From Cellulophaga lytica DSM 7489 (GTDB lineage Bacteria; Bacteroidota; Bacteroidia; Flavobacteriales; Flavobacteriaceae): DNA of 64,000 nt. Shown one piece after another: positions 1 through 64,000 of the stretch (position 1 is its first letter; every line of letters starts with the position of its first letter). The position numbers and the translations under genes are program-made. Under the pieces are notes generated by a model. That model ran no database searches and had not been told where the DNA came from. It was given only the letters and a program-made list of their open reading frames with translations. Location: positions 2,774,501-2,838,500 of the forward strand of contig NC_015167.1 in the NCBI RefSeq assembly GCF_000190595.1, given 5' to 3'.

Positions 1-787
1 ACACATCAAAATTTCGTTCAATAGATTTTGTAGTTACATAACCATGATAAGAGACGTTTACTTTACCACTTTCTCCTCTTTTTGTTGTTACTAAAATAAC
101 ACCGTTAGCACCTCTAGATCCGTAAATAGCTTGTGCAGAAGCATCTTTTAATACCTCTATAGATTTAATATCATCAGAATTTATGTCTTCTATACCACCT
201 TCTCTAATAATACCGTCTACTACATAAATAGCACTTGTATTACCTTCTATAGAACTACGGCCTCTAAAAATAATTTCAGAAAAACCACCAGGTCTTAAAG
301 TTCCGCCTCCGACTTCTACTTGTAAACCAGCAACTCTACCTCTTAGCATTTCTGTAACGTCAGATGTTGGTGTTAGTGTTGCTTTACTTAGGTCTGTGGT
401 AGCTACAGCGTTTACTAAATCACTTTTTTTCTGTGTACCGTATCCTACAACAATAACTTCGTCTAAGGCACTAGCATCTTCAGTTAATGTTATTGTTAAA
501 GGAGCGTTTGTAATGGATACTTCTTTTGTAACATAACCTACATAAGATATAACTAAGGTTTGTGACGCTGTAGAGGTCTCTATACTAAACTCTCCATCAA
601 AGTTTGTAGTTGTACCTATACTTGTACTTTTTAAGAGCACAGTTGCTCCTAATAAAGGAATTCCATTCTGGTCTAATACTTTACCAGATACTGTTTTTTG
701 GTCTTGAGCATTTACTATAGTATTAGATAAAAATAGTAGTGCTATAAAAACCAATAATTTTGGTTGTTTTAATAGTTTTGAAATCAT
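1..787 (-). CDS. SusC/RagA-family TonB-dependent outer-membrane receptor, N-terminal part (runs off the left edge)
   Basis: The 262 visible residues begin with a cleavable signal peptide ending near NAQD. A carboxypeptidase-regulatory-like domain follows, with the NFDGEFSI signature. Next comes the SusC TonB-box/plug start (LDEVIVVGYGTQKKSDL) and a plug carrying VLKDASAQAIYGSRGANG. The family imports oligosaccharides or other large nutrients across the outer membrane together with a SusD lipoprotein. No STN domain precedes the regulatory-like domain, so sigma/anti-sigma signalling is not expected. The ATG at 787 places the signal peptide correctly. The beta-propeller/LuxR regulator lies upstream on the same strand and is the obvious candidate controller. 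The substrate cannot be told because the rest of the locus lies outside the window. Confidence 0.93.
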   Translation of the reverse strand, partial: MISKLLKQPKLLVFIALLFLSNTIVNAQDQKTVSGKVLDQNGIPLLGATVLLKSTSIGTTTNFDGEFSIETSTASQTLVISYVGYVTKEVSITNAPLTITLTEDASALDEVIVVGYGTQKKSDLVNAVATTDLSKATLTPTSDVTEMLRGRVAGLQVEVGGGTLRPGGFSEIIFRGRSSIEGNTSAIYVVDGIIREGGIEDINSDDIKSIEVLKDASAQAIYGSRGANGVILVTTKRGESGKVNVSYHGYVTTKSIERNFDV

Positions 788-1085
788 AGATAGTTAATTT
801 TTCTCAAATAAACAGATAGTTCTATTTGTTTGTATTAACGAAATGTTATGAAACTAGCTGTTTAAGTATTGCTAAATTATACTATTAAAAATGAGAATAA
901 TTAAATTTTAACTATACAAAAACATACATTTTACATTTTATTGTATCTTTTTTTGGTAATTAAGCAATTACAGTGGTTTGGCAATTGTTTTATTTTGCCC
1001 ATAAAGCCAAAAAACTGCCAAAAAAGAGAGAAAATTGGCTTGTAGTAGTGGTATTGTAGTGGTAATATTAAGCTAATATTATCAA
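788..1085. promoter_or_regulatory. Intergenic region upstream of the truncated SusC, with TTTGGC/GCCAAA half-sites
   Basis: This 298-base gap separates the LuxR-type regulator from the SusC on the same strand and should hold the SusC promoter. Between about 977 and 1039 there are four copies of a TTTGGC-type half-site on alternating strands: TTTGGC at 977-982, GCCAAA at 1006-1011, GCCAAA at 1017-1022 and TTGGC at 1035-1039. They form two inverted pairs. I found no perfect TAnnTTTG promoter box. No ORF or RNA gene was recognised. Confidence 0.35.
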
Positions 1086-3899
1086 TTATATGGATAGTAT
1101 GTGTTCTATTAAGTTAGTTTCTCTAGAAAGGTTCATTTTTTTTCTAAGTCTAGATCTTCTTACCTCTACACTTTTTACAGAAATGTTTAATAATGGTGCA
1201 ATTTCTTTAGAAGAAAGGTTAAGTCTTAGATAGGCACAAAACTTTAAATCATTTGCAGATAAATCTGGATGAAGCTCTTTAGCTCTAGTTAAAAATTCTT
1301 TGTCTGCGTTATTAAATGCTTCCATAAAAAACTTTCTGTCCTTAACATTATTTAAGTTTTTATCTATAAGTTTAAAAACAGGGTGTTTAGTGTTAGTAAT
1401 ACCAGTATCTTTTTTAAGTTCTTTTTTTATTCTTCTTAACACCTCATTACGTTTTACTATACTCATAGTAGAGATGGCTAGTTCTCTGTTTTTACTTTCT
1501 ATTTCTTGATTTAGCTTCTCATTTTTTAAACGAATAACTTCTTGTTCATTTTTAAACTCTAAAAGTTGCATTTTTTGCTTATTTTCTAATAAAGTTTTTT
1601 GGTGCTTTTTATAATAGTACCTTTTGTAAAATTTATGAGTTAAAAAAATAAGAAATAGCCCTAACAAAACATAACTAACTATTGCTATTGCTGACAAGTA
1701 AAAAGGCCTTTGTATGGTAAAAGTGTACGTGGCAATATTAGTAGATATTTTATTGCCTATTTTAGACCTAACTTTAAATACATAGTCTCCGTATGATAAC
1801 TTATCGTAAGACGTATAAGAGTTTTGTGACCAACTAGACCAATCAGAATCAAAATTCTCTAGTTGATATTGGTAGTATGTATTTTCATACTTATTATAAT
1901 TAGGAGTAGTATAACTAAAAAATACAGAAGATTGTTTAAATTTAAAATCTCCTTTATTGTAAATGTTTACATCACTATAATTTGTCTCCTTTTCCTTAAC
2001 TTTTATTTTATCAATAAAAACTTGGTGAGACTTTGATTCTATTTTAGACAAGTTTACATTAATGTAACCATTTGTTTTACCTAGTATATAATTATCGTTA
2101 TTTAAACTTGCTATATTTTCAAAACTAGAATTAATTTTTCTCCAATTATTTTCTATAGGGATAGATTTAATAGAAACCATATTTGGTAATGGACCTTTTT
2201 GTGCATACTTAATATCATTTTTATTAAAAGACCATAATAATTCTCTTTTGTCAAAAATTAATTTTCCAGACCTATATTCTTTTTTAGGAATTAAAGCACT
2301 TAGTACGCTGTCTTTTATAAAAGATTGTGTTTTATTTTCTAATTTAAAAACCCCATTTTCATTTGCATAAATAATATGATTGTTAGTTTTTGTTAAACCA
2401 GCTGCTTTTCCTTTAAATTCATCAAAAAGAGTTATTTTATTAAAACCAGTTAAACTATCATTTAAAGTTAAATGATATATACCCTTATGTTCATGGTTAA
2501 CCCAAATATCTTTGGTGTTATTTATTTCAAAAAAACGAGAAGAGATTTCAAAACCATTTAGTTTGTTTTGCAATGTCCACTTATTATTTTGCTTATGTAA
2601 AATTGCTAAGCCAGAATAGTGCCCAAATAGTATTTTATTTTTTTGCTTTGGTAGGGGTCTAAAATTCCATACTCCAGAGATATTACTTATAAGACTTGCT
2701 TTATTGTTTTTAATATTAAAAACACCAGAATTGTGTCCGCAAAACAATTCATTGTCATAAGTATGTAAAGACCATACTTGCCCCTTTGTTCCGTTAATAA
2801 ACTTAAGCTCTTTGTTAGAGTCTAAGCTTTTATAAAAAAGTCCTTGATTAGTACCAATGTACAAAAAGTTATTATGCACTATTGATGCATAAGTGGTACC
2901 TACATCACCATAATTGTCGTTATATTCTTTTATAAATGATTTTAAGTTTAAACAATTTATACCGTTATCTAAAGCTAGCCATACATTACCATCTACATCT
3001 TCAAACAAGTTAAGTACTGTATTATTACTTAAGCCAGTAGATTGGTTTATAGTATTAATAATTTCTCCTTTAGCAGATAAGTAAATAACTCCTTTAGAAA
3101 TAGTGCCTAGTACAAAACTTTTATCTCTTAATTGAATACCTCTAAAAATTCGGGCTTTATCTAAAAAAGTATCCCCTGGAATGTGCCATTTATTTAAGGT
3201 TTTATTTTGTATTTTAAATAGACCTTGTGTACGAGTTAAAACAATTAAGGTATTATTAATAGAAAATATATTTAATATGTATTTTATGTTTAATTCTTCA
3301 GGAATTTTAGCAATTAAAATTTCAATTCCATTTTCTAGTCTAGAAATTGTACCATCTAATTTTTGCACATATACTTTAGTATTTACTTTAAATACTCTAT
3401 AATAATTACCCTTGTCTGTTGTATAATGTAATTGTTTTTTTGTGGTATCATAAAAATAAATTCTATCATAGGATTGAAAAATAACATAGTTGTCTTGACT
3501 CTTTATATTCCATATAATTTCATCTTCTAACAATTCATCTTTAATGGTTTCAGAAATAGAAAAGTATGTTAAGCTACCATATTCATTTTGTTTCCAATAC
3601 CCAAATTCCATAAAAGAACCAGTGTAAACTTTGTCATCAACAACCTTAACTGTTCTTATAACAGAACCATTAACAGAAGGGTATAACGTCCATCTAGAAC
3701 CATTGTAGCCCAAAAGACCATCATTATTTGCTACGTATATATTTTTGTTATTATCCTGGCTTATGTACCAATTTTGATTTTCTGCACCATAATCTGTAGA
3801 TAAAAAATTTAAGATAGGAGGTGTTTCTTGTGCTACTGTAGTAAAAGTAGTAAAGAAGCAAAAAAGTAAGAATAGGGTTTGATAATATTTATTTTTCAT
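1086..3899 (-). CDS. Membrane ligand-sensing regulator: beta-propeller, Y_Y_Y domain, one TM helix, coiled coil, LuxR-type HTH
   Basis: The 937-residue protein starts with a signal peptide (ending TTVAQE). A long periplasmic region of two-component-regulator-propeller repeats follows, with motifs such as GLFEDVDGNVWLALDNG-like blades. A triple-tyrosine (Y_Y_Y) domain lies before a single TM helix at about 735-757. After the helix comes a Lys/Glu-rich coiled coil. The last 62 residues form a LuxR/GerE-like HTH (DLSANDLKFCAYLRLNLSSK, then EIAPLLNISVKSVEVRRSRL). There is no kinase or receiver domain, so it looks like a one-component membrane-bound regulator. It sits upstream of a SusC on the same strand and divergently from the 1240-residue regulator. 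Function is inferred from architecture; the ligand is unknown. Confidence 0.85.
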   Translation of the reverse strand: MKNKYYQTLFLLFCFFTTFTTVAQETPPILNFLSTDYGAENQNWYISQDNNKNIYVANNDGLLGYNGSRWTLYPSVNGSVIRTVKVVDDKVYTGSFMEFGYWKQNEYGSLTYFSISETIKDELLEDEIIWNIKSQDNYVIFQSYDRIYFYDTTKKQLHYTTDKGNYYRVFKVNTKVYVQKLDGTISRLENGIEILIAKIPEELNIKYILNIFSINNTLIVLTRTQGLFKIQNKTLNKWHIPGDTFLDKARIFRGIQLRDKSFVLGTISKGVIYLSAKGEIINTINQSTGLSNNTVLNLFEDVDGNVWLALDNGINCLNLKSFIKEYNDNYGDVGTTYASIVHNNFLYIGTNQGLFYKSLDSNKELKFINGTKGQVWSLHTYDNELFCGHNSGVFNIKNNKASLISNISGVWNFRPLPKQKNKILFGHYSGLAILHKQNNKWTLQNKLNGFEISSRFFEINNTKDIWVNHEHKGIYHLTLNDSLTGFNKITLFDEFKGKAAGLTKTNNHIIYANENGVFKLENKTQSFIKDSVLSALIPKKEYRSGKLIFDKRELLWSFNKNDIKYAQKGPLPNMVSIKSIPIENNWRKINSSFENIASLNNDNYILGKTNGYINVNLSKIESKSHQVFIDKIKVKEKETNYSDVNIYNKGDFKFKQSSVFFSYTTPNYNKYENTYYQYQLENFDSDWSSWSQNSYTSYDKLSYGDYVFKVRSKIGNKISTNIATYTFTIQRPFYLSAIAIVSYVLLGLFLIFLTHKFYKRYYYKKHQKTLLENKQKMQLLEFKNEQEVIRLKNEKLNQEIESKNRELAISTMSIVKRNEVLRRIKKELKKDTGITNTKHPVFKLIDKNLNNVKDRKFFMEAFNNADKEFLTRAKELHPDLSANDLKFCAYLRLNLSSKEIAPLLNISVKSVEVRRSRLRKKMNLSRETNLIEHILSI

Positions 3900-4223
3900 A
3901 ATAGAACACTTAACAAAACAATATTTGTAACGTTATTTAAATTTCTAGTATAGATAGTTTAGACTCTGGTATAGTAATATAAGCCAAAAAGATAGTTATT
4001 GTTCCTAATAAGAACTTTATACATTGTTTTTTGTAAAAATATTATAAATTTCACAACTTTATACTTCTTGTTTGGTATTTGACTATAAATAAACATTTCA
4101 CACTATAGTAATTTACCATAAACATTACTTTGTAACATTAGATACTAATATTAAATAAAGGTTTTGTTAATCTAAACCTAATATTAACTTGACCTTGGTA
4201 AGGTATTTTAGCTGTTTGTAAAA
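3900..4223. promoter_or_regulatory. Divergent intergenic region between two large sensor-regulators
   Basis: This 324-base, very AT-rich segment lies between the start codons of the LuxR-type regulator (minus) and the degenerate hybrid regulator (plus). It must contain both promoters. I see no ORF of note, no RNA gene and no perfect TAnnTTTG box. Short TAATATTA palindromes occur near 4150 and 4180, but are expected by chance at this base composition. Confidence 0.3.
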
Positions 4224-7200
4224 ATGGCGATGAAAACGAAATTTTATATAGTATACCTCCTGTTATTAGCTTCTTTGTATGGCTACTCTCAACAATTAAA
4301 GTTTATAAATTATACTACAGACCAAGGATTATCTAATAATTCTGTTTTAGATATTTTAAATGATGACGATGGCGGATTGTGGATGGCCACTTGGGACGGA
4401 CTTAATTATTTTGACGGTTACACATTTACCACTTTTAAACATGATATTAATAACCCAAAATCTTTACCAAGTAATTACCTTACCAGTATAGAAAAAGATA
4501 AGGATGGTTTTATATGGACCTTTAGTAATGAAGGATTAATTAGTAAATATGTTGGTAATAATGAGTTTCATCATTATAAATTTAACCAGCGTCCAAGGGC
4601 AATGTACGCTTCAACCAGCGGTGTTATAAATGTTTTGGTTGGAGAAAAAATATATAAATACAGTAATGGTAATTTTGTTGATGGCGCAGATGGCGCCTCT
4701 AAAAACAATCAAAAAAAAGAATTTAAAAAAATACTTTTAGCCAAATATCCTCATTTAGTTATTAATGATGTTTTAAAGGATAAGCAAGGTAATTTATGGT
4801 TTGCAACGTTTAAAAACGGAATTTATATTATACCCAACCACATTAATAATTTAACTACAAGTTTAATACATAACTATACATATGATGCTTATACACCTTA
4901 TACTTTTTATAGTAATGAGGTAACATCATTAAACCAAGATGTGTATGGCAATATATGGTTAGGCCAAAAAGATGGTGGCTTAGCTATGGCATATTCGGGC
5001 TCTCAAGAAATATCTTCTGTTATGCCGCACCCTAATAGGTTTCCTCATTTACCAGTAGAAACTACAAGGGCTATTACTAAAGATGTAGCGGGTAATATTT
5101 GGATAGGGTATTACAACAGCGGATTGTATCATTATAGTGAAAAAACAAAATGTTATGTAAAGTTCCCTGTAAAAGAATCTAAACAAAACGAAGAGTGGGA
5201 GCGTGTAAGGTCTCTTTATACAGCTAAAGATGGTAGTATTTGGGTAGGTACATATGCGGGTATTTTACGTATTAAAAATAATAGTTACACAACTTTTGAA
5301 GCTGCTAACATACCAGAACTACCAAATAACAGAAATTATTCTTTTTATGAAGATGATAACCATACAATATGGATTGCCTGTTGGGGTGGTTTGGCTAAGT
5401 ATAACTTAAAAACGCAGCGTTTTACAAAATTTAAGGGGCAAGATAAATTTAAAAATTACAATATAAGAAACATTAAAAAAGATAAAAACAATTTAATTAT
5501 TGCAACCGAGCAAGATGGTGTTTTTATTTTAGACCTTACCACAGGTAATTACAAGCAGTTAACCAAAAAAAACGGAATTTTAGGTAATAGTGTTTATTCA
5601 CTTTTTATAGATCATGATACTAACAACTATTGGATAGCATCATTGGGAGGCGTTACGGTGTACAACACAAAAAAAGGAGTTATAAAAAATATAACAGATG
5701 CAAATGGCTTACCAAGTCATATGGTTTATGGCGTTTTAGACAACCAAAACCAAATGTGGGTTAGTACAACAAAAGGAATAGCTGTTATAGACAAAAATAC
5801 TTACCAAGTAACACCATTTAACCCAAAAGAAGGTTGGCAAGCACCAGAATTTTCTGAAGGAGCCTACTATAAAGACAACAAAGGATTATTATTTTTTGGT
5901 GGTGTAATAGGGCTTAATTACTTTAATCCTAACGCGCTAACTATTACACCTAATACAGCTAAGTTAAAAGTGCAGGTAAATAGTATACCTATTACTACAA
6001 ATAAGGCAATTAGTAAAAAACATAGCAACAATACTATAAATGTAACAGTTACGCCTATAGTATTTCCGGTAAAAAAAACAAGCAGTTACTATTATAAACT
6101 ACGTGGTAAAAATACTGACTGGATTTTAGCAAAAGGAAAACAAAATATTGTATACCAAAATTTGTCCTCTGGGGATTATACTTTTTTGTTAAAAAATAAC
6201 CTAAACGATACACCAAAAGAGGTTTTTAGTTTAAAAATTGAAAAAGCATTTTACGAGACTATTAGTTTTTTTATGTTACTGTTACTTTTAATAGTGGGTA
6301 TTGGTTTGTTGTTTATTTATTTAAAAAATAAAAGTACAAAGGCAAAACATAAAAAACTTGAAGAGCAAATTGTAGCAAGAACAAAGCTTATAGAAAAACA
6401 AAAGCAAGACTTGTTAAAAATTAATACTGAATTAGATGATAAAAACCAAGAAATTATACAGCAAAAAGAAAAACTTTTAAGCTTACATAACAATTTAAAA
6501 AATCAAGATTTTGAGGTAGATAAGTTTAAAAGCTTTGTACTCTCACAATTTCAGCAGCCATTATCTATAATACTAAAAATGGCACATGAGATTAAAAATA
6601 ATCAGGAACCTAAAACAGAAATTCTACAGCAATCTGGTAAAATAATAGATTTAATATCAGAATGGAACTATTTAGATCATATTAAAGAGTTAGGAGAAGT
6701 GCGGTTAACTTCTGTTAAATTACTACCTATTTTAAAAGAAATAGCTAACAGTGTAAAAGAAAAATTAAAACAGAACAGCGCAAATTTTAATGCACAAATA
6801 GACAAGAGTATAAATTGGGTTGAGGTAGACTTATTAAGATTAAAACTTTTATTAAAATATATTTTTAATGATATAGTAAAATACTCAGAGGCTAGTAGCT
6901 TGTTAGATGTAGCTATTGTTTTACAAGAAAATACATTGCAATTTACAGTAACGTCTAACAGTACAGTTTTACAAGGTAATGTAAAAAATATTTTAAATTA
7001 TAGTCCGTATTACAAGGCTTTTTTAGTGCTAATTAAAGATCTTAACGGTACTTGTAATTTAAACAATGCAGACTACTTTAGCTTTAATTTTTCTTTACCA
7101 GTTATTGTAATGCAGAACAATACAAAGGCAGTAGAAACCATTTCCTGGAAACACTTAGATATAAAAGAAAAGCTTCCGGTTAATAAAAATAAAATTTTAG

Positions 7201-7946
7201 TTTTTACTGCAGCTTCAAATTTTAATATTTCAAATCAGCTACTACAAAATACAGATAATTACTTATTGTTTGAAGATGTAGTAACCAATTTATCATCAGC
7301 CTTAAAACAATTACAGATAGATGTTTTGGTGTTTTATCAAATAGGATTTACTAAAGAAATAGCCTATTTTTTACAGAAGTACAAAGAAATTCCTAAAAAG
7401 GATAGAGTTCCGTTAGTATACATATCAGAAGAAATTAACTATGCATTACAAGAAACCTCTTTAGAATTTGGTATAGACGTAGTTATACAATTGCCAGCAA
7501 GTAAAACTTTTATCAGTAATAAAATTACGTCTTTAATAAATAGGAGTACAGGTCGTGGGCAAAACAAGTTTCAGCAAGAAATTTTTAAAATTCTTACAGA
7601 AGAAAATGATCTACAGTCTAGCAATGAAAAACTTTTAAAACGCAGTTTAGAAATTATAAAGGAAGAATTGTCTAATCCATCCTTTAATGTAGAAAAACTA
7701 ATATCTATTTTAGAAATATCTAGAATTAAATGTTACAGATTGTTTAAAGAACAGTTGGGGCAATCACCATCAGACGTTATAACTTCTTTGCGTTTGCAAA
7801 AAGCAGAATATCTACTTAAAAATAAAAAGTTTAATATCTCAGAAATTGGTTTTGAGTGTGGTTATAGTGACAGTAAATATTTTGGTCGCACATTTAAAAA
7901 GCATTTTGGGGTAAGTCCTAAAACCTATAAGGAGCAAAAAATATAA
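4224..7946 (+). CDS. Hybrid two-component-type regulator (HTCS) with degenerate kinase and receiver domains and an intact AraC output
   Basis: The 1240-residue protein has HTCS architecture: signal peptide 1-22, propeller repeats about 25-575, Y_Y_Y about 580-672, TM helix about 678-700, coiled coil 705-765, HisKA-like 766-825, HATPase-like 866-960, receiver-like 988-1105 and AraC HTH 1140-1238. The phosphorelay is missing on inspection. Where active members read SHEFRTPL, this one reads LSQFQQPL, so the phosphoacceptor His is gone. The N-box reads IFNDIVKY with no clear G-boxes. The receiver lacks the acidic pair (ILVFTAAS), the phosphorylated Asp (LVFYQIG) and the conserved Lys (VIQLPAS). 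The AraC domain looks intact. It lies 179 bases upstream of a SusC gene, its likely target, and probably signals by ligand-driven conformational change. An intact HTCS at 42011-44788 serves as comparison. Confidence 0.88.
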   Translation: MAMKTKFYIVYLLLLASLYGYSQQLKFINYTTDQGLSNNSVLDILNDDDGGLWMATWDGLNYFDGYTFTTFKHDINNPKSLPSNYLTSIEKDKDGFIWTFSNEGLISKYVGNNEFHHYKFNQRPRAMYASTSGVINVLVGEKIYKYSNGNFVDGADGASKNNQKKEFKKILLAKYPHLVINDVLKDKQGNLWFATFKNGIYIIPNHINNLTTSLIHNYTYDAYTPYTFYSNEVTSLNQDVYGNIWLGQKDGGLAMAYSGSQEISSVMPHPNRFPHLPVETTRAITKDVAGNIWIGYYNSGLYHYSEKTKCYVKFPVKESKQNEEWERVRSLYTAKDGSIWVGTYAGILRIKNNSYTTFEAANIPELPNNRNYSFYEDDNHTIWIACWGGLAKYNLKTQRFTKFKGQDKFKNYNIRNIKKDKNNLIIATEQDGVFILDLTTGNYKQLTKKNGILGNSVYSLFIDHDTNNYWIASLGGVTVYNTKKGVIKNITDANGLPSHMVYGVLDNQNQMWVSTTKGIAVIDKNTYQVTPFNPKEGWQAPEFSEGAYYKDNKGLLFFGGVIGLNYFNPNALTITPNTAKLKVQVNSIPITTNKAISKKHSNNTINVTVTPIVFPVKKTSSYYYKLRGKNTDWILAKGKQNIVYQNLSSGDYTFLLKNNLNDTPKEVFSLKIEKAFYETISFFMLLLLLIVGIGLLFIYLKNKSTKAKHKKLEEQIVARTKLIEKQKQDLLKINTELDDKNQEIIQQKEKLLSLHNNLKNQDFEVDKFKSFVLSQFQQPLSIILKMAHEIKNNQEPKTEILQQSGKIIDLISEWNYLDHIKELGEVRLTSVKLLPILKEIANSVKEKLKQNSANFNAQIDKSINWVEVDLLRLKLLLKYIFNDIVKYSEASSLLDVAIVLQENTLQFTVTSNSTVLQGNVKNILNYSPYYKAFLVLIKDLNGTCNLNNADYFSFNFSLPVIVMQNNTKAVETISWKHLDIKEKLPVNKNKILVFTAASNFNISNQLLQNTDNYLLFEDVVTNLSSALKQLQIDVLVFYQIGFTKEIAYFLQKYKEIPKKDRVPLVYISEEINYALQETSLEFGIDVVIQLPASKTFISNKITSLINRSTGRGQNKFQQEIFKILTEENDLQSSNEKLLKRSLEIIKEELSNPSFNVEKLISILEISRIKCYRLFKEQLGQSPSDVITSLRLQKAEYLLKNKKFNISEIGFECGYSDSKYFGRTFKKHFGVSPKTYKEQKI

Positions 7947-8008
7947 AATGTATTGTTTGTTTAGGATTAGCTCTATGTTAGGTTAATGTTACTGTAACAA
8001 AAGTCCTA

Positions 8009-8042
8009 TTTTTTGATGCTCAAATAGCACTTTTTGTACTAA
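8009..8042 (+). promoter_or_regulatory. Candidate AraC-type direct-repeat operator upstream of susC
   Basis: TTTTTTGATGCT at 8009-8020 is followed 21 bases later (two helical turns) by the related CTTTTTGTACTA. Direct repeats about 21 bases apart are typical of AraC-family binding. The site lies about 85-105 bases before the SusC start codon. The same 12-mer occurs upstream of two other genes in the window. The assignment to the upstream regulator is inference. Confidence 0.4.
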
Positions 8043-8092
8043 TTGTCCGCTTGCATGAAACAATTTTACCCCCTTTAAAAAACACCACACAA

Positions 8093-8100
8093 TACATTTG
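8093..8100 (+). promoter_or_regulatory. Candidate -7 box (TACATTTG) for the susC/susD operon
   Basis: TACATTTG matches the Bacteroidetes TAnnTTTG consensus 25 bases before the SusC ATG. No TTG is placed at the expected -33 position. That fits a promoter depending on an activator bound to the repeats at 8009-8042. Confidence 0.5.
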
Positions 8101-8125
8101 AGAAAAACAAAAACTATAAATTAAA

Positions 8126-11100
8126 ATGAAAAAATTATACTTTTTTCTAACACTCAGTTTAGGGTGTTTATCTACCATGCTAGCGCAGGTAACAGTAAAA
8201 GGCACAGTGGTGTCTAACGCAGACGGATTACCAATATCTGGTGCCGCAGTAACTATTAAAGGTAAAACTACAACAGGTACTGCAACAGATTTTGATGGTA
8301 ACTTTACTTTACAGTTAAAAGAAGAAAATGGAGTATTGGTAATATCTTCATTAGGTTTTGCTAGTAAAGAAGTTGCTTATAATGGTAACCAAACAATTGC
8401 TGTAAGTTTAGATGAAGCAACAAACTCTTTAGATGAGGTTGTACTTATAGGTTACGGATCTACTAAAAAAGGAGATTTAACCTCGGCAATTGGTACAGCG
8501 GCAAATGTGGGTACAATTACAAGTAGACCAGTTGGTAATTATAAGGAGTTTTTACAAGGTAACATAGCAGGTGTTACTGTATTAAGTTCTGGTGGTGATC
8601 CAACAAGTACAGCTAGTATAAAAATTAGAGGTATTGGTACATTAAACTCGGAGTCTCCTTTAGTGGTTGTAGATGGTTTACCATATAGTGGTCCAGAAAT
8701 TAACCCTAATGACATTGCGTCTATATCTGTATTAAAAGATGCTGCTTCTGCTGCAATTTATGGTGCACAAGCTGCATCTGGTGTAATTGTGATAGAAACT
8801 AAAAAAGGAAAAACAGGAAAACCTAGGTTAAATGTTAACTACTATACTGGTATAAAAACAGCATCTAATTTGCCAACACCTTTAACTGCACAGCAACAGT
8901 CAGAGGTGTATAACTTAGCAGCAGATAATGCAGGTGTGCCAAGACAATCTGCTCATGACGCAGCGCAAAACCCATACGGACAAGTAAACCGTACAAATTG
9001 GATTGATGCTATTTTTAGAGATGCAACTGTAAATAACTTAAATGTAGATTTAAGTGGAGCAGGAGAAAAATACAATTACTATACTTCTTTTGCTTTTAGA
9101 GATAGAGAAGGTGTGTTAGAGGGTACTAGTTCTCAAAACTATAGTTTAAGGCTAAAATCTGACTTTAACATTACAAATAAAATTACAGTAGGTGAAAATA
9201 TTTATTTCTCTAGAGATGAAGCTTACGGTACTAATACAGATAATCCATATTCTGGTACTATAATAAACGCAATTTATATGCCATCTGCATCACCAACACG
9301 TTATGAAGATGGAAGTTTTGCAGGTGTTGTACCAGAAAACTTATCTCAGTTTGCAGGTGCTTACGGAGATGTTTACAACCCATTAGCTTTATTGTTAAGA
9401 CCAACAAAAGAGTCTCCTAAAACATTTATAAATGCAAACGTATATTTTAAGTATGATTTGTTAGATGGTTTAGCATTTAAATCAAGCTACTCATATTCTT
9501 ACAGAGATAATAAAACAAAAGAGTTTTATCCTCGTGTACCAGAGTTAGGCCGTAGTAATAGTCAAAATTCATTATTACAAACAAATACTACTCAAAATAA
9601 ATGGATTTGGGACAACCAACTTTCTTACAACAAGTCTTTTGGTAACCACAATTTAAATGCAACAGCAATTTATTCTGCTCAAAAAACAAAAGGAGATTAT
9701 ATATACCTGCGCGGGACAGGTTTTTCATCAGAAGAGCCATTTAACCAATACATGCAAAATGCTGAGTTGTTAAATAAACCAAGTAATAACCCTTTTGAGG
9801 AAGCATTAACTTCTGCAATAGGTAGGGTTATGTATAACTACAACAATAAGTATTATATATCTGGTAGTATACGTACAGATGAGTCTTCTAGACTAGCAGT
9901 AGAAAACCAGTCAGATACTTTTACATCTGTATCTGCAGGTTGGAGAATTTCTAACGAGTCTTTCTTTAATATAGATGCAATAAACGATTTAAAATTTAGA
10001 GCATCTTGGGGAGAAATAGGAAACATACAGTCTATTAGTGGTTATTATCCTTTTGATGTTCCTGTAGCTAGTAGTAACGTAGTTATGGGAGAAAATGGTG
10101 CTTATTTTGATAATGTTGGTAGCTACGTACAAAGAAATGCAAACAGAAATTTAAAGTGGGAAACAGCAGAGTCTTTAGATTTTGGTTTAGATGCATCTTT
10201 ATTTAACAACAGTTTAAGCTTAACTGTAGATTATTTTGAAAAAACAACCAAAGGAATGATTATTCCTGGTTTAGCAGATATTAACCAAGGTATATCTCCT
10301 GCAGATGTAAATGGCGGACAAGTAAAAAACACAGGTTTAGAGGTTTCTGCTACTTATACAAATACAAACGGAGCCTTAAACTATAGTATTAATGCCAATG
10401 CAACAACTATTAAAAATGAGTTAGAGAACTTAGATGGTTACGCATCAATTGGTCAGGATGTTTTTTATCATACAGACAATGTAAGAAGCGTATTAGTTCC
10501 TTACCAAACACAAGTTGGTGGTGCATTATATACGCCATATTTAATTCCGCAATTAGGCATATTTAATACACAAGCAGAAATAGATGCTTATACTAAAGAT
10601 GGTAATTTAATACAACCAAACGCAAGGCCAGGAGATTTTAAATTTCAAGATACTAATAACGATGGTAAAATAGGCTCTGAAGACCGTAAGTACTATGATG
10701 CTTACCAACCTAAAGTAACCTATAATTTGGGTGCAAACTTAGACTACAAAGGGTTCGATTTTAATGTTATTTTACAAGGCGTAGCAGGTGTTAAGGCTTT
10801 TAACGGTTATAAATTTACAACCTATAATGGCGCATTATCTGGGTATAATTTAGATAACAGAGTTTTAGATGCTTGGTCACCAACAAATACAGATACAGAT
10901 ATTCCTATTATTTCTACAAAGGATGATAATAAAAACTTTGGTACTGCATCTAGCTGGTATTTAGAAGATGCATCATACTTACGTATTAAAAACGTAACCT
11001 TAGGATACACTTTTAACAATAAGGTAATGGATAAACTATCTAAAGGTTCATCATTAAGAATGTATGTGTCAGGAGAAAACTTAGTAACGTTTACAAAGTA

Positions 11101-11197
11101 TACAGGTTTAGATCCAGAAGTAGGTGGTAAAGGATTAGATATTGCTAAATATCCTGTAGCAAAAACATTCACATTAGGATTATTACTGTCATTATAA
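8126..11197 (+). CDS. SusC/RagA-family TonB-linked outer-membrane transporter
   Basis: The 1023-residue receptor has a signal peptide ending near MLAQ. A carboxypeptidase-regulatory-like domain occupies about 22-100 (DFDGNFTL motif). The TonB-box region reads LDEVVLIGYGSTKKGDL, followed by a plug with VLKDAASAAIYGAQAASG. A large beta-barrel then runs to the C-terminus, which ends in alternating hydrophobic residues (TLGLLLSL). No STN domain is present, matching control by the upstream AraC-output regulator rather than by an anti-sigma pair. Its SusD partner starts 21 bases downstream. The secreted GDPD/alkaline-phosphatase fusion after SusD suggests a phosphate-ester substrate, though this is inferred only from context. 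Confidence 0.95.
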   Translation: MKKLYFFLTLSLGCLSTMLAQVTVKGTVVSNADGLPISGAAVTIKGKTTTGTATDFDGNFTLQLKEENGVLVISSLGFASKEVAYNGNQTIAVSLDEATNSLDEVVLIGYGSTKKGDLTSAIGTAANVGTITSRPVGNYKEFLQGNIAGVTVLSSGGDPTSTASIKIRGIGTLNSESPLVVVDGLPYSGPEINPNDIASISVLKDAASAAIYGAQAASGVIVIETKKGKTGKPRLNVNYYTGIKTASNLPTPLTAQQQSEVYNLAADNAGVPRQSAHDAAQNPYGQVNRTNWIDAIFRDATVNNLNVDLSGAGEKYNYYTSFAFRDREGVLEGTSSQNYSLRLKSDFNITNKITVGENIYFSRDEAYGTNTDNPYSGTIINAIYMPSASPTRYEDGSFAGVVPENLSQFAGAYGDVYNPLALLLRPTKESPKTFINANVYFKYDLLDGLAFKSSYSYSYRDNKTKEFYPRVPELGRSNSQNSLLQTNTTQNKWIWDNQLSYNKSFGNHNLNATAIYSAQKTKGDYIYLRGTGFSSEEPFNQYMQNAELLNKPSNNPFEEALTSAIGRVMYNYNNKYYISGSIRTDESSRLAVENQSDTFTSVSAGWRISNESFFNIDAINDLKFRASWGEIGNIQSISGYYPFDVPVASSNVVMGENGAYFDNVGSYVQRNANRNLKWETAESLDFGLDASLFNNSLSLTVDYFEKTTKGMIIPGLADINQGISPADVNGGQVKNTGLEVSATYTNTNGALNYSINANATTIKNELENLDGYASIGQDVFYHTDNVRSVLVPYQTQVGGALYTPYLIPQLGIFNTQAEIDAYTKDGNLIQPNARPGDFKFQDTNNDGKIGSEDRKYYDAYQPKVTYNLGANLDYKGFDFNVILQGVAGVKAFNGYKFTTYNGALSGYNLDNRVLDAWSPTNTDTDIPIISTKDDNKNFGTASSWYLEDASYLRIKNVTLGYTFNNKVMDKLSKGSSLRMYVSGENLVTFTKYTGLDPEVGGKGLDIAKYPVAKTFTLGLLLSL

Positions 11198-11218
11198 TCA
11201 CACTAAAAAAAGAATACA

Positions 11219-12805
11219 ATGAAAAATACATATAAAAAATTAGGATTAATTGCTTTGGGTGTTTTAGGGTTAAACCTAACCTCTTGCTCAGACGATTTTA
11301 CAAACTTAGAGCCTTTGGGTAAGGTGTCTAACGAGAGTTTCTGGAAAACAGAAACAGATGCTGTACAGGCTGCAAATGGTTTATACTTGTTAATGTCTGA
11401 CCAAGAAATGTTTGGTAGAGGTTTTTTCTGGTACATTAACGCATCTGATGATATGATTACAGGTCGTATTAAAGCCACAGCAGATGTTATAAAAGATTTT
11501 AATATTGATGGTAGTGAAGGAAGTTATACCTCTACTTGTTACACAAAATCTTACCAAGTAATAAGACGTGCAAATGATATTTTATTAAACGTTCCAGAAA
11601 TGGAAATATCAGAAAGTACTAAAAACCGTGTTCTAGGTGAAGCGTATTTTATGCGTGCCTTTAGTTACTTTTGGGTAGCACATACTTATGGTGATGATGT
11701 AAATGGTGGTGTGCCAATTATTACTGTAGATAATATGTTTGATGAAGGAGGTAGTTACGTAAGACCTGCTTCTGTTGTAGAAAACTACAAGCAAATTGAA
11801 GAGGATTTAAAAAAGGCAGCAGAATTGTTACCGTTGTTTACAGATTATAGTGCAGAAGATTATGGTCGTCCTCATAAAGATGCAGCCTTAGGTTATTTAG
11901 CTAAAACAAACTTATACTGGGCAGCTTATGATGCATCTAGGTATGAAGAAGTTGTAAAATATGCAGATGCAGTTGCAACATCTGGTTCAGGAAGAGCTTT
12001 AATAGATACAGACAATCCAGAGGTAGATTACAGAGAGTTACACAGTCATTTAAATAACTGGACAAGCGAGTACATTTGGTCTGTAAACTCTGGTGTAGAC
12101 CGTGGTAGTATTTTATCTGGTGTAATGTTAGAAAACAAAGGCTGGGGTAAATACAACGGTTGGGGTTATTACACTCCGTCTGAAGGGTTGTATAATGAGT
12201 ATGAAACAGGAGATGTACGTAGAGGTGTTACTATTTTAAATTTTGGTGATGAATTTAAGTACTTTGGTGAAGATAAAAGATACCAATCAGAAAATTCAAT
12301 CTCAGGTTTCCAGTTTAACAAATACATGTATGAGTTTCAGTTTGAAAACCCTATTGGGCAATACGTAAATTCTAACGGAGATAACCCAACTACAGTTTAC
12401 AATGTACCATTAATGCGTTATGCAGAAGTGTTGTTAATGAAAGCAGAAGCTTTAATTGCAGATGGTAAAAACGGAGACGAGCCACTAAATATGGTTAGAG
12501 ATAGAGCCGGTTTAGCACCAATAACAAATGCTACTATGGAAGACCTTAAACATGAACGTAGAGTAGAATTAGCAGGTGAATTTGCAAACAGACATTTTGA
12601 TTTGGTACGTTGGGGAGATGCGGCTGCTACTTATGCAGAACCTATTTATGGAAGAATTTACACAGACAGGTCTAACCCAGATTCTCCATACACATCAGAA
12701 ATAGTATGGCCTGCCAGAAATTTTGATGCATCTTATATGAATGTGTGGCCTATACCAAATACTGTTATAGAGTCATCTGGAATACCACAAAACAAAGGTT
12801 GGTAA
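11219..12805 (+). CDS. SusD/RagB-family surface lipoprotein
   Basis: The 528-residue SusD-like protein has a lipoprotein signal with lipobox LTSC. The residues after the Cys are SDDF, acidic as in Bacteroidetes surface-export signals. The N-terminal helical region contains the family pattern LGEAYFMRAFSYFWVAHTYGD. The C-terminus has the typical RHFDLVRWGDA and WPIPNTVIESS stretches. It should form the lid over the SusC barrel encoded just upstream and bind substrate at the cell surface. The two genes clearly form one transcription unit. A strong terminator follows at 12840-12873. Confidence 0.95.
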   Translation: MKNTYKKLGLIALGVLGLNLTSCSDDFTNLEPLGKVSNESFWKTETDAVQAANGLYLLMSDQEMFGRGFFWYINASDDMITGRIKATADVIKDFNIDGSEGSYTSTCYTKSYQVIRRANDILLNVPEMEISESTKNRVLGEAYFMRAFSYFWVAHTYGDDVNGGVPIITVDNMFDEGGSYVRPASVVENYKQIEEDLKKAAELLPLFTDYSAEDYGRPHKDAALGYLAKTNLYWAAYDASRYEEVVKYADAVATSGSGRALIDTDNPEVDYRELHSHLNNWTSEYIWSVNSGVDRGSILSGVMLENKGWGKYNGWGYYTPSEGLYNEYETGDVRRGVTILNFGDEFKYFGEDKRYQSENSISGFQFNKYMYEFQFENPIGQYVNSNGDNPTTVYNVPLMRYAEVLLMKAEALIADGKNGDEPLNMVRDRAGLAPITNATMEDLKHERRVELAGEFANRHFDLVRWGDAAATYAEPIYGRIYTDRSNPDSPYTSEIVWPARNFDASYMNVWPIPNTVIESSGIPQNKGW

Positions 12806-12839
12806 ATAAAAGTAAGTTTCAATTAGTTTTTTTAACAAG

Positions 12840-12873
12840 AAAAGGGTGCTGTAATTGCGCAGCACCTTTTTTA
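12840..12873 (+). terminator. Rho-independent terminator after susD
   Basis: GGTGCTG and CAGCACC form the stem around a short loop, flanked by an A-run before and a T-run after. It lies 35 bases after the SusD stop and only about 12 bases before the ATG of the phosphatase fusion, so expression of that gene requires read-through or an embedded promoter. Confidence 0.85.
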
Positions 12874-12885
12874 TAATATACTCAT

Positions 12886-14691
12886 ATGTTCACATTTAAG
12901 AAAAAATGTATCATTCTTGTCGTTAGTTTTTTTTCTATGATTTCTTTTGCTCAAAAAGAAAATCAAATTCTTATTCATTCTCATAATGATTATCTACAAA
13001 ATATTCCATTCTGGAATGCGCTATCTAGCGGAGCCAATATTATAGAGGCAGACGTTTGGTTAACAAAAAACAAATTGTTTGTAGCCCACACAAAAAAAGA
13101 AATAATACCAAACAATACGCTACAAAGCTTGTATTTAGACCCTTTGCAACAAGCTGTAAATAACAAGCAGTTAACAACATCTAATGTAATTTTAATGATA
13201 GATGTTAAATCTGATGCAGAAAAAACAATTCAAAAAATTATAACTGTATTAAAAAAATATACAGTATTAACATCACATAAAAATATTAAGTTTTTAATAT
13301 CTGGTAACAGACCTAAACCAAGCACTTATTACACTTACCCAAGTTATATTTATTTTGATCATCAAGAGTTAAACAATACCCTATCTCCTAAAAACTGGGA
13401 TAAAGTTGGTATGGTTAGTACAAGTTTTAAAAAATATTCTGTTTGGAACGGTAAAGGAAGATTAACACATACAGATTATGATGTGATAAGCAACGTAATT
13501 GCTTCAGTAAAAAAGCTAAATAAACCTTTTAGGTTTTGGGCTACACCAGATTCTAAAACAGCATGGAGAACATTTGTAGAGATGGGTGTAAATGTTATAA
13601 ATACAGATATGCCGTACAAATGTGTAACTTATGTAAAAACATTAAATAAACGTACATTAACAACACAATCCTTATCAAAAACTTATATACCTACTTATGT
13701 TTCTGATAAGAAAAACAAGCCCATAAAAAACGTTATTTTAATGATTGGTGACGGTATGGGCTTGTCTCAAATAACGGCAGCAACAATTGCAAATAAAGGG
13801 CAATTAACACTTACGCAGTTAAAATCTGTTGGGTTACTAAAAACCCAATCTGCAGATGATTTAGTTACAGATTCTGCTGCTGCTGGTACAGCTATTGCTA
13901 CAGGGCAAAAAACAAACAACAGAGCTATTGGCACAGATGTTAATGGTAAACCATTACCAACTTTAGTAGAAGTATTAGGTAACGCTAATTTTTTAACAGG
14001 TATTATAACTACAGATAAAATTACAGGTGCAACACCTTCTGCATTTTATGCAAAGGCAATAGATAGAGATAATACAGCACAAATAGCAAAAGATTTATTA
14101 AAAAGCAATCTTAATTTTTTTGCTGGTGGCGGGGCTAGTTTGTATAAAAATTTACCGCTAGAGAAAGAATTTACTATAGTAAATGATGTTTTAAAAGTAG
14201 GGGAGAACACGTCAAAAAAATTAGGAGTTTTTTTAGCAGACAAAGGAGTGCCATCGGTTATGGATGGTAGAGGTAACTTATTAGCGCAAACAACCAAAGA
14301 AGCATTATCTTTTTTAAACCGTAAAAGCACCCCATTTTTTTTAATGGTAGAAGCTGCACAAATAGATTCTTTTGGGCATTTTAATAACACTAAAGGCATT
14401 ATAACAGAGACTATAGATTTTGATAAGGCTATAGCAGAAGCAATAAAGTTTGCAGATAGTAATGAAGAAACCTTAGTAATTATAACTGCAGATCATGAAA
14501 CATCTGGTTTTGGTATTGCAAGTGGTAACGGTAACCACCAAAAAGTAGAAGGAAATTTTATAACTCATGACCATACTGCTACAATGGTTCCTGTTTTTGC
14601 GTACGGACCAAAGTCAAATAATTTTACAGGAGTTTTTGAAAACACAGAGGTGTTTTATAAAATATTAGAGGCATTAGAAGTAAAAAAATAG
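12886..14691 (+). CDS. Secreted fusion: Aim6-like GDPD/PI-PLC-type phosphodiesterase plus alkaline phosphatase
   Basis: The 601-residue protein has a signal peptide (1-23) and two catalytic domains. Residues about 27-245 resemble the Aim6-like group of the GDPD/PI-PLC superfamily, with HSHNDY at 31-36, EADVW at 54-58 and VAH at 66-68 supplying the usual His/Glu/Asp residues. Residues about 280-600 are alkaline phosphatase: metal-binding Asp in IGDGMG (287-292), nucleophile Ser in TDSAAAGTA (Ser330), Asp494 and His498 in QIDSFGH, Asp-His in TADHETSG (536-537), and His563 before VPVFAYGP. All appear intact. The pair could cleave a phosphodiester and then release phosphate from the monoester. 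The gene follows SusC/SusD but is separated from them by a terminator. Confidence 0.88.
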   Translation: MFTFKKKCIILVVSFFSMISFAQKENQILIHSHNDYLQNIPFWNALSSGANIIEADVWLTKNKLFVAHTKKEIIPNNTLQSLYLDPLQQAVNNKQLTTSNVILMIDVKSDAEKTIQKIITVLKKYTVLTSHKNIKFLISGNRPKPSTYYTYPSYIYFDHQELNNTLSPKNWDKVGMVSTSFKKYSVWNGKGRLTHTDYDVISNVIASVKKLNKPFRFWATPDSKTAWRTFVEMGVNVINTDMPYKCVTYVKTLNKRTLTTQSLSKTYIPTYVSDKKNKPIKNVILMIGDGMGLSQITAATIANKGQLTLTQLKSVGLLKTQSADDLVTDSAAAGTAIATGQKTNNRAIGTDVNGKPLPTLVEVLGNANFLTGIITTDKITGATPSAFYAKAIDRDNTAQIAKDLLKSNLNFFAGGGASLYKNLPLEKEFTIVNDVLKVGENTSKKLGVFLADKGVPSVMDGRGNLLAQTTKEALSFLNRKSTPFFLMVEAAQIDSFGHFNNTKGIITETIDFDKAIAEAIKFADSNEETLVIITADHETSGFGIASGNGNHQKVEGNFITHDHTATMVPVFAYGPKSNNFTGVFENTEVFYKILEALEVKK

Positions 14692-14720
14692 TTTTTTAAT
14701 ATTTCGTTTTTTAGTTTATT

Positions 14721-14752
14721 AGGCGTGGCAAAAGTTTTTTGTTGCGCCTTTT
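14721..14752. terminator. Bidirectional terminator between convergent genes
   Basis: AGGCG and CGCCT arms, extended through wobble pairs to CAAAA/TTTTG, form a hairpin with T-runs on both sides. It separates the phosphatase fusion (plus) from the sigma factor gene (minus), overlapping the latter's last bases. Confidence 0.7.
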
Positions 14753-15374
14753 AACTTTTAAAAAGCAGTACTCTTTTTAGTTTTAAGATAGAAAAATATA
14801 AAAATAAATTACTATCCTTTTTCTTATTAATCTTAGTACGTAAAATATAAAAAGCCTTAGTTATTTGGGCTTCTACTGTTTTTATAGAAATATTTAAATA
14901 CTCTGCAATTTCTATATTAGTTAACCCTTCTTGCTTGCTTAATAAAAAAACATTTTTACATTTAGGTGGTAAATTTTGTATTTCTTGTTTTACCTTTTTA
15001 ATAAGATTATCAAAGGAGACAACATCTGTTTCTTCTACCAAATGGTGTAAAGCATCTAAATACTTTTTTTCTAAAGGAAAAACATTTTTTTGTTTTCTAT
15101 AATGATCTATAAACTCATTATATACAGATTTATACAAAAAACTCTGTATAGAAAAATTGGCCTTTAGCTTGTCTCGCTTGCGCCAAACTCTCATAAAAAC
15201 ATTTTGCACAATATCTTCTGCCTCACTACGGTCATGTGTAAGGTTAAGCGCATAAACGCAAAGTTTCTGGTGGTAATCATTAACAAGCTTGTTGTATGCA
15301 GAAGTATTTCCAGACTTAAGTGCATTTATAAAATTAATGTCGCTATTTAATGGGGGACTCATATAAAAAGACAA
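14751..15374 (-). CDS. ECF RNA polymerase sigma-70 factor (FecI-like)
   Basis: The 207-residue protein has the two ECF sigma domains. Region 2 reads HDRSEAEDIVQNVFMRVWRK at about 50-70. Region 4 HTH reads LTNIEIAEYLNISIKTVEAQ at about 145-170. This Bacteroidetes branch pairs with FecR-type anti-sigma factors. The FecR gene is divergent, 98 bases away. A SusC with an STN domain follows that FecR, completing a FecI-FecR-FecA-type trans-envelope circuit. The sigma factor should direct transcription of the SusC/SusD pair, and possibly of the thioredoxin operon, when the receptor is occupied. An internal Met at residue 5 is an alternative start. Confidence 0.93.
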   Translation of the reverse strand: MSFYMSPPLNSDINFINALKSGNTSAYNKLVNDYHQKLCVYALNLTHDRSEAEDIVQNVFMRVWRKRDKLKANFSIQSFLYKSVYNEFIDHYRKQKNVFPLEKKYLDALHHLVEETDVVSFDNLIKKVKQEIQNLPPKCKNVFLLSKQEGLTNIEIAEYLNISIKTVEAQITKAFYILRTKINKKKDSNLFLYFSILKLKRVLLFKS

Positions 15375-15472
15375 TAATTGGTTAAATATGTTGCCAATAT
15401 ATAAAAAACTTTAATAAAATGTTAGGGTTAAGTAAAATGTATACGTATTAAAGTATATATGTTAAAAATATA

Positions 15473-16648
15473 ATGAAAAAGAAAATAACAAAATTAGATA
15501 AGTTAATAGCTAAGTACCTTACTAGAGAGTCTACTAAAAAAGAGCTCGATGGTTTAGAGGAGTTACTTAATAACGACTTAAATAATGAAAAGTTTCTAAA
15601 GGAATATATAAAAATAAATGTTGTATCAGATTATGTATTACAAAAGTTTAATACAGAAAAAGCAAGGCAACAATTGTTAGATACTATTAAAGAAGATAAA
15701 AAGAAAGCAAAGCAAGCTAAAATTTTTACTTTAATAAAATATTCCACAGCTGCAGCTGTAGCGGTACTTGTAATGTCTGGTATATTTTTTAAAACATCTT
15801 TATTTAATAAAACAGGAGCAGAGCCAGTACAAGTATCACATAATATAAAAGTGGGTTCTAATAAAGCAACTCTTTCTTTAGAAGATGGCTCTTTAGTAGT
15901 TTTAGAAAATGGTAAAGAGGTTAACGTTGGTAAAGCAAAAAGCAACGGTAAAGAACTTAAATATACAGCCGGCAGAAAAAAAGGTAAAACTATTTACAAC
16001 TCTTTAACTATACCGCGTGGTGGTGAATATGCATTGCAATTGTCTGACGGAACCAAGGTATGGTTAAATTCAGAAACAAAAATAAAGTATCCGGTATATT
16101 TTAAAAAAGGAATGTCTAGATCTGTAGAGTTGGTTTATGGCGAGGCTTATTTTGATGTTTCACCTAGTGAAAACCATAACGGAGACGGATTTAATGTTGT
16201 TACCAACCAACAAAACATTGCAGTTTTAGGAACCGAGTTTAATATTAAGGCTTATAAAAATGAAAACTTTATCTACTCTACCTTGGTAGAAGGTAGAATT
16301 ATGCTAGAAAACGGATCTTATAAAGCAGATATGCAGCCAGGGCAACAAGCAGTAATAGCAAATGGTATTGCTGAAAAAGTAGAAGTTTACAATGTTAATG
16401 TAGAAAATGAAATTGCTTGGCGAAAAGGTAATTTTAACTTTAAAAATAAATCATTAATAGAAATAACAAAAGTATTGTCTAGGTGGTATGATGTAGATTT
16501 TGTAATAGAAAATAAAGACCTAGAAAATATTAACTTTAAAGGAGTACTGGGTAAAACACAGGATATAGAAACAATTTTACAAATTATTAAAAACACAAGT
16601 AACATAAATGCCTATGAAATAAAAAATAGAATTATTTACATAAAATAA
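15473..16648 (+). CDS. FecR-family anti-sigma factor
   Basis: The 391-residue membrane protein has a short cytoplasmic sigma-binding N-terminus. One TM helix lies at about 84-105 (STAAAVAVLVMSGIFF). A periplasmic FecR domain follows, with PRGGEYALQLSDGTKVWLNS and GEAYFDV. The C-terminal DUF4974-like domain ends in FKGVLGKTQDIETILQIIKN and can contact the STN domain of the receptor. It is divergent from the sigma gene and 100 bases upstream of the STN-bearing SusC. The gene pair and receptor form a standard surface-signalling cascade. Confidence 0.94.
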   Translation: MKKKITKLDKLIAKYLTRESTKKELDGLEELLNNDLNNEKFLKEYIKINVVSDYVLQKFNTEKARQQLLDTIKEDKKKAKQAKIFTLIKYSTAAAVAVLVMSGIFFKTSLFNKTGAEPVQVSHNIKVGSNKATLSLEDGSLVVLENGKEVNVGKAKSNGKELKYTAGRKKGKTIYNSLTIPRGGEYALQLSDGTKVWLNSETKIKYPVYFKKGMSRSVELVYGEAYFDVSPSENHNGDGFNVVTNQQNIAVLGTEFNIKAYKNENFIYSTLVEGRIMLENGSYKADMQPGQQAVIANGIAEKVEVYNVNVENEIAWRKGNFNFKNKSLIEITKVLSRWYDVDFVIENKDLENINFKGVLGKTQDIETILQIIKNTSNINAYEIKNRIIYIK

Positions 16649-16748
16649 AGGGAACAAAGTTTATACCGTCCAAAGAATAACACTTTATCCCCCATTTTGT
16701 ATTGAATCTCGATTAATTAAGTAACTAACCAAAAAAACACTCAAATTT

Positions 16749-19700
16749 ATGAAAATTAAATTAATGAATGTTCTCTTCTGCTATAGAAGAAAACTAATGA
16801 TGAAGATTATGAAAGCTATTATCTTTTTATGGTGTACCACAATTTTTAGTTTTACCACTACAAATTCGTTCTCACAAAACGCTAAAATCAGTATTAAAGA
16901 AGATGCTGTTGTTAGTGTAGATATGGTTTTTGATATTATAATGGAACAAACCGACTATAAGTTTATTTATAGTGAAGGTTTTTTTGATGCTTATCCAAAA
17001 GTGGTGCTACATAAAGGTATCATAAAGGCTAATGCATTATTAGATAAAACACTAGAAAATAGTGATGTGTCTTATGAGTTTTTACCAAACAAAACAATAG
17101 TAATTGTAAAAAAGTCTAATAAAAAAAGAGCTTACCAATTGCAAATAAAAGGTAAGGTTGTAGATGAACTAGGTGTTCCTTTGTTAGGGATGAATGTCTA
17201 TGTTACCGATAGGAAACAAAATGGTTCAGACAATAAAAAAGACTTTTTAACAAGAGGAACCAGTACAGATTTTGACGGTAATTTTAAAATTATGGGAGAT
17301 GTAGGAAATTTTCTTTACGTTGGAGGTATTGGCTTTGAAACATATACAACAGAGATAGTTGAAGGAAAAACTAGTTATAATATAGTTTTAAAAGAGGCAA
17401 TTAGTAAATTAGATGAGGTTGTACTTGTTTCTACAGGTTACCAAAAAATTTCTAAAGAACGTGCTACTGGATCTTACGTAGGAGTGTCTAAAAAACAAAT
17501 AGAAAAACCATCAAGTAGTATTGCAGAAAGACTAACAGGTGTTGTTGCTGGTTTGCAAACAACTACCAATGCTGATGGTTCTATAGACATACAAATTAGA
17601 GGGCAATCATCATTAAGCGCTAATGCGCAACCTTTAATTGTTGTTGACGGTTTCCCAATAGACTCTGGCTTAGATACATTTGGAGATTTAGGAATTGTAA
17701 GTGGTAATACTCCTAATATTACCGGAGGTTTTGGTACAATTAACCCAAATGACGTAGAAAGTGTAACTGTATTAAAAGATGCCGCAGCAGCTTCTATTTG
17801 GGGGGCAAAAGCAGCAAATGGAGTTATTGTTATTACAACAAAAAAAGGAAAAAAAGGAAGAACAAACGTTTCTGTATCTTCTTTTGTGAGAGCTTCTAGT
17901 AAAATAGATTTAGATTATGCTTTAGCTAGAGCTAATAGCCAAGAGACTTTAGCTTATGAGCAAGCAGCGTTTGATACTAACTTTTTTGGCAGTATTTTAG
18001 GTAACCCTCCAGGAAATAGCCCAAGCACAAGTGATTTTGGTCCATATTCACAAGCTATTGTAGCTATGAATGAGGCAAGATTAGGCAGAATTTCTGACGC
18101 AGATAGAGACGCTACACTTAACTACCTCTCTTCTTTAGATAATAAAAAGCAAATTAGAGATAACCTTTTAAGTGCGCCTTTAATTACACAACACAATATT
18201 GCAATTAATGGCGGTACAGAAAAAATGTCTAACAGCTTATCATTAATGTATGAAGATAGCAAAACCTATTTTCAAGGAGACAAACAAACAAAATATCTTA
18301 TAAATTTTAAAAACAATACAAAATTAAGTAAGAGACTTAATTTTGAGTTTAGCGCTATGTTACAGCATAATGATATTGATACTAATTCTGGTCAGGCAGA
18401 TCCGTTATTTGGTACTGGAGGTATGTTAAACACTATAAAATCTTTAGCGCCATGGGATATGCTTAAAAATGAAGATGGCAGTTTAACAGATATGTCTTAT
18501 TTACATTATTACAGACCTAATGTAGATGCTTATGTACCTTTTAATAATTTTCCATACTCAGACTGGTCATATAACCCTATTACAGAAATTAATAACAGAA
18601 ATTTAAACACTAAGCAATTAAACGCAAGAATAAATGCAGGCTTAACTTTAGATTTAATTAAGGGGATGAAATTATCTTCTAGAATTCAATATGAAATTTT
18701 TAATTCTGAAGCAGAAAACTATTATAGTGACAAAACATTTGATGTTCGCCAATTTATTAACGAAACATCTGGACCTGAATGGAATTTTGGTGGTGTACCA
18801 ACACAATTAGTTCCTAAAGGCGGTATTTTAGAACAAGGTAGCAGCGAAATTAGATCGTATAATTTTAGAAATCAGTTAAGCTACAATCGTACTTTTGGTG
18901 ATAAGCATAATATAGATTTTATCGCTGGTACAGAAATGTCTAACAGGGTGTTTTCTACAACATCAAACCCAGCTGCCTTTGGTTATGCCCCAGATAAATT
19001 AACAACATCTCGTTTATTAGTTGATATAGAATCACACTCTTTATGGAATTTTTTCCCAGCACGGTTCAGTAGCTTTTTTTACAACTTTGATTTAGCTCCA
19101 GAACACTCATTTACAGAAAGAACAAATAGGTTCTTTTCTATGTATGGTAATTTAGCTTATACATACAATAACAAATATACTGTTTCGGGTAGTTACAGAA
19201 CAGATGCCGCAAATATAGTAGCTCCAGATCCCAAATTACGTTATGATCCTTTTTGGTCTGTTGGCTTAGGTTGGCATGTAGATAAAGAAGAATTTATGAA
19301 TAATGTTAATTGGGTAGACAGGTTATCACTTAGGGCAACATATGGTGCTGGAGGTAATATAATACCAAGTGCATCATTTATGCCACTAATTAATTTAAGT
19401 AATTCCTTAAATGATGTTACAAACCAAATAACAGCCAGTGTTACAGATCTTGGTAACCCACAACTAAGATGGGAAAAAACCTATAGCTGGAATTTAGGGG
19501 CAGATTTCTCTTTGTTTAACAGCAAATTAAATGGTGCTATAGATGTTTATAACAAGCAAGGTAAAGACTTAATAGTTAATCAAGGTTTAACATCTGTGTA
19601 TGGTACAACTAGCCAATTGTTAAACAGAGGCGAAATGGTGAATAAGGGGGTTGAAGTAAGTTTAGGTACCACACTACCAATAAATGGCAATGACATTGTT

Positions 19701-20456
19701 TGGTCTGGTAATTTAACGTTTTCTCATAATAAAAATGAAATTACAACTTTTGAAAGAGGTGTTTATACAGCATCAGATTTAACAGCTGGCCCAACAACCT
19801 CATACAGAGAAGGTTTTGATGCTAACACCTTATGGTCTTACCAATACGGCGGCATGTTTGATTTTGGTACTGGTACGCCAGAACCAACAGTAATAGGTGT
19901 AGATGGTGAACTAGCTCCATTAACCACATTTGTTAATGGAGATGCTAGAACTTTTATGGAGGCGCAAGGCACAACCAATGCACCAACCGTAGTTGGTTTT
20001 AGAAATTCATTTAAAATTCACGACTTTAACTTATCTTTTATTGTTACAGGTAAATTTGGCCATGTTTTTAGAAGACAAAGTTTTAATTACAATGCTGTTA
20101 CTGGTGGTAATACTAGTGTAAACGAAAAGTACAATGAAGTTACAAACGGAGACCCAAATAGCATTATACCTATACCAGAAATCTCATCTAGATATTTTTT
20201 CTATGACAGGTTTTACCCTTATATGAACTATTTAACTGAAAATGCAGACCATTTAAGGTTTCAAGAAGTTAACTTAACTTATAATTTACCTAATAAAGTA
20301 ATATCTAAATTAGGCTTAAATAGTTTAAGTTTTTATGCGCAAGCAAATAATGTTGGTGTGGTTTTATTTAATGATTTTGATGAAGACCCAGAGTTTCCAA
20401 AAGGCACTTTAAGGCCACAGGCTACTTTTACATTTGGTATGAATTTAAACTTTTAA
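16749..20456 (+). CDS. STN-domain SusC-type TonB-dependent outer-membrane receptor/transducer
   Basis: The 1235-residue receptor has an N-terminal signal peptide (ending SFSQ) and then a secretin/TonB short N-terminal (STN) domain at about 45-120. That domain is the hallmark of receptors signalling to FecR. A carboxypeptidase-regulatory-like domain is at about 130-215. The TonB box/plug start is LDEVVLVSTGYQKISKERAT, and the plug contains VLKDAAAASIWGAKAANG. The barrel ends in TFTFGMNLNF. Several in-frame Met codons precede the hydrophobic core, so the exact start is uncertain. It pairs with the SusD 11 bases downstream. Its position ahead of thioredoxin-like genes suggests a substrate needing thiol or metal handling, which is inference. 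Confidence 0.94.
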   Translation: MKIKLMNVLFCYRRKLMMKIMKAIIFLWCTTIFSFTTTNSFSQNAKISIKEDAVVSVDMVFDIIMEQTDYKFIYSEGFFDAYPKVVLHKGIIKANALLDKTLENSDVSYEFLPNKTIVIVKKSNKKRAYQLQIKGKVVDELGVPLLGMNVYVTDRKQNGSDNKKDFLTRGTSTDFDGNFKIMGDVGNFLYVGGIGFETYTTEIVEGKTSYNIVLKEAISKLDEVVLVSTGYQKISKERATGSYVGVSKKQIEKPSSSIAERLTGVVAGLQTTTNADGSIDIQIRGQSSLSANAQPLIVVDGFPIDSGLDTFGDLGIVSGNTPNITGGFGTINPNDVESVTVLKDAAAASIWGAKAANGVIVITTKKGKKGRTNVSVSSFVRASSKIDLDYALARANSQETLAYEQAAFDTNFFGSILGNPPGNSPSTSDFGPYSQAIVAMNEARLGRISDADRDATLNYLSSLDNKKQIRDNLLSAPLITQHNIAINGGTEKMSNSLSLMYEDSKTYFQGDKQTKYLINFKNNTKLSKRLNFEFSAMLQHNDIDTNSGQADPLFGTGGMLNTIKSLAPWDMLKNEDGSLTDMSYLHYYRPNVDAYVPFNNFPYSDWSYNPITEINNRNLNTKQLNARINAGLTLDLIKGMKLSSRIQYEIFNSEAENYYSDKTFDVRQFINETSGPEWNFGGVPTQLVPKGGILEQGSSEIRSYNFRNQLSYNRTFGDKHNIDFIAGTEMSNRVFSTTSNPAAFGYAPDKLTTSRLLVDIESHSLWNFFPARFSSFFYNFDLAPEHSFTERTNRFFSMYGNLAYTYNNKYTVSGSYRTDAANIVAPDPKLRYDPFWSVGLGWHVDKEEFMNNVNWVDRLSLRATYGAGGNIIPSASFMPLINLSNSLNDVTNQITASVTDLGNPQLRWEKTYSWNLGADFSLFNSKLNGAIDVYNKQGKDLIVNQGLTSVYGTTSQLLNRGEMVNKGVEVSLGTTLPINGNDIVWSGNLTFSHNKNEITTFERGVYTASDLTAGPTTSYREGFDANTLWSYQYGGMFDFGTGTPEPTVIGVDGELAPLTTFVNGDARTFMEAQGTTNAPTVVGFRNSFKIHDFNLSFIVTGKFGHVFRRQSFNYNAVTGGNTSVNEKYNEVTNGDPNSIIPIPEISSRYFFYDRFYPYMNYLTENADHLRFQEVNLTYNLPNKVISKLGLNSLSFYAQANNVGVVLFNDFDEDPEFPKGTLRPQATFTFGMNLNF

Positions 20457-20467
20457 ACTAAAACATT

Positions 20468-22003
20468 ATGAAAAAAACATATAAATATATAGCAATTTTA
20501 CTACTAATAACAGCTTTTAGTAGCTGTGATGATTTTTTAGAAGAAAATCCTTCTAAAAACGATTCGGTAACACCAGAATCTTTAGAAGATTTTGAAGCTT
20601 TATTAAATAACTACAATGAATTTTCAGATGAAGCTATTTTTCCTTTAATCTATGGTTCAGATGATTTTGAGTTAAGCACAAATATGCATGATAATTTTAA
20701 TAGAGCGTATTCTCCTGCTAGTGCTATATTTGGTACTTGGAACACAGAGTTAGCAGCCAATGAATCTGGCAGATTTTCTGGTTGGCCAGCAGAGTGGGAA
20801 AAAATATTTACAGCCAATTATATTTTAGAACAAATTGACGCTGTGACTGCCTCTGAAGAAGAAAAAGCCAATATAAAAGCCGAATGTTATTTTATTAGAG
20901 CTTACAGTTATTTTGTTTTGGCAAATGTTTATTGCTTGCCTTATTCTACTACTAATTTAGATGAATTAGGCTTACCAATAAAACAAACAACAAGTTTTAG
21001 TGAAAGTACAGCCAGAGTTAGTCTAGGCGAAACTTATGATTTTATAGAGTCAAACTTAATGAATGCTTTAAAAATCACAAGAGAATTTAGCCAAGTTAAT
21101 GGTTTAAATAACTCTTGGCGTGCAAGCACTGCTGCAGTTAATGGTTTTGCAGCAAGGTATTATTTGGCATTAAATGAATATGCTTTGGCACAAGATTATG
21201 CACAAAATGCACTAGATGAGTATAGTAATTTAAGAAATTACAATACAGATATGCGTTTTTCTGATATACCAGCTTTTGCAACTATATTTAATCCTGCCCC
21301 AGAGCGTGTTGAGTTGTTGTATCCTTATACACACGATCAACAAAATGTAGCAGAAGATAGGCTTGAATTTGGAGAAGCCTATTATTACAGAATGTTATCA
21401 AACCCATCTTGGGCAAACTGGCCATCACAAGAATTACTTAATCTTTATGATGATGAGTATGATTTAAGGTATAGATATCACATAGTTGAAGATTATTCAT
21501 ATTCACGTGGTGCCATTGCACCGCCATTTAGTTATCCTGGTTATATATTCTTTTTTAAAGATGATATTCCAAGTGGGCCTTCTGTACCAGAAATGCTATT
21601 AATTAAAGCAGAATGCAAAATTAGGCAAGGCGCTTGGGCAGACGGGTTACAAACAGCAAACCTACTAAGAGCTGCCAGAATGGATGCCACAGCACCTGTA
21701 GATGCAATAGAACTTAGCGCGTTAAATCAAAACGAAGCCTTAAGAAAAGTTTTAGAAGAGCGTAGAAGAGAAATGCCTTTTGTGCATAGGTGGTATGATA
21801 TTAGACGCTACAATAATAATGATGACGCATCTGATGATGTAATCTTGTCTAGAACATTCTATCCATTTAACTCAAGTGCTATTAATGGTGGCGAAGCGCC
21901 AATAACAACAACACTTGATGTAAAATCTAGAAAATATGCTTTTCCAATTCCAAATGAAGAAATTTTAATTTCTAACGGAGAGCTAGAACAAAATCAGTAT
22001 TAG
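20468..22003 (+). CDS. SusD/RagB-family surface lipoprotein
   Basis: The 511-residue SusD-like protein has lipobox FSSC followed by acidic DDFLEE, matching the surface-export pattern. The helical core has AECYFIRAYSYFVLANVY at about 138-155. The C-terminal motif is VLEERRREMPFVHRWYDIRR followed by YAFPIPNEEI. It should cap the preceding SusC channel. The gene ends nine bases before a hairpin terminator, so SusC/SusD form a unit separate from the thioredoxin operon. Confidence 0.93.
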   Translation: MKKTYKYIAILLLITAFSSCDDFLEENPSKNDSVTPESLEDFEALLNNYNEFSDEAIFPLIYGSDDFELSTNMHDNFNRAYSPASAIFGTWNTELAANESGRFSGWPAEWEKIFTANYILEQIDAVTASEEEKANIKAECYFIRAYSYFVLANVYCLPYSTTNLDELGLPIKQTTSFSESTARVSLGETYDFIESNLMNALKITREFSQVNGLNNSWRASTAAVNGFAARYYLALNEYALAQDYAQNALDEYSNLRNYNTDMRFSDIPAFATIFNPAPERVELLYPYTHDQQNVAEDRLEFGEAYYYRMLSNPSWANWPSQELLNLYDDEYDLRYRYHIVEDYSYSRGAIAPPFSYPGYIFFFKDDIPSGPSVPEMLLIKAECKIRQGAWADGLQTANLLRAARMDATAPVDAIELSALNQNEALRKVLEERRREMPFVHRWYDIRRYNNNDDASDDVILSRTFYPFNSSAINGGEAPITTTLDVKSRKYAFPIPNEEILISNGELEQNQY

Positions 22004-22011
22004 TTATTTTT

Positions 22012-22046
22012 TTAAACAAGGCTTATAATATTTAAGCCTTGTTTTT
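22012..22046 (+). terminator. Rho-independent terminator after the STN-SusC/SusD pair
   Basis: AAACAAGGCTTA and TAAGCCTTGTTT form a long stem around a short AT loop, followed by T residues. It separates the SusC/SusD unit from the downstream thioredoxin operon. Confidence 0.88.
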
Positions 22047-22068
22047 CCTATAAACTATTCTTAAACCA

Positions 22069-22095
22069 TTAGTTAATAAACATATCATTAACTAA
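22069..22095. promoter_or_regulatory. Inverted repeat upstream of the thioredoxin-like operon
   Basis: TTAGTTAAT (22069-22077) and ATTAACTAA (22087-22095) form a perfect 9-base inverted repeat with a 9-base spacer. It lies 70 bases before the first gene of the seven-gene operon. Centre-to-centre spacing is that of a dimeric regulator site, though AT-richness makes chance possible. Confidence 0.3.
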
Positions 22096-22164
22096 AAAAT
22101 AAGGGTTGCATAGTTTAAAAATCTTCATATATAAAAACACAAAACACTATTTAAAAATTACAGT

Positions 22165-23547
22165 ATGGGAAAATTAAAATTTATTACCATAGCTTTTTCA
22201 ATTGCTATGCTTTGGGCTTGTAAAAAAGAAACTCCTGTTAACTATGCTTTATTTTCCGGAAATATTAGCAATACCAAAGGAGGTGAACTTAAAGTAAGCT
22301 CGTTAAATGGTTTTTCAAAAACAATTAATGTGAAAGATACAGGCATATTTTCTGATACTCTTTTTATTGAAGAAAATGGTGTATACAATGTACGCTTTGG
22401 CAATTTAAGATTTGCTGCATATGTAACACAAGGTGCTAACATTAATATTGAAGCTAATAAAAAAGAAAATATTAAAAGTTTAAAATTTTCAGGAGATTAT
22501 GCAGACTTAAATAATTACTTTATTTATAAAGAATCTAAGAACTTAGATTTTATAATGGATAGAGAAGGGAGTTATAATGTAGACGAATCTACTTTTGAAA
22601 CCAAAGTATTGAACTTTCAAAAGGATTTAGAAAACCGTCTTACTTCGCTAAAAGATATTCCAGAAAACATTAACGAAAATGAGTTAAGAGCAATTAACTA
22701 TGGAAGATTAGCTAAAAAATCTGAGTACGAAAAAATGTATGGATACCTTTCTAAAAATAAAGATTTTAAAGCTTCAGAAACATTCAAAAAAGAGTTAAAC
22801 GAAATATCTTTTGATAACGCAGAAGATTATCTGTACTCATCAGATTACCAAGCAATGGTTAGTGCAAATATTAGAAAAAAAGCCTTTGATTACTACCAAA
22901 AAGATTCTATACCATACAGTGATGCTAGTGCCAAAGCAGTATCTGAAATAAGTAACCCAATTATTAAAAATGCCGAGTTATATAAAGCTATTTTAATGCG
23001 TTTACCAATGTCAAAAGATAAAGACAAAGATCTTCAAGACTTTTTAAATGCATCAACAAGCCAAAAACACATTAAAAAAATAAAAGAATTATACGAGTCT
23101 CTAAAAGTTTTAGATAAAGGGCAACCATCTCCTAAGTTTCATAATTATGAAAATTATGCAGGTGGCACAACTTCTTTAGATGATTTAAAAGGCAAATACG
23201 TTTACATTGATGTGTGGGCAACTTGGTGCGGGCCTTGTAAATACGAAATTCCATTCTTAAAAAAAATAGAAGAGCAATACCAAGGTAAAAACATTCATTT
23301 TGTAAGCATTTCTACAGATAAACAAAAAGACAAAGATAAATGGAAAGCTATGGTTGCCGATAAAGAAATGGGGGGTATACAGTTAATTACAGATAACGAT
23401 TTTAACACTTCTTTTGTATCTGATTATAAAATTATGGGTATTCCTCAATTTATACTATTAGACCCTAATGGTAATATTGTACAAGCCAATGCTCCAAGAC
23501 CTTCAGATGAAAAACTAGTAGAATTATTTAATTCTCTAAATATATAA
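22165..23547 (+). CDS. TlpA-like thioredoxin-fold lipoprotein (first gene of the redox operon)
   Basis: The 460-residue lipoprotein has its lipobox Cys at residue 19 (LWAC), followed by KKE rather than acidic residues, so it probably faces the periplasm. A beta-rich N-terminal domain (about 25-110) resembles DUF4369. A long helical middle (about 115-315) comes next, then a TlpA/AhpC-TSA thioredoxin fold with WATWCGPC at 352-358 (Cys355 and Cys358) and a cis-Pro loop in IMGIPQF. Such proteins reduce or exchange disulfides in the envelope. It opens a seven-gene operon with very short gaps. The partner protein is not identifiable from sequence. Confidence 0.9.
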   Translation: MGKLKFITIAFSIAMLWACKKETPVNYALFSGNISNTKGGELKVSSLNGFSKTINVKDTGIFSDTLFIEENGVYNVRFGNLRFAAYVTQGANINIEANKKENIKSLKFSGDYADLNNYFIYKESKNLDFIMDREGSYNVDESTFETKVLNFQKDLENRLTSLKDIPENINENELRAINYGRLAKKSEYEKMYGYLSKNKDFKASETFKKELNEISFDNAEDYLYSSDYQAMVSANIRKKAFDYYQKDSIPYSDASAKAVSEISNPIIKNAELYKAILMRLPMSKDKDKDLQDFLNASTSQKHIKKIKELYESLKVLDKGQPSPKFHNYENYAGGTTSLDDLKGKYVYIDVWATWCGPCKYEIPFLKKIEEQYQGKNIHFVSISTDKQKDKDKWKAMVADKEMGGIQLITDNDFNTSFVSDYKIMGIPQFILLDPNGNIVQANAPRPSDEKLVELFNSLNI

Positions 23548-23549
23548 TT

Positions 23550-24752
23550 ATGAAAAAAAGTATTTTAATATGCTTAGTGGCTGCTATATTTTTTGCATGT
23601 AAAAACAAGCCAAATGCACAAGAAACTAGTACTGGTTACACTATTACAGGTACCATTAAAGGCTTAAGTTCTGGTACAGTAAAAATTGTAGAAGAAGGAA
23701 ATAGAGACCGCTCTAAGTTAAAAACAATAAATAGTACAGAAATAGCTAATGGTGAATTTAAACTTACAGGAAAAGTAGAACACCCAGATATGGTTAGCTT
23801 AGTTATAAATGATAAAAGTAGTAGTTTCTTTTTAGAAAATAGTCCAATAGAAATAACTATAAATTGGTCTGATGGAAAAGAAAACGATTGGCGATTCAAT
23901 TCTACAGTTTCTGGTTCTAAAACACATGATGAGTACACAAAAATAGATCAGGAAGCAAAAGCTGTTTTTAAAGACCCTAAGTATAAGGTTTTAGACTCTC
24001 TTAGAAATTTGGTTATTGCAGCTAAAAAAAGCAAAAATCAAAAAGATATGGATAAAGTATCGGCTCTTCAAAAAGAACTAAGACCATTAATGTTAGAACA
24101 AAGTGAAAGATATACCAGCACTAAGTTTAATTATGCAAAAGCCAATCCTAGTTCTCCTGTTGCTGTACATATTTTAGGGTTTCAGTATTCTGAAGGCAGA
24201 ATGAGTAAAGATCAACTAAAAGAATATTACAATTTATTTACAGGTGATGCCCGTAAAACATCATTTTTTAAAAACTATATTACAAAGGTTTATAAAGATA
24301 ATTTTGAAAACTTAGGTGTTGGTAATACAGCACCAGATTTTACACTTAAAAATTTAGAAAACAATAACCTTACTTTATCTAAAATAAATGCCAAATATAA
24401 ATTGGTAGATTTTTGGGCAAGCTGGTGTGTGCCATGTAGAAATTCTTTCCCTCATTTAAAAGAATTAAGAAAAGAATATAAAAATGATGGTTTTGAAATT
24501 ATTGGTATAGGTACTGCAGATGTTGAAGAAAAATGGCGTAAAGCTATTAAAGAAGACCAAACGCCGTGGTTGCATGTATTTGATACTTCACCTGTAAAAA
24601 ATGGAAGAGCATCCTATGGAGCAATAGCAAAAGCTTATGGCGTTCCTCATTTACCAACTACATTTTTAGTAGATGCTAATAACACTATTGTATTAAGAAA
24701 CCCAACCAAAGAAGAGTTAGATGCTAAACTTAAAGAGCTATTTGGTCATTAA
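23550..24752 (+). CDS. TlpA-like thioredoxin lipoprotein with DUF4369-like N-terminus
   Basis: The 400-residue lipoprotein (lipobox FFAC, Cys17, then KNK) starts two bases after the preceding stop. Residues about 30-125 form a DUF4369-like beta domain (YTITGTIKGLSSGTV). A helical linker follows, then a TlpA thioredoxin domain with WASWCVPC and catalytic cysteines 293 and 296. The cis-Pro segment is GVPHLPTTF. It is a close paralogue of the next gene: both have VPC in the active site, share a QTPWLHVFD stretch, and have near-identical C-termini (RNPTKEELD). Likely envelope disulfide reductase activity is a family inference. Confidence 0.92.
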   Translation: MKKSILICLVAAIFFACKNKPNAQETSTGYTITGTIKGLSSGTVKIVEEGNRDRSKLKTINSTEIANGEFKLTGKVEHPDMVSLVINDKSSSFFLENSPIEITINWSDGKENDWRFNSTVSGSKTHDEYTKIDQEAKAVFKDPKYKVLDSLRNLVIAAKKSKNQKDMDKVSALQKELRPLMLEQSERYTSTKFNYAKANPSSPVAVHILGFQYSEGRMSKDQLKEYYNLFTGDARKTSFFKNYITKVYKDNFENLGVGNTAPDFTLKNLENNNLTLSKINAKYKLVDFWASWCVPCRNSFPHLKELRKEYKNDGFEIIGIGTADVEEKWRKAIKEDQTPWLHVFDTSPVKNGRASYGAIAKAYGVPHLPTTFLVDANNTIVLRNPTKEELDAKLKELFGH

Positions 24753-24767
24753 TAAAGTAGTAGAATT

Positions 24768-25970
24768 ATGAAACGCACTATATTAAAATTATCGGGATTA
24801 CTGCTTATTAGTTGTCTGTTTTGTATTAGTTGTAAAACCAATAATGCACCAAACGGATATACAATTACAGGTAATGTTAAAGGAGCAGAAGATGGTACTT
24901 GGGTAAAACTTAAAAGCACACCATCTTTATTTACAGACCCTTTAATTACTATTGATAGTACTACAATTACTAATGGCACATTTAAGTTTACTGGTAAAGT
25001 GGCTAATGTAGATATGGTAGGTGTACATATTGGCACAAAAACTAGCGCATATTTTTATCTAGAAAACAGTAAAATTACCATTGATATAGATGTATTAAGT
25101 TCTGAAGCTACAAGTGGATACAATGCTGCCAAAGTAACAGGATCTATAACTCAAGATTTTTACAAGCTACAATTACAAAAAATGGATAGCATTAAAAACC
25201 AAGATAAATACGGTGCTTTTAAAGGGTTTAGAGAAATGGTTATGGCCGCAAAACAGTCTAAAGACGCTGCTTTAATGAATAAAGTAAAGCAAAAAATGGA
25301 AGCTTTAGAGCCCTTAGAAAAACAGCAACAGGAAGAGCTTAAGACGTTTAAAACAAACTTTGTAAAAAACAACCCTACATCACCAATTGGACCTAAAATA
25401 ATGGGGGTTTCATTTAGTGAAATTATGATGTCTAGAGAAGAAATGAAAACAGTATACAACCTTTTTAAAGGTGATGCTGTAAAGTCTAGTGCTTTTAATT
25501 TCATTAAAAAAACCTATGAAGATTATGTAGAAAAGTTTGTTGCAGGTGCTACGGCTCCAGATTTTACCTTAAAAACAGTATCTGGAGATGACTTAACCCT
25601 ATCTAATGTTAAGGCTAAATATATATTAGTAGATTTTTGGGCTAGCTGGTGCGTACCTTGCAGAGCTTCTTTTCCTAAGTTAAAAAAAGTTTATAACACC
25701 TATAAAGGTGAAGGTTTTGAGGTTGTAGGTGTAGCTACTGGTGATAAAGACAAAAATTGGAGAGATGCCATACAAAAAGACCAAACGCCTTGGTTGCATG
25801 TTTTTGATGTAAATAAAAAATCTATAGGAAGAAATGGAGATGTAGCTGATGCCTATGGCGTTCCTTTTTTACCAACTACTTATTTACTAGATAGTAACCT
25901 AAAAATTATACTTAGAAACCCTACAAAGGAAGAATTAGATACAAAACTTAAAGAATTATTTAAGTCTTAA
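24768..25970 (+). CDS. TlpA-like thioredoxin lipoprotein, tandem paralogue of the preceding gene
   Basis: The 400-residue lipoprotein has the lipobox ending CISC (Cys22), followed by KTN. It has the same order as its neighbour: DUF4369-like beta domain about 35-130, helical linker 140-240, TlpA domain with WASWCVPC and cysteines 295 and 298. The shared QTPWLHVFD and RNPTKEELD segments and identical length point to tandem duplication. Retention of both copies with intact active sites suggests distinct partners. It lies 15 bases after the previous stop, within the operon. Confidence 0.92.
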   Translation: MKRTILKLSGLLLISCLFCISCKTNNAPNGYTITGNVKGAEDGTWVKLKSTPSLFTDPLITIDSTTITNGTFKFTGKVANVDMVGVHIGTKTSAYFYLENSKITIDIDVLSSEATSGYNAAKVTGSITQDFYKLQLQKMDSIKNQDKYGAFKGFREMVMAAKQSKDAALMNKVKQKMEALEPLEKQQQEELKTFKTNFVKNNPTSPIGPKIMGVSFSEIMMSREEMKTVYNLFKGDAVKSSAFNFIKKTYEDYVEKFVAGATAPDFTLKTVSGDDLTLSNVKAKYILVDFWASWCVPCRASFPKLKKVYNTYKGEGFEVVGVATGDKDKNWRDAIQKDQTPWLHVFDVNKKSIGRNGDVADAYGVPFLPTTYLLDSNLKIILRNPTKEELDTKLKELFKS

Positions 25971-25989
25971 AAAATTAACAATATATACT

Positions 25990-27174
25990 ATGAAAAAAAT
26001 ACACAAAATACTATTTGTTTGCTTTATAGCGCTTATAAGCTTTAATAAAAACAACGCTCAAAATAAGGATAATACTTTTACAATTACAGGTGAGATTAAG
26101 GGCTTAAAAGGAAATTTATATTTTAGGCATCCAGATAAAGAGTATACCAGAACAACACCTTCAGATTCTATTATAGTTACTAATGGTAAATTTAAATTAA
26201 CAACAAACGTTTCTAAAGTTGCTTTAATAAGGGTGTTTCCTAAGTTTAGTGGTCCAGATAAAAAACTATCAAAAATACCAAAAGGAGGTAGAGGTTATAT
26301 TCCTGTAAAAAGTGGCACTATTATGGTATATGCATCGCCAGGTGCAAATATCACAATTAAAGGTGAAGCAAAAGATTATTTTGATGCCTACCCAAGCGGT
26401 GATGCTTTTAATGATGGTTTAGCTAAAGTTAACAAACTTATGTACCCAATGTATAATGAGATGGGTAATTTAGCAGTAGAAAGCACCTACACTGATGATA
26501 AAGCTAAAAAAGAAGAGATTAATAAAAAGTCAGAAGCTATTTCTAAAAAATCTATAGATGCTCTAGTTAATCATTTAAAAAATAACCCTAATGCTTTAGC
26601 TTCTGCTTGGTATTTAAACGATTTAATGTTGCGTACCCAAGTTACTAATGAGCAAGCAGAAGAACTATTTAGCGTATTATCTACAGATTTAGCTGCTTAT
26701 AAAGATTATAAAGATGTTGCAACAAGAGTACAGGGTATTAAAGAAACTGCAGATGGTTCTCCTGTACCAAGCATAAAAACCAATGCAACTTTAAATGGTG
26801 AAATTTTTGACATTAACAGCCTAAAAGGTAAGTATGTTCTTATAGATTTTTGGGGTATTTGGTGTGGTCCTTGCGTTGCAGAAATGCCTGAAGTAAAAGA
26901 GTTTCAAGAAAAACATAAAGATAATTTAGTAGTTGTTGGTATTAACTCTGGAGATACAAAAGAAAAAATAGAAGCCTTTGTAAATAAAAATAATTACGGT
27001 TGGATGCAATTAATGAGTGATAAGAAAAATACACCAGACAATTTTGTAAACAGGTTTAACGTACAAGGGTTTCCTACGAAGTTTATAATAGACAGAAGAG
27101 GAAAAATAATTAAAAGATTTGTTGGTAGCGGAGAAGAAGCCTTTAAAATGCTTGAAGAGTTACTTAAAAGCTAA
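25990..27174 (+). CDS. Periplasmic TlpA-like thioredoxin protein
   Basis: The 394-residue protein has an ordinary signal peptide ending NNAQ, without a lipobox, so it is probably soluble. The DUF4369-like domain begins FTITGEIKGLKGNLYF. The C-terminal TlpA domain carries FWGIWCGPC with cysteines 292 and 295, then VAEMPEV and a cis-Pro loop GFPTKFIID. It resembles the operon's last gene (29184-30380), which shares GPCVAEMP, VVGxNSGDTK and GFPTKFIID. The operon therefore carries two thioredoxin subtypes, VPC-type and GPCVAEMP-type. Confidence 0.91.
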   Translation: MKKIHKILFVCFIALISFNKNNAQNKDNTFTITGEIKGLKGNLYFRHPDKEYTRTTPSDSIIVTNGKFKLTTNVSKVALIRVFPKFSGPDKKLSKIPKGGRGYIPVKSGTIMVYASPGANITIKGEAKDYFDAYPSGDAFNDGLAKVNKLMYPMYNEMGNLAVESTYTDDKAKKEEINKKSEAISKKSIDALVNHLKNNPNALASAWYLNDLMLRTQVTNEQAEELFSVLSTDLAAYKDYKDVATRVQGIKETADGSPVPSIKTNATLNGEIFDINSLKGKYVLIDFWGIWCGPCVAEMPEVKEFQEKHKDNLVVVGINSGDTKEKIEAFVNKNNYGWMQLMSDKKNTPDNFVNRFNVQGFPTKFIIDRRGKIIKRFVGSGEEAFKMLEELLKS

Positions 27175-27189
27175 TTAATAACAAAAATT

Positions 27190-27678
27190 ATGCGTATAAA
27201 ACATTTTATGGTATTTATAGCTTTTGTTGCTATTAACTGCACAATTGTTGCACAAACCACAGGTAATGAGTTTGATGCGCCTACACCTGTAGATCCTGTG
27301 AAAGTTAATGCAAGTATTGTTTCTACAGAAGATCCTACGGTTAAAACTTTAATTTTTAATGCAACAATTTTAGAGGGCTACCATATTTATGCCTATGTAT
27401 CTCCAAAAGATCCATACATACAATCTAAAATAGAATTAAAACTTCCTGAGGGTGTTACTAGTATAGGTGAACTTCAAACCCCAACTATTAAGGCTTATCC
27501 AGGAAAAGGAGAGTTATATGTGTATACTGGTAAAATACAGTTTAAGCAATCAATAAAAATAGAGGCTAATTACTACAACAATAATGTTATAAAGTGTGGT
27601 TTGTTTTACCAAACCTGTAATGCCAATATTTGTTTACCACCTACACAAAAAGACGTTTTATTAACTATAAAAAATTAA
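27190..27678 (+). CDS. DsbD N-terminal-like (nDsbD/DsbD-alpha) secreted protein
   Basis: The 162-residue protein has a signal peptide ending VAQ and then an immunoglobulin-like domain resembling the N-terminal domain of DsbD. The motif YQTCNANICLPP (Cys143 and Cys148) corresponds to the active disulfide region of that domain, where family members read YQGC...C.PP. A further Cys lies at 136. In DsbD this domain passes electrons from the membrane core to periplasmic acceptors. Here it is a stand-alone protein with no DsbD transmembrane core in the operon. It sits between two thioredoxin-like genes, which supports a redox-relay role. Confidence 0.82.
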   Translation: MRIKHFMVFIAFVAINCTIVAQTTGNEFDAPTPVDPVKVNASIVSTEDPTVKTLIFNATILEGYHIYAYVSPKDPYIQSKIELKLPEGVTSIGELQTPTIKAYPGKGELYVYTGKIQFKQSIKIEANYYNNNVIKCGLFYQTCNANICLPPTQKDVLLTIKN

Positions 27679-27681
27679 GGA

Positions 27682-29178
27682 ATGAAAAATTCACTACATA
27701 AAATTTTGCTTATCATTATTATGATAGCTTTAGTACCTACAGGCTATAGTCAAACACAAAAGTCTAATTTAAAAATATTGTATGTAGGTACAAACCCAGA
27801 CAAACCATTAACAGATAGAGAAAAAAGAATAACAAATAATCTAGAGCGCAAAGTTGCATTACGAAAATCTAGAACTAACGATTTTAAAAATTTTATTGGC
27901 CAATATTTTAATTCTGTTACAGTAGTATATGGTGATGAATTTAAAGAAGAAATGGCATCTGATTATGATGTTACCATTATTGATGCGTACTTAAAACATT
28001 TTGAAGGAGGCTATACAAAAGATAAAAATGGCAAAGTAACAGGCTATACAACCAGAAAGTTTTTAACAGAAAACTATAACGCTGCAACAATAATGATTGG
28101 GGAACCATCTGCATATATTGGAGAAGGAAGAGATTTAAAAATTGACCATTTATGTTTATGTTTAGATGCTCATGCTCATGCTCATGGTATGAAATTAGAT
28201 CATCCTATTTTTAACACACCTAACAAAGTAAGTGTAGCCTATGAGACCATAGAAACACCTGCTAACTACAAGGCAAGATATGGAGGAAGAAATTTAGCTA
28301 AAACAATGCAAATGTGGCGAGTACAAACCGAAGGATATACCGAAGGAAAAGGAATGCCTGTAGGTTTAGTTTCTACAGGTTACGCTTTTGATAATGGTAT
28401 AGATGCCGAATGGATTTCTGGAGGTAATAATTCTAAAGGTGTAGAAGCTACAGCTATTGGGCGTCATGCAAATTTTTTACATTGGGGTTTTGCTGCAGCA
28501 CCAGAATATTTAACAGAGAGTGCTAAACTAGCTTTTATAAATGCTATTCACTATATAGCACCTTTTAAAGGAACAAAGCAGATTACTAAAAAAATAAAAA
28601 GAATGCCTTTAAGAGAATATCTTAGAGAAAGCCAATGGACGGTTTCTGATGAAGGTTCTGCTGCATGGTTGCATTATGTTAACAAAGACCTAGATAAAAG
28701 AAGGGAAAACAAAGCAAAACTACAAGAAAAGAAAGATGCTGGAGAAGAACTCTCGCAACTAGAAAATATGATGTTAAGAATGCCTATAGAAAAACATACA
28801 AGAATTTGGACTATTAGGCATGAGCCACAAAAGTTAAAGGACAAGTTTGGTGAAAATTGGGCTATGTATGAGAATTATTATATAGAAAATATGGATTATT
28901 TTTACCCAATTCCTAATGAAAGATACACATATTGGAGTGATGTAGATGAAGATGCAAAATCTCTTGGTATAGCAAATAATGATATTAAATTACTAGATAA
29001 AGCAATAACAATGCTTAAGGATAAGAGTAAAAAAGAAATGGCTTACCGTTTGTTGTTAAGGTACACTAAGCAAGATTTTAAAACAGACAAAGAGTGGATT
29101 AAATGGTTTAAGAAAAACCGTAAAAGCCTTTACTTTTCTGAAGGTGATGGTTATAAGTTTATTGTTTTACCTAATTAG
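27682..29178 (+). CDS. Secreted ThuA/glutamine-amidotransferase-fold-like protein with a Cys/His/Met cluster
   Basis: The 498-residue protein has a signal peptide (ending GYSQ). Residues about 30-295 look like a ThuA-like or class I amidotransferase-type fold: ILYVGTN start, DYDVTIIDAY, a VGLVSTGYAFDNG stretch and a GRHANFLHWGF segment. Within it, residues 156-174 read HLCLCLDAHAHAHGMKLDH, combining two Cys, five His and one Met. That is a plausible metal site. The C-terminal 200 residues are helical and charged, with no family I recognise. The gene starts three bases after the DsbD-like gene and ends five bases before another thioredoxin gene. Enzymatic role is unknown; the fold call is tentative. 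Confidence 0.6.
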   Translation: MKNSLHKILLIIIMIALVPTGYSQTQKSNLKILYVGTNPDKPLTDREKRITNNLERKVALRKSRTNDFKNFIGQYFNSVTVVYGDEFKEEMASDYDVTIIDAYLKHFEGGYTKDKNGKVTGYTTRKFLTENYNAATIMIGEPSAYIGEGRDLKIDHLCLCLDAHAHAHGMKLDHPIFNTPNKVSVAYETIETPANYKARYGGRNLAKTMQMWRVQTEGYTEGKGMPVGLVSTGYAFDNGIDAEWISGGNNSKGVEATAIGRHANFLHWGFAAAPEYLTESAKLAFINAIHYIAPFKGTKQITKKIKRMPLREYLRESQWTVSDEGSAAWLHYVNKDLDKRRENKAKLQEKKDAGEELSQLENMMLRMPIEKHTRIWTIRHEPQKLKDKFGENWAMYENYYIENMDYFYPIPNERYTYWSDVDEDAKSLGIANNDIKLLDKAITMLKDKSKKEMAYRLLLRYTKQDFKTDKEWIKWFKKNRKSLYFSEGDGYKFIVLPN

Positions 29179-29183
29179 AAAAA

Positions 29184-30380
29184 ATGAAAAAAATAACACT
29201 ACTCATTGTAACTACTATACTGGTATTGTCATGCAAAGATAATACAGTTAAAAAAGAAACTATTCCTGCAGATACTTTTAAGGTATTTGGAACTCTAAAA
29301 GGTTTAGATGTACCTTATATTTTTATAGATTACACGCATGATGTTACTGGAGATAGAGTGTGGGATACTATTAAAGTGAAAAATGAACATTTCTCATACA
29401 ATGCAAAAATAAAAAATACCAAAAGAGTTGCTATTTGGCCTATGCTAAATAGTAAAGAGGAAATGGGTAAAAACGGAAAAGTTGAATTTTTAGTAAGGCC
29501 AGGAGACGCTATTGAATATAAAGGAGAGGTTACAGAAACATTTGATGCCATACCAACAGGTACAAGTTTGTGTGATGATATAAATACTTTTAACAAGAGC
29601 ACAGAGCAGCTTAATAAAAAGGCTTCTAAAATAATGGGAAATATAAGAGCTTTAACGCTTAAATTAATTAAAGAAGAATCTTATCATCCATCACAAGGAA
29701 TGCACCCTAAAGTACAAGTAAAGTATGATTCTTTAAAGACAATTGGAGAAGAAATAGCAGTTATAAAAAAGAATTTTGTTAAAGAGCGCCCTAAGTCAGA
29801 AGTTGCAGCTTATTATTTATCAAAAATGGTTACTTTAAAAGAGATACCAGATAATGATGCTTTAACTTTATTAAATGCCTTTGATAATACTGTTAAAACA
29901 AGTCCATTTTATATAGATGTGGCTACACGTTTAAAAGGATCAGAAACTACAAAATCTGGAAATGTGGTTCCGGAGTTGGTAAGTAATAGAACACTTGATG
30001 GTAAAGAGTTTAATTTAAAATCGTTAAGAGGTAAGTACGTTTTAATTGATTTTTGGGGAACTTGGTGTGGCCCTTGTGTTGCCGAAATGCCAAAAGTTAA
30101 AGAATATAGCGAAACGTATAAAGATAACTTGGTAATTGTTGGTGTAAACAGTGGAGATACAAAACAACGTATTATAGATTTTGTTACGCCTAAAGGTTAC
30201 AATTGGGTACAGTTATTATCTAAAAAAGGAGTAAACGATGATAATTTTGTTTCAAAATTTAATATATCAGGATTTCCTACAAAGTTTATTATAGACCCCA
30301 ACGGAATAATTATTGAAAAATACATAGGAGGATCTGAAGAGGCCTTTGAAAAATTAGATGAAATTTTAAAAGACAGCTAA
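29184..30380 (+). CDS. TlpA-like thioredoxin lipoprotein (last gene of the redox operon)
   Basis: The 398-residue lipoprotein has lipobox LSC (Cys17) followed by KDN. The N-terminal domain (FKVFGTLKGLDVPYIFI) is DUF4369-like. A helical middle precedes a TlpA domain with FWGTWCGPC (cysteines 295 and 298), VAEMPKV and the GFPTKFIID cis-Pro loop. It is the closest relative of the 25990-27174 protein but is lipid-anchored, so the two may act at different sites. A strong terminator begins 12 bases after its stop and closes the operon. Confidence 0.91.
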   Translation: MKKITLLIVTTILVLSCKDNTVKKETIPADTFKVFGTLKGLDVPYIFIDYTHDVTGDRVWDTIKVKNEHFSYNAKIKNTKRVAIWPMLNSKEEMGKNGKVEFLVRPGDAIEYKGEVTETFDAIPTGTSLCDDINTFNKSTEQLNKKASKIMGNIRALTLKLIKEESYHPSQGMHPKVQVKYDSLKTIGEEIAVIKKNFVKERPKSEVAAYYLSKMVTLKEIPDNDALTLLNAFDNTVKTSPFYIDVATRLKGSETTKSGNVVPELVSNRTLDGKEFNLKSLRGKYVLIDFWGTWCGPCVAEMPKVKEYSETYKDNLVIVGVNSGDTKQRIIDFVTPKGYNWVQLLSKKGVNDDNFVSKFNISGFPTKFIIDPNGIIIEKYIGGSEEAFEKLDEILKDS

Positions 30381-30392
30381 TTTATAAGAAAA

Positions 30393-30420
30393 AAAAAGCC
30401 ACCATTATGGTGGCTTTTTT
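30393..30420 (+). terminator. Rho-independent terminator closing the thioredoxin operon
   Basis: AAGCCACC and GGTGGCTT form the stem around ATTAT, with an A-run before and T-run after. It is a classical intrinsic terminator directly downstream of the last thioredoxin-like gene. Confidence 0.93.
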
Positions 30421-30471
30421 AGTAAAGTAGGTTTACTTAACCATAATTTTCTTCAGTTTCTAATGAGGTAG

Positions 30472-30591
30472 AGCTATTACAAGATCCTTGCTCATTATTT
30501 TTCTAAAAATTATAAACAAGAACTAGGAAAGCCTCTTGTAACAGATATTATAGTACTCTTAGATGGTATATTTACAGTATTATATGCATAA
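30472..30591 (+). pseudogene. Short open stretch, possibly the decayed C-terminus of a lost gene
   Basis: After an in-frame TAG, 39 sense codons run to a TAA. They translate to an alpha-helical, protein-like sequence (HYFSKNYKQELGKPLVTDII) with no start codon or upstream reading frame. The stretch lies between the terminator and the alpha/beta hydrolase gene. It could be the tail of a regulator-like gene left after deletion, or chance. I do not recognise the family. Confidence 0.2.
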
Positions 30592-30596
30592 TAGCT

Positions 30597-31352
30597 TTAA
30601 ATTGTAGCTATAAAAGCTGCAGTTTCTTTTAAAATTAAGTTCGGATTTTCTTTGTGTGGAGTATGTTTAATGTTTGGAAGTATTAATTTTTTTCCAGGTG
30701 TTTTTGTAGCTTTTATAGTATTATAAACTTGCTTTAATGTGCCGTATTCATCATCTTCACCTTGTATAACTAAAGACTTACATTCTATATGCGGTAAAAA
30801 ATGTTCAATATTCCAATTTTTAAATTTTTTAGTAGTCCAAGTTTTAGCCCAGGCCCAAAACATAGTGTCTGTTTTGGTTCCATGATACTTTTTTAACTTA
30901 CTCTTTAAATTGGTAGTTTTATACAATTCTATAGCATTATTTATGCCGTTTAAAGTAATATCTTCTACAAAAATATGAGCCCCTTCTGTAATAATAGCTT
31001 TAATTTTATTGGGGTATTTAGCAGCAGCTATTAAAGCAATAGACCCACCATCACTATGGCCAAAAAGAATAGGTTTTTCTACACCCCATAGGCTTATAAG
31101 TTGCATAAGTATATCAGCTTCTAACTCTAAATAGTTTACATCTCGGTCTTTTGTAAAGGGTAATGATTTACCATAACCTTGACGGTCATACACTATAGCG
31201 TTGCATTTAGTAAGGTTGCTTAGTTTTTCAGGAAAATCTCTCCAAAGCTCTATACAACCTAAGGAATCATGTAAAAATATAATTGTAGGTTTGTTTTTAT
31301 AATTACCAATTTTGTAAGTTGCAATTTGTTCTAAATTGTAAGGAGTAGTCAT
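30597..31352 (-). CDS. Alpha/beta-fold hydrolase
   Basis: The 251-residue cytoplasmic protein has the alpha/beta-hydrolase core. The oxyanion-hole start is FLHDSLGCIELW, the strand-turn is YDRQGYGKS, and the nucleophile elbow is GHSDGG (Ser). A candidate acid lies in QGEDDEYG, and the catalytic His is in IKHTPH near the C-terminus. The triad is therefore complete and the enzyme should hydrolyse an ester-like or related bond. The substrate is unknown. It is not obviously linked to neighbouring loci. The start codon lies within a 13-base tandem repeat. Confidence 0.88.
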   Translation of the reverse strand: MTTPYNLEQIATYKIGNYKNKPTIIFLHDSLGCIELWRDFPEKLSNLTKCNAIVYDRQGYGKSLPFTKDRDVNYLELEADILMQLISLWGVEKPILFGHSDGGSIALIAAAKYPNKIKAIITEGAHIFVEDITLNGINNAIELYKTTNLKSKLKKYHGTKTDTMFWAWAKTWTTKKFKNWNIEHFLPHIECKSLVIQGEDDEYGTLKQVYNTIKATKTPGKKLILPNIKHTPHKENPNLILKETAAFIATI

Positions 31353-31382
31353 AGCAAGTAGTCATAGCAAGTAGTTGTAGCG
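31344..31382. repeat. 13-base tandem repeat over the hydrolase start codon
   Basis: AGTAGTCATAGCA occurs twice in tandem (31344-31356 and 31357-31369), followed by a diverged third copy (AGTAGTTGTAGCG). Each perfect copy contains CAT, a minus-strand ATG. Because the unit is 13 bases, the upstream ATG is out of frame with the hydrolase. Confidence 0.85.
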
Positions 31383-31400
31383 TAAAAGTATATTAAATTG

Positions 31401-31853
31401 TTACATGCTTTCTCTACTTTTAAAATACCATAAATTTACTATAAAGTTTAAAGACATACCAATTAGTAATAAAGGTATAAAAAAGCTTTGTGTACAAACC
31501 AGTTCTAAAAATACTTCTGTATTTGTCCAAGAGTTTCCAAACTCTATTCTATTAGCGTAGGCAATATCAAAAAAAATATAAGAAATTAATACTAGCGGTA
31601 AGGCAATAAACACTATAATTCTTAAAATTACTTTTTTAAATTTAGGAACAAGCCACATACATAATAGGATGTAAGTTATGCATAATAAAAGCGGCAATAC
31701 AAGCTCATTATTATACGGATTGTAATACTCCATTTTACTCAAAAATAATTTTTGAAAAACCAATACAGGACCCCAAATAGAGAGTAGGGAAGTAAGCATA
31801 AAAATTATTTTTGATATAGGTTTTTTCTTGTTCGTTACTTTTTTAGAAGACAT
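31401..31853 (-). CDS. Predicted multi-pass membrane protein of unknown function
   Basis: The 150-residue protein has a basic N-terminus (SSKKVTNKKKP) and four probable TM helices at about 17-35, 50-68, 78-98 and 115-140. No motif is recognised. It lies upstream of the alpha/beta hydrolase on the same strand with a 48-base gap, so co-transcription is possible. Acidic residues are few and no conserved catalytic pattern is visible. Confidence 0.65.
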   Translation of the reverse strand: MSSKKVTNKKKPISKIIFMLTSLLSIWGPVLVFQKLFLSKMEYYNPYNNELVLPLLLCITYILLCMWLVPKFKKVILRIIVFIALPLVLISYIFFDIAYANRIEFGNSWTNTEVFLELVCTQSFFIPLLLIGMSLNFIVNLWYFKSRESM

Positions 31854-31935
31854 TATAAGCTTATTTAGTATGCTAACGATTTAAAGGTTGCTAAATTGTT
31901 TATTATACAGCTAAAAAATAGTTATATAAAACTTA

Positions 31936-31966
31936 AAAAGCCAAGCAAAATTTGCCTGGCTTTATT
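31936..31966 (-). terminator. Rho-independent terminator after the third SusC/SusD pair
   Basis: AAAGCCAAGCAAA and TTTGCCTGGCTTT form a 13-base stem with one mismatch. Read on the minus strand it is followed by a T-rich stretch. It lies about 62 bases beyond the SusD stop and closes that operon. Confidence 0.8.
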
Positions 31967-32027
31967 GCTAATTACTTAACGAGGTAATGAAAAAACTAAA
32001 AAACTAAAATTAGCAAGTTATAGTTAC

Positions 32028-33794
32028 TTAATAACCAGAGTTTTGTATAAAATCTTCGGTTACGTCTGTAGTTTCTTGTGGTATAGGAAAAATACGTCTA
32101 AAAGGTTCTGTTTGTGGTTTTGCAGTATAAGCTTCATCAAACTTACCAAAACGTATCATTTGTGGTCTTCTTTTCATTTCCCAATACAGCTCAAATCCAA
32201 TTTCATTATACAGTTGCTCTTCATTTAAGCTAGTAAGCGCTTGGCCAGGAGCATTACCATATAAAGATTCTCTAGTTCTGCTGGTTCTTAACATATTTAT
32301 ATCCTCTAAAGCCAATGCAGTTTGCCCATTTCTAAAGTAAGCTTCTGCTCTCATAGCGTAAATTCCGCCTAAACGGTATAAAGGAATATCTACTTTACTT
32401 CTTCCGTTACCAGATTCCGGATCGTATTCAAATTTAAAAATACGTACTCCACGGTTTATTTGGTCTTGAGCAAAAATTGCTTGTACAGGATTATCAAAAT
32501 CTAATTCTGGAGTAAAATCCATTGGTGTAGTAGCACTTTTTTCCATTACTAAAGAAGATACTTCTATACGGCCATCACTTGTCATAATATACCCACCATT
32601 ACCATCTAAAATTGGTCCATATTGTTGACCATATAAAAAGCCACTATTAAAATGAAACCAAGGTAAATTATCTGAATTTGGTACAATATCTTCTGCAGGT
32701 ACGCTAACATCAGAACCATCATTCATAAACCAAGTACCATCTGAGTATTGATATTTTCTAGAAAACCTTGGGTCATCTTGGTTATTGTTCCATGTAGCAA
32801 AAAACTCTGGAGTAGTACAAGCGGCATTAGTTCCTCTGTTTGCAGGAGAAGGTCTTTGGTTACGAGCAACACAAACATATCCAAAATCATTATCTCCAGA
32901 CCTTACGGCTTCTATTTGTTGTACTACTGCAAATATCATTTCTGAACTTTGATTGTTATTAATAGAAAAATTGGAGAAATAATTAGAGGCTAGGCTAAAC
33001 TTACCAGAATTAATTATTAAAGAAGTATACTTTATTACTTGGTCCATATCTGTTTTTCCAGCTTCTAAAGATGCTTCAGTAAAATTAAATGTAGATGCAC
33101 TATTGTATCTATCTTTAAAAACAGCTCTGTTTAAATACATTGTAGCTAGTAAGCCATAAGCAGCCTCCTTAGTAAATCTTCCGTTAAATGTATTTTGTTC
33201 TCCTATAGATGCTAAGTTTGGAAGTATAGTCTCTACCTCTATAATTAAGTCATCTATTGCATCTTCTGCTTTTAAAATTTGTATAGTTTGGTCTCCTCCA
33301 TAAGGGTCTCTGTACGGTGCTTGTCCAAATAAATCTAAGGTTGTATAAGTGTAAAATGCAACCAAACCTCTTGCTTCTGCTAAAAACAATTCTTTATCAC
33401 TAAATTCTGCTTGGTTAATACTTTCTACAGCTGTTAACGCTCTAGTTATACCGTTTGTTAAGTTGTTCCAGTTACCAGTTACTATGCTGTTATCTGGTGT
33501 CCAAGTAAACTCATGCATAGAGCGCCATTTACCACCATCTCCCCAGTCACTACCTCTTGTTGCAAGCATTGCAATGTCTGTAGAGTACTCTTGTAAGGCA
33601 AATACACCGCCATGATCTACAAACGTTTTATCACCTAAACGATCATAAGCAGCTGCTAATACACCTTCAGGATCTGCTACTTCTTCTCCTAATTCTTCAT
33701 CTAAAACAACTTCTTCAAGATCTGTACAGCTTGTAATTAAAAAGTTTAGTAATAGAAAAGCTATACCTACTATTTTTATTTTTTTATGCATCAT
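32028..33794 (-). CDS. SusD/RagB-family surface lipoprotein
   Basis: The 588-residue SusD-like protein has lipobox LITSC followed by TDLEE, the acidic pattern of surface-exported lipoproteins. Family stretches include LAEARGLVAFYTYTTLDLFG, the TPR-like helical core, and a C-terminal GFELYWEMKRRPQMIRFG, then IFPIPQE. It begins nine bases after the SusC stop on the same strand and should form its lid and ligand-binding partner. The locus also carries a metallophosphoesterase, so a phosphate ester is a possible ligand, from context only. Confidence 0.94.
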   Translation of the reverse strand: MMHKKIKIVGIAFLLLNFLITSCTDLEEVVLDEELGEEVADPEGVLAAAYDRLGDKTFVDHGGVFALQEYSTDIAMLATRGSDWGDGGKWRSMHEFTWTPDNSIVTGNWNNLTNGITRALTAVESINQAEFSDKELFLAEARGLVAFYTYTTLDLFGQAPYRDPYGGDQTIQILKAEDAIDDLIIEVETILPNLASIGEQNTFNGRFTKEAAYGLLATMYLNRAVFKDRYNSASTFNFTEASLEAGKTDMDQVIKYTSLIINSGKFSLASNYFSNFSINNNQSSEMIFAVVQQIEAVRSGDNDFGYVCVARNQRPSPANRGTNAACTTPEFFATWNNNQDDPRFSRKYQYSDGTWFMNDGSDVSVPAEDIVPNSDNLPWFHFNSGFLYGQQYGPILDGNGGYIMTSDGRIEVSSLVMEKSATTPMDFTPELDFDNPVQAIFAQDQINRGVRIFKFEYDPESGNGRSKVDIPLYRLGGIYAMRAEAYFRNGQTALALEDINMLRTSRTRESLYGNAPGQALTSLNEEQLYNEIGFELYWEMKRRPQMIRFGKFDEAYTAKPQTEPFRRIFPIPQETTDVTEDFIQNSGY

Positions 33795-33803
33795 TATTAT
33801 ATT

Positions 33804-36800
33804 TTAAAATTTTAAAATTGCTCCTAATATAAATGTCTTAGAACCTGGGTAACTAGAGTAATCTATACCTAATGATTGATTACCACCATCTGCTTTAGGA
33901 CTGTTTATTAATGGATCATAACCAGAGTAGTTGGTAATGGTTAATAGGTTCTGCCCAGTAACATAAAAATTAACACCGTTTAACCAGCTTACATTGTTTA
34001 ATTTTAAATTGTATCCTAAACGTGCAGTGTTAAGTCTTATAAAGTCTGATTTTTCTAGGTATAAAGTTGATAATTGAGGCGAGTTTTCTTGATTAGCTCC
34101 AGACTCGTAGTACTTTTTAGATACGTTACGGTCTGATGCTAAATTGTTTATGTTTAAAGCATTTAAACCTGTATTGTTTACTAAATAGCCACCAGCTTGA
34201 CCAATAATTGAAAAAGAAAAATCGAAATTTTTATAGTTCATTTGACTGTTAAAACCGTAAGAGAATTTAGGTAAAGCACCTTCAATTATTATTCTATCAT
34301 CACCAGTTATATTACCATCATTATTTACGTCTCTGTAAATATCTTCGCCATTTTCATTAAAACCTATATGGTCTAACAGGTAAAAAGAACCAGCAGCATA
34401 GCCGCTTTTGTATATGTTGGCAAGTACACCAGATTGTCCTGGACCAGATATGGTTCCTGATAAGATTTCTGATACAGGTAAATTTTTAATTTCATTTTTT
34501 AAGGTAGCACCATTAATATCTACATCCCAGTTAAAATCTTCTGTAGATACGATGTTAGAACCTAACATAAACTCTAATCCGTTATTAACAATTTCACCAT
34601 CTATATTTACCCAAATATTGTTAGTAGGGCTAAGTACTTGTGATGGGATATTTAAAATAGCATCTGTAGTTGTTTTTTTAAAATAATCTAAAGAACCATA
34701 CAGCTTTCTGTTCCATAAACTAAAATCTGCACCAATATTGTACTGTGTTACTACTTCCCACTTTAAATCTGGATTTGGAGTTCTTAAAACAGAAACACCG
34801 TTAGTTAGTGTTTGGTCATCATACAAATAATAACCATCTGCACCAGATATAGCGTAACTAGCCTGTGTTATTTTATTTTGCACCTCTTGGTTACCTGTTT
34901 GTCCCCAGCTTGCTCTAAGTTTTAAATTATCTACATTGCTATTAATTAAAAAATCTTCTTTAGAGATATTCCAACCCAATGCAAAAGAAGGGAAATAACC
35001 GTACTTATTGTTTTTACCAAAACGAGTAGAACCATCTGCACGCATAGATGCCGTTAAAAGGTATTTACTGTCATAAGAATAGTTTAATCTACCAAAGTAA
35101 GACTGTAATTCGTTCTCTTGAGCAAAACCATTAATGTCTATTTGTGAATTATTAGAAGTTGGGTTATATACTGGTTTAACACCAGTTCCTTTTTCTGGTA
35201 AATTATCATAATTAAAACTCGTACCAGAACGTTCAAACTTTTGATAAGAGAAACCACCTAAAACTTCTAGCTTGTGTTTGTCTGCTATTGTAGTGTTAAA
35301 TGTTAAGTAATGCTCTAACAAAGAGCTCTGAGACTCTAAGTTATTTTGAACATACATACCTATTGGGTTTAAATCTGTTAAGTTAGGGTAAACTGTAGTG
35401 TTACGCTCTGCTACAGACTTATCTACACCATAGTTTAATTTGTACTCTAAGCCATTAAAAATACGTAATGAAGCTTCTATATTACCTAAAACACGAAGCG
35501 TTCTTGTTTCATCTTCATAAATACTTAATAGGTATGCAGGGTTGTAATGTGCATTCATATTAAAGTTAGTATATGATCCGTCTTCACCAAAAACAGGCCT
35601 TGTTGGGTTTGCCATTAACGTGTGTATAATTAACTGTCCGTTAGAGCCTCCGTCATCACTAGTTGGTACACCATTATCTTTAGTTTCACTAGCGGTAAGA
35701 TTCACTTTTAGCTTTAATCTTTTGTTGTCTAAAAAGCTTTCCTCTACGTTTATTCTACCAGAAGTACGAGAAAATTCACTATTATTAACAATACCTTCTT
35801 GGTCTATATTACCTAAAGAAACATAGTAGTTACCACTTTCTGATGCTTTAGAATAAGACAATACATTATTTTTTGTAATTGCTGTTCTGTAAATAACATC
35901 TTGCCAATCTGTAGAGCTACCGTGGTCAAAGGTAGGGTCTGTAAGTGCATTTCTGTATTCATTAGCATCTAACAAGTCTATTTTGTTTGCAACCGTAGAT
36001 ATACCAATGTAAGAGTCTAAAGATAAAGAGCCTTTACCTGCTTTACCTTTTTTTGTGGTAATTATTACAACACCATTAGAGCCTCTTGCACCATATATTG
36101 CAGAAGCAGAAGCATCTTTAAGTACATTAATAGACTCTATATCACTAGTATTTAAAAAGTTTAGAGGATTTTTTGCGCTAGAAGCACCAAAACCTACATT
36201 GCTACCAGACGGACTAACATTATCGTTAGTTAATGGTACACCATCTACAACAAATAATGGACTACTACCACTTCTAATAGAACCTACACCACGTATTGTA
36301 ACGTTAATACCAGCACCTGGTTCTCCGCTAGCATTAACAACTCTAACACCAGCAACTTTACCCTGTAAAAGAGCATCTGGAGATGTGTTAATACCTTGTC
36401 TAAAACTACTTTCTTTAAGTTGTGTTACAGCACCAGTAACATCTGCTTTTGTTTGGCTACCGTAACCTACAACAACAACTTCATTTAACTCAGCAGCATC
36501 TAATTCTAGCTGAACATTTACAACACTTTGTGTAACTTTTAATTCTTTACTCTTATACCCCATATAAGAGAATTTTAAAACGCTTCCGGTTGTAGCAGTT
36601 ATAGTGTATTCTCCATCAAAATTTGTAGTAACACCATTAGGTGTTCCTACTTCATGAATGGTAGCACCTGGTAAAGGATCTCCGTTTTCATCTACAACAG
36701 TACCCGTTATTTCTTTTTGGACATTACTGGTAGTTATAGTTGTAGCTTTCTTTTTAATTAAAACAATTTTATTTGTTATTTTATAACTAAAGTTTGCCTT

Positions 36801-37079
36801 TTTGCTTAGGTCTTTTAAGGCAGACTCTAAGCTGATGTTTTGGTAAGATACTGTGTATTTATTTTTGTCTTTTATAATATCTTCACCATAGCTAAAGTTA
36901 TATGATGTTTGGTTACTTACCTCTTTTAAAAGAGTTACTAAATTTGTGTTTTTATAGTTTACAGTTATATTTTGTTTTTTGTAAACACCATTATTAGGTT
37001 GTACTGTCTGACAAAAAATTGCAGATAATACAAAAAAAAGTATGGTTTTTAATTTAAAAGGAATATTTTTAAAATACAT
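33804..37079 (-). CDS. STN-domain SusC-type TonB-dependent receptor/transducer
   Basis: The 1091-residue receptor has a signal peptide, then an STN domain at about 35-112 (YKNTNLVTLLKEVSNQTSYN). A carboxypeptidase-regulatory-like domain follows at about 125-200 (NFDGEYTI). The TonB box/plug start is LNEVVVVGYGSQTKADV, and the plug has VLKDASASAIYGARGSNG. The barrel ends with TFILGAILKF. The STN domain matches the FecR and sigma genes immediately upstream, giving a complete transducer, anti-sigma and sigma set in one direction. Confidence 0.95.
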   Translation of the reverse strand: MYFKNIPFKLKTILFFVLSAIFCQTVQPNNGVYKKQNITVNYKNTNLVTLLKEVSNQTSYNFSYGEDIIKDKNKYTVSYQNISLESALKDLSKKANFSYKITNKIVLIKKKATTITTSNVQKEITGTVVDENGDPLPGATIHEVGTPNGVTTNFDGEYTITATTGSVLKFSYMGYKSKELKVTQSVVNVQLELDAAELNEVVVVGYGSQTKADVTGAVTQLKESSFRQGINTSPDALLQGKVAGVRVVNASGEPGAGINVTIRGVGSIRSGSSPLFVVDGVPLTNDNVSPSGSNVGFGASSAKNPLNFLNTSDIESINVLKDASASAIYGARGSNGVVIITTKKGKAGKGSLSLDSYIGISTVANKIDLLDANEYRNALTDPTFDHGSSTDWQDVIYRTAITKNNVLSYSKASESGNYYVSLGNIDQEGIVNNSEFSRTSGRINVEESFLDNKRLKLKVNLTASETKDNGVPTSDDGGSNGQLIIHTLMANPTRPVFGEDGSYTNFNMNAHYNPAYLLSIYEDETRTLRVLGNIEASLRIFNGLEYKLNYGVDKSVAERNTTVYPNLTDLNPIGMYVQNNLESQSSLLEHYLTFNTTIADKHKLEVLGGFSYQKFERSGTSFNYDNLPEKGTGVKPVYNPTSNNSQIDINGFAQENELQSYFGRLNYSYDSKYLLTASMRADGSTRFGKNNKYGYFPSFALGWNISKEDFLINSNVDNLKLRASWGQTGNQEVQNKITQASYAISGADGYYLYDDQTLTNGVSVLRTPNPDLKWEVVTQYNIGADFSLWNRKLYGSLDYFKKTTTDAILNIPSQVLSPTNNIWVNIDGEIVNNGLEFMLGSNIVSTEDFNWDVDINGATLKNEIKNLPVSEILSGTISGPGQSGVLANIYKSGYAAGSFYLLDHIGFNENGEDIYRDVNNDGNITGDDRIIIEGALPKFSYGFNSQMNYKNFDFSFSIIGQAGGYLVNNTGLNALNINNLASDRNVSKKYYESGANQENSPQLSTLYLEKSDFIRLNTARLGYNLKLNNVSWLNGVNFYVTGQNLLTITNYSGYDPLINSPKADGGNQSLGIDYSSYPGSKTFILGAILKF

Positions 37080-37115
37080 TAATTTAAGTGTTAGTTAATA
37101 ATACTTGAAAATTTA

Positions 37116-37147
37116 GCCGTAGTTGTTGGTAGCAACTGCGGTTTTTT
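37116..37147 (-). terminator. Hairpin between fecR and susC, possible attenuator
   Basis: CCGTAGTTG and CAACTGCGG pair with one mismatch in the 70-base gap between the FecR stop and the SusC start. On the minus strand the trailing sequence (CTAAATTTT) is only weakly U-rich. It may partly terminate transcription or act as an mRNA processing/stability element that sets different FecR and SusC levels. Confidence 0.5.
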
Positions 37148-37149
37148 CT

Positions 37150-38076
37150 TTAATTGGTTTTAAGTGTAATTATTTCATTCTCATACAGTAATTTTAAATT
37201 GGTTATATAATTTAATTGTTCAACAATCTCATTTAGTGTAGCGTTTTGCTTTATAAATAGTGTTATTTTAAGAGCCAATACATCTTCATTTTTTATAGCG
37301 CTTTTTACATTGTATTTAATCTCTAATAAGTCTAAAGTTTCTTTTAATGATACCTCTGTTAAGTTTAAATCTTTAGTATACCAGTTAGAAGTCATTAAAA
37401 CTGATGATTTTTGTTTGCGTAAAGAGTTGTTTGTAGCAACTGCTTCTTGCCCAGATACTAACTGTTGTTGGTTGTTTTTGTAATTTACCTGTACTTTTCC
37501 AGTAACTACAGATACTTTGCTTTCCTTTTTTTGTAACCCTATATGAAAAGAAGTACCTAATACCTTTGTTACCAATTCCCCAGAGTTTATAATAAATGGT
37601 TTGTTTGGGTTTTTAGTAATGTTAAAAAATGCATTACCCTTTATTAGGTTAACCTCTCTTGTAGTGTTGGTAAATGTATTAGGGTAACTAAAACTAGATC
37701 CTGGAGCTAGGTAAATAGTAGAACCATCTGCTAAAAAAACAGAATCTATTGCAGCACCAGTATTTACCGTAACAAAACTTGGCTGGTTAGTTTTGTAAGT
37801 AGATAATAATATGCCACCAAGCGTAAGTATTGTAACTGCTATGGCAGCATATTTATATATATTAGTTTTTGTGCTTTTAGTTTCTTTAAGTACAATTTTA
37901 GAACGGATATCATCTTTTATAAAAGTTGCATTACCCATTTTATTTGTATCCCATACAGACTGATTATACATTTTTTTAAAAAATGTATGTAATAGCTTTT
38001 CTTCTTTAGCACTAGTTTTTTGTTTGGTGCTTTTTGCAATAAGCTTTTTTAATACAGTGCTTTTTTTCTGTTGCAT
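37150..38076 (-). CDS. FecR-family anti-sigma factor
   Basis: The 308-residue protein has a cytoplasmic N-terminus and one TM helix at about 75-95 (YAAIAVTILTLGGILLSTY). The periplasmic FecR domain reads DSVFLADGSTIYLAPGSSFS, then VNLIKGNAFFNI and VLGTSFHIG. The C-terminal DUF4974-like domain includes LNLTEVSLKETLDLLEIKYN. It lies between the sigma gene and the STN-bearing SusC, the usual order for this signalling set. It should hold the ECF sigma inactive until the receptor is occupied. Confidence 0.93.
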   Translation of the reverse strand: MQQKKSTVLKKLIAKSTKQKTSAKEEKLLHTFFKKMYNQSVWDTNKMGNATFIKDDIRSKIVLKETKSTKTNIYKYAAIAVTILTLGGILLSTYKTNQPSFVTVNTGAAIDSVFLADGSTIYLAPGSSFSYPNTFTNTTREVNLIKGNAFFNITKNPNKPFIINSGELVTKVLGTSFHIGLQKKESKVSVVTGKVQVNYKNNQQQLVSGQEAVATNNSLRKQKSSVLMTSNWYTKDLNLTEVSLKETLDLLEIKYNVKSAIKNEDVLALKITLFIKQNATLNEIVEQLNYITNLKLLYENEIITLKTN

Positions 38077-38172
38077 AAACTTGTTTTATATAGGTAAGTA
38101 CCCAAAACAAGTAATTAGTACTATTGGCAAATGTTACCAAAAGTTTAAGCAAACATTAAGTGAAATGTTTTT

Positions 38173-38685
38173 TTAAAAAAAGAACGGAAATAGTAACCAA
38201 CTAAGTTGTTTAAGCTCTAGTCTAAGCTGTTTAATTGCAGATGATAATTGATTTTTAACCGTTTGTTTTGATAGTTTTAGTTCTTCTGCTATTTGCTCTA
38301 CATTCATTTCTTGTAGCTTGTTCATTAAAAAAATTTCTTTTCTCTTAGCAGGTAATTTATCTACAATATGAAAAACGGTTTCAGATAAATCTGATTCAGA
38401 AACAAAAGGAGATTCCATAATAAAATTATCAAACTCATCATCTATAGAAGTAGTGTTAAAACTATTTTGATTGTAGTGTTTTAAAATTTGATTTTTTACT
38501 GCTCTAAATAAAAAATGTTCAACAGAGTTTATGTTTAAGCTATTTTTACGCTCCCATAAATTGGTAAATACGTCTTGTATAATGTTTTTAGATAAGTTGC
38601 TGTCTTTTGTAATTTTAAATGAAAAAGCATATAGTTTTTCCCAATGTTTAGAATAGATATCTTCAAATTCTTGGGAGGTTTTCAT
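38173..38685 (-). CDS. ECF RNA polymerase sigma-70 factor (FecI-like)
   Basis: The 170-residue sigma factor has region 2 (LSKNIIQDVFTNLWERK, about 32-48) and a region 4 HTH (MNVEQIAEELKLSKQTVKNQ, about 128-148). It precedes fecR on the same strand with a 96-base gap. It should transcribe the susC/susD genes when released. A metallophosphoesterase gene lies 116 bases upstream in the same orientation and may belong to the regulon. Confidence 0.93.
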   Translation of the reverse strand: MKTSQEFEDIYSKHWEKLYAFSFKITKDSNLSKNIIQDVFTNLWERKNSLNINSVEHFLFRAVKNQILKHYNQNSFNTTSIDDEFDNFIMESPFVSESDLSETVFHIVDKLPAKRKEIFLMNKLQEMNVEQIAEELKLSKQTVKNQLSSAIKQLRLELKQLSWLLFPFFF

Positions 38686-38801
38686 AGGGACTAAAAAATT
38701 CTGGAATTAGTTATGGTAAATTAAAGACCCTAAAGTTTAAAATTGATTATGCAAACGTTATCTTTAAATTAACTTTTTAAAACAGACTGTAAACCTTAAG
38801 G

Positions 38802-40715
38802 TTAATTAATGTTTTTACTTAAGTCTGTTATAGTATTGTTTTCTAAATTAATACTAAAGTGGTTGGACGGTTCACTGTTTAAAAAAGAATTAAAAATTTT
38901 AAAGAATAAAAGTAATTGTTTGGCTGTGGTATCTTCTTTATTAATATACTTGGTTTGTGAAGTAATTGCGTTGTAAATAAATTTATACTGCTTTATTTTT
39001 TCTGTGGTAATATCTTCTAAAGCCAATTCATCTGCATTTCTAAGTCTATAAAAATCAAAAACTAAATCTAAGCCTTTCCATTTTCTAAAATCTTTAGCTT
39101 TTAAATTGTTTTTAGCTAAAGAAGTGGCAATAATTTTTAATTGATTTTTTCTTGCTTTGGTATTGTTACGTATTTCTTTTAATGCTTTAGAAAAATCTAG
39201 TTCATTATTTTTTGTGGCAAGTAGTAGCAACTCTTCACCAGTAACATTACTTAAAAATATATTTAAATCTATAGGAAAATCATTTGGTAAAAAGCGTAAA
39301 CGTATAAGTTCTTTTAAGTGCCAAGCTGTAAAATCTTTATAGGTGTTAACCTCTAGTATTTTTTTGTTCCAAACATTGTTATTGTGCTCTAGTTTTAGCT
39401 TGTTGTATTCTACTTTATACAAATCAAATAACAATTTAAAATTTTCTGTATTGGCTATAGTAACAGTTTTTACCTCTATGTTATTACTGTTATTAATTTT
39501 TAAAATTTTATAACCTGGTATGTAAGAAGCTAAGGAAGGTGTTTGTATGTTTACTAGTAAGTTTCCATTTTTAGACCTGTGTACTCCAGTGTCATTAATA
39601 TGCATATGTCCTGCTACGTGTATCTTTAAGCCAGTATTAGCAAAAGCTTCTGCAACATTAGTTGCTGGTACACGTTCTAATTGCCATTTGTTTTCCCCCA
39701 TTAATTTTTTAATGTCGCTAGTAGCATCATCATTAAAATCTACCATAGGAAAATGACTAAAAGCAATTAATGTTTTATTCTTTTTTTTAGCTTCTGTAGC
39801 TATATCTTTTACCCAATTAATTAAGTAGTTTTTATGTATAATAGTGTTGTTGTAACCTACGCTAGCACTAGAAAAGCTACCATCCTTTTTTTGTAAAAAG
39901 GTATCACCATCTAAAGCTAGTAACCAAATACCGTCTACAGGCTCTACTAAATAACTCGTATCTACCATTTGTAAACTGTCTATAGTAGTGTATGTTCTTT
40001 GTTTTAAGTTAGATGCAATTTTTGCTTTTTTAAAAGAGTAATTGTTGTAGTTATAGGTAGCAAACGGAGTGGTCCAAAATTTATAACTAGGCATAGCATA
40101 AAAACCGTACTCACCTAAAATATTAAGTACTCCTGTATATCCCATTTTAGCAATATCATTACTAATTAATACAGGATGCTCATTTTTTTTAGATACATAC
40201 ATTCCTTCTTTACTATATATAGGTTGATTTTTACCTTCTGCACCTAAAAAATCACTTTTTCCAGATTCCTGTTTGTATGGTCCTGCAGGATCATGATTGC
40301 CAGTGGTTATAAAAAATTGTAGTCCGTATTTATTTTTGTACTCGTTTAGTATTTTTTGCAATCCTCTTAGGTGTATAGGTTGTCCGTCATCAGTATAATC
40401 ACCAGGTAAAGCAACATAAGTAATGCCTCTACTAACAATGTCATCTAGAGCTGTTTTAAAAGCAAAATAGTTCTCGTTAAATATTCTTGTAGAGTTTAAT
40501 TGAGATTGCATTGTTCTTAATACTGTATGCGTATTGTTATGCGGATTGTTAATGCCTTTGTAATTAATATCGTTAAAAGAGCCATACAAATCCTGAAAAT
40601 GAATATCTGCTAAAAAAGCTATTTCTACTTTTTTTGTTTGCGCAGTTATTTTAAAACATATTAAAGCAATTAAAAAAGGTGTTATTATTTTGGTTAATGA
40701 CATATGTTTCCTCAA
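38802..40715 (-). CDS. Secreted calcineurin-like metallophosphoesterase
   Basis: The 637-residue protein has a signal peptide (ending ITAQ) and a metallophosphoesterase core with all metal-binding motifs. These are LADIHF (Asp-X-His), PGDYTDDG (Gly-Asp), TTGNHDP (Asn-His), FSHFP and GHMHI. The C-terminal 250 residues are helical and charged, with no recognised domain. The family hydrolyses phosphomonoesters, phosphodiesters or nucleotides. Its position upstream of the sigma/FecR/SusC/SusD set on the same strand suggests it releases phosphate or trims a phosphorylated substrate for that transporter. Confidence 0.9.
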   Translation of the reverse strand: MRKHMSLTKIITPFLIALICFKITAQTKKVEIAFLADIHFQDLYGSFNDINYKGINNPHNNTHTVLRTMQSQLNSTRIFNENYFAFKTALDDIVSRGITYVALPGDYTDDGQPIHLRGLQKILNEYKNKYGLQFFITTGNHDPAGPYKQESGKSDFLGAEGKNQPIYSKEGMYVSKKNEHPVLISNDIAKMGYTGVLNILGEYGFYAMPSYKFWTTPFATYNYNNYSFKKAKIASNLKQRTYTTIDSLQMVDTSYLVEPVDGIWLLALDGDTFLQKKDGSFSSASVGYNNTIIHKNYLINWVKDIATEAKKKNKTLIAFSHFPMVDFNDDATSDIKKLMGENKWQLERVPATNVAEAFANTGLKIHVAGHMHINDTGVHRSKNGNLLVNIQTPSLASYIPGYKILKINNSNNIEVKTVTIANTENFKLLFDLYKVEYNKLKLEHNNNVWNKKILEVNTYKDFTAWHLKELIRLRFLPNDFPIDLNIFLSNVTGEELLLLATKNNELDFSKALKEIRNNTKARKNQLKIIATSLAKNNLKAKDFRKWKGLDLVFDFYRLRNADELALEDITTEKIKQYKFIYNAITSQTKYINKEDTTAKQLLLFFKIFNSFLNSEPSNHFSINLENNTITDLSKNIN

Positions 40716-40826
40716 TATTAAAAAAATTACTGCTAGATTACATATTTAAAATTCCTTTTAAATTAAATTAAGGTTAAGAAGAATATTTAGAAAATTTTCT
40801 TTTGTATATTATATAAAAAGTAAAGA

Positions 40827-41624
40827 ATGAAAAAAGTATTACAAATTACAAACGCAATAGCTTTTATATCAACTGTATTTATAAACTACTTATCTAATAC
40901 AGGTAAAATGAATGGTACAACTATAGGGGAAGTTTCTGGAGGTTTAAAAACTTTATTTACACCTGCTGGTTATGCGTTTTCTATATGGGGATTAATTTAT
41001 TTTTTGGTATTTGGTTTTGTTATTTATCAAGGCAGAAGCTTAGTTGTAAAGGTTAGGGACAATGACTTTATATTAAAAATAGGTTGGTGGTTTGTAATTT
41101 CTTGTTTAGCCAATTGTTTTTGGATTGTTAGTTGGATATATGGATACACAGGTTTATCTTGTATATGTATAATTATACTATTATTATCATTATTAAAAAT
41201 TGTTTTTAATAATAAAATGGAACTGTGGGATGCGCCAATTTCGGTAATTGTATTTTTATGGTGGCCTTTTGTACTGTATGCTGGTTGGGTAACTGTTGCT
41301 AGTATAGCAAATGTATCTGCATACTTAGTTAAAATTAATTGGGATGGTTTTGGTATATCACCTCTTGTATGGACTATTATAATGATAACAATTGCAGTAA
41401 TAGTTAACTTAATTGCCACTTGGACCCGCAATATGCGAGAGTTTTCTCTTGTAGGAGCTTGGGCTTTAATAGCAATTGGTATAGCTAATAAAGGAGTAGA
41501 GGGTACACTTGTTTACGTTGCTTATTTTGCAGCAGCTGTTTTACTACTAAGCAGTTTTTTACACGCTTTTAAAAACCGTAAAACAGCACCATTTATAAAA
41601 TTAAAAGAATATTTAAGTAAATAA
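40827..41624 (+). CDS. TspO/MBR-related tryptophan-rich membrane protein
   Basis: The 265-residue protein is almost entirely hydrophobic, with about seven TM helices. It is rich in Trp, as in FSIWGLIYF, GWWFVISCLANCFWIVSW and LWWPFVLYAGW, matching proteins annotated as tryptophan-rich sensory proteins. It is longer than classical five-helix TspO (about 160 residues). TspO relatives bind porphyrins or sterols and modulate stress responses, but the role here is unproven. It is transcribed alone, with a terminator downstream. Confidence 0.78.
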   Translation: MKKVLQITNAIAFISTVFINYLSNTGKMNGTTIGEVSGGLKTLFTPAGYAFSIWGLIYFLVFGFVIYQGRSLVVKVRDNDFILKIGWWFVISCLANCFWIVSWIYGYTGLSCICIIILLLSLLKIVFNNKMELWDAPISVIVFLWWPFVLYAGWVTVASIANVSAYLVKINWDGFGISPLVWTIIMITIAVIVNLIATWTRNMREFSLVGAWALIAIGIANKGVEGTLVYVAYFAAAVLLLSSFLHAFKNRKTAPFIKLKEYLSK

Positions 41625-42010
41625 TTATTATACTAAAAAAGCAAAAAAACCTTGCTACTATAAAAGTAACAAGGTTTATCTGTTGGGGAACAGAACACTA
41701 TCAATATCTTTTTATTAAACAAATACTATACCACCTTTATGTAAAGGCATATAAACTATGCAGCTATAGCTTTTTTTAGAAGTTTAATAGCTTGCAAAAA
41801 TAAATATAGGTTTATAAATGAAGTTTATAAATTATACAATTAAAGTGTAATAATGTATCGTTGTCTTGTTGCATAATTAAATATCTGATTTTAAGTTTAT
41901 TGCGTGTTAATTGTTACTTGGTTAGAAAGATGTTTAAGTAGTACTTAGCAACATTTTTAAATAAACAATGTTACAAAATAACAGTTACTACACTAACTAT
42001 AGCGTTGGTA
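41625..42010. other. Intergenic region between convergent genes
   Basis: These 386 bases hold the terminator of the TspO-like gene at 41647-41677. The remainder is AT-rich. I see no ORF, RNA gene or repeat beyond that hairpin. Confidence 0.5.
41647..41677 (+). terminator. Rho-independent terminator after the TspO-like gene
   Basis: AAACCTTG and CAAGGTTT arms, extended by TAC/GTA, form a stem-loop 23 bases after the stop codon and are followed by T residues. Confidence 0.75.
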
Positions 42011-44788
42011 TTAATTGTTAATGTTGTTGTTAGTTAGGTCTTTTCTATATTCTTTAGGGGTAATATTAAATTTTGTTTTAAAGTTTGTAGAAAAGTAATT
42101 TGGAGACGAAAACCCTGTAGCGTATGCTATTTCCGAAACAGAGAGTTGAGAATTTATAAGTAGATTTTTAGCTTTACTTAACCTAAAATCTAATATATAG
42201 TCGCTTATATTTACTCCAATTATGGCTTTAATTTTTCTGTAGAGTTGTACTCTAGATATATTTAAAGTTTCTGCCATAGCTTCTACAGAAAAAGAAGAAT
42301 TATCTATATTTTGCTCTATTATAGAATTTATTTTTAGAATAAATTCTTGGTCTTTAGCATCAAATTTTTCATGAGGATTTATCTTATGTACATTGTTTAG
42401 GTAGTAATACCTAAGTTTTTCCCTGTTGTACAGCAATGATTTTATAGATTGTGATAATACAGAAAAGCTAAAAGGTTTAGTAAGGTAAGAGTCTGCTCCA
42501 GACTTTAACCCTTTAATGTAAGACTCATTGTTATCTAAAGCAGTTAGCATTATAATTGGAATATGAGATGTTCTTAAATCATTTTTTAGAACTTCACATA
42601 TTACAAAACCATCTTTGTCTGGTAAGTTTACATCACAAATTATGATATCTGGTATTATGTCTAATGCTTTTTCTACTCCATCTACGCCATTAGATAAATG
42701 TACTTTATAAGACTCTAAAAGCTTGTTTTTAAGTAGTTTTATAAGTTCATCATTATCTTCAATAATTAATATATCATACTTGTTATCATTATTATTTACG
42801 TTTGTTACTTGGTATATATTTTCTTCAATTTCATCAGTTAGCGTAAGTTCTTCCTCATCAATATATATGTCTGGTTCGTTTATTATTTCATTAGGCAATA
42901 AATGCTTATTGTTTTTGTAGAGTTTAATTGTAAAAATAGTACTTTGGTCACTCCTTACACTTATTTCTCCTTTGTGTAGTTCTATAAATTGCTTGGTTAA
43001 GTGCAAGCCTATTCCAGAGCTAGCTTTGGTGTTGTTACTGCCAATTTCAAAAGGCTTAAAAATATTTTCAATATCATCACTAGGAATACCAATTCCACTA
43101 TCTTTAAAAGATACGGTAACAAAATTTTTATTTTTATAATCTTCAATAGAAACTATAATTTCCCCGTTATCTGGCGTAAATTTAAGAGCATTAGATAGTA
43201 GGTTAAAGTATACTTTATCCATTAAATTTCTATCTATATATAAGTCTAAATCTGTATTATTTGTTTTAAGGTCAAAAGCAATACCTCTTTTTTTTGCTTC
43301 AATTTTAAAATCATTAAATATTTTAGTAGAAAACTGAAAAATATTGGTTTTTGAAGCTTTTAAAGTAAGTTTTTTTTCTTCTGTTTTTCTGTAATCTAAA
43401 AGTTGATTTATAAGACGTAATAAACGTTTAGAGTTATTTGAAATTAATGTAATTTCAGTTTTTAAGTTATTACTATTTGTATTTGTTTTTTCTGTGATAG
43501 ATTCTATAGCAGATAAAATAAGGGTAATTGGAGTTTTAAATTCATGAGATAAACCTGTAAAAAAGTTTGCTTTAGCCTCATTACTTAGTTCTGCTTCTTT
43601 AGCAATTTCTTTTATCTCTAAAGATTGCTTTATAATTTTGGTGTTATAAAGCTCTAGAGCATGCTTTTTTTTACTGATATTAAAACCAGAGTAAATACTA
43701 AATATACCTAATAAAACACTTAATATAAACAAAGCCAAAAGCACTTTTAGCATACTGCTTTGCGAGGCATACGTCTCTTCTTGTTCCTTAATTTTATTTT
43801 GTTGAGCTAATAGGTTTTCTTGATGCTGATTTATTTTATCAAACTGATTTTTCATTATATCAGCATTTCTACTATCTATAATTGTAGTTTCTAAAATATT
43901 ATTTTTGTTAATTTTTTTACCTTGGACAATATCAATAGCATATTTTATGGCTTCATTTCCTCCGGTAGGGTAATAAACTGTAGCTTTTAATATACCGTCT
44001 TTTACGTATTGTATGCCTCCATTTGGTCCGTTTAATCCATCTACACCTATTATATCTACTTTATGTTCTAGATTGTGTTGCTTTAAAACCTCCCAAGCTC
44101 CAAGCGCCATACGGTCGTTATGGCAAAATATATAGTCAACATTATTATTTTTACTTAAAAGGTTATTTAAGGTTTCTTTTATAGAGTTAGCTTCCCAATT
44201 TCCTTGTATGGTATGTGTAATTTTTAAATTAGGAATTGTATTAATGGTAGAGGAGAAGCCCAAATGACGTTCTGCTGCTGGTGAAGACCCTTTTAAACCT
44301 TTTATTTCAAGTATTTTTTTTTCTTTATTAGAGCTTAAAGCTGCTATATAATTTGCGGCATTTATACCTACTTGATAATTATCTCCTCCAATATATGATG
44401 TATAGTTTTGGCCATCTATTTTACGGTCTACAATTAAAACAGGAATATCTTGCAGTAATGCTTTGTTAACTAAAGGGGTTATGGGTTTAGACTGTACTGG
44501 AGAAATAATTAATACATCTACTTTATCATTTATTAATTGCGTTATATCTTCTATTTGCTTCTTTACATTATCATTCCCGTCTAAAATTTTTAATTCTATT
44601 TCTGGATGAAAATCAGCTTGTAGTTGCATAGATTTATTCATAGATTTTCTCCATTGGTCATTAATGCCCGTTTGAGAAAACCCAATTACAACTTTTTTAT
44701 TTTCTTTTGTAGAAGTACAGCTGTATTGGCCAATTAAAGTAAAAATAGAAAGTAAAAGTAGTAGTCTAGTTAATTTAAAATACTGCAT
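42011..44788 (-). CDS. Intact hybrid two-component system regulator with sugar-binding-protein-like sensor and AraC output
   Basis: The 925-residue protein has a membrane-targeting N-terminus (YSC lipobox-like, residue 24). A periplasmic-binding-protein-type sensor (Peripla_BP_4-like) occupies about 32-315, with VVIGFSQTGINDQWRK and DRKIDGQNY. A coiled coil and TM helix (about 347-367) follow. HisKA has His415 in SHEFKTPITLI; the HATPase shows NLLSNALKF, DSGIGIP and SSGIGLHL. The receiver (671-785) has the EDND acidic pair, Asp719 in ICDVNLP and Lys771 in LTKPF. The AraC HTH is at about 820-920. All phosphorelay residues are present. No SusC/SusD operon adjoins it, so it is an orphan here and its sugar is unknown. 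Confidence 0.94.
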   Translation of the reverse strand: MQYFKLTRLLLLLSIFTLIGQYSCTSTKENKKVVIGFSQTGINDQWRKSMNKSMQLQADFHPEIELKILDGNDNVKKQIEDITQLINDKVDVLIISPVQSKPITPLVNKALLQDIPVLIVDRKIDGQNYTSYIGGDNYQVGINAANYIAALSSNKEKKILEIKGLKGSSPAAERHLGFSSTINTIPNLKITHTIQGNWEANSIKETLNNLLSKNNNVDYIFCHNDRMALGAWEVLKQHNLEHKVDIIGVDGLNGPNGGIQYVKDGILKATVYYPTGGNEAIKYAIDIVQGKKINKNNILETTIIDSRNADIMKNQFDKINQHQENLLAQQNKIKEQEETYASQSSMLKVLLALFILSVLLGIFSIYSGFNISKKKHALELYNTKIIKQSLEIKEIAKEAELSNEAKANFFTGLSHEFKTPITLILSAIESITEKTNTNSNNLKTEITLISNNSKRLLRLINQLLDYRKTEEKKLTLKASKTNIFQFSTKIFNDFKIEAKKRGIAFDLKTNNTDLDLYIDRNLMDKVYFNLLSNALKFTPDNGEIIVSIEDYKNKNFVTVSFKDSGIGIPSDDIENIFKPFEIGSNNTKASSGIGLHLTKQFIELHKGEISVRSDQSTIFTIKLYKNNKHLLPNEIINEPDIYIDEEELTLTDEIEENIYQVTNVNNNDNKYDILIIEDNDELIKLLKNKLLESYKVHLSNGVDGVEKALDIIPDIIICDVNLPDKDGFVICEVLKNDLRTSHIPIIMLTALDNNESYIKGLKSGADSYLTKPFSFSVLSQSIKSLLYNREKLRYYYLNNVHKINPHEKFDAKDQEFILKINSIIEQNIDNSSFSVEAMAETLNISRVQLYRKIKAIIGVNISDYILDFRLSKAKNLLINSQLSVSEIAYATGFSSPNYFSTNFKTKFNITPKEYRKDLTNNNINN

Positions 44789-44948
44789 TATAGTAATTTT
44801 TATTAGTTGCCCAAAGGCTATAAAATTCTTTGGTTAACTATTGGTAGTATAATTAAGTAAGAAAATTAAGAGTACAATTAAATCTTTATGTGTTTATGCA
44901 TTAAAAATTTTTCGTCTTAAAATTAAACAATTAATAAATAATTATTGC

Positions 44949-44982
44949 TAAAAACATAATAATTAAGCTATTATGTTTTTTT
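44949..44982. terminator. Hairpin with T-runs on both strands
   Basis: AAAACATAATA and TATTATGTTTT form a perfect stem around a short loop. It lies between the start of the hybrid regulator gene and the tRNA-Arg terminator, and can serve as a second terminator for the tRNA-Arg transcript on the minus strand. Confidence 0.5.
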
Positions 44983-45032
44983 GGTAAGTGAAGTGTATTT
45001 ATGAGAGTGCTGTTGTAAGTGGTATAAAACAA

Positions 45033-45063
45033 AAAAGCCTTCAGTAAAAACTGAAGGCTTTTT
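45033..45063 (-). terminator. Rho-independent terminator for tRNA-Arg
   Basis: AAGCCTTCAGT and ACTGAAGGCTT form a perfect stem around AAAA with T-runs on either strand. It begins two bases beyond the 3' end of the tRNA on the minus strand. Confidence 0.9.
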
Positions 45064-45064
45064 G

Positions 45065-45138
45065 TGATCGCGAAAGGATTCGAACCTTTGACCGTCTGCT
45101 TAGAAGGCAGATGCTCTATCCAGCTGAGCTACGCGACC
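45065..45138 (-). tRNA. tRNA-Arg (anticodon UCU)
   Basis: The minus strand folds into a 74-base cloverleaf. The acceptor GGTCGCG pairs with CGCGATC (one G-U). The D-arm is AGCTCAGCTGGATAGAGC, the anticodon loop CTTCTAA between TCTGC and GCAGA, and the T-loop GGTTCGAATCC. The CCA end is not encoded. A perfect TATATTTG promoter box lies 34 bases upstream. Confidence 0.95.
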
Positions 45139-45452
45139 ATTGAAATGACAAATGTTTTTGTCTTTCGGGCTGCAAATATACAATAATCTATTTTTAATAT
45201 GCAAGTTAATTTTAGATTTATTTTTTACTTTTTTTATTTTTAATAAAATGGAGAAAAGTTGAATTCTAAATAATGAAAATAGGAGAGGTGTTTTATAATT
45301 TAGTAACCCTATTATGACTCATAATTAGTATTAATATTTAGTAATTAATACAATAAAGTATTTAGGTTAAAAAAAAGTTTTAAGCAAAGGTTCTTAAAAT
45401 GAATAGGTTACAAAAAAGATTGAAAAAAAACGTAAAAAAAGTTTAAAATAGC
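45139..45452. other. AT-rich spacer between divergent tRNA transcription units
   Basis: This 314-base stretch holds the tRNA-Arg promoter near its left end and leads into the tRNA-Ser/Pro promoter on the right. I see no ORF of credible length and no further RNA gene. Confidence 0.5.
45173..45204 (-). promoter_or_regulatory. Promoter of tRNA-Arg
   Basis: On the minus strand a TTG (45204-45202) is followed after 21 bases by TATATTTG (45180-45173), a perfect TAnnTTTG -7 box of the Bacteroidetes type. The spacing fits the primary sigma factor of this phylum. Confidence 0.75.
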
Positions 45453-45483
45453 TTGGTAGCTACCCTTAATCGTTATATATTTG
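45453..45483 (+). promoter_or_regulatory. Promoter of the tRNA-Ser/tRNA-Pro unit
   Basis: TTG at 45453-45455 and a perfect TATATTTG at 45476-45483 are separated by 20 bases, matching the Bacteroidetes -33/-7 consensus. The tRNA-Ser gene starts 40 bases downstream, leaving a short 5' leader. Confidence 0.8.
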
Positions 45484-45523
45484 CACTCGCAATTGAAAAC
45501 TGCGCAAGTTCATTAAAGATTTT

Positions 45524-45612
45524 GGAGAGGTGCCTGAGTGGCCGAAAGGAGCGGTTTGCTAAATCGTCGTAGGTGGAAACATTTACCCAGGGTTCGAATC
45601 CCTGTCTCTCCG
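45524..45612 (+). tRNA. tRNA-Ser (anticodon GCU)
   Basis: This 89-base class II tRNA has the acceptor GGAGAGG pairing with TCTCTCC, discriminator G and a D-arm with GCCTGAGTGGCC. The anticodon loop is TTGCTAA. A long variable arm (TCGTAGGTGGAAACATTTAC) is followed by the T-loop GGTTCGAATCC. The long variable arm and G discriminator confirm Ser identity. Confidence 0.96.
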
Positions 45613-45682
45613 CAATAGCTGCCAAAGCACATTGCGAGGGCAGAAAAATTTCTCTAAGTACTGAAAGTATTAGATAACCTAT

Positions 45683-45757
45683 CGGGGTGTAGCGTAGCCC
45701 GGTTATCGCGCCGCGTTTGGGACGCGGAGGTCGCAGGTTCGAATCCTGCCACCCCGA
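45683..45757 (+). tRNA. tRNA-Pro (anticodon UGG)
   Basis: The 75-base cloverleaf has acceptor CGGGGTG pairing with CACCCCG and discriminator A. The anticodon stem CCGCG/CGCGG encloses TTTGGGA, anticodon TGG. The T-arm is GCAGGTTCGAATCCTGC. It lies 70 bases after tRNA-Ser and is probably co-transcribed. Confidence 0.96.
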
Positions 45758-45785
45758 CAATTGAGTAGAAAGACTCAAAACAATT

Positions 45786-45817
45786 AAAACCAGTAATTTT
45801 TATTACTGGTTTTTTTT
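45786..45817 (+). terminator. Terminator of the tRNA-Ser/tRNA-Pro transcript
   Basis: AAAACCAGTAAT and ATTACTGGTTTT form a perfect stem around TTTT, followed by a T-run, 28 bases after tRNA-Pro. Confidence 0.92.
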
Positions 45818-45968
45818 ATGCCTAATTTTTAGTGGGCACATACTTTTATAGTGTTAATAATAATTTTAAAAGGGTTAAACTCTTTTGTAAAATTAATAGA
45901 CTTTTGGGTTGTTGTTTATAGAATTTAATTTCTAAGCAAAAGCATATAACAACCTAAAACACTAACAT

Positions 45969-47492
45969 ATGGCTATAATAGGAAACATAATAAAAGGAAT
46001 AATATATGCATCTGATATTATTTCTGTAGAGTATAATGCAGCTGCAGAACAACGTGCAGTGCTTAAAAATTTATTACGTACCGCAGAGCATACCAAGTTT
46101 GGTAAACATTATAGTTTCACAGAAATATTAAATTCTAATAACCCAGAAAAAACTTTTAGTGCTAAAGTTCCTTTTTCAGATTACAACCAAATAACCAGTA
46201 ATTGGTGGCAATATGTGCAAAAAGGTGAAGAAAATATAACTTGGCCAAATAGTCCAGATTATTTTGCACTTAGTTCTGGTACTACGGGAAAAACAAGTAA
46301 ACGCATACCTGTTACAGATCACATGGTTAAAGCTATACGTAACGCTGGTATACAACAAGTTTTGGCACTTAAGAATTTTGATTTGCCTGCAGACTTTTTT
46401 GAAAAAGAAATAATGATGTTAGGTAGTTCTACAGATTTAGAGGAACATAACAACGCATTAGAAGGTGAAATTAGTGGAATAAGTGCTAGTAATATTCCGT
46501 TTTGGTTTCAAAATTATTACAAACCAGGTAAAGAAATTGCACAAATTGCAGATTGGGATAAACGTGTACAGCGTATAGCAGAAAAAGCATCAGAATGGGA
46601 TATAGGAGCCTTAAGTGGCATACCTTCATGGATGGAGCTTATGTTACAAAAAGTGATTGAATACAATAACTTAAAAAACATACATGAAGTATGGCCCAAT
46701 TTACAAGTTTATACCTCTGGTGGCGTAGCTTTTGGACCGTATAAAAAAAGTTTTAACGCTCTTTTAGGTAAGCCTATAACTGTTATAGATACTTATTTGG
46801 CTTCTGAAGGTTTTATTGCTTTTCAGCAAAGACCAGAAACCGATGCTATGAAACTGGTTACAGATAATGGTATTTATTTTGAGTTTGTACCATTTAGTCC
46901 AGATTATATTAAGCCAGACGGTTCACTAGTACAAAATGCGCCAGCACTTACAATTTCTGAAGTAGAGCTAAATCAAGATTATGTTTTAATATTAAGTAGT
47001 GTAGCAGGCGCTTGGCGTTATATTATTGGAGACACCATAGAGTTTACTGATATTGAACGAGCAGAAATAAAAATTACAGGTCGTACAAAATTCTTTTTAA
47101 ACACTGTAGGTTCACAATTATCTGTAAATAAACTTAATGATGCTGTGCAACATTTAGAAAAACATTTTGATATAGAAATACAAGAATATACATTATGTGC
47201 AAATCGTATTAATGATGATTTTTACCACTGCTGGTACCTAGGTACAAATGCTAAGCTTAGTACTACAAAGTTGGCCAATGAGTTAGATGATTTTTTAATG
47301 AATGCAAATAAAAATTATAAAGTAGCAAGATCTAAAGCTTTAGAGGGTATTAAAGTTTCTACTGTTTTGCCTTCTGTATTTCATGAATGGAGCGGAAGCA
47401 ATAAAAAGAAAGGCGGACAGGTAAAAATGGAAAGGGTTATGGGTCAAGAAAGGTTTAAAGAATGGGAAGATTTTGTTTTAGCAAACTCTTAG
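45969..47492 (+). CDS. GH3-family (auxin-responsive-promoter-type) acyl-adenylate-forming protein
   Basis: The 507-residue protein matches the GH3 superfamily throughout its length. The adenylate-forming P-loop-like motif FALSSGTTGKTSKRIPVT is at about 99-116. Other GH3-type segments include YTSGGVAFGPYK, YLASEGFIAFQ and WRYIIGDTIEFTD, and a C-terminal swinging domain. Plant GH3 enzymes join amino acids to hormone acids through an acyl-AMP. Bacterial members are common in Bacteroidetes but their substrates are largely unknown. It is transcribed alone and converges with the protease-like gene over a shared palindrome. Confidence 0.88.
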   Translation: MAIIGNIIKGIIYASDIISVEYNAAAEQRAVLKNLLRTAEHTKFGKHYSFTEILNSNNPEKTFSAKVPFSDYNQITSNWWQYVQKGEENITWPNSPDYFALSSGTTGKTSKRIPVTDHMVKAIRNAGIQQVLALKNFDLPADFFEKEIMMLGSSTDLEEHNNALEGEISGISASNIPFWFQNYYKPGKEIAQIADWDKRVQRIAEKASEWDIGALSGIPSWMELMLQKVIEYNNLKNIHEVWPNLQVYTSGGVAFGPYKKSFNALLGKPITVIDTYLASEGFIAFQQRPETDAMKLVTDNGIYFEFVPFSPDYIKPDGSLVQNAPALTISEVELNQDYVLILSSVAGAWRYIIGDTIEFTDIERAEIKITGRTKFFLNTVGSQLSVNKLNDAVQHLEKHFDIEIQEYTLCANRINDDFYHCWYLGTNAKLSTTKLANELDDFLMNANKNYKVARSKALEGIKVSTVLPSVFHEWSGSNKKKGGQVKMERVMGQERFKEWEDFVLANS

Positions 47493-47536
47493 CAAGAAAA
47501 AAAGGAGCAATAATTATTGCTCCTTTTTTTCTTGCT
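47491..47536. terminator. 46-base perfect palindrome acting as bidirectional terminator
   Basis: The sequence from 47491 to 47536 is self-complementary without a mismatch. Its core is GGAGCAATAATTATTGCTCC flanked by A7 and T7. It starts within the stop codon of the GH3 gene and covers the last codons (EQEKKEQ) of the convergent protease-like gene. Confidence 0.9.
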
Positions 47537-48116
47537 CTTTAACTAGTAGCATAATCTCTGCAGGAGATAAGTAGTATTTTATAATTCTAGCTTTATAAGT
47601 TGCATCTATTTCTGCGTTGTTTAATATAAAATTTTTGGTTTTTAAAATATAGTCTCCCATACCAGATGCTACAGCATAAGAGTCTGCGGCACGTTCTGCT
47701 TCTTTTATATAATTGTCAGACAACGAATATTTTATGCCAAACCAAAGTAAATTTAAGCTACTTCTGTTTTGGTAATCTAAAATATGACCAAGTTCATGGC
47801 CTAACCAACCTACTAATATATCACTATCTACATCTGTGGTTTTAAATTCTTTCCCAGAGATTTTAAATTTTTTACTCATTAAAATAAGGTAGCGTCTTTT
47901 TTTCTTAGATTTTAAAAGGCTTCCAAAAACAGGCTGCGCAAGCATTGTAGATTTTTTAATATTATCTTTAAATCTAAATTCAATTTCTGTATTTTTTAAT
48001 TGCGGATAGTATGATAGGGCTACTAAAGCTTCTTTTTCAATAATTTTAGGTATAATGTGTTGTGCATTTAAGTATTTTACACTCATAAATAATAGTATAT
48101 AAATTATATTTTTCAT
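47514..48116 (-). CDS. Secreted zinc metallopeptidase-like protein (HExxH)
   Basis: The 200-residue protein has a signal peptide (ending LNAQ). It carries a zincin motif, GWLGHELGHILDY (HELGH), followed 40 residues later by EAERAADSYAVASG, whose Glu and Asp fit the third ligand of M48-like gluzincins. It is shorter than typical M48 peptidases. The last residues (EQEKKEQ) are encoded by one arm of a palindromic terminator. It starts 22 bases downstream of the cardiolipin synthase gene on the same strand, so the two may form an envelope-maintenance operon. Confidence 0.75.
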   Translation of the reverse strand: MKNIIYILLFMSVKYLNAQHIIPKIIEKEALVALSYYPQLKNTEIEFRFKDNIKKSTMLAQPVFGSLLKSKKKRRYLILMSKKFKISGKEFKTTDVDSDILVGWLGHELGHILDYQNRSSLNLLWFGIKYSLSDNYIKEAERAADSYAVASGMGDYILKTKNFILNNAEIDATYKARIIKYYLSPAEIMLLVKEQEKKEQ

Positions 48117-48138
48117 TAGTTTTTAATTGCTTGTACTG

Positions 48139-49560
48139 TTACAGTAATGGACTAAAAAATTTGGCTATACCTTCTAATAATTTCTTCCATAAAGGCCTGT
48201 TTTTAAAGGTTTCATACTTTAAAATAGTGTCTTTATTGCATATGGCATTAAATTTTTCTTGTATGCTTTTTGTTATTTCTTCATCATAAATTACCGCATT
48301 GGTTTCAAAATTGTGCTCAAAACTTCTGTAATCAAAATTGCCAGAACCTACAGATAATATTTCACCATCAATTAATATCATTTTACTATGCGAAAAATCT
48401 GGACGTAGGTAAATCTTAATTCCAACTTCTAATAGCTCTTCTAGTCTAGAGAACATACTGTATTTGGCCATTAAAGAATCGGACACTTTAGGAATTAAAA
48501 TGATAATTGCAACACCGCTAAGTGCAGCAATTTTTAAAGCTTGTAATACAGATGTGCTTGGTATAAAATAGGGGTTGGCTATACAAATGTTTTTTTCTGC
48601 AATATTTATCATTTGTATGTATTGCTGCATTATAGCTGGCTGCTTAGAGTCTGGTCCGGCAGCAACAATTTGTGCAGTATGTTTACCCTTGCTTTGTGTA
48701 TTAGATGTGTAGTTTTTATGCAGTAAAACTTCATCATTACTAGCAAAATAAAAGTCTTTAATAAATACTCTGTGTAAGCTATTTACAATTGGCCCTTCTA
48801 GTTTTAAGTGTATATCTTTCCAAACACCAACATTAGAAATTGGTTTTATGTATTTATCTGTTACATTAACACCTCCTGTAAAACCAACTATACCATCAAT
48901 CACAATTATTTTTCTATGGTTTCTATAATTTAATGTATACAGTAGGTTGCCAAATTTAATAGGCATCATTGGGTAAGCTTTAACTCCAATATGTTTAAAT
49001 CGTTTAATTGTTTTGTTGTTAAATGAATAACTTCCAAAGGCATCATAAATTAAACGTACTTCTACACCAGAGTTTATTTTATCTTTTAAAATAGTGTAAA
49101 AACGTTCTGTTAATTCTCCTTTAGAAAAAATATAGTATTGTAAATGAATATATTTTTCTGCTTTTTGTAATGCATCAAAAATGCTATCAAAAGTTTGTTT
49201 GCCGTTATTAAGTACAGTTATATTATTGTTGTTATACGCTTTTAAAAGAGTACTACTTTCTATAAGTTTAGATAGTTTTTGCTGCTTAGGTGTGTTAAAA
49301 GTAACTGTATTATCTAACTTATGTAGTTGTTTATATTTTTTATCAAATTGTTTCTTTTTTTCTTCTTGTTTGTCTCTAAAAAAATTAAATTTTCTTCGGT
49401 TTACACCAAACATATAATAAAGTAAGGCACCTGCAAACGGTAGTAAAATTACTGCTAAAAACCAACTGAGTGATTTTGTAGGTCTGCTGCCATGAAAAAT
49501 AATACTACTAATACTCCTTAGTGTTACTAATGCGTACAAAATCCATAAAAAAGTATTCAT
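48139..49560 (-). CDS. cls: Cardiolipin synthase (phospholipase D family)
   Basis: The 473-residue protein has two N-terminal TM helices (about 3-20 and 33-50) ending in the usual LLYYMFGVNRRK. Two phospholipase D catalytic motifs follow: HRKIIVIDGIVGFTGGVN and HSKMILIDGEILSVGSGNFD (HxKxxxxD). Length and layout match bacterial ClsA-type enzymes, which join two phosphatidylglycerols into cardiolipin at the inner membrane. It precedes the small metallopeptidase-like gene on the same strand. Confidence 0.92.
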   Translation of the reverse strand: MNTFLWILYALVTLRSISSIIFHGSRPTKSLSWFLAVILLPFAGALLYYMFGVNRRKFNFFRDKQEEKKKQFDKKYKQLHKLDNTVTFNTPKQQKLSKLIESSTLLKAYNNNNITVLNNGKQTFDSIFDALQKAEKYIHLQYYIFSKGELTERFYTILKDKINSGVEVRLIYDAFGSYSFNNKTIKRFKHIGVKAYPMMPIKFGNLLYTLNYRNHRKIIVIDGIVGFTGGVNVTDKYIKPISNVGVWKDIHLKLEGPIVNSLHRVFIKDFYFASNDEVLLHKNYTSNTQSKGKHTAQIVAAGPDSKQPAIMQQYIQMINIAEKNICIANPYFIPSTSVLQALKIAALSGVAIIILIPKVSDSLMAKYSMFSRLEELLEVGIKIYLRPDFSHSKMILIDGEILSVGSGNFDYRSFEHNFETNAVIYDEEITKSIQEKFNAICNKDTILKYETFKNRPLWKKLLEGIAKFFSPLL

Positions 49561-49804
49561 AGTTATTTTTTTATTTACAATATAGCTAACACTTTTTTGT
49601 TTACTGTTAAGTTTTTTGTTTAGAGCTACAAAAGAGTTTAATAACGTTAATTATTATGTTTTTACGCTTTAAAATAGTTGGTTTTAAGTTGTTTAAGGTG
49701 TTTTTGTGATGTCGTTTTTTTAGAGGTAATTAAAAAATTAATAGGGTTAATAGTAGCAAAACTTTGCTTGTATATTTATACTATAATCATAAAAAAATAT
49801 AAAA

Positions 49805-50296
49805 ATGGAAGCAACAGAGACAGCTATTGGAATAAAAAAAGATAATAGGAAAGCTGTAGTAAAAATGTTAAAGCAATTACTTGCAGATGAGTATGTAATG
49901 TACACCAAATACAGAAATGCTCACTGGAATGTAGAGGGTTTAGATTTTCATAGTAAACACGTATTTTTTGAAGAAGAGTACGGTAAGTTAGAAAATACTA
50001 TTGATGAAGTAGCAGAACGTATACGTATGTTAGGTTTTTACTCACCAGGAAGTATGCAACAATTTATAGAGTTGTCTGGGTTAAAAGAAAACGGACCAGA
50101 CCAAAATGATAGTGCTAGTTTTATGGAGGTTTTATTAGAAGATCACCAAACAATAATTAAATTTATTAGAGAGAGTATTGGAGAAAATGCTGAGGCACAT
50201 AATGATGAAGGTACAGCAGATTTTATTACGGCAATATTGCAAATGCATGAGCAAATGGCTTGGATGTTACGTTCATCTTTAAAAACATTTAAATAA
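49805..50296 (+). CDS. dps: Dps-family DNA-binding ferritin-like protein
   Basis: The 163-residue protein is a four-helix ferritin-like Dps. The ferroxidase region reads YRNAHWNVEGLDFHSKHVFF, then EEEYGKLENTIDEVAERIRM, keeping the His, Asp and Glu ligands used at the subunit interface. Dps assembles into a dodecamer that oxidises ferrous iron with peroxide and protects DNA in starvation. It stands alone, with its own terminator, next to several stress-type genes. The N-terminus lacks a long Lys-rich DNA-binding tail. Confidence 0.94.
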   Translation: MEATETAIGIKKDNRKAVVKMLKQLLADEYVMYTKYRNAHWNVEGLDFHSKHVFFEEEYGKLENTIDEVAERIRMLGFYSPGSMQQFIELSGLKENGPDQNDSASFMEVLLEDHQTIIKFIRESIGENAEAHNDEGTADFITAILQMHEQMAWMLRSSLKTFK

Positions 50297-50311
50297 AATA
50301 ATTATTTAAAT

Positions 50312-50349
50312 AAAAAGGCGGTAAGGTTTTAATCTTACCGCCTTTTTTT
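50312..50349 (+). terminator. Terminator after dps
   Basis: AAGGCGGTAAG and CTTACCGCCTT form a perfect GC-rich stem with an A-run before and a T-run after, 15 bases beyond the stop codon. Confidence 0.93.
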
Positions 50350-50444
50350 ATGCGTTGTTGTTTGTTAATTATTAGCTGGTATATATGAACCAGTTTTATA
50401 GATACAATAGAGATACGTTTTAATGTTTGTAGGTGTTTATAAAC

Positions 50445-50477
50445 AAAAAAAATTCGCTAGTAAAGCGAATTTTTTTT
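50445..50477 (-). terminator. Terminator after the AraC-type gene at 50499-51530
   Basis: AAAATTCGCT and AGCGAATTTT pair around a short loop, with long A/T tracts on both sides. It lies 21 bases beyond the stop codon on the minus strand. Confidence 0.85.
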
Positions 50478-50498
50478 ATAGTGTTATATTTTATATTA

Positions 50499-51530
50499 TT
50501 AAGCAGTAAGCGGAGTCGAAAATTGATTTTCTTGATAATATTTTGGACTACAGTTATATTTTTCTTTAAATATTTTAGAAAAATAACTTCTACTAGTTAA
50601 ACCAACAGTATACACAATTTCTGAAATATTAAGATCTGTAGTTTTTAATAAATTCTCTGCTTTTTCTACTCTTGTGTTTCTAATAAAGTCAGACACTGTA
50701 CGGTTATGTAATAACTTAAACCCTTCTTGTAATTTTGCAGGAGACATACCCGCTTTTTTACTTAAATAAACTAATGTATATTTAATTTCTGGGTAATTTT
50801 TAATAAAGTTAGATAATTCTTTAACAGTGTCCATTTCACTTCTTGTTAAAGAGCCAAAATTAGTAGAACCGTGTTTTTTGTCTTGGTTGTGTTGTTCTAT
50901 TTCTAAGGCTAAAACGGTATGTACAATTCCTTTTATTAATAATTGTCTAACAATACCTTTTTGCTTAATAGCTTCTAATTGTTGCATTTTTTCTGCAATT
51001 TTTAGGTTGTATGAGCCTACGTATGCAAATATTTCTTTTTCCTTAGAAGGCATAAATGTTTTTAAAAGCTGAGTTTGTAGCAAATCATCAGCTTGGTCAT
51101 CATTTTTTTCTGTGTAGGTATTAATACTAATGTTAGAAAAAGTTACAGATTGTCCTTTTCTAAAGTAGAAACAAGCGTCTTTGCTTGGGTCACTGGCAAA
51201 TATACCTGTCTGAAATTGATTTAAAGACCTTTGCTTACCGTTTAAACCAAAACTATGACTCATTTGCCCTTCTGCACAGTATAAAAAATAAATAGGGTTT
51301 GTAACTGGCGTGTTTCTTACTATAATTGTGTCTTGTGCAAATTTTAAATTATACTCTATAAAAGATATATTTTTGTTTACAGATACTCCTTTAATATCTC
51401 CCGTTGCAAAATTATTATCTAATTCTAAAGAGTACTCTTTGTGCGTGTACTCTAAACTTCCGCCTAGATCTTCTTTAAATTGATTAAAGTCTTGTTCTAT
51501 ATTGTTTGTCTTAAGATTTATAACTTTCAT
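50499..51530 (-). CDS. AraC-family transcriptional regulator
   Basis: The 343-residue protein has an N-terminal effector or dimerisation half (about 1-235) with no signal peptide or recognised ligand motif. A C-terminal AraC HTH pair occupies about 240-335 (LVYLSKKAGMSPAKLQEGFK; LNISEIVYTVGLTSRSYFSK). Two tiny ORFs lie just upstream on the same strand. It sits between dps and terC. TTTTTTGATGCT repeats near terC and near the F420-reductase-like gene are candidate operators for this or another local AraC protein. Confidence 0.9.
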   Translation of the reverse strand: MKVINLKTNNIEQDFNQFKEDLGGSLEYTHKEYSLELDNNFATGDIKGVSVNKNISFIEYNLKFAQDTIIVRNTPVTNPIYFLYCAEGQMSHSFGLNGKQRSLNQFQTGIFASDPSKDACFYFRKGQSVTFSNISINTYTEKNDDQADDLLQTQLLKTFMPSKEKEIFAYVGSYNLKIAEKMQQLEAIKQKGIVRQLLIKGIVHTVLALEIEQHNQDKKHGSTNFGSLTRSEMDTVKELSNFIKNYPEIKYTLVYLSKKAGMSPAKLQEGFKLLHNRTVSDFIRNTRVEKAENLLKTTDLNISEIVYTVGLTSRSYFSKIFKEKYNCSPKYYQENQFSTPLTA

Positions 51531-51558
51531 AACGTTTCTTTGTTTAGGAGATTCTTAT

Positions 51559-51705
51559 TTATTTTTCTTGCAATACTTTTAAAATAAAAAGTATAGTTGC
51601 TGCTACTAAAAAAATATGTGCTATATAACCTAATGCATAAATAAAGAAGGCTAATGCCCAAATTAGTATTAAAATTATTGCTAGTGGTAGTAATAGCTTT
51701 TTCAT
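51559..51705 (-). CDS. Lmo0937-like small membrane protein
   Basis: The 48-residue ORF has a basic start (MKKLLLPLA) and two hydrophobic segments with a central WALAFFIYALGYIAH turn. This resembles the lmo0937-family micro-proteins common in Bacteroidetes stress regions (short, two hydrophobic stretches around a Gly). Function is unknown. It lies 28 bases upstream of the AraC-type gene on the same strand and may be co-transcribed. The start codon ATG at 51705 is the only plausible one. Confidence 0.7.
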   Translation of the reverse strand: MKKLLLPLAIILILIWALAFFIYALGYIAHIFLVAATILFILKVLQEK

Positions 51706-51755
51706 ATTATTTTTTGTGATTGTTTGTGTTTTTAAATTGATATAAGGACAGAACC

Positions 51756-51902
51756 CTATTCTTTATTTAAATTTTTAAAACTATCTGTATTGCCATTTTT
51801 GTTTGTAGCGTTCTGTTTGTCGTTCTTTGGACGCAATGATTCTTTAACCCAACTGCGACCAACTCTAGAGTTTGTAATGCAAGCTTGTTTTATATGTATC
51901 AT
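51756..51902 (-). CDS. Small hydrophilic hypothetical ORF
   Basis: The 48-codon ORF (MIHIKQACITNSRVGRSWVK, then an Asn/Lys-rich tail ending NKE) lies 50 bases upstream of the lmo0937-like ORF on the same strand. It is basic and lacks hydrophobic segments. I do not recognise it. Its equal length and arrangement with the next small ORF suggest a real short gene, but chance cannot be excluded. Confidence 0.4.
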   Translation of the reverse strand: MIHIKQACITNSRVGRSWVKESLRPKNDKQNATNKNGNTDSFKNLNKE

Positions 51903-52023
51903 ATTGTTGTTGTTTTTTGTTTGATACAAAGTTGATGAAGATTGCGTCTTTTTTTGTTATATAATTTTTGCTTTATGTTATATAATTATTAGAAAAGCCC
52001 TGTTTTTGGACGTTAAACCATTA

Positions 52024-52064
52024 TTTTTTGATGCTTTTGAATAACATTTATACTTTTTGATGGT
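52024..52064 (+). promoter_or_regulatory. Candidate AraC-type direct repeats upstream of terC
   Basis: TTTTTTGATGCT (52024-52035) and CTTTTTGATGGT (52053-52064) are direct repeats 29 bases apart, about 60-100 bases before the TerC start. The first copy is identical to those at 8009 and 60480. The spacing is near three helical turns. Confidence 0.4.
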
Positions 52065-52125
52065 ATTTTTTATAATTTTATTGTAGAATCCAAAACCGTA
52101 ACTTTACACTACAAAACCATTACCT

Positions 52126-52923
52126 ATGTTAGAGATTTTTTCTAGTGCAGATGCTTGGATAGCATTATTAACTTTAACTTTTTTAGAAATTATATTGGGT
52201 ATAGATAATATTGTATTTATATCTATTGCAGCAGGTAAATTACCTAAGGACCAACAAAAAAAAGCAACCAATTTAGGTTTGTTAATGGCAATGGTACAAC
52301 GTATTATTTTACTATTAGGTGTTTCCTTTTTAGTAGGATTAAAAGAACCTTTTTATACCATTAATACATCATGGTTAGAAGTTGGTATTAGCTGGCAAGG
52401 AATAATATTGTTTTTTGGAGGACTTTTTTTATTGTATAAAAGTACCTCAGAAATACACGAAAAAATAGATGAACCAGGGGAAGAGGAAGAAGAATTAAAA
52501 GCTAAAAAAATTACATCTCTACCAAAAGCTATAATGCAAATAGTACTTATAGACTTTATTTTTTCTATAGATTCTATATTAACAGCTGTAGGTATGACTA
52601 ATGGTATTGGTACTCATGAAAACCACTCTTTAATATTAATGATAATAGCTGTTGTAATATCTATATGTGTAATGATGCTGTTTGCCAATAGCATAAGAGA
52701 GTTTATTAGCAAACACCCATCTATGCAATTGTTGGCACTGTCCTTTTTAATATTAATAGGTTTTATGCTAATAACCGAAGCTGCACATTTATCTGGTACC
52801 GTATTGTTTGGTAAAAGTATTGGAGCTATACCAAAAGGGTATTTGTATTTTGCTATTGCTTTTTCATTACTAGTAGAGTTTTTAAATATGAAGTTAAAGA
52901 AAAACTCTACTAAAAATAAGTAG
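52126..52923 (+). CDS. TerC-family integral membrane protein
   Basis: The 265-residue protein has seven to eight TM helices and the TerC hallmarks LEIILGIDNIVFISI near the N-terminus and VLIDFIFSIDSILTAVGM in the middle, with acidic residues inside the membrane. The family is linked to tellurite resistance and, in better-studied members, manganese efflux or metal loading of secreted proteins. It is a single gene converging on the PAS kinase gene, with only two bases between the stop codons. Candidate AraC boxes lie upstream. Confidence 0.92.
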   Translation: MLEIFSSADAWIALLTLTFLEIILGIDNIVFISIAAGKLPKDQQKKATNLGLLMAMVQRIILLLGVSFLVGLKEPFYTINTSWLEVGISWQGIILFFGGLFLLYKSTSEIHEKIDEPGEEEEELKAKKITSLPKAIMQIVLIDFIFSIDSILTAVGMTNGIGTHENHSLILMIIAVVISICVMMLFANSIREFISKHPSMQLLALSFLILIGFMLITEAAHLSGTVLFGKSIGAIPKGYLYFAIAFSLLVEFLNMKLKKNSTKNK

Positions 52924-52925
52924 TA

Positions 52926-55505
52926 TTAAGCAGGTAAGTAAATACTAAATGTAGACCCAATACCAAGTTTACTTGTAGCTGTAATATGACCTCTGTGGTT
53001 TACTACTATTTTTTTACATATAGCTAGGCCTATTCCTGTACCAGAATATTGTTCTTTTTGATGTAGACGTTCAAAAAGACCAAATATTTTTTTAGCATTT
53101 TCTTGCTCAAAACCAATACCGTTGTCTTTTATAGTTATGCGGTAATAGTTTTTTCTTTTTTTATCAAAGACTTCTTTAATTTTTGTGCGTGGTAGCTTTT
53201 CGCAATCAATTGTAATTGCTGGGCTATGCGTGGTAGACCTGTATTTTATAGCATTATTTACTAAGTTGTTAAACAGCTGTTCCATTTGAAAAGGAATAGC
53301 TTTAATTGTAGGTAAATTATTTACAGTAATGACAACACCAGTTTCTGCAATCATTTCTTCTAAATCGTCTAAAACTTTATGTAGCGTAGTGTCTAATTCA
53401 ATTTTTACAAAATCTTTTTTAGTTCTATTAATTCTAGAGTAAGCTAATAGATATTTAATTAATGTTTGCATTCTATTGGCAGAACTATCAATTTTATTAA
53501 AATACATTTTTCCTCTGTCAGATAGTTTTTCTAATTCTCCCTCAGACAATCTAGAGATAAACATTTGTATTTTACGCATAGGTTCTTGCAAGTCATGGCT
53601 AGCTACGCGGTTAAAAGATTCTAACTCTGCATTAGAGCGTTTTAGTTCTTGATTTTTTGCTTTAAGTTTTTCTTCGGTTTTTACGCTATCTGTAATATCT
53701 TGTACAACACCTACAGAAGTGTTTCTGCCATCTTTAATAATGTTTTGGCCGTTTACGTAAATATGTTTAATTGTACCAGATTTGGTAATTATACGGTATG
53801 TGTGTATGTTAGAGCTTCCTTTTTCTACCATCTCTTTGCCAAACTTGTCATACCTTTTTAAATCATCTGGGTGAACAAACTTACGGTAATTATCAAAAGT
53901 AACTTCAAAAGCATTTGGCTCATATCCTAAAATACGGTAAAAGTTATCAGATATTACCGCGGCTCCTGTATCTAAGTACCAAACATAACTACCAATATCT
54001 GCAACTTCTTCTGCGTCTTTAAAAATAGAGTTTTGTATTTCAATCTCTGCATATAATGCATTTAGTTTTTCGGCTCTTGTTTTTTCTAAGGTTATGTCTC
54101 TAGAAGTAACCGTTACACCGTCGTTTAGTTTTATAGCGGTATCATGCAGCCAAATTGTTTTTCCGTTTTTATTAATTTGTGTTTCATACTCTATTTGCCG
54201 AGACTCTTCAATACAACTTACCATTTTTTCAAAAACACCATTTTTAAAAATATTAGGATAAATTTCTGAAGCTCTTTTGTATTTTAATTCAGACGGAATA
54301 TTATTTTTAATACCTTCATTTAAGGCATCATTTATAAACAAAATTTCAAAATCTGTTATTTTTTCTGATGCATCTCTAATAGACTTAAAGTGTGTTACTA
54401 TGTTAGATGTGCTTTTAAAAACATTGCTTAAAAAAGCTCTATTGTCTAACAGTAATAAATTTTGTGCCTCTAATTGGTCTTTAGTTGCTGTTAAATTTTT
54501 CTTTATAATATGCTCTTCTGTAATATCACTAGCAGTAGCCAAAACACCATTATTTAGTTTAACAACACTAGTTTTAAATCTGTAATCTGTACCGTTAAAA
54601 GTATGATTTCTTTTAAATTTTTGAGTTTTGCCGGTTTCATAGCAATCTACTAAATGCTCAAAAACACCATTTTTAAATTGTATTGGTAGTATGGTAGATA
54701 GTAATTTACCTTTCATTTCTTTAACCTTAGTACCTAAAACATTTTCTATATTATGGTTTATAAAATTAATTTTAAAATCTATTATTTTGTTATTGTCATT
54801 GGTTACAGGAGTGTAATAACTAACAATGTTTTCAGTATTTTTTAAAACGCTTTCTAAAAAAGCAGTGGTGCGGTTATTTTTTTTACGTTGTTTGTTTATT
54901 TGCCAAAACGAGACTAGAAAAATAACCAAAGCAGTCATACCTAAAAATAACGTGGTAATTGGGTTTATAAGTCTAGAGGTAGAAAACTGTTTTTGTTGCT
55001 CTGCTAAATAATCTTCTGCATTACCGAGCATAGTAGTTTTAATAGCTTCAATTTCATCCATTAAAACAGAAACATTGTGCAGCAAGGCAGCGTCATTCTG
55101 CTCTTCTAAAGTAGTATCAGTTTTGTAAGCGTTAAGTTCATCTAATGCCGCATAAAAAGATTCTTGTATGGTACGTAATTCTTGTAGTTTTTTTTGTTGG
55201 TTAGGCTTGTCTTGTGTTAAAAACTTAAGGTTATTAAAAGTGGTTAAAGCACTGTCTTTTTGCCTGTTTAAAATAATAGTGTGGTTAACCTTGTCTTGCA
55301 GTTTATTTTTTAAAACCTGAGACTGCATCATAGCATATCTAGAAAAAAGAGTATTTATCTCTGTCTCTACCCGTAGCGTAAAAACAACTAACTCTGCGGT
55401 TTTTTCTTGTTCTCTAATTTGTTTGTAACTATTGCTTCCTAAAAAGGTTAATAAGGCAATAGATAAAATTAGTAATACAATAAATATTTTAGAAGATTTA
55501 ACCAC
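52926..55505 (-). CDS. Membrane PAS-domain sensor histidine kinase
   Basis: The 859-residue kinase has two TM helices (about 8-26 and 185-203) flanking a helical CHASE3/four-helix-like extracytoplasmic sensor. Three PAS domains follow (about 215-330, 355-475 and 490-610; the last has YRKFVHPDDLKRY). HisKA shows VASHDLQEPMRK, with the phosphoacceptor His. The HATPase shows NNLVNNAIKY, DNGIGFEQ, GLFERLH and GTGIGLAICKK. All catalytic boxes are intact. The type usually partners single-domain response regulators; one lies just upstream (55664-56110) but is separated by a terminator. Confidence 0.92.
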   Translation of the reverse strand: MVKSSKIFIVLLILSIALLTFLGSNSYKQIREQEKTAELVVFTLRVETEINTLFSRYAMMQSQVLKNKLQDKVNHTIILNRQKDSALTTFNNLKFLTQDKPNQQKKLQELRTIQESFYAALDELNAYKTDTTLEEQNDAALLHNVSVLMDEIEAIKTTMLGNAEDYLAEQQKQFSTSRLINPITTLFLGMTALVIFLVSFWQINKQRKKNNRTTAFLESVLKNTENIVSYYTPVTNDNNKIIDFKINFINHNIENVLGTKVKEMKGKLLSTILPIQFKNGVFEHLVDCYETGKTQKFKRNHTFNGTDYRFKTSVVKLNNGVLATASDITEEHIIKKNLTATKDQLEAQNLLLLDNRAFLSNVFKSTSNIVTHFKSIRDASEKITDFEILFINDALNEGIKNNIPSELKYKRASEIYPNIFKNGVFEKMVSCIEESRQIEYETQINKNGKTIWLHDTAIKLNDGVTVTSRDITLEKTRAEKLNALYAEIEIQNSIFKDAEEVADIGSYVWYLDTGAAVISDNFYRILGYEPNAFEVTFDNYRKFVHPDDLKRYDKFGKEMVEKGSSNIHTYRIITKSGTIKHIYVNGQNIIKDGRNTSVGVVQDITDSVKTEEKLKAKNQELKRSNAELESFNRVASHDLQEPMRKIQMFISRLSEGELEKLSDRGKMYFNKIDSSANRMQTLIKYLLAYSRINRTKKDFVKIELDTTLHKVLDDLEEMIAETGVVITVNNLPTIKAIPFQMEQLFNNLVNNAIKYRSTTHSPAITIDCEKLPRTKIKEVFDKKRKNYYRITIKDNGIGFEQENAKKIFGLFERLHQKEQYSGTGIGLAICKKIVVNHRGHITATSKLGIGSTFSIYLPA

Positions 55506-55617
55506 TTGCTATTTTGTTTTTTTGTTTGGTTTAATAGACAAGCTAAAGTAGTAAAACAATTTTTTATAATACCAGTTCTTGGAGTTGGTAAACGTATTGA
55601 GTTAAAAATAAAATGGA

Positions 55618-55653
55618 TAGAGCACAAAAAAGAGTAAAAAATTTTGTGCTCTA
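55618..55653 (-). terminator. Terminator after the response-regulator gene
   Basis: TAGAGCACAAAA and TTTTGTGCTCTA form a perfect 12-base stem. It lies 11 bases beyond the response regulator's stop on the minus strand and separates it from the PAS kinase gene. Confidence 0.85.
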
Positions 55654-55663
55654 TTTTAAACAG

Positions 55664-56110
55664 TTATAAACGCAATAAAAAGTTATCTCTGTTAAGGGCA
55701 GAGGTATGGTATTGCCAATTTATTTTCACTATTTTTTCTATAACCTTTTTTAAGGCAGAAAAACTGTTAGGTTTATTAATGTAAATGTTTGCTCCATTTA
55801 CAAAAGTTTCTTCAATATCTTGTTCTGATGATGATGTAGAGTAAATAGCAACGCACAAATCTTTAAGCGTGTCATTGTTACGTATTTCTTTTAAACATTG
55901 CATTCCGTTTTTAACGGGCATATTTAAATCTAAAAAAACAATTTCGGGCAAAACAGCCTCAGGTAGCACTAAATAATCTATAAGTTCCTTACCATCTTTA
56001 AATAAAGATAGGTTTGTTTTTACATCAATTTCTTCAATAGCCTCCTCAAACAATAAGCGATCGTCAGAGTCATCATCGGCTAAAACTATATTCATAATAT
56101 CTACCGCCAT
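55664..56110 (-). CDS. Single-domain response regulator (Rcp1-like receiver)
   Basis: The 148-residue protein is only a receiver domain. The acidic cluster is LADDDSDDRLLF, the phosphorylated Asp lies in VFLDLNMPVKNG, the Ser/Thr in IYSTSSS, and the conserved Lys in INKPNS. No output domain follows. Such Rcp1-type proteins act in phosphorelays with PAS or phytochrome-like kinases. Its likely partner is the PAS kinase encoded downstream. It shares a strand and a 15-base gap with the AraC-type gene. Confidence 0.93.
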   Translation of the reverse strand: MAVDIMNIVLADDDSDDRLLFEEAIEEIDVKTNLSLFKDGKELIDYLVLPEAVLPEIVFLDLNMPVKNGMQCLKEIRNNDTLKDLCVAIYSTSSSEQDIEETFVNGANIYINKPNSFSALKKVIEKIVKINWQYHTSALNRDNFLLRL

Positions 56111-56125
56111 TAGTTTAAGGTTTTA

Positions 56126-56689
56126 CTATTCATTTTTCTTTCTTTTATTAATAATCCTCTGAAAAGCAGATGGAGTTAAGCCCGTAGTTTTTTTAAACTG
56201 GGCAGACAAATGTGCTACACTACTATAATTAAGTTCGTGAGCAATTTCTGTAAGCGTATAATTTTTATGAATAATAAGTTCTTTAGCTAAGTCTATTTTC
56301 TTAAGAATTATAAAATTTTCAATAGATGAGTAGGTGGTTTCTGAAAACACAGAAGACAAGTGCGCATAAGAGTAATTTAGCTTTTCTGATAAATAGTCTG
56401 ATGCATTGTATTTTCTAGACTTTTCTGTATCGTTAATAAGCTCTGTTATTAATTCTTTAATGCGTTGTACTAAAGCACTTTGCTGGTCTACAATAATTGT
56501 TATGCCATATTTTTCTAAGGCTTGTGTTACATATTGCAACTCTGTTTCTGTAGGTTTTTTTTTAAACTCAACCTCACTTAAACTATGTATTTTGTACTCT
56601 AAATTTAGCGCGCCTAACTGTTCTTGTAAAATGGTTTTACAAATAAAGTTATAATCAAATTTAAGGTTCATTTTCATAAAATGATACAA
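56126..56689 (-). CDS. Small AraC-type transcriptional regulator
   Basis: The 187-residue protein has an N-terminal alpha/beta region (about 1-75) that resembles a small ferredoxin-like fold but has no CxxC metal motif. The C-terminal AraC HTH is at about 95-185 (YSYAHLSSVFSETTYSSIEN; TLTEIAHELNYSSVAHLSAQ). Met5 and Met7 are alternative starts. It lies 15 bases upstream of the single-domain response regulator, so the two form an operon and may work in one stress-signalling pathway. Confidence 0.88.
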   Translation of the reverse strand: MYHFMKMNLKFDYNFICKTILQEQLGALNLEYKIHSLSEVEFKKKPTETELQYVTQALEKYGITIIVDQQSALVQRIKELITELINDTEKSRKYNASDYLSEKLNYSYAHLSSVFSETTYSSIENFIILKKIDLAKELIIHKNYTLTEIAHELNYSSVAHLSAQFKKTTGLTPSAFQRIINKRKKNE

Positions 56690-56885
56690 TTATGATGCTC
56701 CGTTTATATAGAGAAATGAGCGCGTTATTACGTCATTTATTAATTTGTTAAATATAGGCTTTTTATCAATATGGAGGTTTTTTTTTAGTGCACCTCACTT
56801 TTTATTAGAGCAATGTTAGTTAGCCTGTTAAGTATTAATAAGTTAGTTTATTAATTTTATGTAATTTTTGTTTGCGTTTAAACGC

Positions 56886-56914
56886 AAAAAAGGATGCTAA
56901 AAGCATCCTTTTTT
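56886..56914 (-). terminator. Terminator after the PA2169-type gene
   Basis: AAAAGGATGCT and AGCATCCTTTT form a perfect stem around a short loop with T-runs on both strands. It lies 18 bases beyond the stop codon of the gene at 56933. Confidence 0.88.
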
Positions 56915-56932
56915 ATGTGGTTAGTGCATATA

Positions 56933-57382
56933 TTAACTAATGTCTTCTAAAAACTTAATAGTATTTAAGTCAGACTTAATATTGTTCATTTGCTTTAATA
57001 AAACTGTAGCTGTGCTAGATGGTAGGGTAGTGTCTTGTAAAACATTTTCATACTCTTCTACAGCAGCCTTTTCACCTCTAATAGATTCTTCTAACATAGA
57101 TTCTGCATCATCTGCAGAGAAAAAAGCTTTAGTATCCATCCAAGCTCTGTGCATACTACCAGTTAAACTACCGCCTTTTTCTGGCTCTTCTCCAAATTTG
57201 GCAATCTCTGTTTTTAATTCATGGCCAAAGTCATAACGCTCTTTACTACGTTTGTTAAAGTATGTTTTTAGTGCATTATGATCTGTGTTTTCTGCTGCTT
57301 TTTTATATCCTTTTTCAGCATCGTATGTTTTTTCTAGTAAATTGTTTAGTTTTGTTCCTACTTGTTCAGTGTATGTTGTCAT
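56933..57382 (-). CDS. PA2169-family four-helix-bundle protein (DUF2383)
   Basis: The 149-residue helical protein matches the DUF2383/PA2169 type: NLLEKTYDAEKGYKKAAENT at the start, then SKERYDFGHELKTEI, and a second pair with ESMLEESIRGEKAAVEEYEN. The two helix pairs carry ferritin-like Glu/Tyr/His positions, so metal binding is possible but unproven. Such proteins occur beside other stress genes in Gram-negative bacteria. It is transcribed alone. Confidence 0.88.
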   Translation of the reverse strand: MTTYTEQVGTKLNNLLEKTYDAEKGYKKAAENTDHNALKTYFNKRSKERYDFGHELKTEIAKFGEEPEKGGSLTGSMHRAWMDTKAFFSADDAESMLEESIRGEKAAVEEYENVLQDTTLPSSTATVLLKQMNNIKSDLNTIKFLEDIS

Positions 57383-57540
57383 ATTTATGTAATTTATGTT
57401 ACAGGACTTATTTTTAATGATATAGTCCTTTTATTATCATACTCAAATTTACAAGTAAAGTATAGCTAAGTTTAACGTTATTAATTAACTTTTTTGCTCA
57501 ATTAATAAAGTGTTGTTTTAGCATAAGTGTTGTAAAAATA

Positions 57541-57572
57541 AAACGCTAAGTCTTTTACAAGTCTTAGCGTTT
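57541..57572 (-). terminator. Terminator after the aldehyde dehydrogenase gene
   Basis: AAACGCTAAG and CTTAGCGTTT pair around a 12-base loop, about 24 bases beyond the dehydrogenase stop on the minus strand. Confidence 0.75.
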
Positions 57573-57595
57573 ATTTTATTTATTGTTTATTGGGG

Positions 57596-58981
57596 TTATG
57601 CTTGTGTAATTGCTTTAGCATTTACAAATTCTTTTATACCAAAACCACCGTGTTCTCTTCCGTAACCAGAGTTTTTAACACCGCCAAAAGGCATATTTGG
57701 GTATGCTAAACCGTAAGAGTTTATATGTATCATACCTGTGTCAAAATAATTTTTAGCTAAGTCCATAGCTTTATCTTCATTTTCACTAAAAATACCTCCA
57801 CCTAAACCAAACTTACTATCGTTTGCAATACGCATGGCGTCTGTATTGTCTTTAGCTTTTATTAAAGATGCAACTGGCCCAAACAATTCTTGGCTATAAG
57901 CAGGTTGCCCAGGTGTAACATTACCCAATACAGTAGAAGGGTAGTAGTAGCCGTTTGTATCTGGAATTTTTCCTCCACATAAAATCTCAGCTCCATTCTC
58001 TACACTTTCTTCAACTTTGTTGTGCAATTGCTCTCTTAAATCTTTTCTGGCAATAGGTCCCAAATCGTTATCATTATTGGTTGGGTCTCCGTAGCTCATA
58101 TTTTGCATAATGTTTACAAACTCTTTTTTAAACTCATCATAAACACTATCTACAACTATAAAACGTTTTGCAGCAATACAAGTTTGTCCGTTATTATAAA
58201 TTCTAGCATTAGCACAAATTTTTGCCGCTTTACTAATATCTGCATCATCTAAAACAATATACGCATCATTACTACCAAGTTCTAAAACTGTTTTTTTTAT
58301 TACTTCTGCAGCTTTAACAGCAACGTGCTTACCAGCAGGTGTACTACCTGTAAGTGTAACGCCTTTTACATATTGGTTTTCAATTATATCATCAGACACG
58401 CTATGGTTTATAACCAATACTTGAAAAAGATTTTTTGGTAAACCTGCCTCTTCATAAATTTCTTTTAATTTTAAGGCACAACCAGTTACATTTTTTGCGT
58501 GTTTTAATAATACACCATTACCAGCCATTAAGCTAGCAATAGAATAACGTATAGGTTGGTATAACGGAAAATTCCACGGTTGTATACCGTATACTACACC
58601 AATTGGTGAGTAATGAATTGTACCTTTGCCACCATCAAAAAGAGAACGTTCTTGGTCTTGTAACTGTTTTAAACCCTCTGTAGCTGTGTATTCACATATA
58701 CTTATGCAAAGGTCTATTTCTTGGTAACTATGACTAAGTAGTTTACCCATTTCTTGTGTCATTAACTGGGCATAACTTTCTTTATGTTTCTCTAGCGTTT
58801 TTCCAATAGATTTTAATATTTCTGCACGTTCTTCTAAAGGTTTTAATTTCCAATCTAAAAAAGCATTGTGGCAATCCTCAACCTTTTTTTTGGCATCATC
58901 ACTGCTTGCATAATTGTATGTTGCTATAGTTTCTTCTGTAGCAGGGTTTATAGTTTTAAAAGTATTTTTGTCTGTACTCAT
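57596..58981 (-). CDS. NAD(P)-dependent aldehyde dehydrogenase, succinate-semialdehyde dehydrogenase type
   Basis: The 461-residue enzyme has the aldehyde dehydrogenase signature set: IQPWNFPLYQPIRY (cofactor site), LTGSTPAGKHV, LELGSNDAYIV with catalytic Glu234, NNGQTCIAAKRF with nucleophile Cys268, and QELFGPVASL. Its best fit is the shorter GabD/SSADH-like subgroup (about 455-460 residues), which oxidises succinate semialdehyde. Substrate specificity is a family inference. It is followed upstream by a small hydrophilic protein and the hibernation factor on the same strand. Confidence 0.9.
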   Translation of the reverse strand: MSTDKNTFKTINPATEETIATYNYASSDDAKKKVEDCHNAFLDWKLKPLEERAEILKSIGKTLEKHKESYAQLMTQEMGKLLSHSYQEIDLCISICEYTATEGLKQLQDQERSLFDGGKGTIHYSPIGVVYGIQPWNFPLYQPIRYSIASLMAGNGVLLKHAKNVTGCALKLKEIYEEAGLPKNLFQVLVINHSVSDDIIENQYVKGVTLTGSTPAGKHVAVKAAEVIKKTVLELGSNDAYIVLDDADISKAAKICANARIYNNGQTCIAAKRFIVVDSVYDEFKKEFVNIMQNMSYGDPTNNDNDLGPIARKDLREQLHNKVEESVENGAEILCGGKIPDTNGYYYPSTVLGNVTPGQPAYSQELFGPVASLIKAKDNTDAMRIANDSKFGLGGGIFSENEDKAMDLAKNYFDTGMIHINSYGLAYPNMPFGGVKNSGYGREHGGFGIKEFVNAKAITQA

Positions 58982-59009
58982 CTTTAGTTTTTTTAGTTTA
59001 CACTTAGGC

Positions 59010-59327
59010 TTATAAATTATCTTTATTGGTGTTAGCCCTTTCTGGAGCTTCTAAATTTTCTTTTAGTTCACCTCCTTGGCCGTATAAACTATTTTCTTCA
59101 TCTGTTAAACTATTTTTAGAGCTTTTTTTAGTTTCATTTCTGCCCGGAATATCTAAATCTTTCCCCTGAAAATCTATACGCTCTTTTCTGTTTTGTAACA
59201 ACTCATCATCACCAGTGTCTACGCTTAGTCCTTTTTTACCTATGGCCTGCAGGTCTTCATCTGTAATATTAGGGTTGTAAGTTGTTTTGGTATCGTTTTT
59301 TTGTATCTTTTTTTTATCTGTGCTCAT
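59010..59327 (-). CDS. Small hydrophilic, probably disordered protein
   Basis: The 105-residue protein starts at the internal Met (MSTDKKKIQKND). An upstream in-frame Met at 59387 would add 20 residues that do not look like part of the protein. It is rich in Lys, Asp, Glu and Asn, with TYNPNITDEDLQAIGKKGLS and a C-terminal SLYGQGGELKENLEAPERAN. It has no membrane segment. I do not recognise a function. It lies between the dehydrogenase and hibernation-factor genes, suggesting a stress-linked small protein. Confidence 0.75.
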   Translation of the reverse strand: MSTDKKKIQKNDTKTTYNPNITDEDLQAIGKKGLSVDTGDDELLQNRKERIDFQGKDLDIPGRNETKKSSKNSLTDEENSLYGQGGELKENLEAPERANTNKDNL

Positions 59328-59389
59328 TGTATTTTTTTTAAGTGATGTGTATAATTTATGTAACCATAAATGCTTGTAAATAAGCATAG

Positions 59390-59689
59390 TTACCTAACAC
59401 TCATTTTTTCTTTGGTTTTTTGCAATTGATTGTCTAAATCTCTTACTGTTTCTGCTATGGCAGACTCAAAATTTTCTGCATGTGTAGAAGCAAATAATCT
59501 AGGTCCTGGCATACTTATACGTATATCACAAATTTGCTCCATATCATCAGATCTATTTTGTACTTTAAAGAACACATCTGCTCTATGTATAAAGTTGAAC
59601 TTTTTATGTAAATGGTCTAATTTTTCTTTTGCTATGTTTTCTAATCTGTCACTTGCTGTAACGTCATGGTATTCAAATATAATTTGCAT
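59390..59689 (-). CDS. hpf: Ribosome hibernation promoting factor / RaiA-type protein (short form)
   Basis: The 99-residue protein matches short HPF/RaiA. It has the opening EYHDVTASDRLENIAKEKLD, a middle FNFIHRADVFFKVQ, and a final helix with FESAIAETVRDLDNQLQKTK. The family binds the small ribosomal subunit and inactivates ribosomes in stationary phase or stress. There is no C-terminal dimerisation domain of the long form. Neighbouring genes (Dps, dehydrogenase, oxidoreductase) fit a resting-cell stress set. Confidence 0.92.
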   Translation of the reverse strand: MQIIFEYHDVTASDRLENIAKEKLDHLHKKFNFIHRADVFFKVQNRSDDMEQICDIRISMPGPRLFASTHAENFESAIAETVRDLDNQLQKTKEKMSVR

Positions 59690-59738
59690 ATAAAGTGTTT
59701 TAAATTTGTAAATTATTTTAAGTAGTACTAGTTATTAC

Positions 59739-60380
59739 TTAAAATGATTTTTGTGAATTTATAGTTTCTAGTAAATCTGATTTAGAGGTGCTTAAACCAT
59801 AAATTTTTTGATCTGGATCCATAATTTTGGTATCACTTAAATTACCAACATACACAGCATCAAACCCAATATCTTCAATTAACTGTTTTACTACAGCTTT
59901 GCTTTCTTGGTCTTGTGCGGCATAAGGGACAGACAGCTTGTTTGTGTCTTTAAAAGCTTCATTTTTTAAATCTTGTGCCTTAATGGTATTAAAAGCTTTA
60001 GCGGTTTTTGCGGAGCTAAATTTCATTGCAGTATACTCAGACGCGTTGTAATTTGCATCTCTAACATTTTTAGCCATTTCACCATCTCTTTCTGGATATG
60101 GGTTTGTAGCATCTAGTATAACGCTGTTGGCATATTCACCAGCATATAACTCAGATATTTTATCTACAGCTTTAAAAGGCATAGCCAACACATATACATC
60201 TGCATTTTCTTCAAAAGTATCTGTAACACTCATTGCTTTTGCATTAGGTCCAGCCTCTTTAACTAGGCTACCTAATTCCTCTGGGTGTCTAGAGCTAAAA
60301 AGCACATTATGCCCTGCATTTGCCCAATGTTTTCCTAAATTTCCTCCAATATTTCCGCTTCCTATAATTCCTATTTTCAT
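59739..60380 (-). CDS. NADPH-dependent F420 reductase-like oxidoreductase
   Basis: The 213-residue protein begins MKIGIIGSGNIGGNLGKHWA, a Rossmann GxGxxG motif. The ATG at 60380 puts the nucleotide-binding strand at the N-terminus; an upstream in-frame ATG at 60407 would add nine residues. FSSRHPEEL follows the second strand, typical of NADP specificity. The rest (VILDATNPYPERDGE, KAFNTIKAQDL) matches proteins annotated as NADP oxidoreductase, coenzyme F420-dependent. This phylum does not generally make F420, so the true substrate is unknown. Promoter box TAATTTTG and a TTTTTTGATGCT motif lie upstream. Confidence 0.87.
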   Translation of the reverse strand: MKIGIIGSGNIGGNLGKHWANAGHNVLFSSRHPEELGSLVKEAGPNAKAMSVTDTFEENADVYVLAMPFKAVDKISELYAGEYANSVILDATNPYPERDGEMAKNVRDANYNASEYTAMKFSSAKTAKAFNTIKAQDLKNEAFKDTNKLSVPYAAQDQESKAVVKQLIEDIGFDAVYVGNLSDTKIMDPDQKIYGLSTSKSDLLETINSQKSF

Positions 60381-60434
60381 TTTATATTGATTTATGTTCT
60401 GACGCATCAGAATGTTATACTTTAATTTCTACAT

Positions 60435-60442
60435 CAAAATTA
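60435..60442 (-). promoter_or_regulatory. Candidate -7 box (TAATTTTG) for the F420-reductase-like gene
   Basis: On the minus strand TAATTTTG matches TAnnTTTG, 55 bases before the chosen start. No TTG stands at the expected upstream distance, so activation by a regulator bound further upstream is possible. Confidence 0.45.
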
Positions 60443-60479
60443 CAACCCATTTAAAGCCTGGGTTAACTGGTATCCGTTC

Positions 60480-60520
60480 TTTTTTGATGCTATCAATAAA
60501 ATGAAGCGATTTTGAGTGTT
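60480..60520. promoter_or_regulatory. Third copy of the TTTTTTGATGCT motif
   Basis: TTTTTTGATGCT at 60480-60491 is identical to those at 8009 and 52024. A weaker match (GATTTTGAGTGT) follows 29 bases later, the same spacing as upstream of terC. Here the motif runs opposite to the downstream oxidoreductase gene. Confidence 0.35.
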
Positions 60521-60613
60521 TTTTGTTTAAAAAGGAATGTTTTTTACGTGTTTTTGCTTGAAAATTGCAAAAATCAGTAAAAATAAAGAGTGTAGTGTTA
60601 AGTGCTTTTTTTA

Positions 60614-61633
60614 TTAAATACTGTTGCCAGATTCTCCATATTGATTTTTATAAATGCGAACAACAACAAGAAAAAGACTTACTAATAAAGGACCAAAAAT
60701 TAGGCCTATAAAACCAAATAAAGGCACACCAACTAAAACACCAACAAGTGTAATTAATGGGTGTACATCATCTAAACGTTTTAAAATGTATAATCTAAAT
60801 ATATTATCTGTAGCACCTATGGCAACTAAACCGTAAATTAGTATTCCCCAAGCCTGAAAAGTGTTTCCGTTAGATAATGCCAATATAAATACAGGAACTG
60901 TACCTAATGCGCTACCTACAAATGGTATCATAGAACCTATAGTTACTACTGCAGCCCAAAAAAAAGGGTCTTCTATACCAAAAATATAAAATCCTAATAA
61001 CGCTACTAAACCTTGACCTAAAGCTACCAATGGTATACCTAAAGCATTGGCCTTTACGTTAGCTGTTATTTCTTTACCAATGGTTTTTAAATTAGTGTCT
61101 TTTATAGGTATGTACTCAAATAAAGACTCTCTTAGTTTTTTTCTGTTGGTAAGCATAAAGTACAGCATAAAGTACATTATGGTTATAGATATTACCATAT
61201 TAAAAGTACCACCTGCAAAATTTTGTAACTTATCAGACAACCAATTTGTTATAGAGCTAGTGTCTATTTCTGTACCAAGGTCTATATGTAAAAAAGATTC
61301 TACTTTTTGCAGTTGGTTTTTACCTGCATTAATTACTTTTTGGGAGTTATCTACAGCATATTTAATTTTTGATCCCATCATAAAACCTAAGCCAGTTAAA
61401 GGTATCATAATGCATAAAAAAGAAAGTATCATTAAAAAAATAGCAGCAATATTAGCATACCAACCTTTGTTTGCCAGCTTTTGCATTGGCTTTTTTAAGA
61501 TTACATACATAGTTATTGCACCTAAAACACCACTTAAATAAGGTAATATTTCTTTAAAAATAAGCCCGCCCATTAGCACTATTAGTAGTAAAACAAAAAT
61601 TTGCCTTATAATATGCGGACTAATATATTTCAT
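60614..61633 (-). CDS. AI-2E family transporter (PerM/UPF0118-type permease)
   Basis: The 339-residue membrane protein has about eight TM helices and the family pattern. An N-terminal helical hairpin is followed by an amphipathic region with VESFLHIDLGTEIDTS. A conserved block then reads ANALGIPLVALGQGLVALLG, followed by PFFWAAVVTIGSMIPFVGSA. Characterised members range from sodium/proton antiport to autoinducer-2 export, so the substrate is not assigned. Transcribed alone on the minus strand. Confidence 0.9.
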   Translation of the reverse strand: MKYISPHIIRQIFVLLLIVLMGGLIFKEILPYLSGVLGAITMYVILKKPMQKLANKGWYANIAAIFLMILSFLCIMIPLTGLGFMMGSKIKYAVDNSQKVINAGKNQLQKVESFLHIDLGTEIDTSSITNWLSDKLQNFAGGTFNMVISITIMYFMLYFMLTNRKKLRESLFEYIPIKDTNLKTIGKEITANVKANALGIPLVALGQGLVALLGFYIFGIEDPFFWAAVVTIGSMIPFVGSALGTVPVFILALSNGNTFQAWGILIYGLVAIGATDNIFRLYILKRLDDVHPLITLVGVLVGVPLFGFIGLIFGPLLVSLFLVVVRIYKNQYGESGNSI

Positions 61634-61742
61634 AATATAATGTGTTAAGTTAAGTACGTTATTTGTATGTCAAAATTGCACAATTACGCTTTGTTGTATT
61701 AATGATATTAGATAAATAATTAACTCTTATAATTGGTGTGGT

Positions 61743-62648
61743 TTATTCCTTTTTTATGCTTATTGATGTTGGCTCTATGCCTTTACCGTATCTTTTTGCG
61801 TAAACATATGTAAACTCTGCTCCAAAAAATAAAATTAGAGATGAGTAACTAACCCAAAGAAGAATTAGAACAATGCTGCCAGCAGCGCCATAGGTAGAGC
61901 CAGGATCTGCCTGACCAAAATAAATGCCTAATAAAAGTTTACCTATAACAAAAAGTAACGCTGTTAAAATTGCACCAATCCATACTGTTTTCCACTTAAT
62001 TTTAGCATCTGGTAAGTACTTAAACATTAAAGCAAAAAGTATAGAAATAATACCAACAGATAATGAAAAGTCTAAAATATAAGCCAGATATAGTAAAACT
62101 TCTGGTAGCACCTCACGGATGTAATTATTTAGAGCACTAATAGCGGTAGTAACAATAAAACTAACCAACAATAAAAAGCCTATAACCAAAATAAAAGCAA
62201 AGCTTATGGCACGGTCTGTAACTATTTTCCAAATTTTAGCTTTAGGATTAGGTTTAATTTTCCAAATTTCATTTAAAGATATTTTTAACTGGTAAAACAC
62301 ACCTGTAGCACCAAAAAGTAATGTGCCAATACCAATAATTGTAGAGGTTAGGTTTTTATTAGAGTTTTGTGTTTCTCCAATAATATTTTCAATAGCTTTG
62401 GCAGCATCACTACCCAAGGCAGATGAAATTTCGTTTGTTAAATTTCCTTGTACAATGTCTATTCCCCAAATAGAGCCTACAACGTTAATAATTATGACTA
62501 ACAAGGCTGGTAAGGCTAAAACGGTGTAATATGCTACAATAGCACTTAACCTAAAGGGATCGTCTGCCATCCAAGAGGTGTACGTTTCTTTTAATAAAGA
62601 CGGTAAGTCTTTGCTTGTAAATGTATCTGAGTTTTTATTCTGTTTCAT
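61743..62648 (-). CDS. YihY/BrkB-family integral membrane protein
   Basis: The 301-residue protein has six TM helices in the YihY/virulence factor BrkB layout: RLSAIVAYYTVLALPALLVI near the start, a cytoplasmic loop with LFGATGVFYQLKISLNEIW, and YGAAGSIVLILLWVSYSSLI near the end. The older view that BrkB-type proteins are RNase BN is not supported for this family. Transport function is unproven. It lies with other envelope and stress genes. Confidence 0.9.
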   Translation of the reverse strand: MKQNKNSDTFTSKDLPSLLKETYTSWMADDPFRLSAIVAYYTVLALPALLVIIINVVGSIWGIDIVQGNLTNEISSALGSDAAKAIENIIGETQNSNKNLTSTIIGIGTLLFGATGVFYQLKISLNEIWKIKPNPKAKIWKIVTDRAISFAFILVIGFLLLVSFIVTTAISALNNYIREVLPEVLLYLAYILDFSLSVGIISILFALMFKYLPDAKIKWKTVWIGAILTALLFVIGKLLLGIYFGQADPGSTYGAAGSIVLILLWVSYSSLILFFGAEFTYVYAKRYGKGIEPTSISIKKE

Positions 62649-62694
62649 TGGTAATTTGCTTTAAAAGTCAAGCATATATAGCTTGGCTTGCTAT

Positions 62695-62726
62695 AAAACC
62701 ACTTTTGTACTCAAAATTGGTTTTAT
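62695..62726 (-). terminator. Terminator after the cupin/AraC regulator gene
   Basis: AAAACCA/TGGTTTT and TTTTG/CAAAA arms with one internal mismatch form a stem-loop about 60 bases beyond the AraC stop. T residues follow on both strands. Confidence 0.6.
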
Positions 62727-62784
62727 TTTATTAAAGCAATTAATCCAAATGCATTTATTGTTAATGCAATTCCGTTTGGCTTTA

Positions 62785-63621
62785 CTATTTACTGTAATTT
62801 TTTCTGTATTGAGCAGGAGAGGAGTGGTGAAATTCTTTAAACTTTTTAAAGAAGAAAGGGAGCGACTCATAACCACAGGCATAACCAATTTCTGATACAG
62901 ATTTGTTGGTGTGTAGTAACATTCTAATAGCTATATTAACACGATATTCATTTAAAAAAACAAAAAATGTTCTTCCCATAATTTTTAAAAAAAATCTGGA
63001 AAATGATTGTTCTGACATATTAACCTCTTTGCTTACTTCTTTTAAGTAAATTTTACGATTGTAATTTTTGGCTATATACAAGTGTATTTTAGATATTTTA
63101 CTTGTATAATCATCAGATATATTTTTTGTAAAACTACTGTTAGATAGTGTTTTGTAATCTGTATTAGTAAGTTTTAGTAACAAACTTAGTAGACTTATGT
63201 ATAGCTTGCTGCCCTCTTTATGCGTCATTTTTTTAAGTTCAGGAATAAGGATTTTACTTTGTTCTTTATTAAAAATTATTCCTTTAGAAGCAGCTATAAA
63301 TAAATTGTGTAATGATTTTAACTCAGGTATGTTAGTATAAATACCTTTGTTCCATTGCACTACAAATGAGTTAGATTTTACCGTGTCACTCTTATTATTT
63401 GTCCAGCAATGTGGTACATTAGACTGTATTAAAACTAGCTCTCCGGGCTCATAAGCACCAACATAGTCGCCAATAAATTTGGTGCCGTAACTTTCTTCAA
63501 TATACGTAAGCTCTAATTGTGGATGAAAATGCCACGGAGTTTCAAAATCTCTGCTAACATAATTAAAAGCTACTATGCTTTTTTCTATTCCTAACGGAAT
63601 TGTTTCTAAAATAGGCTTCAT
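62785..63621 (-). CDS. AraC-family regulator with N-terminal cupin
   Basis: The 278-residue protein has an N-terminal cupin sensor (about 15-90) with FETPWHFHPQLELTYIEE and GELVLIQSNVPHCW. The C-terminal AraC HTH pair (about 180-275) includes LKEVSKEVNMSEQSFSRFFL and VSEIGYACGYESLPFFFKKF. Such regulators sense small molecules, often sugars. It is divergent from the P450-like gene at 63805, with 183 bases between the starts, and is the likely regulator of that gene. Confidence 0.9.
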   Translation of the reverse strand: MKPILETIPLGIEKSIVAFNYVSRDFETPWHFHPQLELTYIEESYGTKFIGDYVGAYEPGELVLIQSNVPHCWTNNKSDTVKSNSFVVQWNKGIYTNIPELKSLHNLFIAASKGIIFNKEQSKILIPELKKMTHKEGSKLYISLLSLLLKLTNTDYKTLSNSSFTKNISDDYTSKISKIHLYIAKNYNRKIYLKEVSKEVNMSEQSFSRFFLKIMGRTFFVFLNEYRVNIAIRMLLHTNKSVSEIGYACGYESLPFFFKKFKEFHHSSPAQYRKNYSK

Positions 63622-63804
63622 TTTAGGCTAAATGTTGGTTATAGTATACATATCAATATACATATAAATATAGCTTATTTAATTGATTTTTTATTTATTT
63701 AAAATTTATAATGATAAAATAGTTTATTTTTTTGATGAAATAGAGAATGAATTCATCTAACTAAAAACAGATATTTGTTTAGCTTAATAACTAAAACATT
63801 ACGT
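63622..63804. promoter_or_regulatory. Divergent promoter region between araC-type and P450-like genes
   Basis: This 183-base AT-rich spacer must carry the promoters of both genes. No TAnnTTTG box is perfect. GATATTTG at 63770-63777 is the nearest match for the P450-like gene. Confidence 0.35.
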
Positions 63805-64000
63805 ATGGCTAAATGTAAATTTGCAGATGCTTTTAAAGAAGAAAGAGAAAAGTCTGGAATTGGTAAAATGGATGACCAAGGAGATCCGGTAGTAATGTTA
63901 TTAAATCATAAAGATGTACGTAAGGCTGCTCATAATTACAAAGCATTTTCATCTGAAGCAGTTCCTGGGCGTATTGTTGTGCCGTCTGAGGTAAATATAC
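63805..64000 (+). CDS. Cytochrome P450-like protein, N-terminal fragment (runs off the right edge)
   Basis: The 65 visible residues (MAKCKFADAFKEEREKSGIG, then a DPVVMLLNHKDVRKAAHN block and FSSEAVPGRIVVPSEV) fit the start of a bacterial cytochrome P450. The strand-helix pair before an FSS motif and the P-E segment after it are typical. The heme Cys and I-helix lie outside the window, so the call is provisional. The wording is close to what I recall for flavobacterial P450s that demethylate 6-O-methyl-galactose from agar and porphyran. The divergent cupin/AraC regulator fits a sugar-pathway gene. Confidence 0.6.
   Translation, partial: MAKCKFADAFKEEREKSGIGKMDDQGDPVVMLLNHKDVRKAAHNYKAFSSEAVPGRIVVPSEVNI

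Follow-up and report, generated by a model that had tools for sequence, protein, structure and literature searches.

A SusC/SusD uptake locus with an envelope thioredoxin array, a free-standing nDsbD and a CxC protein in Cellulophaga lytica

Gene content and layout of the locus

We analyzed a window of 64,000 nucleotides from Cellulophaga lytica DSM 7489, in which 11 genes (positions 14751-30420) encode a sigma factor, FecR, SusC, SusD, five TlpA-type thioredoxins, a free-standing nDsbD and a 498-aa protein. The open reading frames lie where a sequence-only reading of the same DNA had placed them, and its ECF sigma factor, FecR, SusC/RagA, SusD, five thioredoxin/TlpA-type proteins and stand-alone DsbD_N domain were confirmed. 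The features are as follows (genes other than that of the 498-aa protein were assigned by family match, lipobox cysteines by eye):

14721..14749, plus strand: terminator-like hairpin at the left border, separating the phosphatase gene upstream from the sigma gene that converges on it
14751..15374, minus strand: ECF sigma factor, TIGR02985 (Sig70_bacteroi1), divergent from fecR
15473..16648, plus strand: FecR anti-sigma factor, clustering with the Cellulophaga rows
16749..20456, plus strand: SusC/RagA TonB-dependent transporter with an N-terminal signaling end (weak STN)
20468..22003, plus strand: SusD-like protein with a lipobox cysteine
22014..22044, plus strand: stable hairpin with a U-rich stretch downstream, inside the susD-tlpA1 gap
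22165..23547, plus strand: TlpA1, lipobox cysteine, WCGPC, no DUF4369 match
23550..24752, plus strand: TlpA2, lipobox cysteine, DUF4369 and WCVPC
24768..25970, plus strand: TlpA3, lipobox cysteine, DUF4369 and WCVPC
25990..27174, plus strand: TlpA4, no lipobox seen, DUF4369 and WCGPC
27190..27678, plus strand: free-standing nDsbD, 162 aa, DsbD_N only
27682..29178, plus strand: 498-aa protein whose family has no Pfam or NCBIfam model; the protein's only cysteines are C158 and C160 (CxC), and H174 and H262 are invariant
29184..30380, plus strand: TlpA5, lipobox cysteine, WCGPC, borderline DUF4369
30392..30420, no strand assigned: palindromic terminator-like hairpin that closes the unit (pattern scan)

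The genes had been described as all co-directional, which fails for the sigma gene (15374-14751, minus strand); the proposed gaps of 2 to 20 bases apply within the thioredoxin array (2 to 19 bp) but not between fecR and susC (100 bp) or between susD and tlpA1 (161 bp). The left-border hairpin pattern occurs six times in the scanned region, against 6.7 expected by shuffling, and we take this instance as real because of its place and its 13-pair stem. In agreement with the sequence-only reading, no glycoside hydrolase, sulfatase or peptidase was found by family match at 14751-30380, where the 498-aa protein, having no family, could be an enzyme.

The importer pair is well supported: SusC matches TIGR04056 over its full length (584.6 bits; cut-off, 368.25) and TIGR04057 (56.5 bits; cut-off, 46.2), and SusD matches SusD-like_3 (91.7 bits; cut-off, 27) and SusD_RagB (45.6 bits; cut-off, 23.1). 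The transporter had been read as an STN-SusC; SusC stands, and the STN domain falls below the Pfam threshold in the window (E = 0.064; E = 0.0035 in the sister species). Downstream of susD, the hairpin lies in a 57-base stretch that folds at −15.5 kcal/mol (z = −6.2). A hairpin between SusD and the array was present in all seven loci folded, a set that leaves four other SusCD-bearing loci outside, and it may act as an attenuator or processing site.

All five thioredoxins combine a thioredoxin-like domain, a WCxxC site and an export signal (signals by eye), as expected of TlpA/ResA-type proteins, and none of the five reaches an NCBIfam cut-off. The 3.77-Mb genome holds seven DUF4369 matches (E up to 0.01), four of which lie inside this array, so their clustering is not due to chance. 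The nDsbD scores 41.5 bits against DsbD_N (cut-off, 25), and its C143 and C148 align with the cysteine pair of the Escherichia coli DsbD N-domain, where the match to the PDB DsbD profile is weak (E = 0.029). It lacks the membrane domain and C-terminal thioredoxin of a full DsbD; a full-length DsbD, with a C-terminal part matching Thioredoxin_7, is encoded elsewhere in the same genome.

The 498-aa protein had been called ThuA-like, an assignment that the sequence and profile comparisons do not support: none of 11 members of its family matches ThuA (PF06283). Profile comparison by hhalign gave a ThuA probability of 2.5 to 2.9%, with ThuA profiles of only one or two sequences. Pfam and NCBIfam returned no match at an E value of 0.001 and only weak unrelated matches at looser limits, and a PDB sequence search returned one chance-level match (E = 0.73), with none for an 11-row profile. 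An AlphaFold2 model from a two-row alignment had a pLDDT of 38, too low to support a fold comparison. In the family, the two invariant cysteines form a single CxC motif, and H166 and H168 are semiconserved. The locus is a variant of a SusCD nutrient locus plus one family without a model.

Conservation of the locus among relatives

We compared 11 loci in which the CxC gene is full length, from 10 genomes and seven genera. Left out of this set were three matches of the family-level search, G693 (internal stop, broken SusC), G543 (partial, with a masked stretch) and G480 (45 residues), and one of the genus search, G401 (fragment). The nDsbD gene adjoins the CxC gene in all 11 loci, in either order, and its cysteine pair is invariant throughout; the number of TlpA genes varies from one to five while the nDsbD-CxC pair is constant. 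Two of the loci (L012 and L043) also encode a separate small thioredoxin matching Thioredoxin_7. FecR, SusC and SusD accompany one to five TlpA genes in 10 of the 11 loci, across six genera (susC of L011 reads as two frames), and among 18 genomes of the genus the five that have a window-type SusD are also the five that have the CxC gene (in G401 a fragment). The alternative that the thioredoxin operon is independent of the SusC/SusD pair was therefore not borne out. Two loci depart from the common arrangement: L041 has TlpA1-nDsbD-CxC with no SusCD within 20 kb, and G401 retains SusCD and three TlpA genes alongside a CxC fragment containing a stop, with no nDsbD frame seen.

A family-level search for the CxC protein found matches in 10 of 397 genomes, and a phylum search with the 11-row profile found matches in 3 of 395, two of them marginal (E of about 5 × 10−4; 20 bits) and treated as chance. 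Only 1 of 11 stretches surrounding DUF4369 genes in five other genomes (L071) has SusC/SusD nearby, which indicates that DUF4369 TlpA proteins often sit apart from SusCD.

Mosaic composition of the locus

By identity comparison, the sigma factor, FecR and the SusC signaling end are most like those of the sister species, while the SusC barrel, SusD, TlpA1 and TlpA2 match another genus (the SusC of G406, in two frames, was left out). The switch falls inside susC:

17150..17450, plus strand: putative recombination switch (residues about 135 to 235), with the resident signaling end to the left and the foreign plug and barrel to the right

This pattern suggests that the receptor half of the locus has been exchanged between species. 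An aldehyde dehydrogenase background marker is 81 to 90% identical inside the genus and 46% in G610, with no clear orthologue there; the proposed foreign origin therefore relies on the identity crossing inside the locus and not on the genome-wide background. The replacement itself is evident at this level of comparison, and receptor specificity probably changes through it.

Association with M16 peptidases

An M16 peptidase gene lies beside the module in 3 of the 11 loci (L043, L044 and L045), which favors a peptide or protein ligand. No adjoining M16 gene was found in 7 of the 10 SusCD-bearing loci (the L042 stretch ends just past the module), nor in the window locus. The L071 operon, from a genome of the same family and found through the DUF4369 search itself, reads SusC-SusD-TlpA-TlpA-M16-DsbD, and elsewhere in the window's genome we found the order M16-TlpA1 paralogue-DsbD-nDsbD. 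Across 120 genomes, the L043 peptidase had a single close match (68%), followed by nDsbD, DsbD and TlpA; near nine remote matches (30 to 33%), the retrieved stretches showed neither DsbD nor TlpA.

Comparison with known systems

Polysaccharide utilization loci regulated by sigma/FecR share with the window the sigma factor, FecR, the SusC signaling end and SusD. In place of carbohydrate-active enzymes, the window locus has seven envelope redox or unassigned genes: by Pfam, 0 of the 11 genes between the two terminators encodes such an enzyme (the 498-aa protein has no family), and the locus is not a polysaccharide utilization locus as defined by one. The L071 operon resembles the window in its divergent sigma factor, FecR, SusCD and DUF4369 TlpA proteins but includes an M16 peptidase and a full DsbD, and neither the CxC gene nor a free nDsbD was seen there. 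Compared with the DsbD relay of E. coli, the cysteine pair is shared, whereas the window nDsbD stands free of the membrane and C-terminal domains.

RagAB of Porphyromonas gingivalis, which takes up peptides, has the same SusC/SusD architecture. The accessible part of PMC11817032 describes several receptor-pair alleles, reports that ragA is highly conserved toward its N terminus and proposes horizontal transfer; for RagAB it mentions neither a thioredoxin array nor an nDsbD or CxC protein. In the window locus, by contrast, the exchanged part begins within susC, takes in susD and extends into tlpA1 and tlpA2. A literature search, from which subscription journals were largely absent, yielded no description that we recognized as this gene composition.

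Interpretation of the locus

Our best explanation, to which we give an even chance, is that a disulfide-bonded peptide or small protein is imported, reduced by an envelope relay and then proteolyzed. In this family of systems, SusD captures the ligand, SusC imports it, and the signaling end acts through FecR and the sigma factor to switch the locus on. Here, SusD would capture a disulfide-containing ligand and SusC would take it in, while FecR and the divergent sigma factor would receive the binding signal via the signaling end. The four lipobox TlpA proteins and the one without a lipobox, given their WCxxC sites, may reduce ligand disulfides or keep partner proteins reduced. The nDsbD, having no membrane part of its own, would draw electrons from the full-length DsbD whose gene lies elsewhere in the genome and would hand them on, most likely to its constant neighbor, the CxC protein. 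The opened chain may then be cut by a periplasmic M16-type peptidase, as the observed linkage suggests. New receptor specificity could arise when the SusC barrel is replaced together with SusD and the first thioredoxins, with the sigma factor, FecR and the signaling end staying in place. Weighing against this explanation are the lack of a peptidase in the window locus, the seven SusCD-bearing loci with no adjoining M16 gene and the DUF4369 genes that sit apart from SusCD.

The sequence-only reading had proposed a disulfide-, thiol- or metal-bearing ligand; the coupling of SusCD to the array is supported, and a disulfide or thiol ligand is the best reading. Uptake of a glycan or glycoconjugate, with thioredoxins that merely keep exported partner proteins folded, is unlikely. 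SusCD pairs are mostly glycan importers, and the PDB SusC sequences closest to ours (8ypu, 8ypt, 8aa4 and 5t3r), several of them glycan importers, are not known as peptide importers; the peptide importer RagA ranks lower, so the sequence does not point to a peptide. The window SusC has only two cysteines, both within its first 29 residues. That count weighs against this reading, though SusD has three cysteines besides that of the lipobox, and so do the lack of a carbohydrate-active enzyme by family match and the constancy of the nDsbD-CxC pair beside a varying TlpA number. Many SusCD importers have neither carbohydrate enzymes nor an assigned ligand.

We consider it more doubtful still that the locus acquires copper or iron, with SusCD importing a metal complex that the thioredoxins and the CxC/His protein reduce and bind. 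TlpA proteins mature copper sites in other systems, and the invariant C158, C160, H174 and H262, together with the semiconserved histidines, could make a metal site; the copper or metal alternative found no positive evidence beyond this Cys/His set. Against it, no known metal-handling domain was found by family match among the locus and relatives' genes scanned, and some relatives are accompanied by peptidases, not metal proteins. Moreover, in the portion of the PMC10434189 iron tables available, there is no SusCD-TlpA locus, only a single TlpA gene, from Prevotella, and a single DUF4369 gene, from Bacteroides (1.6-fold). Just as doubtful is envelope defense, in which the array repairs oxidized envelope proteins beside an incidental SusCD: the hairpin parting SusD from the array makes differential expression possible, L041 carries the module apart from SusCD and the TlpA domains weakly match Msr and thiol peroxidase models, but those matches all fall far below curated cut-offs and SusCD is kept with the array in nearly all loci.

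The 498-aa protein may, tentatively, be the first member of a new family whose proteins act in the envelope as thiol oxidoreductases or as reductant-dependent enzymes. Its CxC would be served by the free-standing nDsbD, the two forming an electron branch from DsbD dedicated to handling the ligands that an exchangeable SusCD receptor brings in. An importer tied to a relay that reduces disulfides, in some relatives with peptidases alongside, points to a concrete and testable ligand class. The switch in susC suggests how a receptor can be swapped without loss of the end contacting its own regulators, and the constant nDsbD-CxC pair may represent an undescribed electron branch in the envelope.

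Organization and expression of the locus

The window spans positions 2,774,501 to 2,838,500 of one 3,765,936-base contig. Within it, the locus is bordered by two terminator-like hairpins, a pattern whose overall count in our scan was no higher than in shuffles.

14721-14749, terminator-like hairpin
between the hairpins, minus strand, sigma gene
between the hairpins, plus strand, fecR, susC, susD, tlpA1 to tlpA4, nDsbD, the 498-aa gene, and tlpA5, in this order
30392-30420, terminator-like hairpin

Genes of the array (tlpA1 through tlpA5, including nDsbD and the 498-aa gene) are separated by 2 to 19 bp, and the gap between susD and tlpA1 is 161 bp and contains a hairpin, in which 57 bases fold at −15.5 kcal/mol (z = −6.2 against shuffles). 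A hairpin was present at this position in all seven loci folded (z = −2.2 to −6.2, with 0 to 6 of 200 shuffles folding equally well), a set that leaves out L012, L043, L044, and L045 and in which folding covered only part of the intergenic stretch at five loci. The array may therefore be expressed at a lower level than SusCD or independently of it.

Several other genes of the window were also annotated.

8126-12805, SusC/SusD pair (by reading)
12886-14691, directly after this pair, single protein with a glycerophosphodiesterase-type end (GDPD_2) and an alkaline phosphatase domain, which may serve organic-phosphate use
32028-40715, minus strand, second SusC/SusD pair with FecR and a sigma-like gene (sigma by reading), then a calcineurin-like phosphoesterase
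42011-44788, minus strand, single-chain hybrid regulator that joins a sensor of the periplasmic-binding-protein type to histidine kinase, receiver, and AraC domains
45969-47492, protein matching the GH3 family (auxin-conjugating enzyme type), near three tRNA genes

The nDsbD-CxC module accompanies SusCD in 10 of 11 loci

For synteny, we compared the 11 loci with a full-length gene for the 498-aa protein, here called CxC (the window, L009 to L012, and L040 to L045; 10 genomes, 7 genera). nDsbD directly adjoins the CxC gene in all 11, preceding it in five loci and following it in six. FecR, SusC, SusD, and at least one TlpA-type gene are co-directional with this module in 10 of the 11 loci (SusD of L012, L043, L044, and L045 being assigned by Pfam), and a divergent sigma gene is found in nine of these 10; the stretch of the tenth, L040, stops short of the sigma position. 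The remaining locus, L041, carries TlpA1-nDsbD-CxC without SusCD within the fetched stretch. Loci contain one to five TlpA-type genes, and two (L012 and L043) have an additional small Thioredoxin_7 protein, a family that also matches the C terminus of DsbD from the window's genome.

Of the 18 genus genomes, 5 have the CxC gene (fragmentary in one, present twice in another), and these are also the 5 with window-type SusD (E up to 1e-30). The locus seems to be decaying in some species: susC of G406 (L011:2996-6607) is split into two frames, and G401 (L013) has a fragmentary CxC gene and yielded no nDsbD open reading frame. In the sister species, two TlpA4-type copies (L009:10109-11344 and L009:13793-14983; 70% and 86% identity to the window TlpA4) suggest duplication or conversion among array members.

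The CxC protein belongs to a family without a name. It had no match in Pfam or NCBIfam at E = 0.001, and matches of 10 relatives to family models were only scattered and weak (best E = 0.0079). A five-row profile detected the gene in 10 of 397 family genomes, three of these matches being partial or marginal. In the phylum sample, a single-sequence query found it in 1 of 395 genomes, the window's own (E up to 1e-10), and an 11-row profile matched three, two of them marginally. Among the 11 full-length members, C158, C160, H174, and H262 are invariant. Seven of the 11 members, the window protein among them, have C158 and C160 as their sole cysteines. In two others, the one extra cysteine lies within the first 23 residues, and L010 and L044 have an additional cysteine. 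Our preferred reading is that the CxC protein is a putative reductase partner of nDsbD; alternatively, the conserved residues may represent a putative metal site.

Mosaic origin of the locus

Sigma, FecR, and SusC residues 1 to 120 are 92 to 97% identical between the window and the sister species G399, and the 60-residue SusC blocks from residue 121 are 43 to 77% identical (one block, 90%), with SusD at 58%. Against G610, from another genus, identity is 46% for FecR and 37 to 55% for SusC residues 1 to 240, and it is 81 to 100% in all SusC blocks from residue 241 and 83% for SusD. The FecR tree groups the five Cellulophaga rows (support, 100/100), and the SusD tree joins the window and G610 (100/99); a Cellulophaga clade was rejected for SusD (P = 0.002), in a test picked after the identities were known and on a tree in which G406b, G570, and G401 form long branches.

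At the DNA level, the identities cross over at about 17,150 to 17,450. To the left, bins of 100 bases share 73 to 100 bases with G399 and 41 to 71 with G610; all bins to the right are closer to G610, and the match to G610 at 17,367 to 24,753 is 79.8%. From about 24,100 to 29,156 (TlpA3, TlpA4, nDsbD, and CxC), identity to the window is about 80% for G610 and G399 alike, which places the exchange in the receptor and the first thioredoxins. A close counterpart of TlpA5 was found in neither G610 nor G399. Allelic exchange of SusCD has a known precedent in RagAB (PMC11817032).

Linkage to peptidases and DsbD

Three loci have an M16 peptidase beside the module: L044, L045, and L043, where it follows the small thioredoxin. 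S9 peptidases lie near the modules of L041 and L044; the L042 stretch stops just beyond the module, where a further gene is possible. In L071, a locus of a different genome within the family, the order is sigma-FecR-SusC-SusD-TlpA-TlpA-M16-DsbD, with sigma divergent. At ∼2.955 to 2.962 Mb, the window's genome carries M16, a paralogue of TlpA1 with 41% identity, full DsbD, and a further nDsbD in succession. Identity of this M16 is 54% to the L044 peptidase versus about 20% to the L043 peptidase; therefore, two M16 subfamilies are involved. With the L043 peptidase as the query, matches were found in 10 of 120 family genomes. Behind the one close match (68%, G480) lie nDsbD, DsbD, and TlpA, and no reference DsbD or TlpA gene was found in the 5.7- to 20-kb stretches around the nine remote ones (30 to 33%), which contained just a weak SusC-like match (L119) and a second M16 (L121). 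As counterevidence, when 11 stretches holding DUF4369 genes in five other genomes were compared, L071 alone had SusCD nearby.

By family membership, SusCD would import the ligand and FecR would carry the signal. Thiol chemistry is predicted from the WCxxC sites and from nDsbD cysteines that align with those of E. coli DsbD (a weak match, E = 0.029, with a separate Pfam match above the cutoff). From the linkage to peptidases and DsbD, we infer that the ligand may be a disulfide-bonded peptide.
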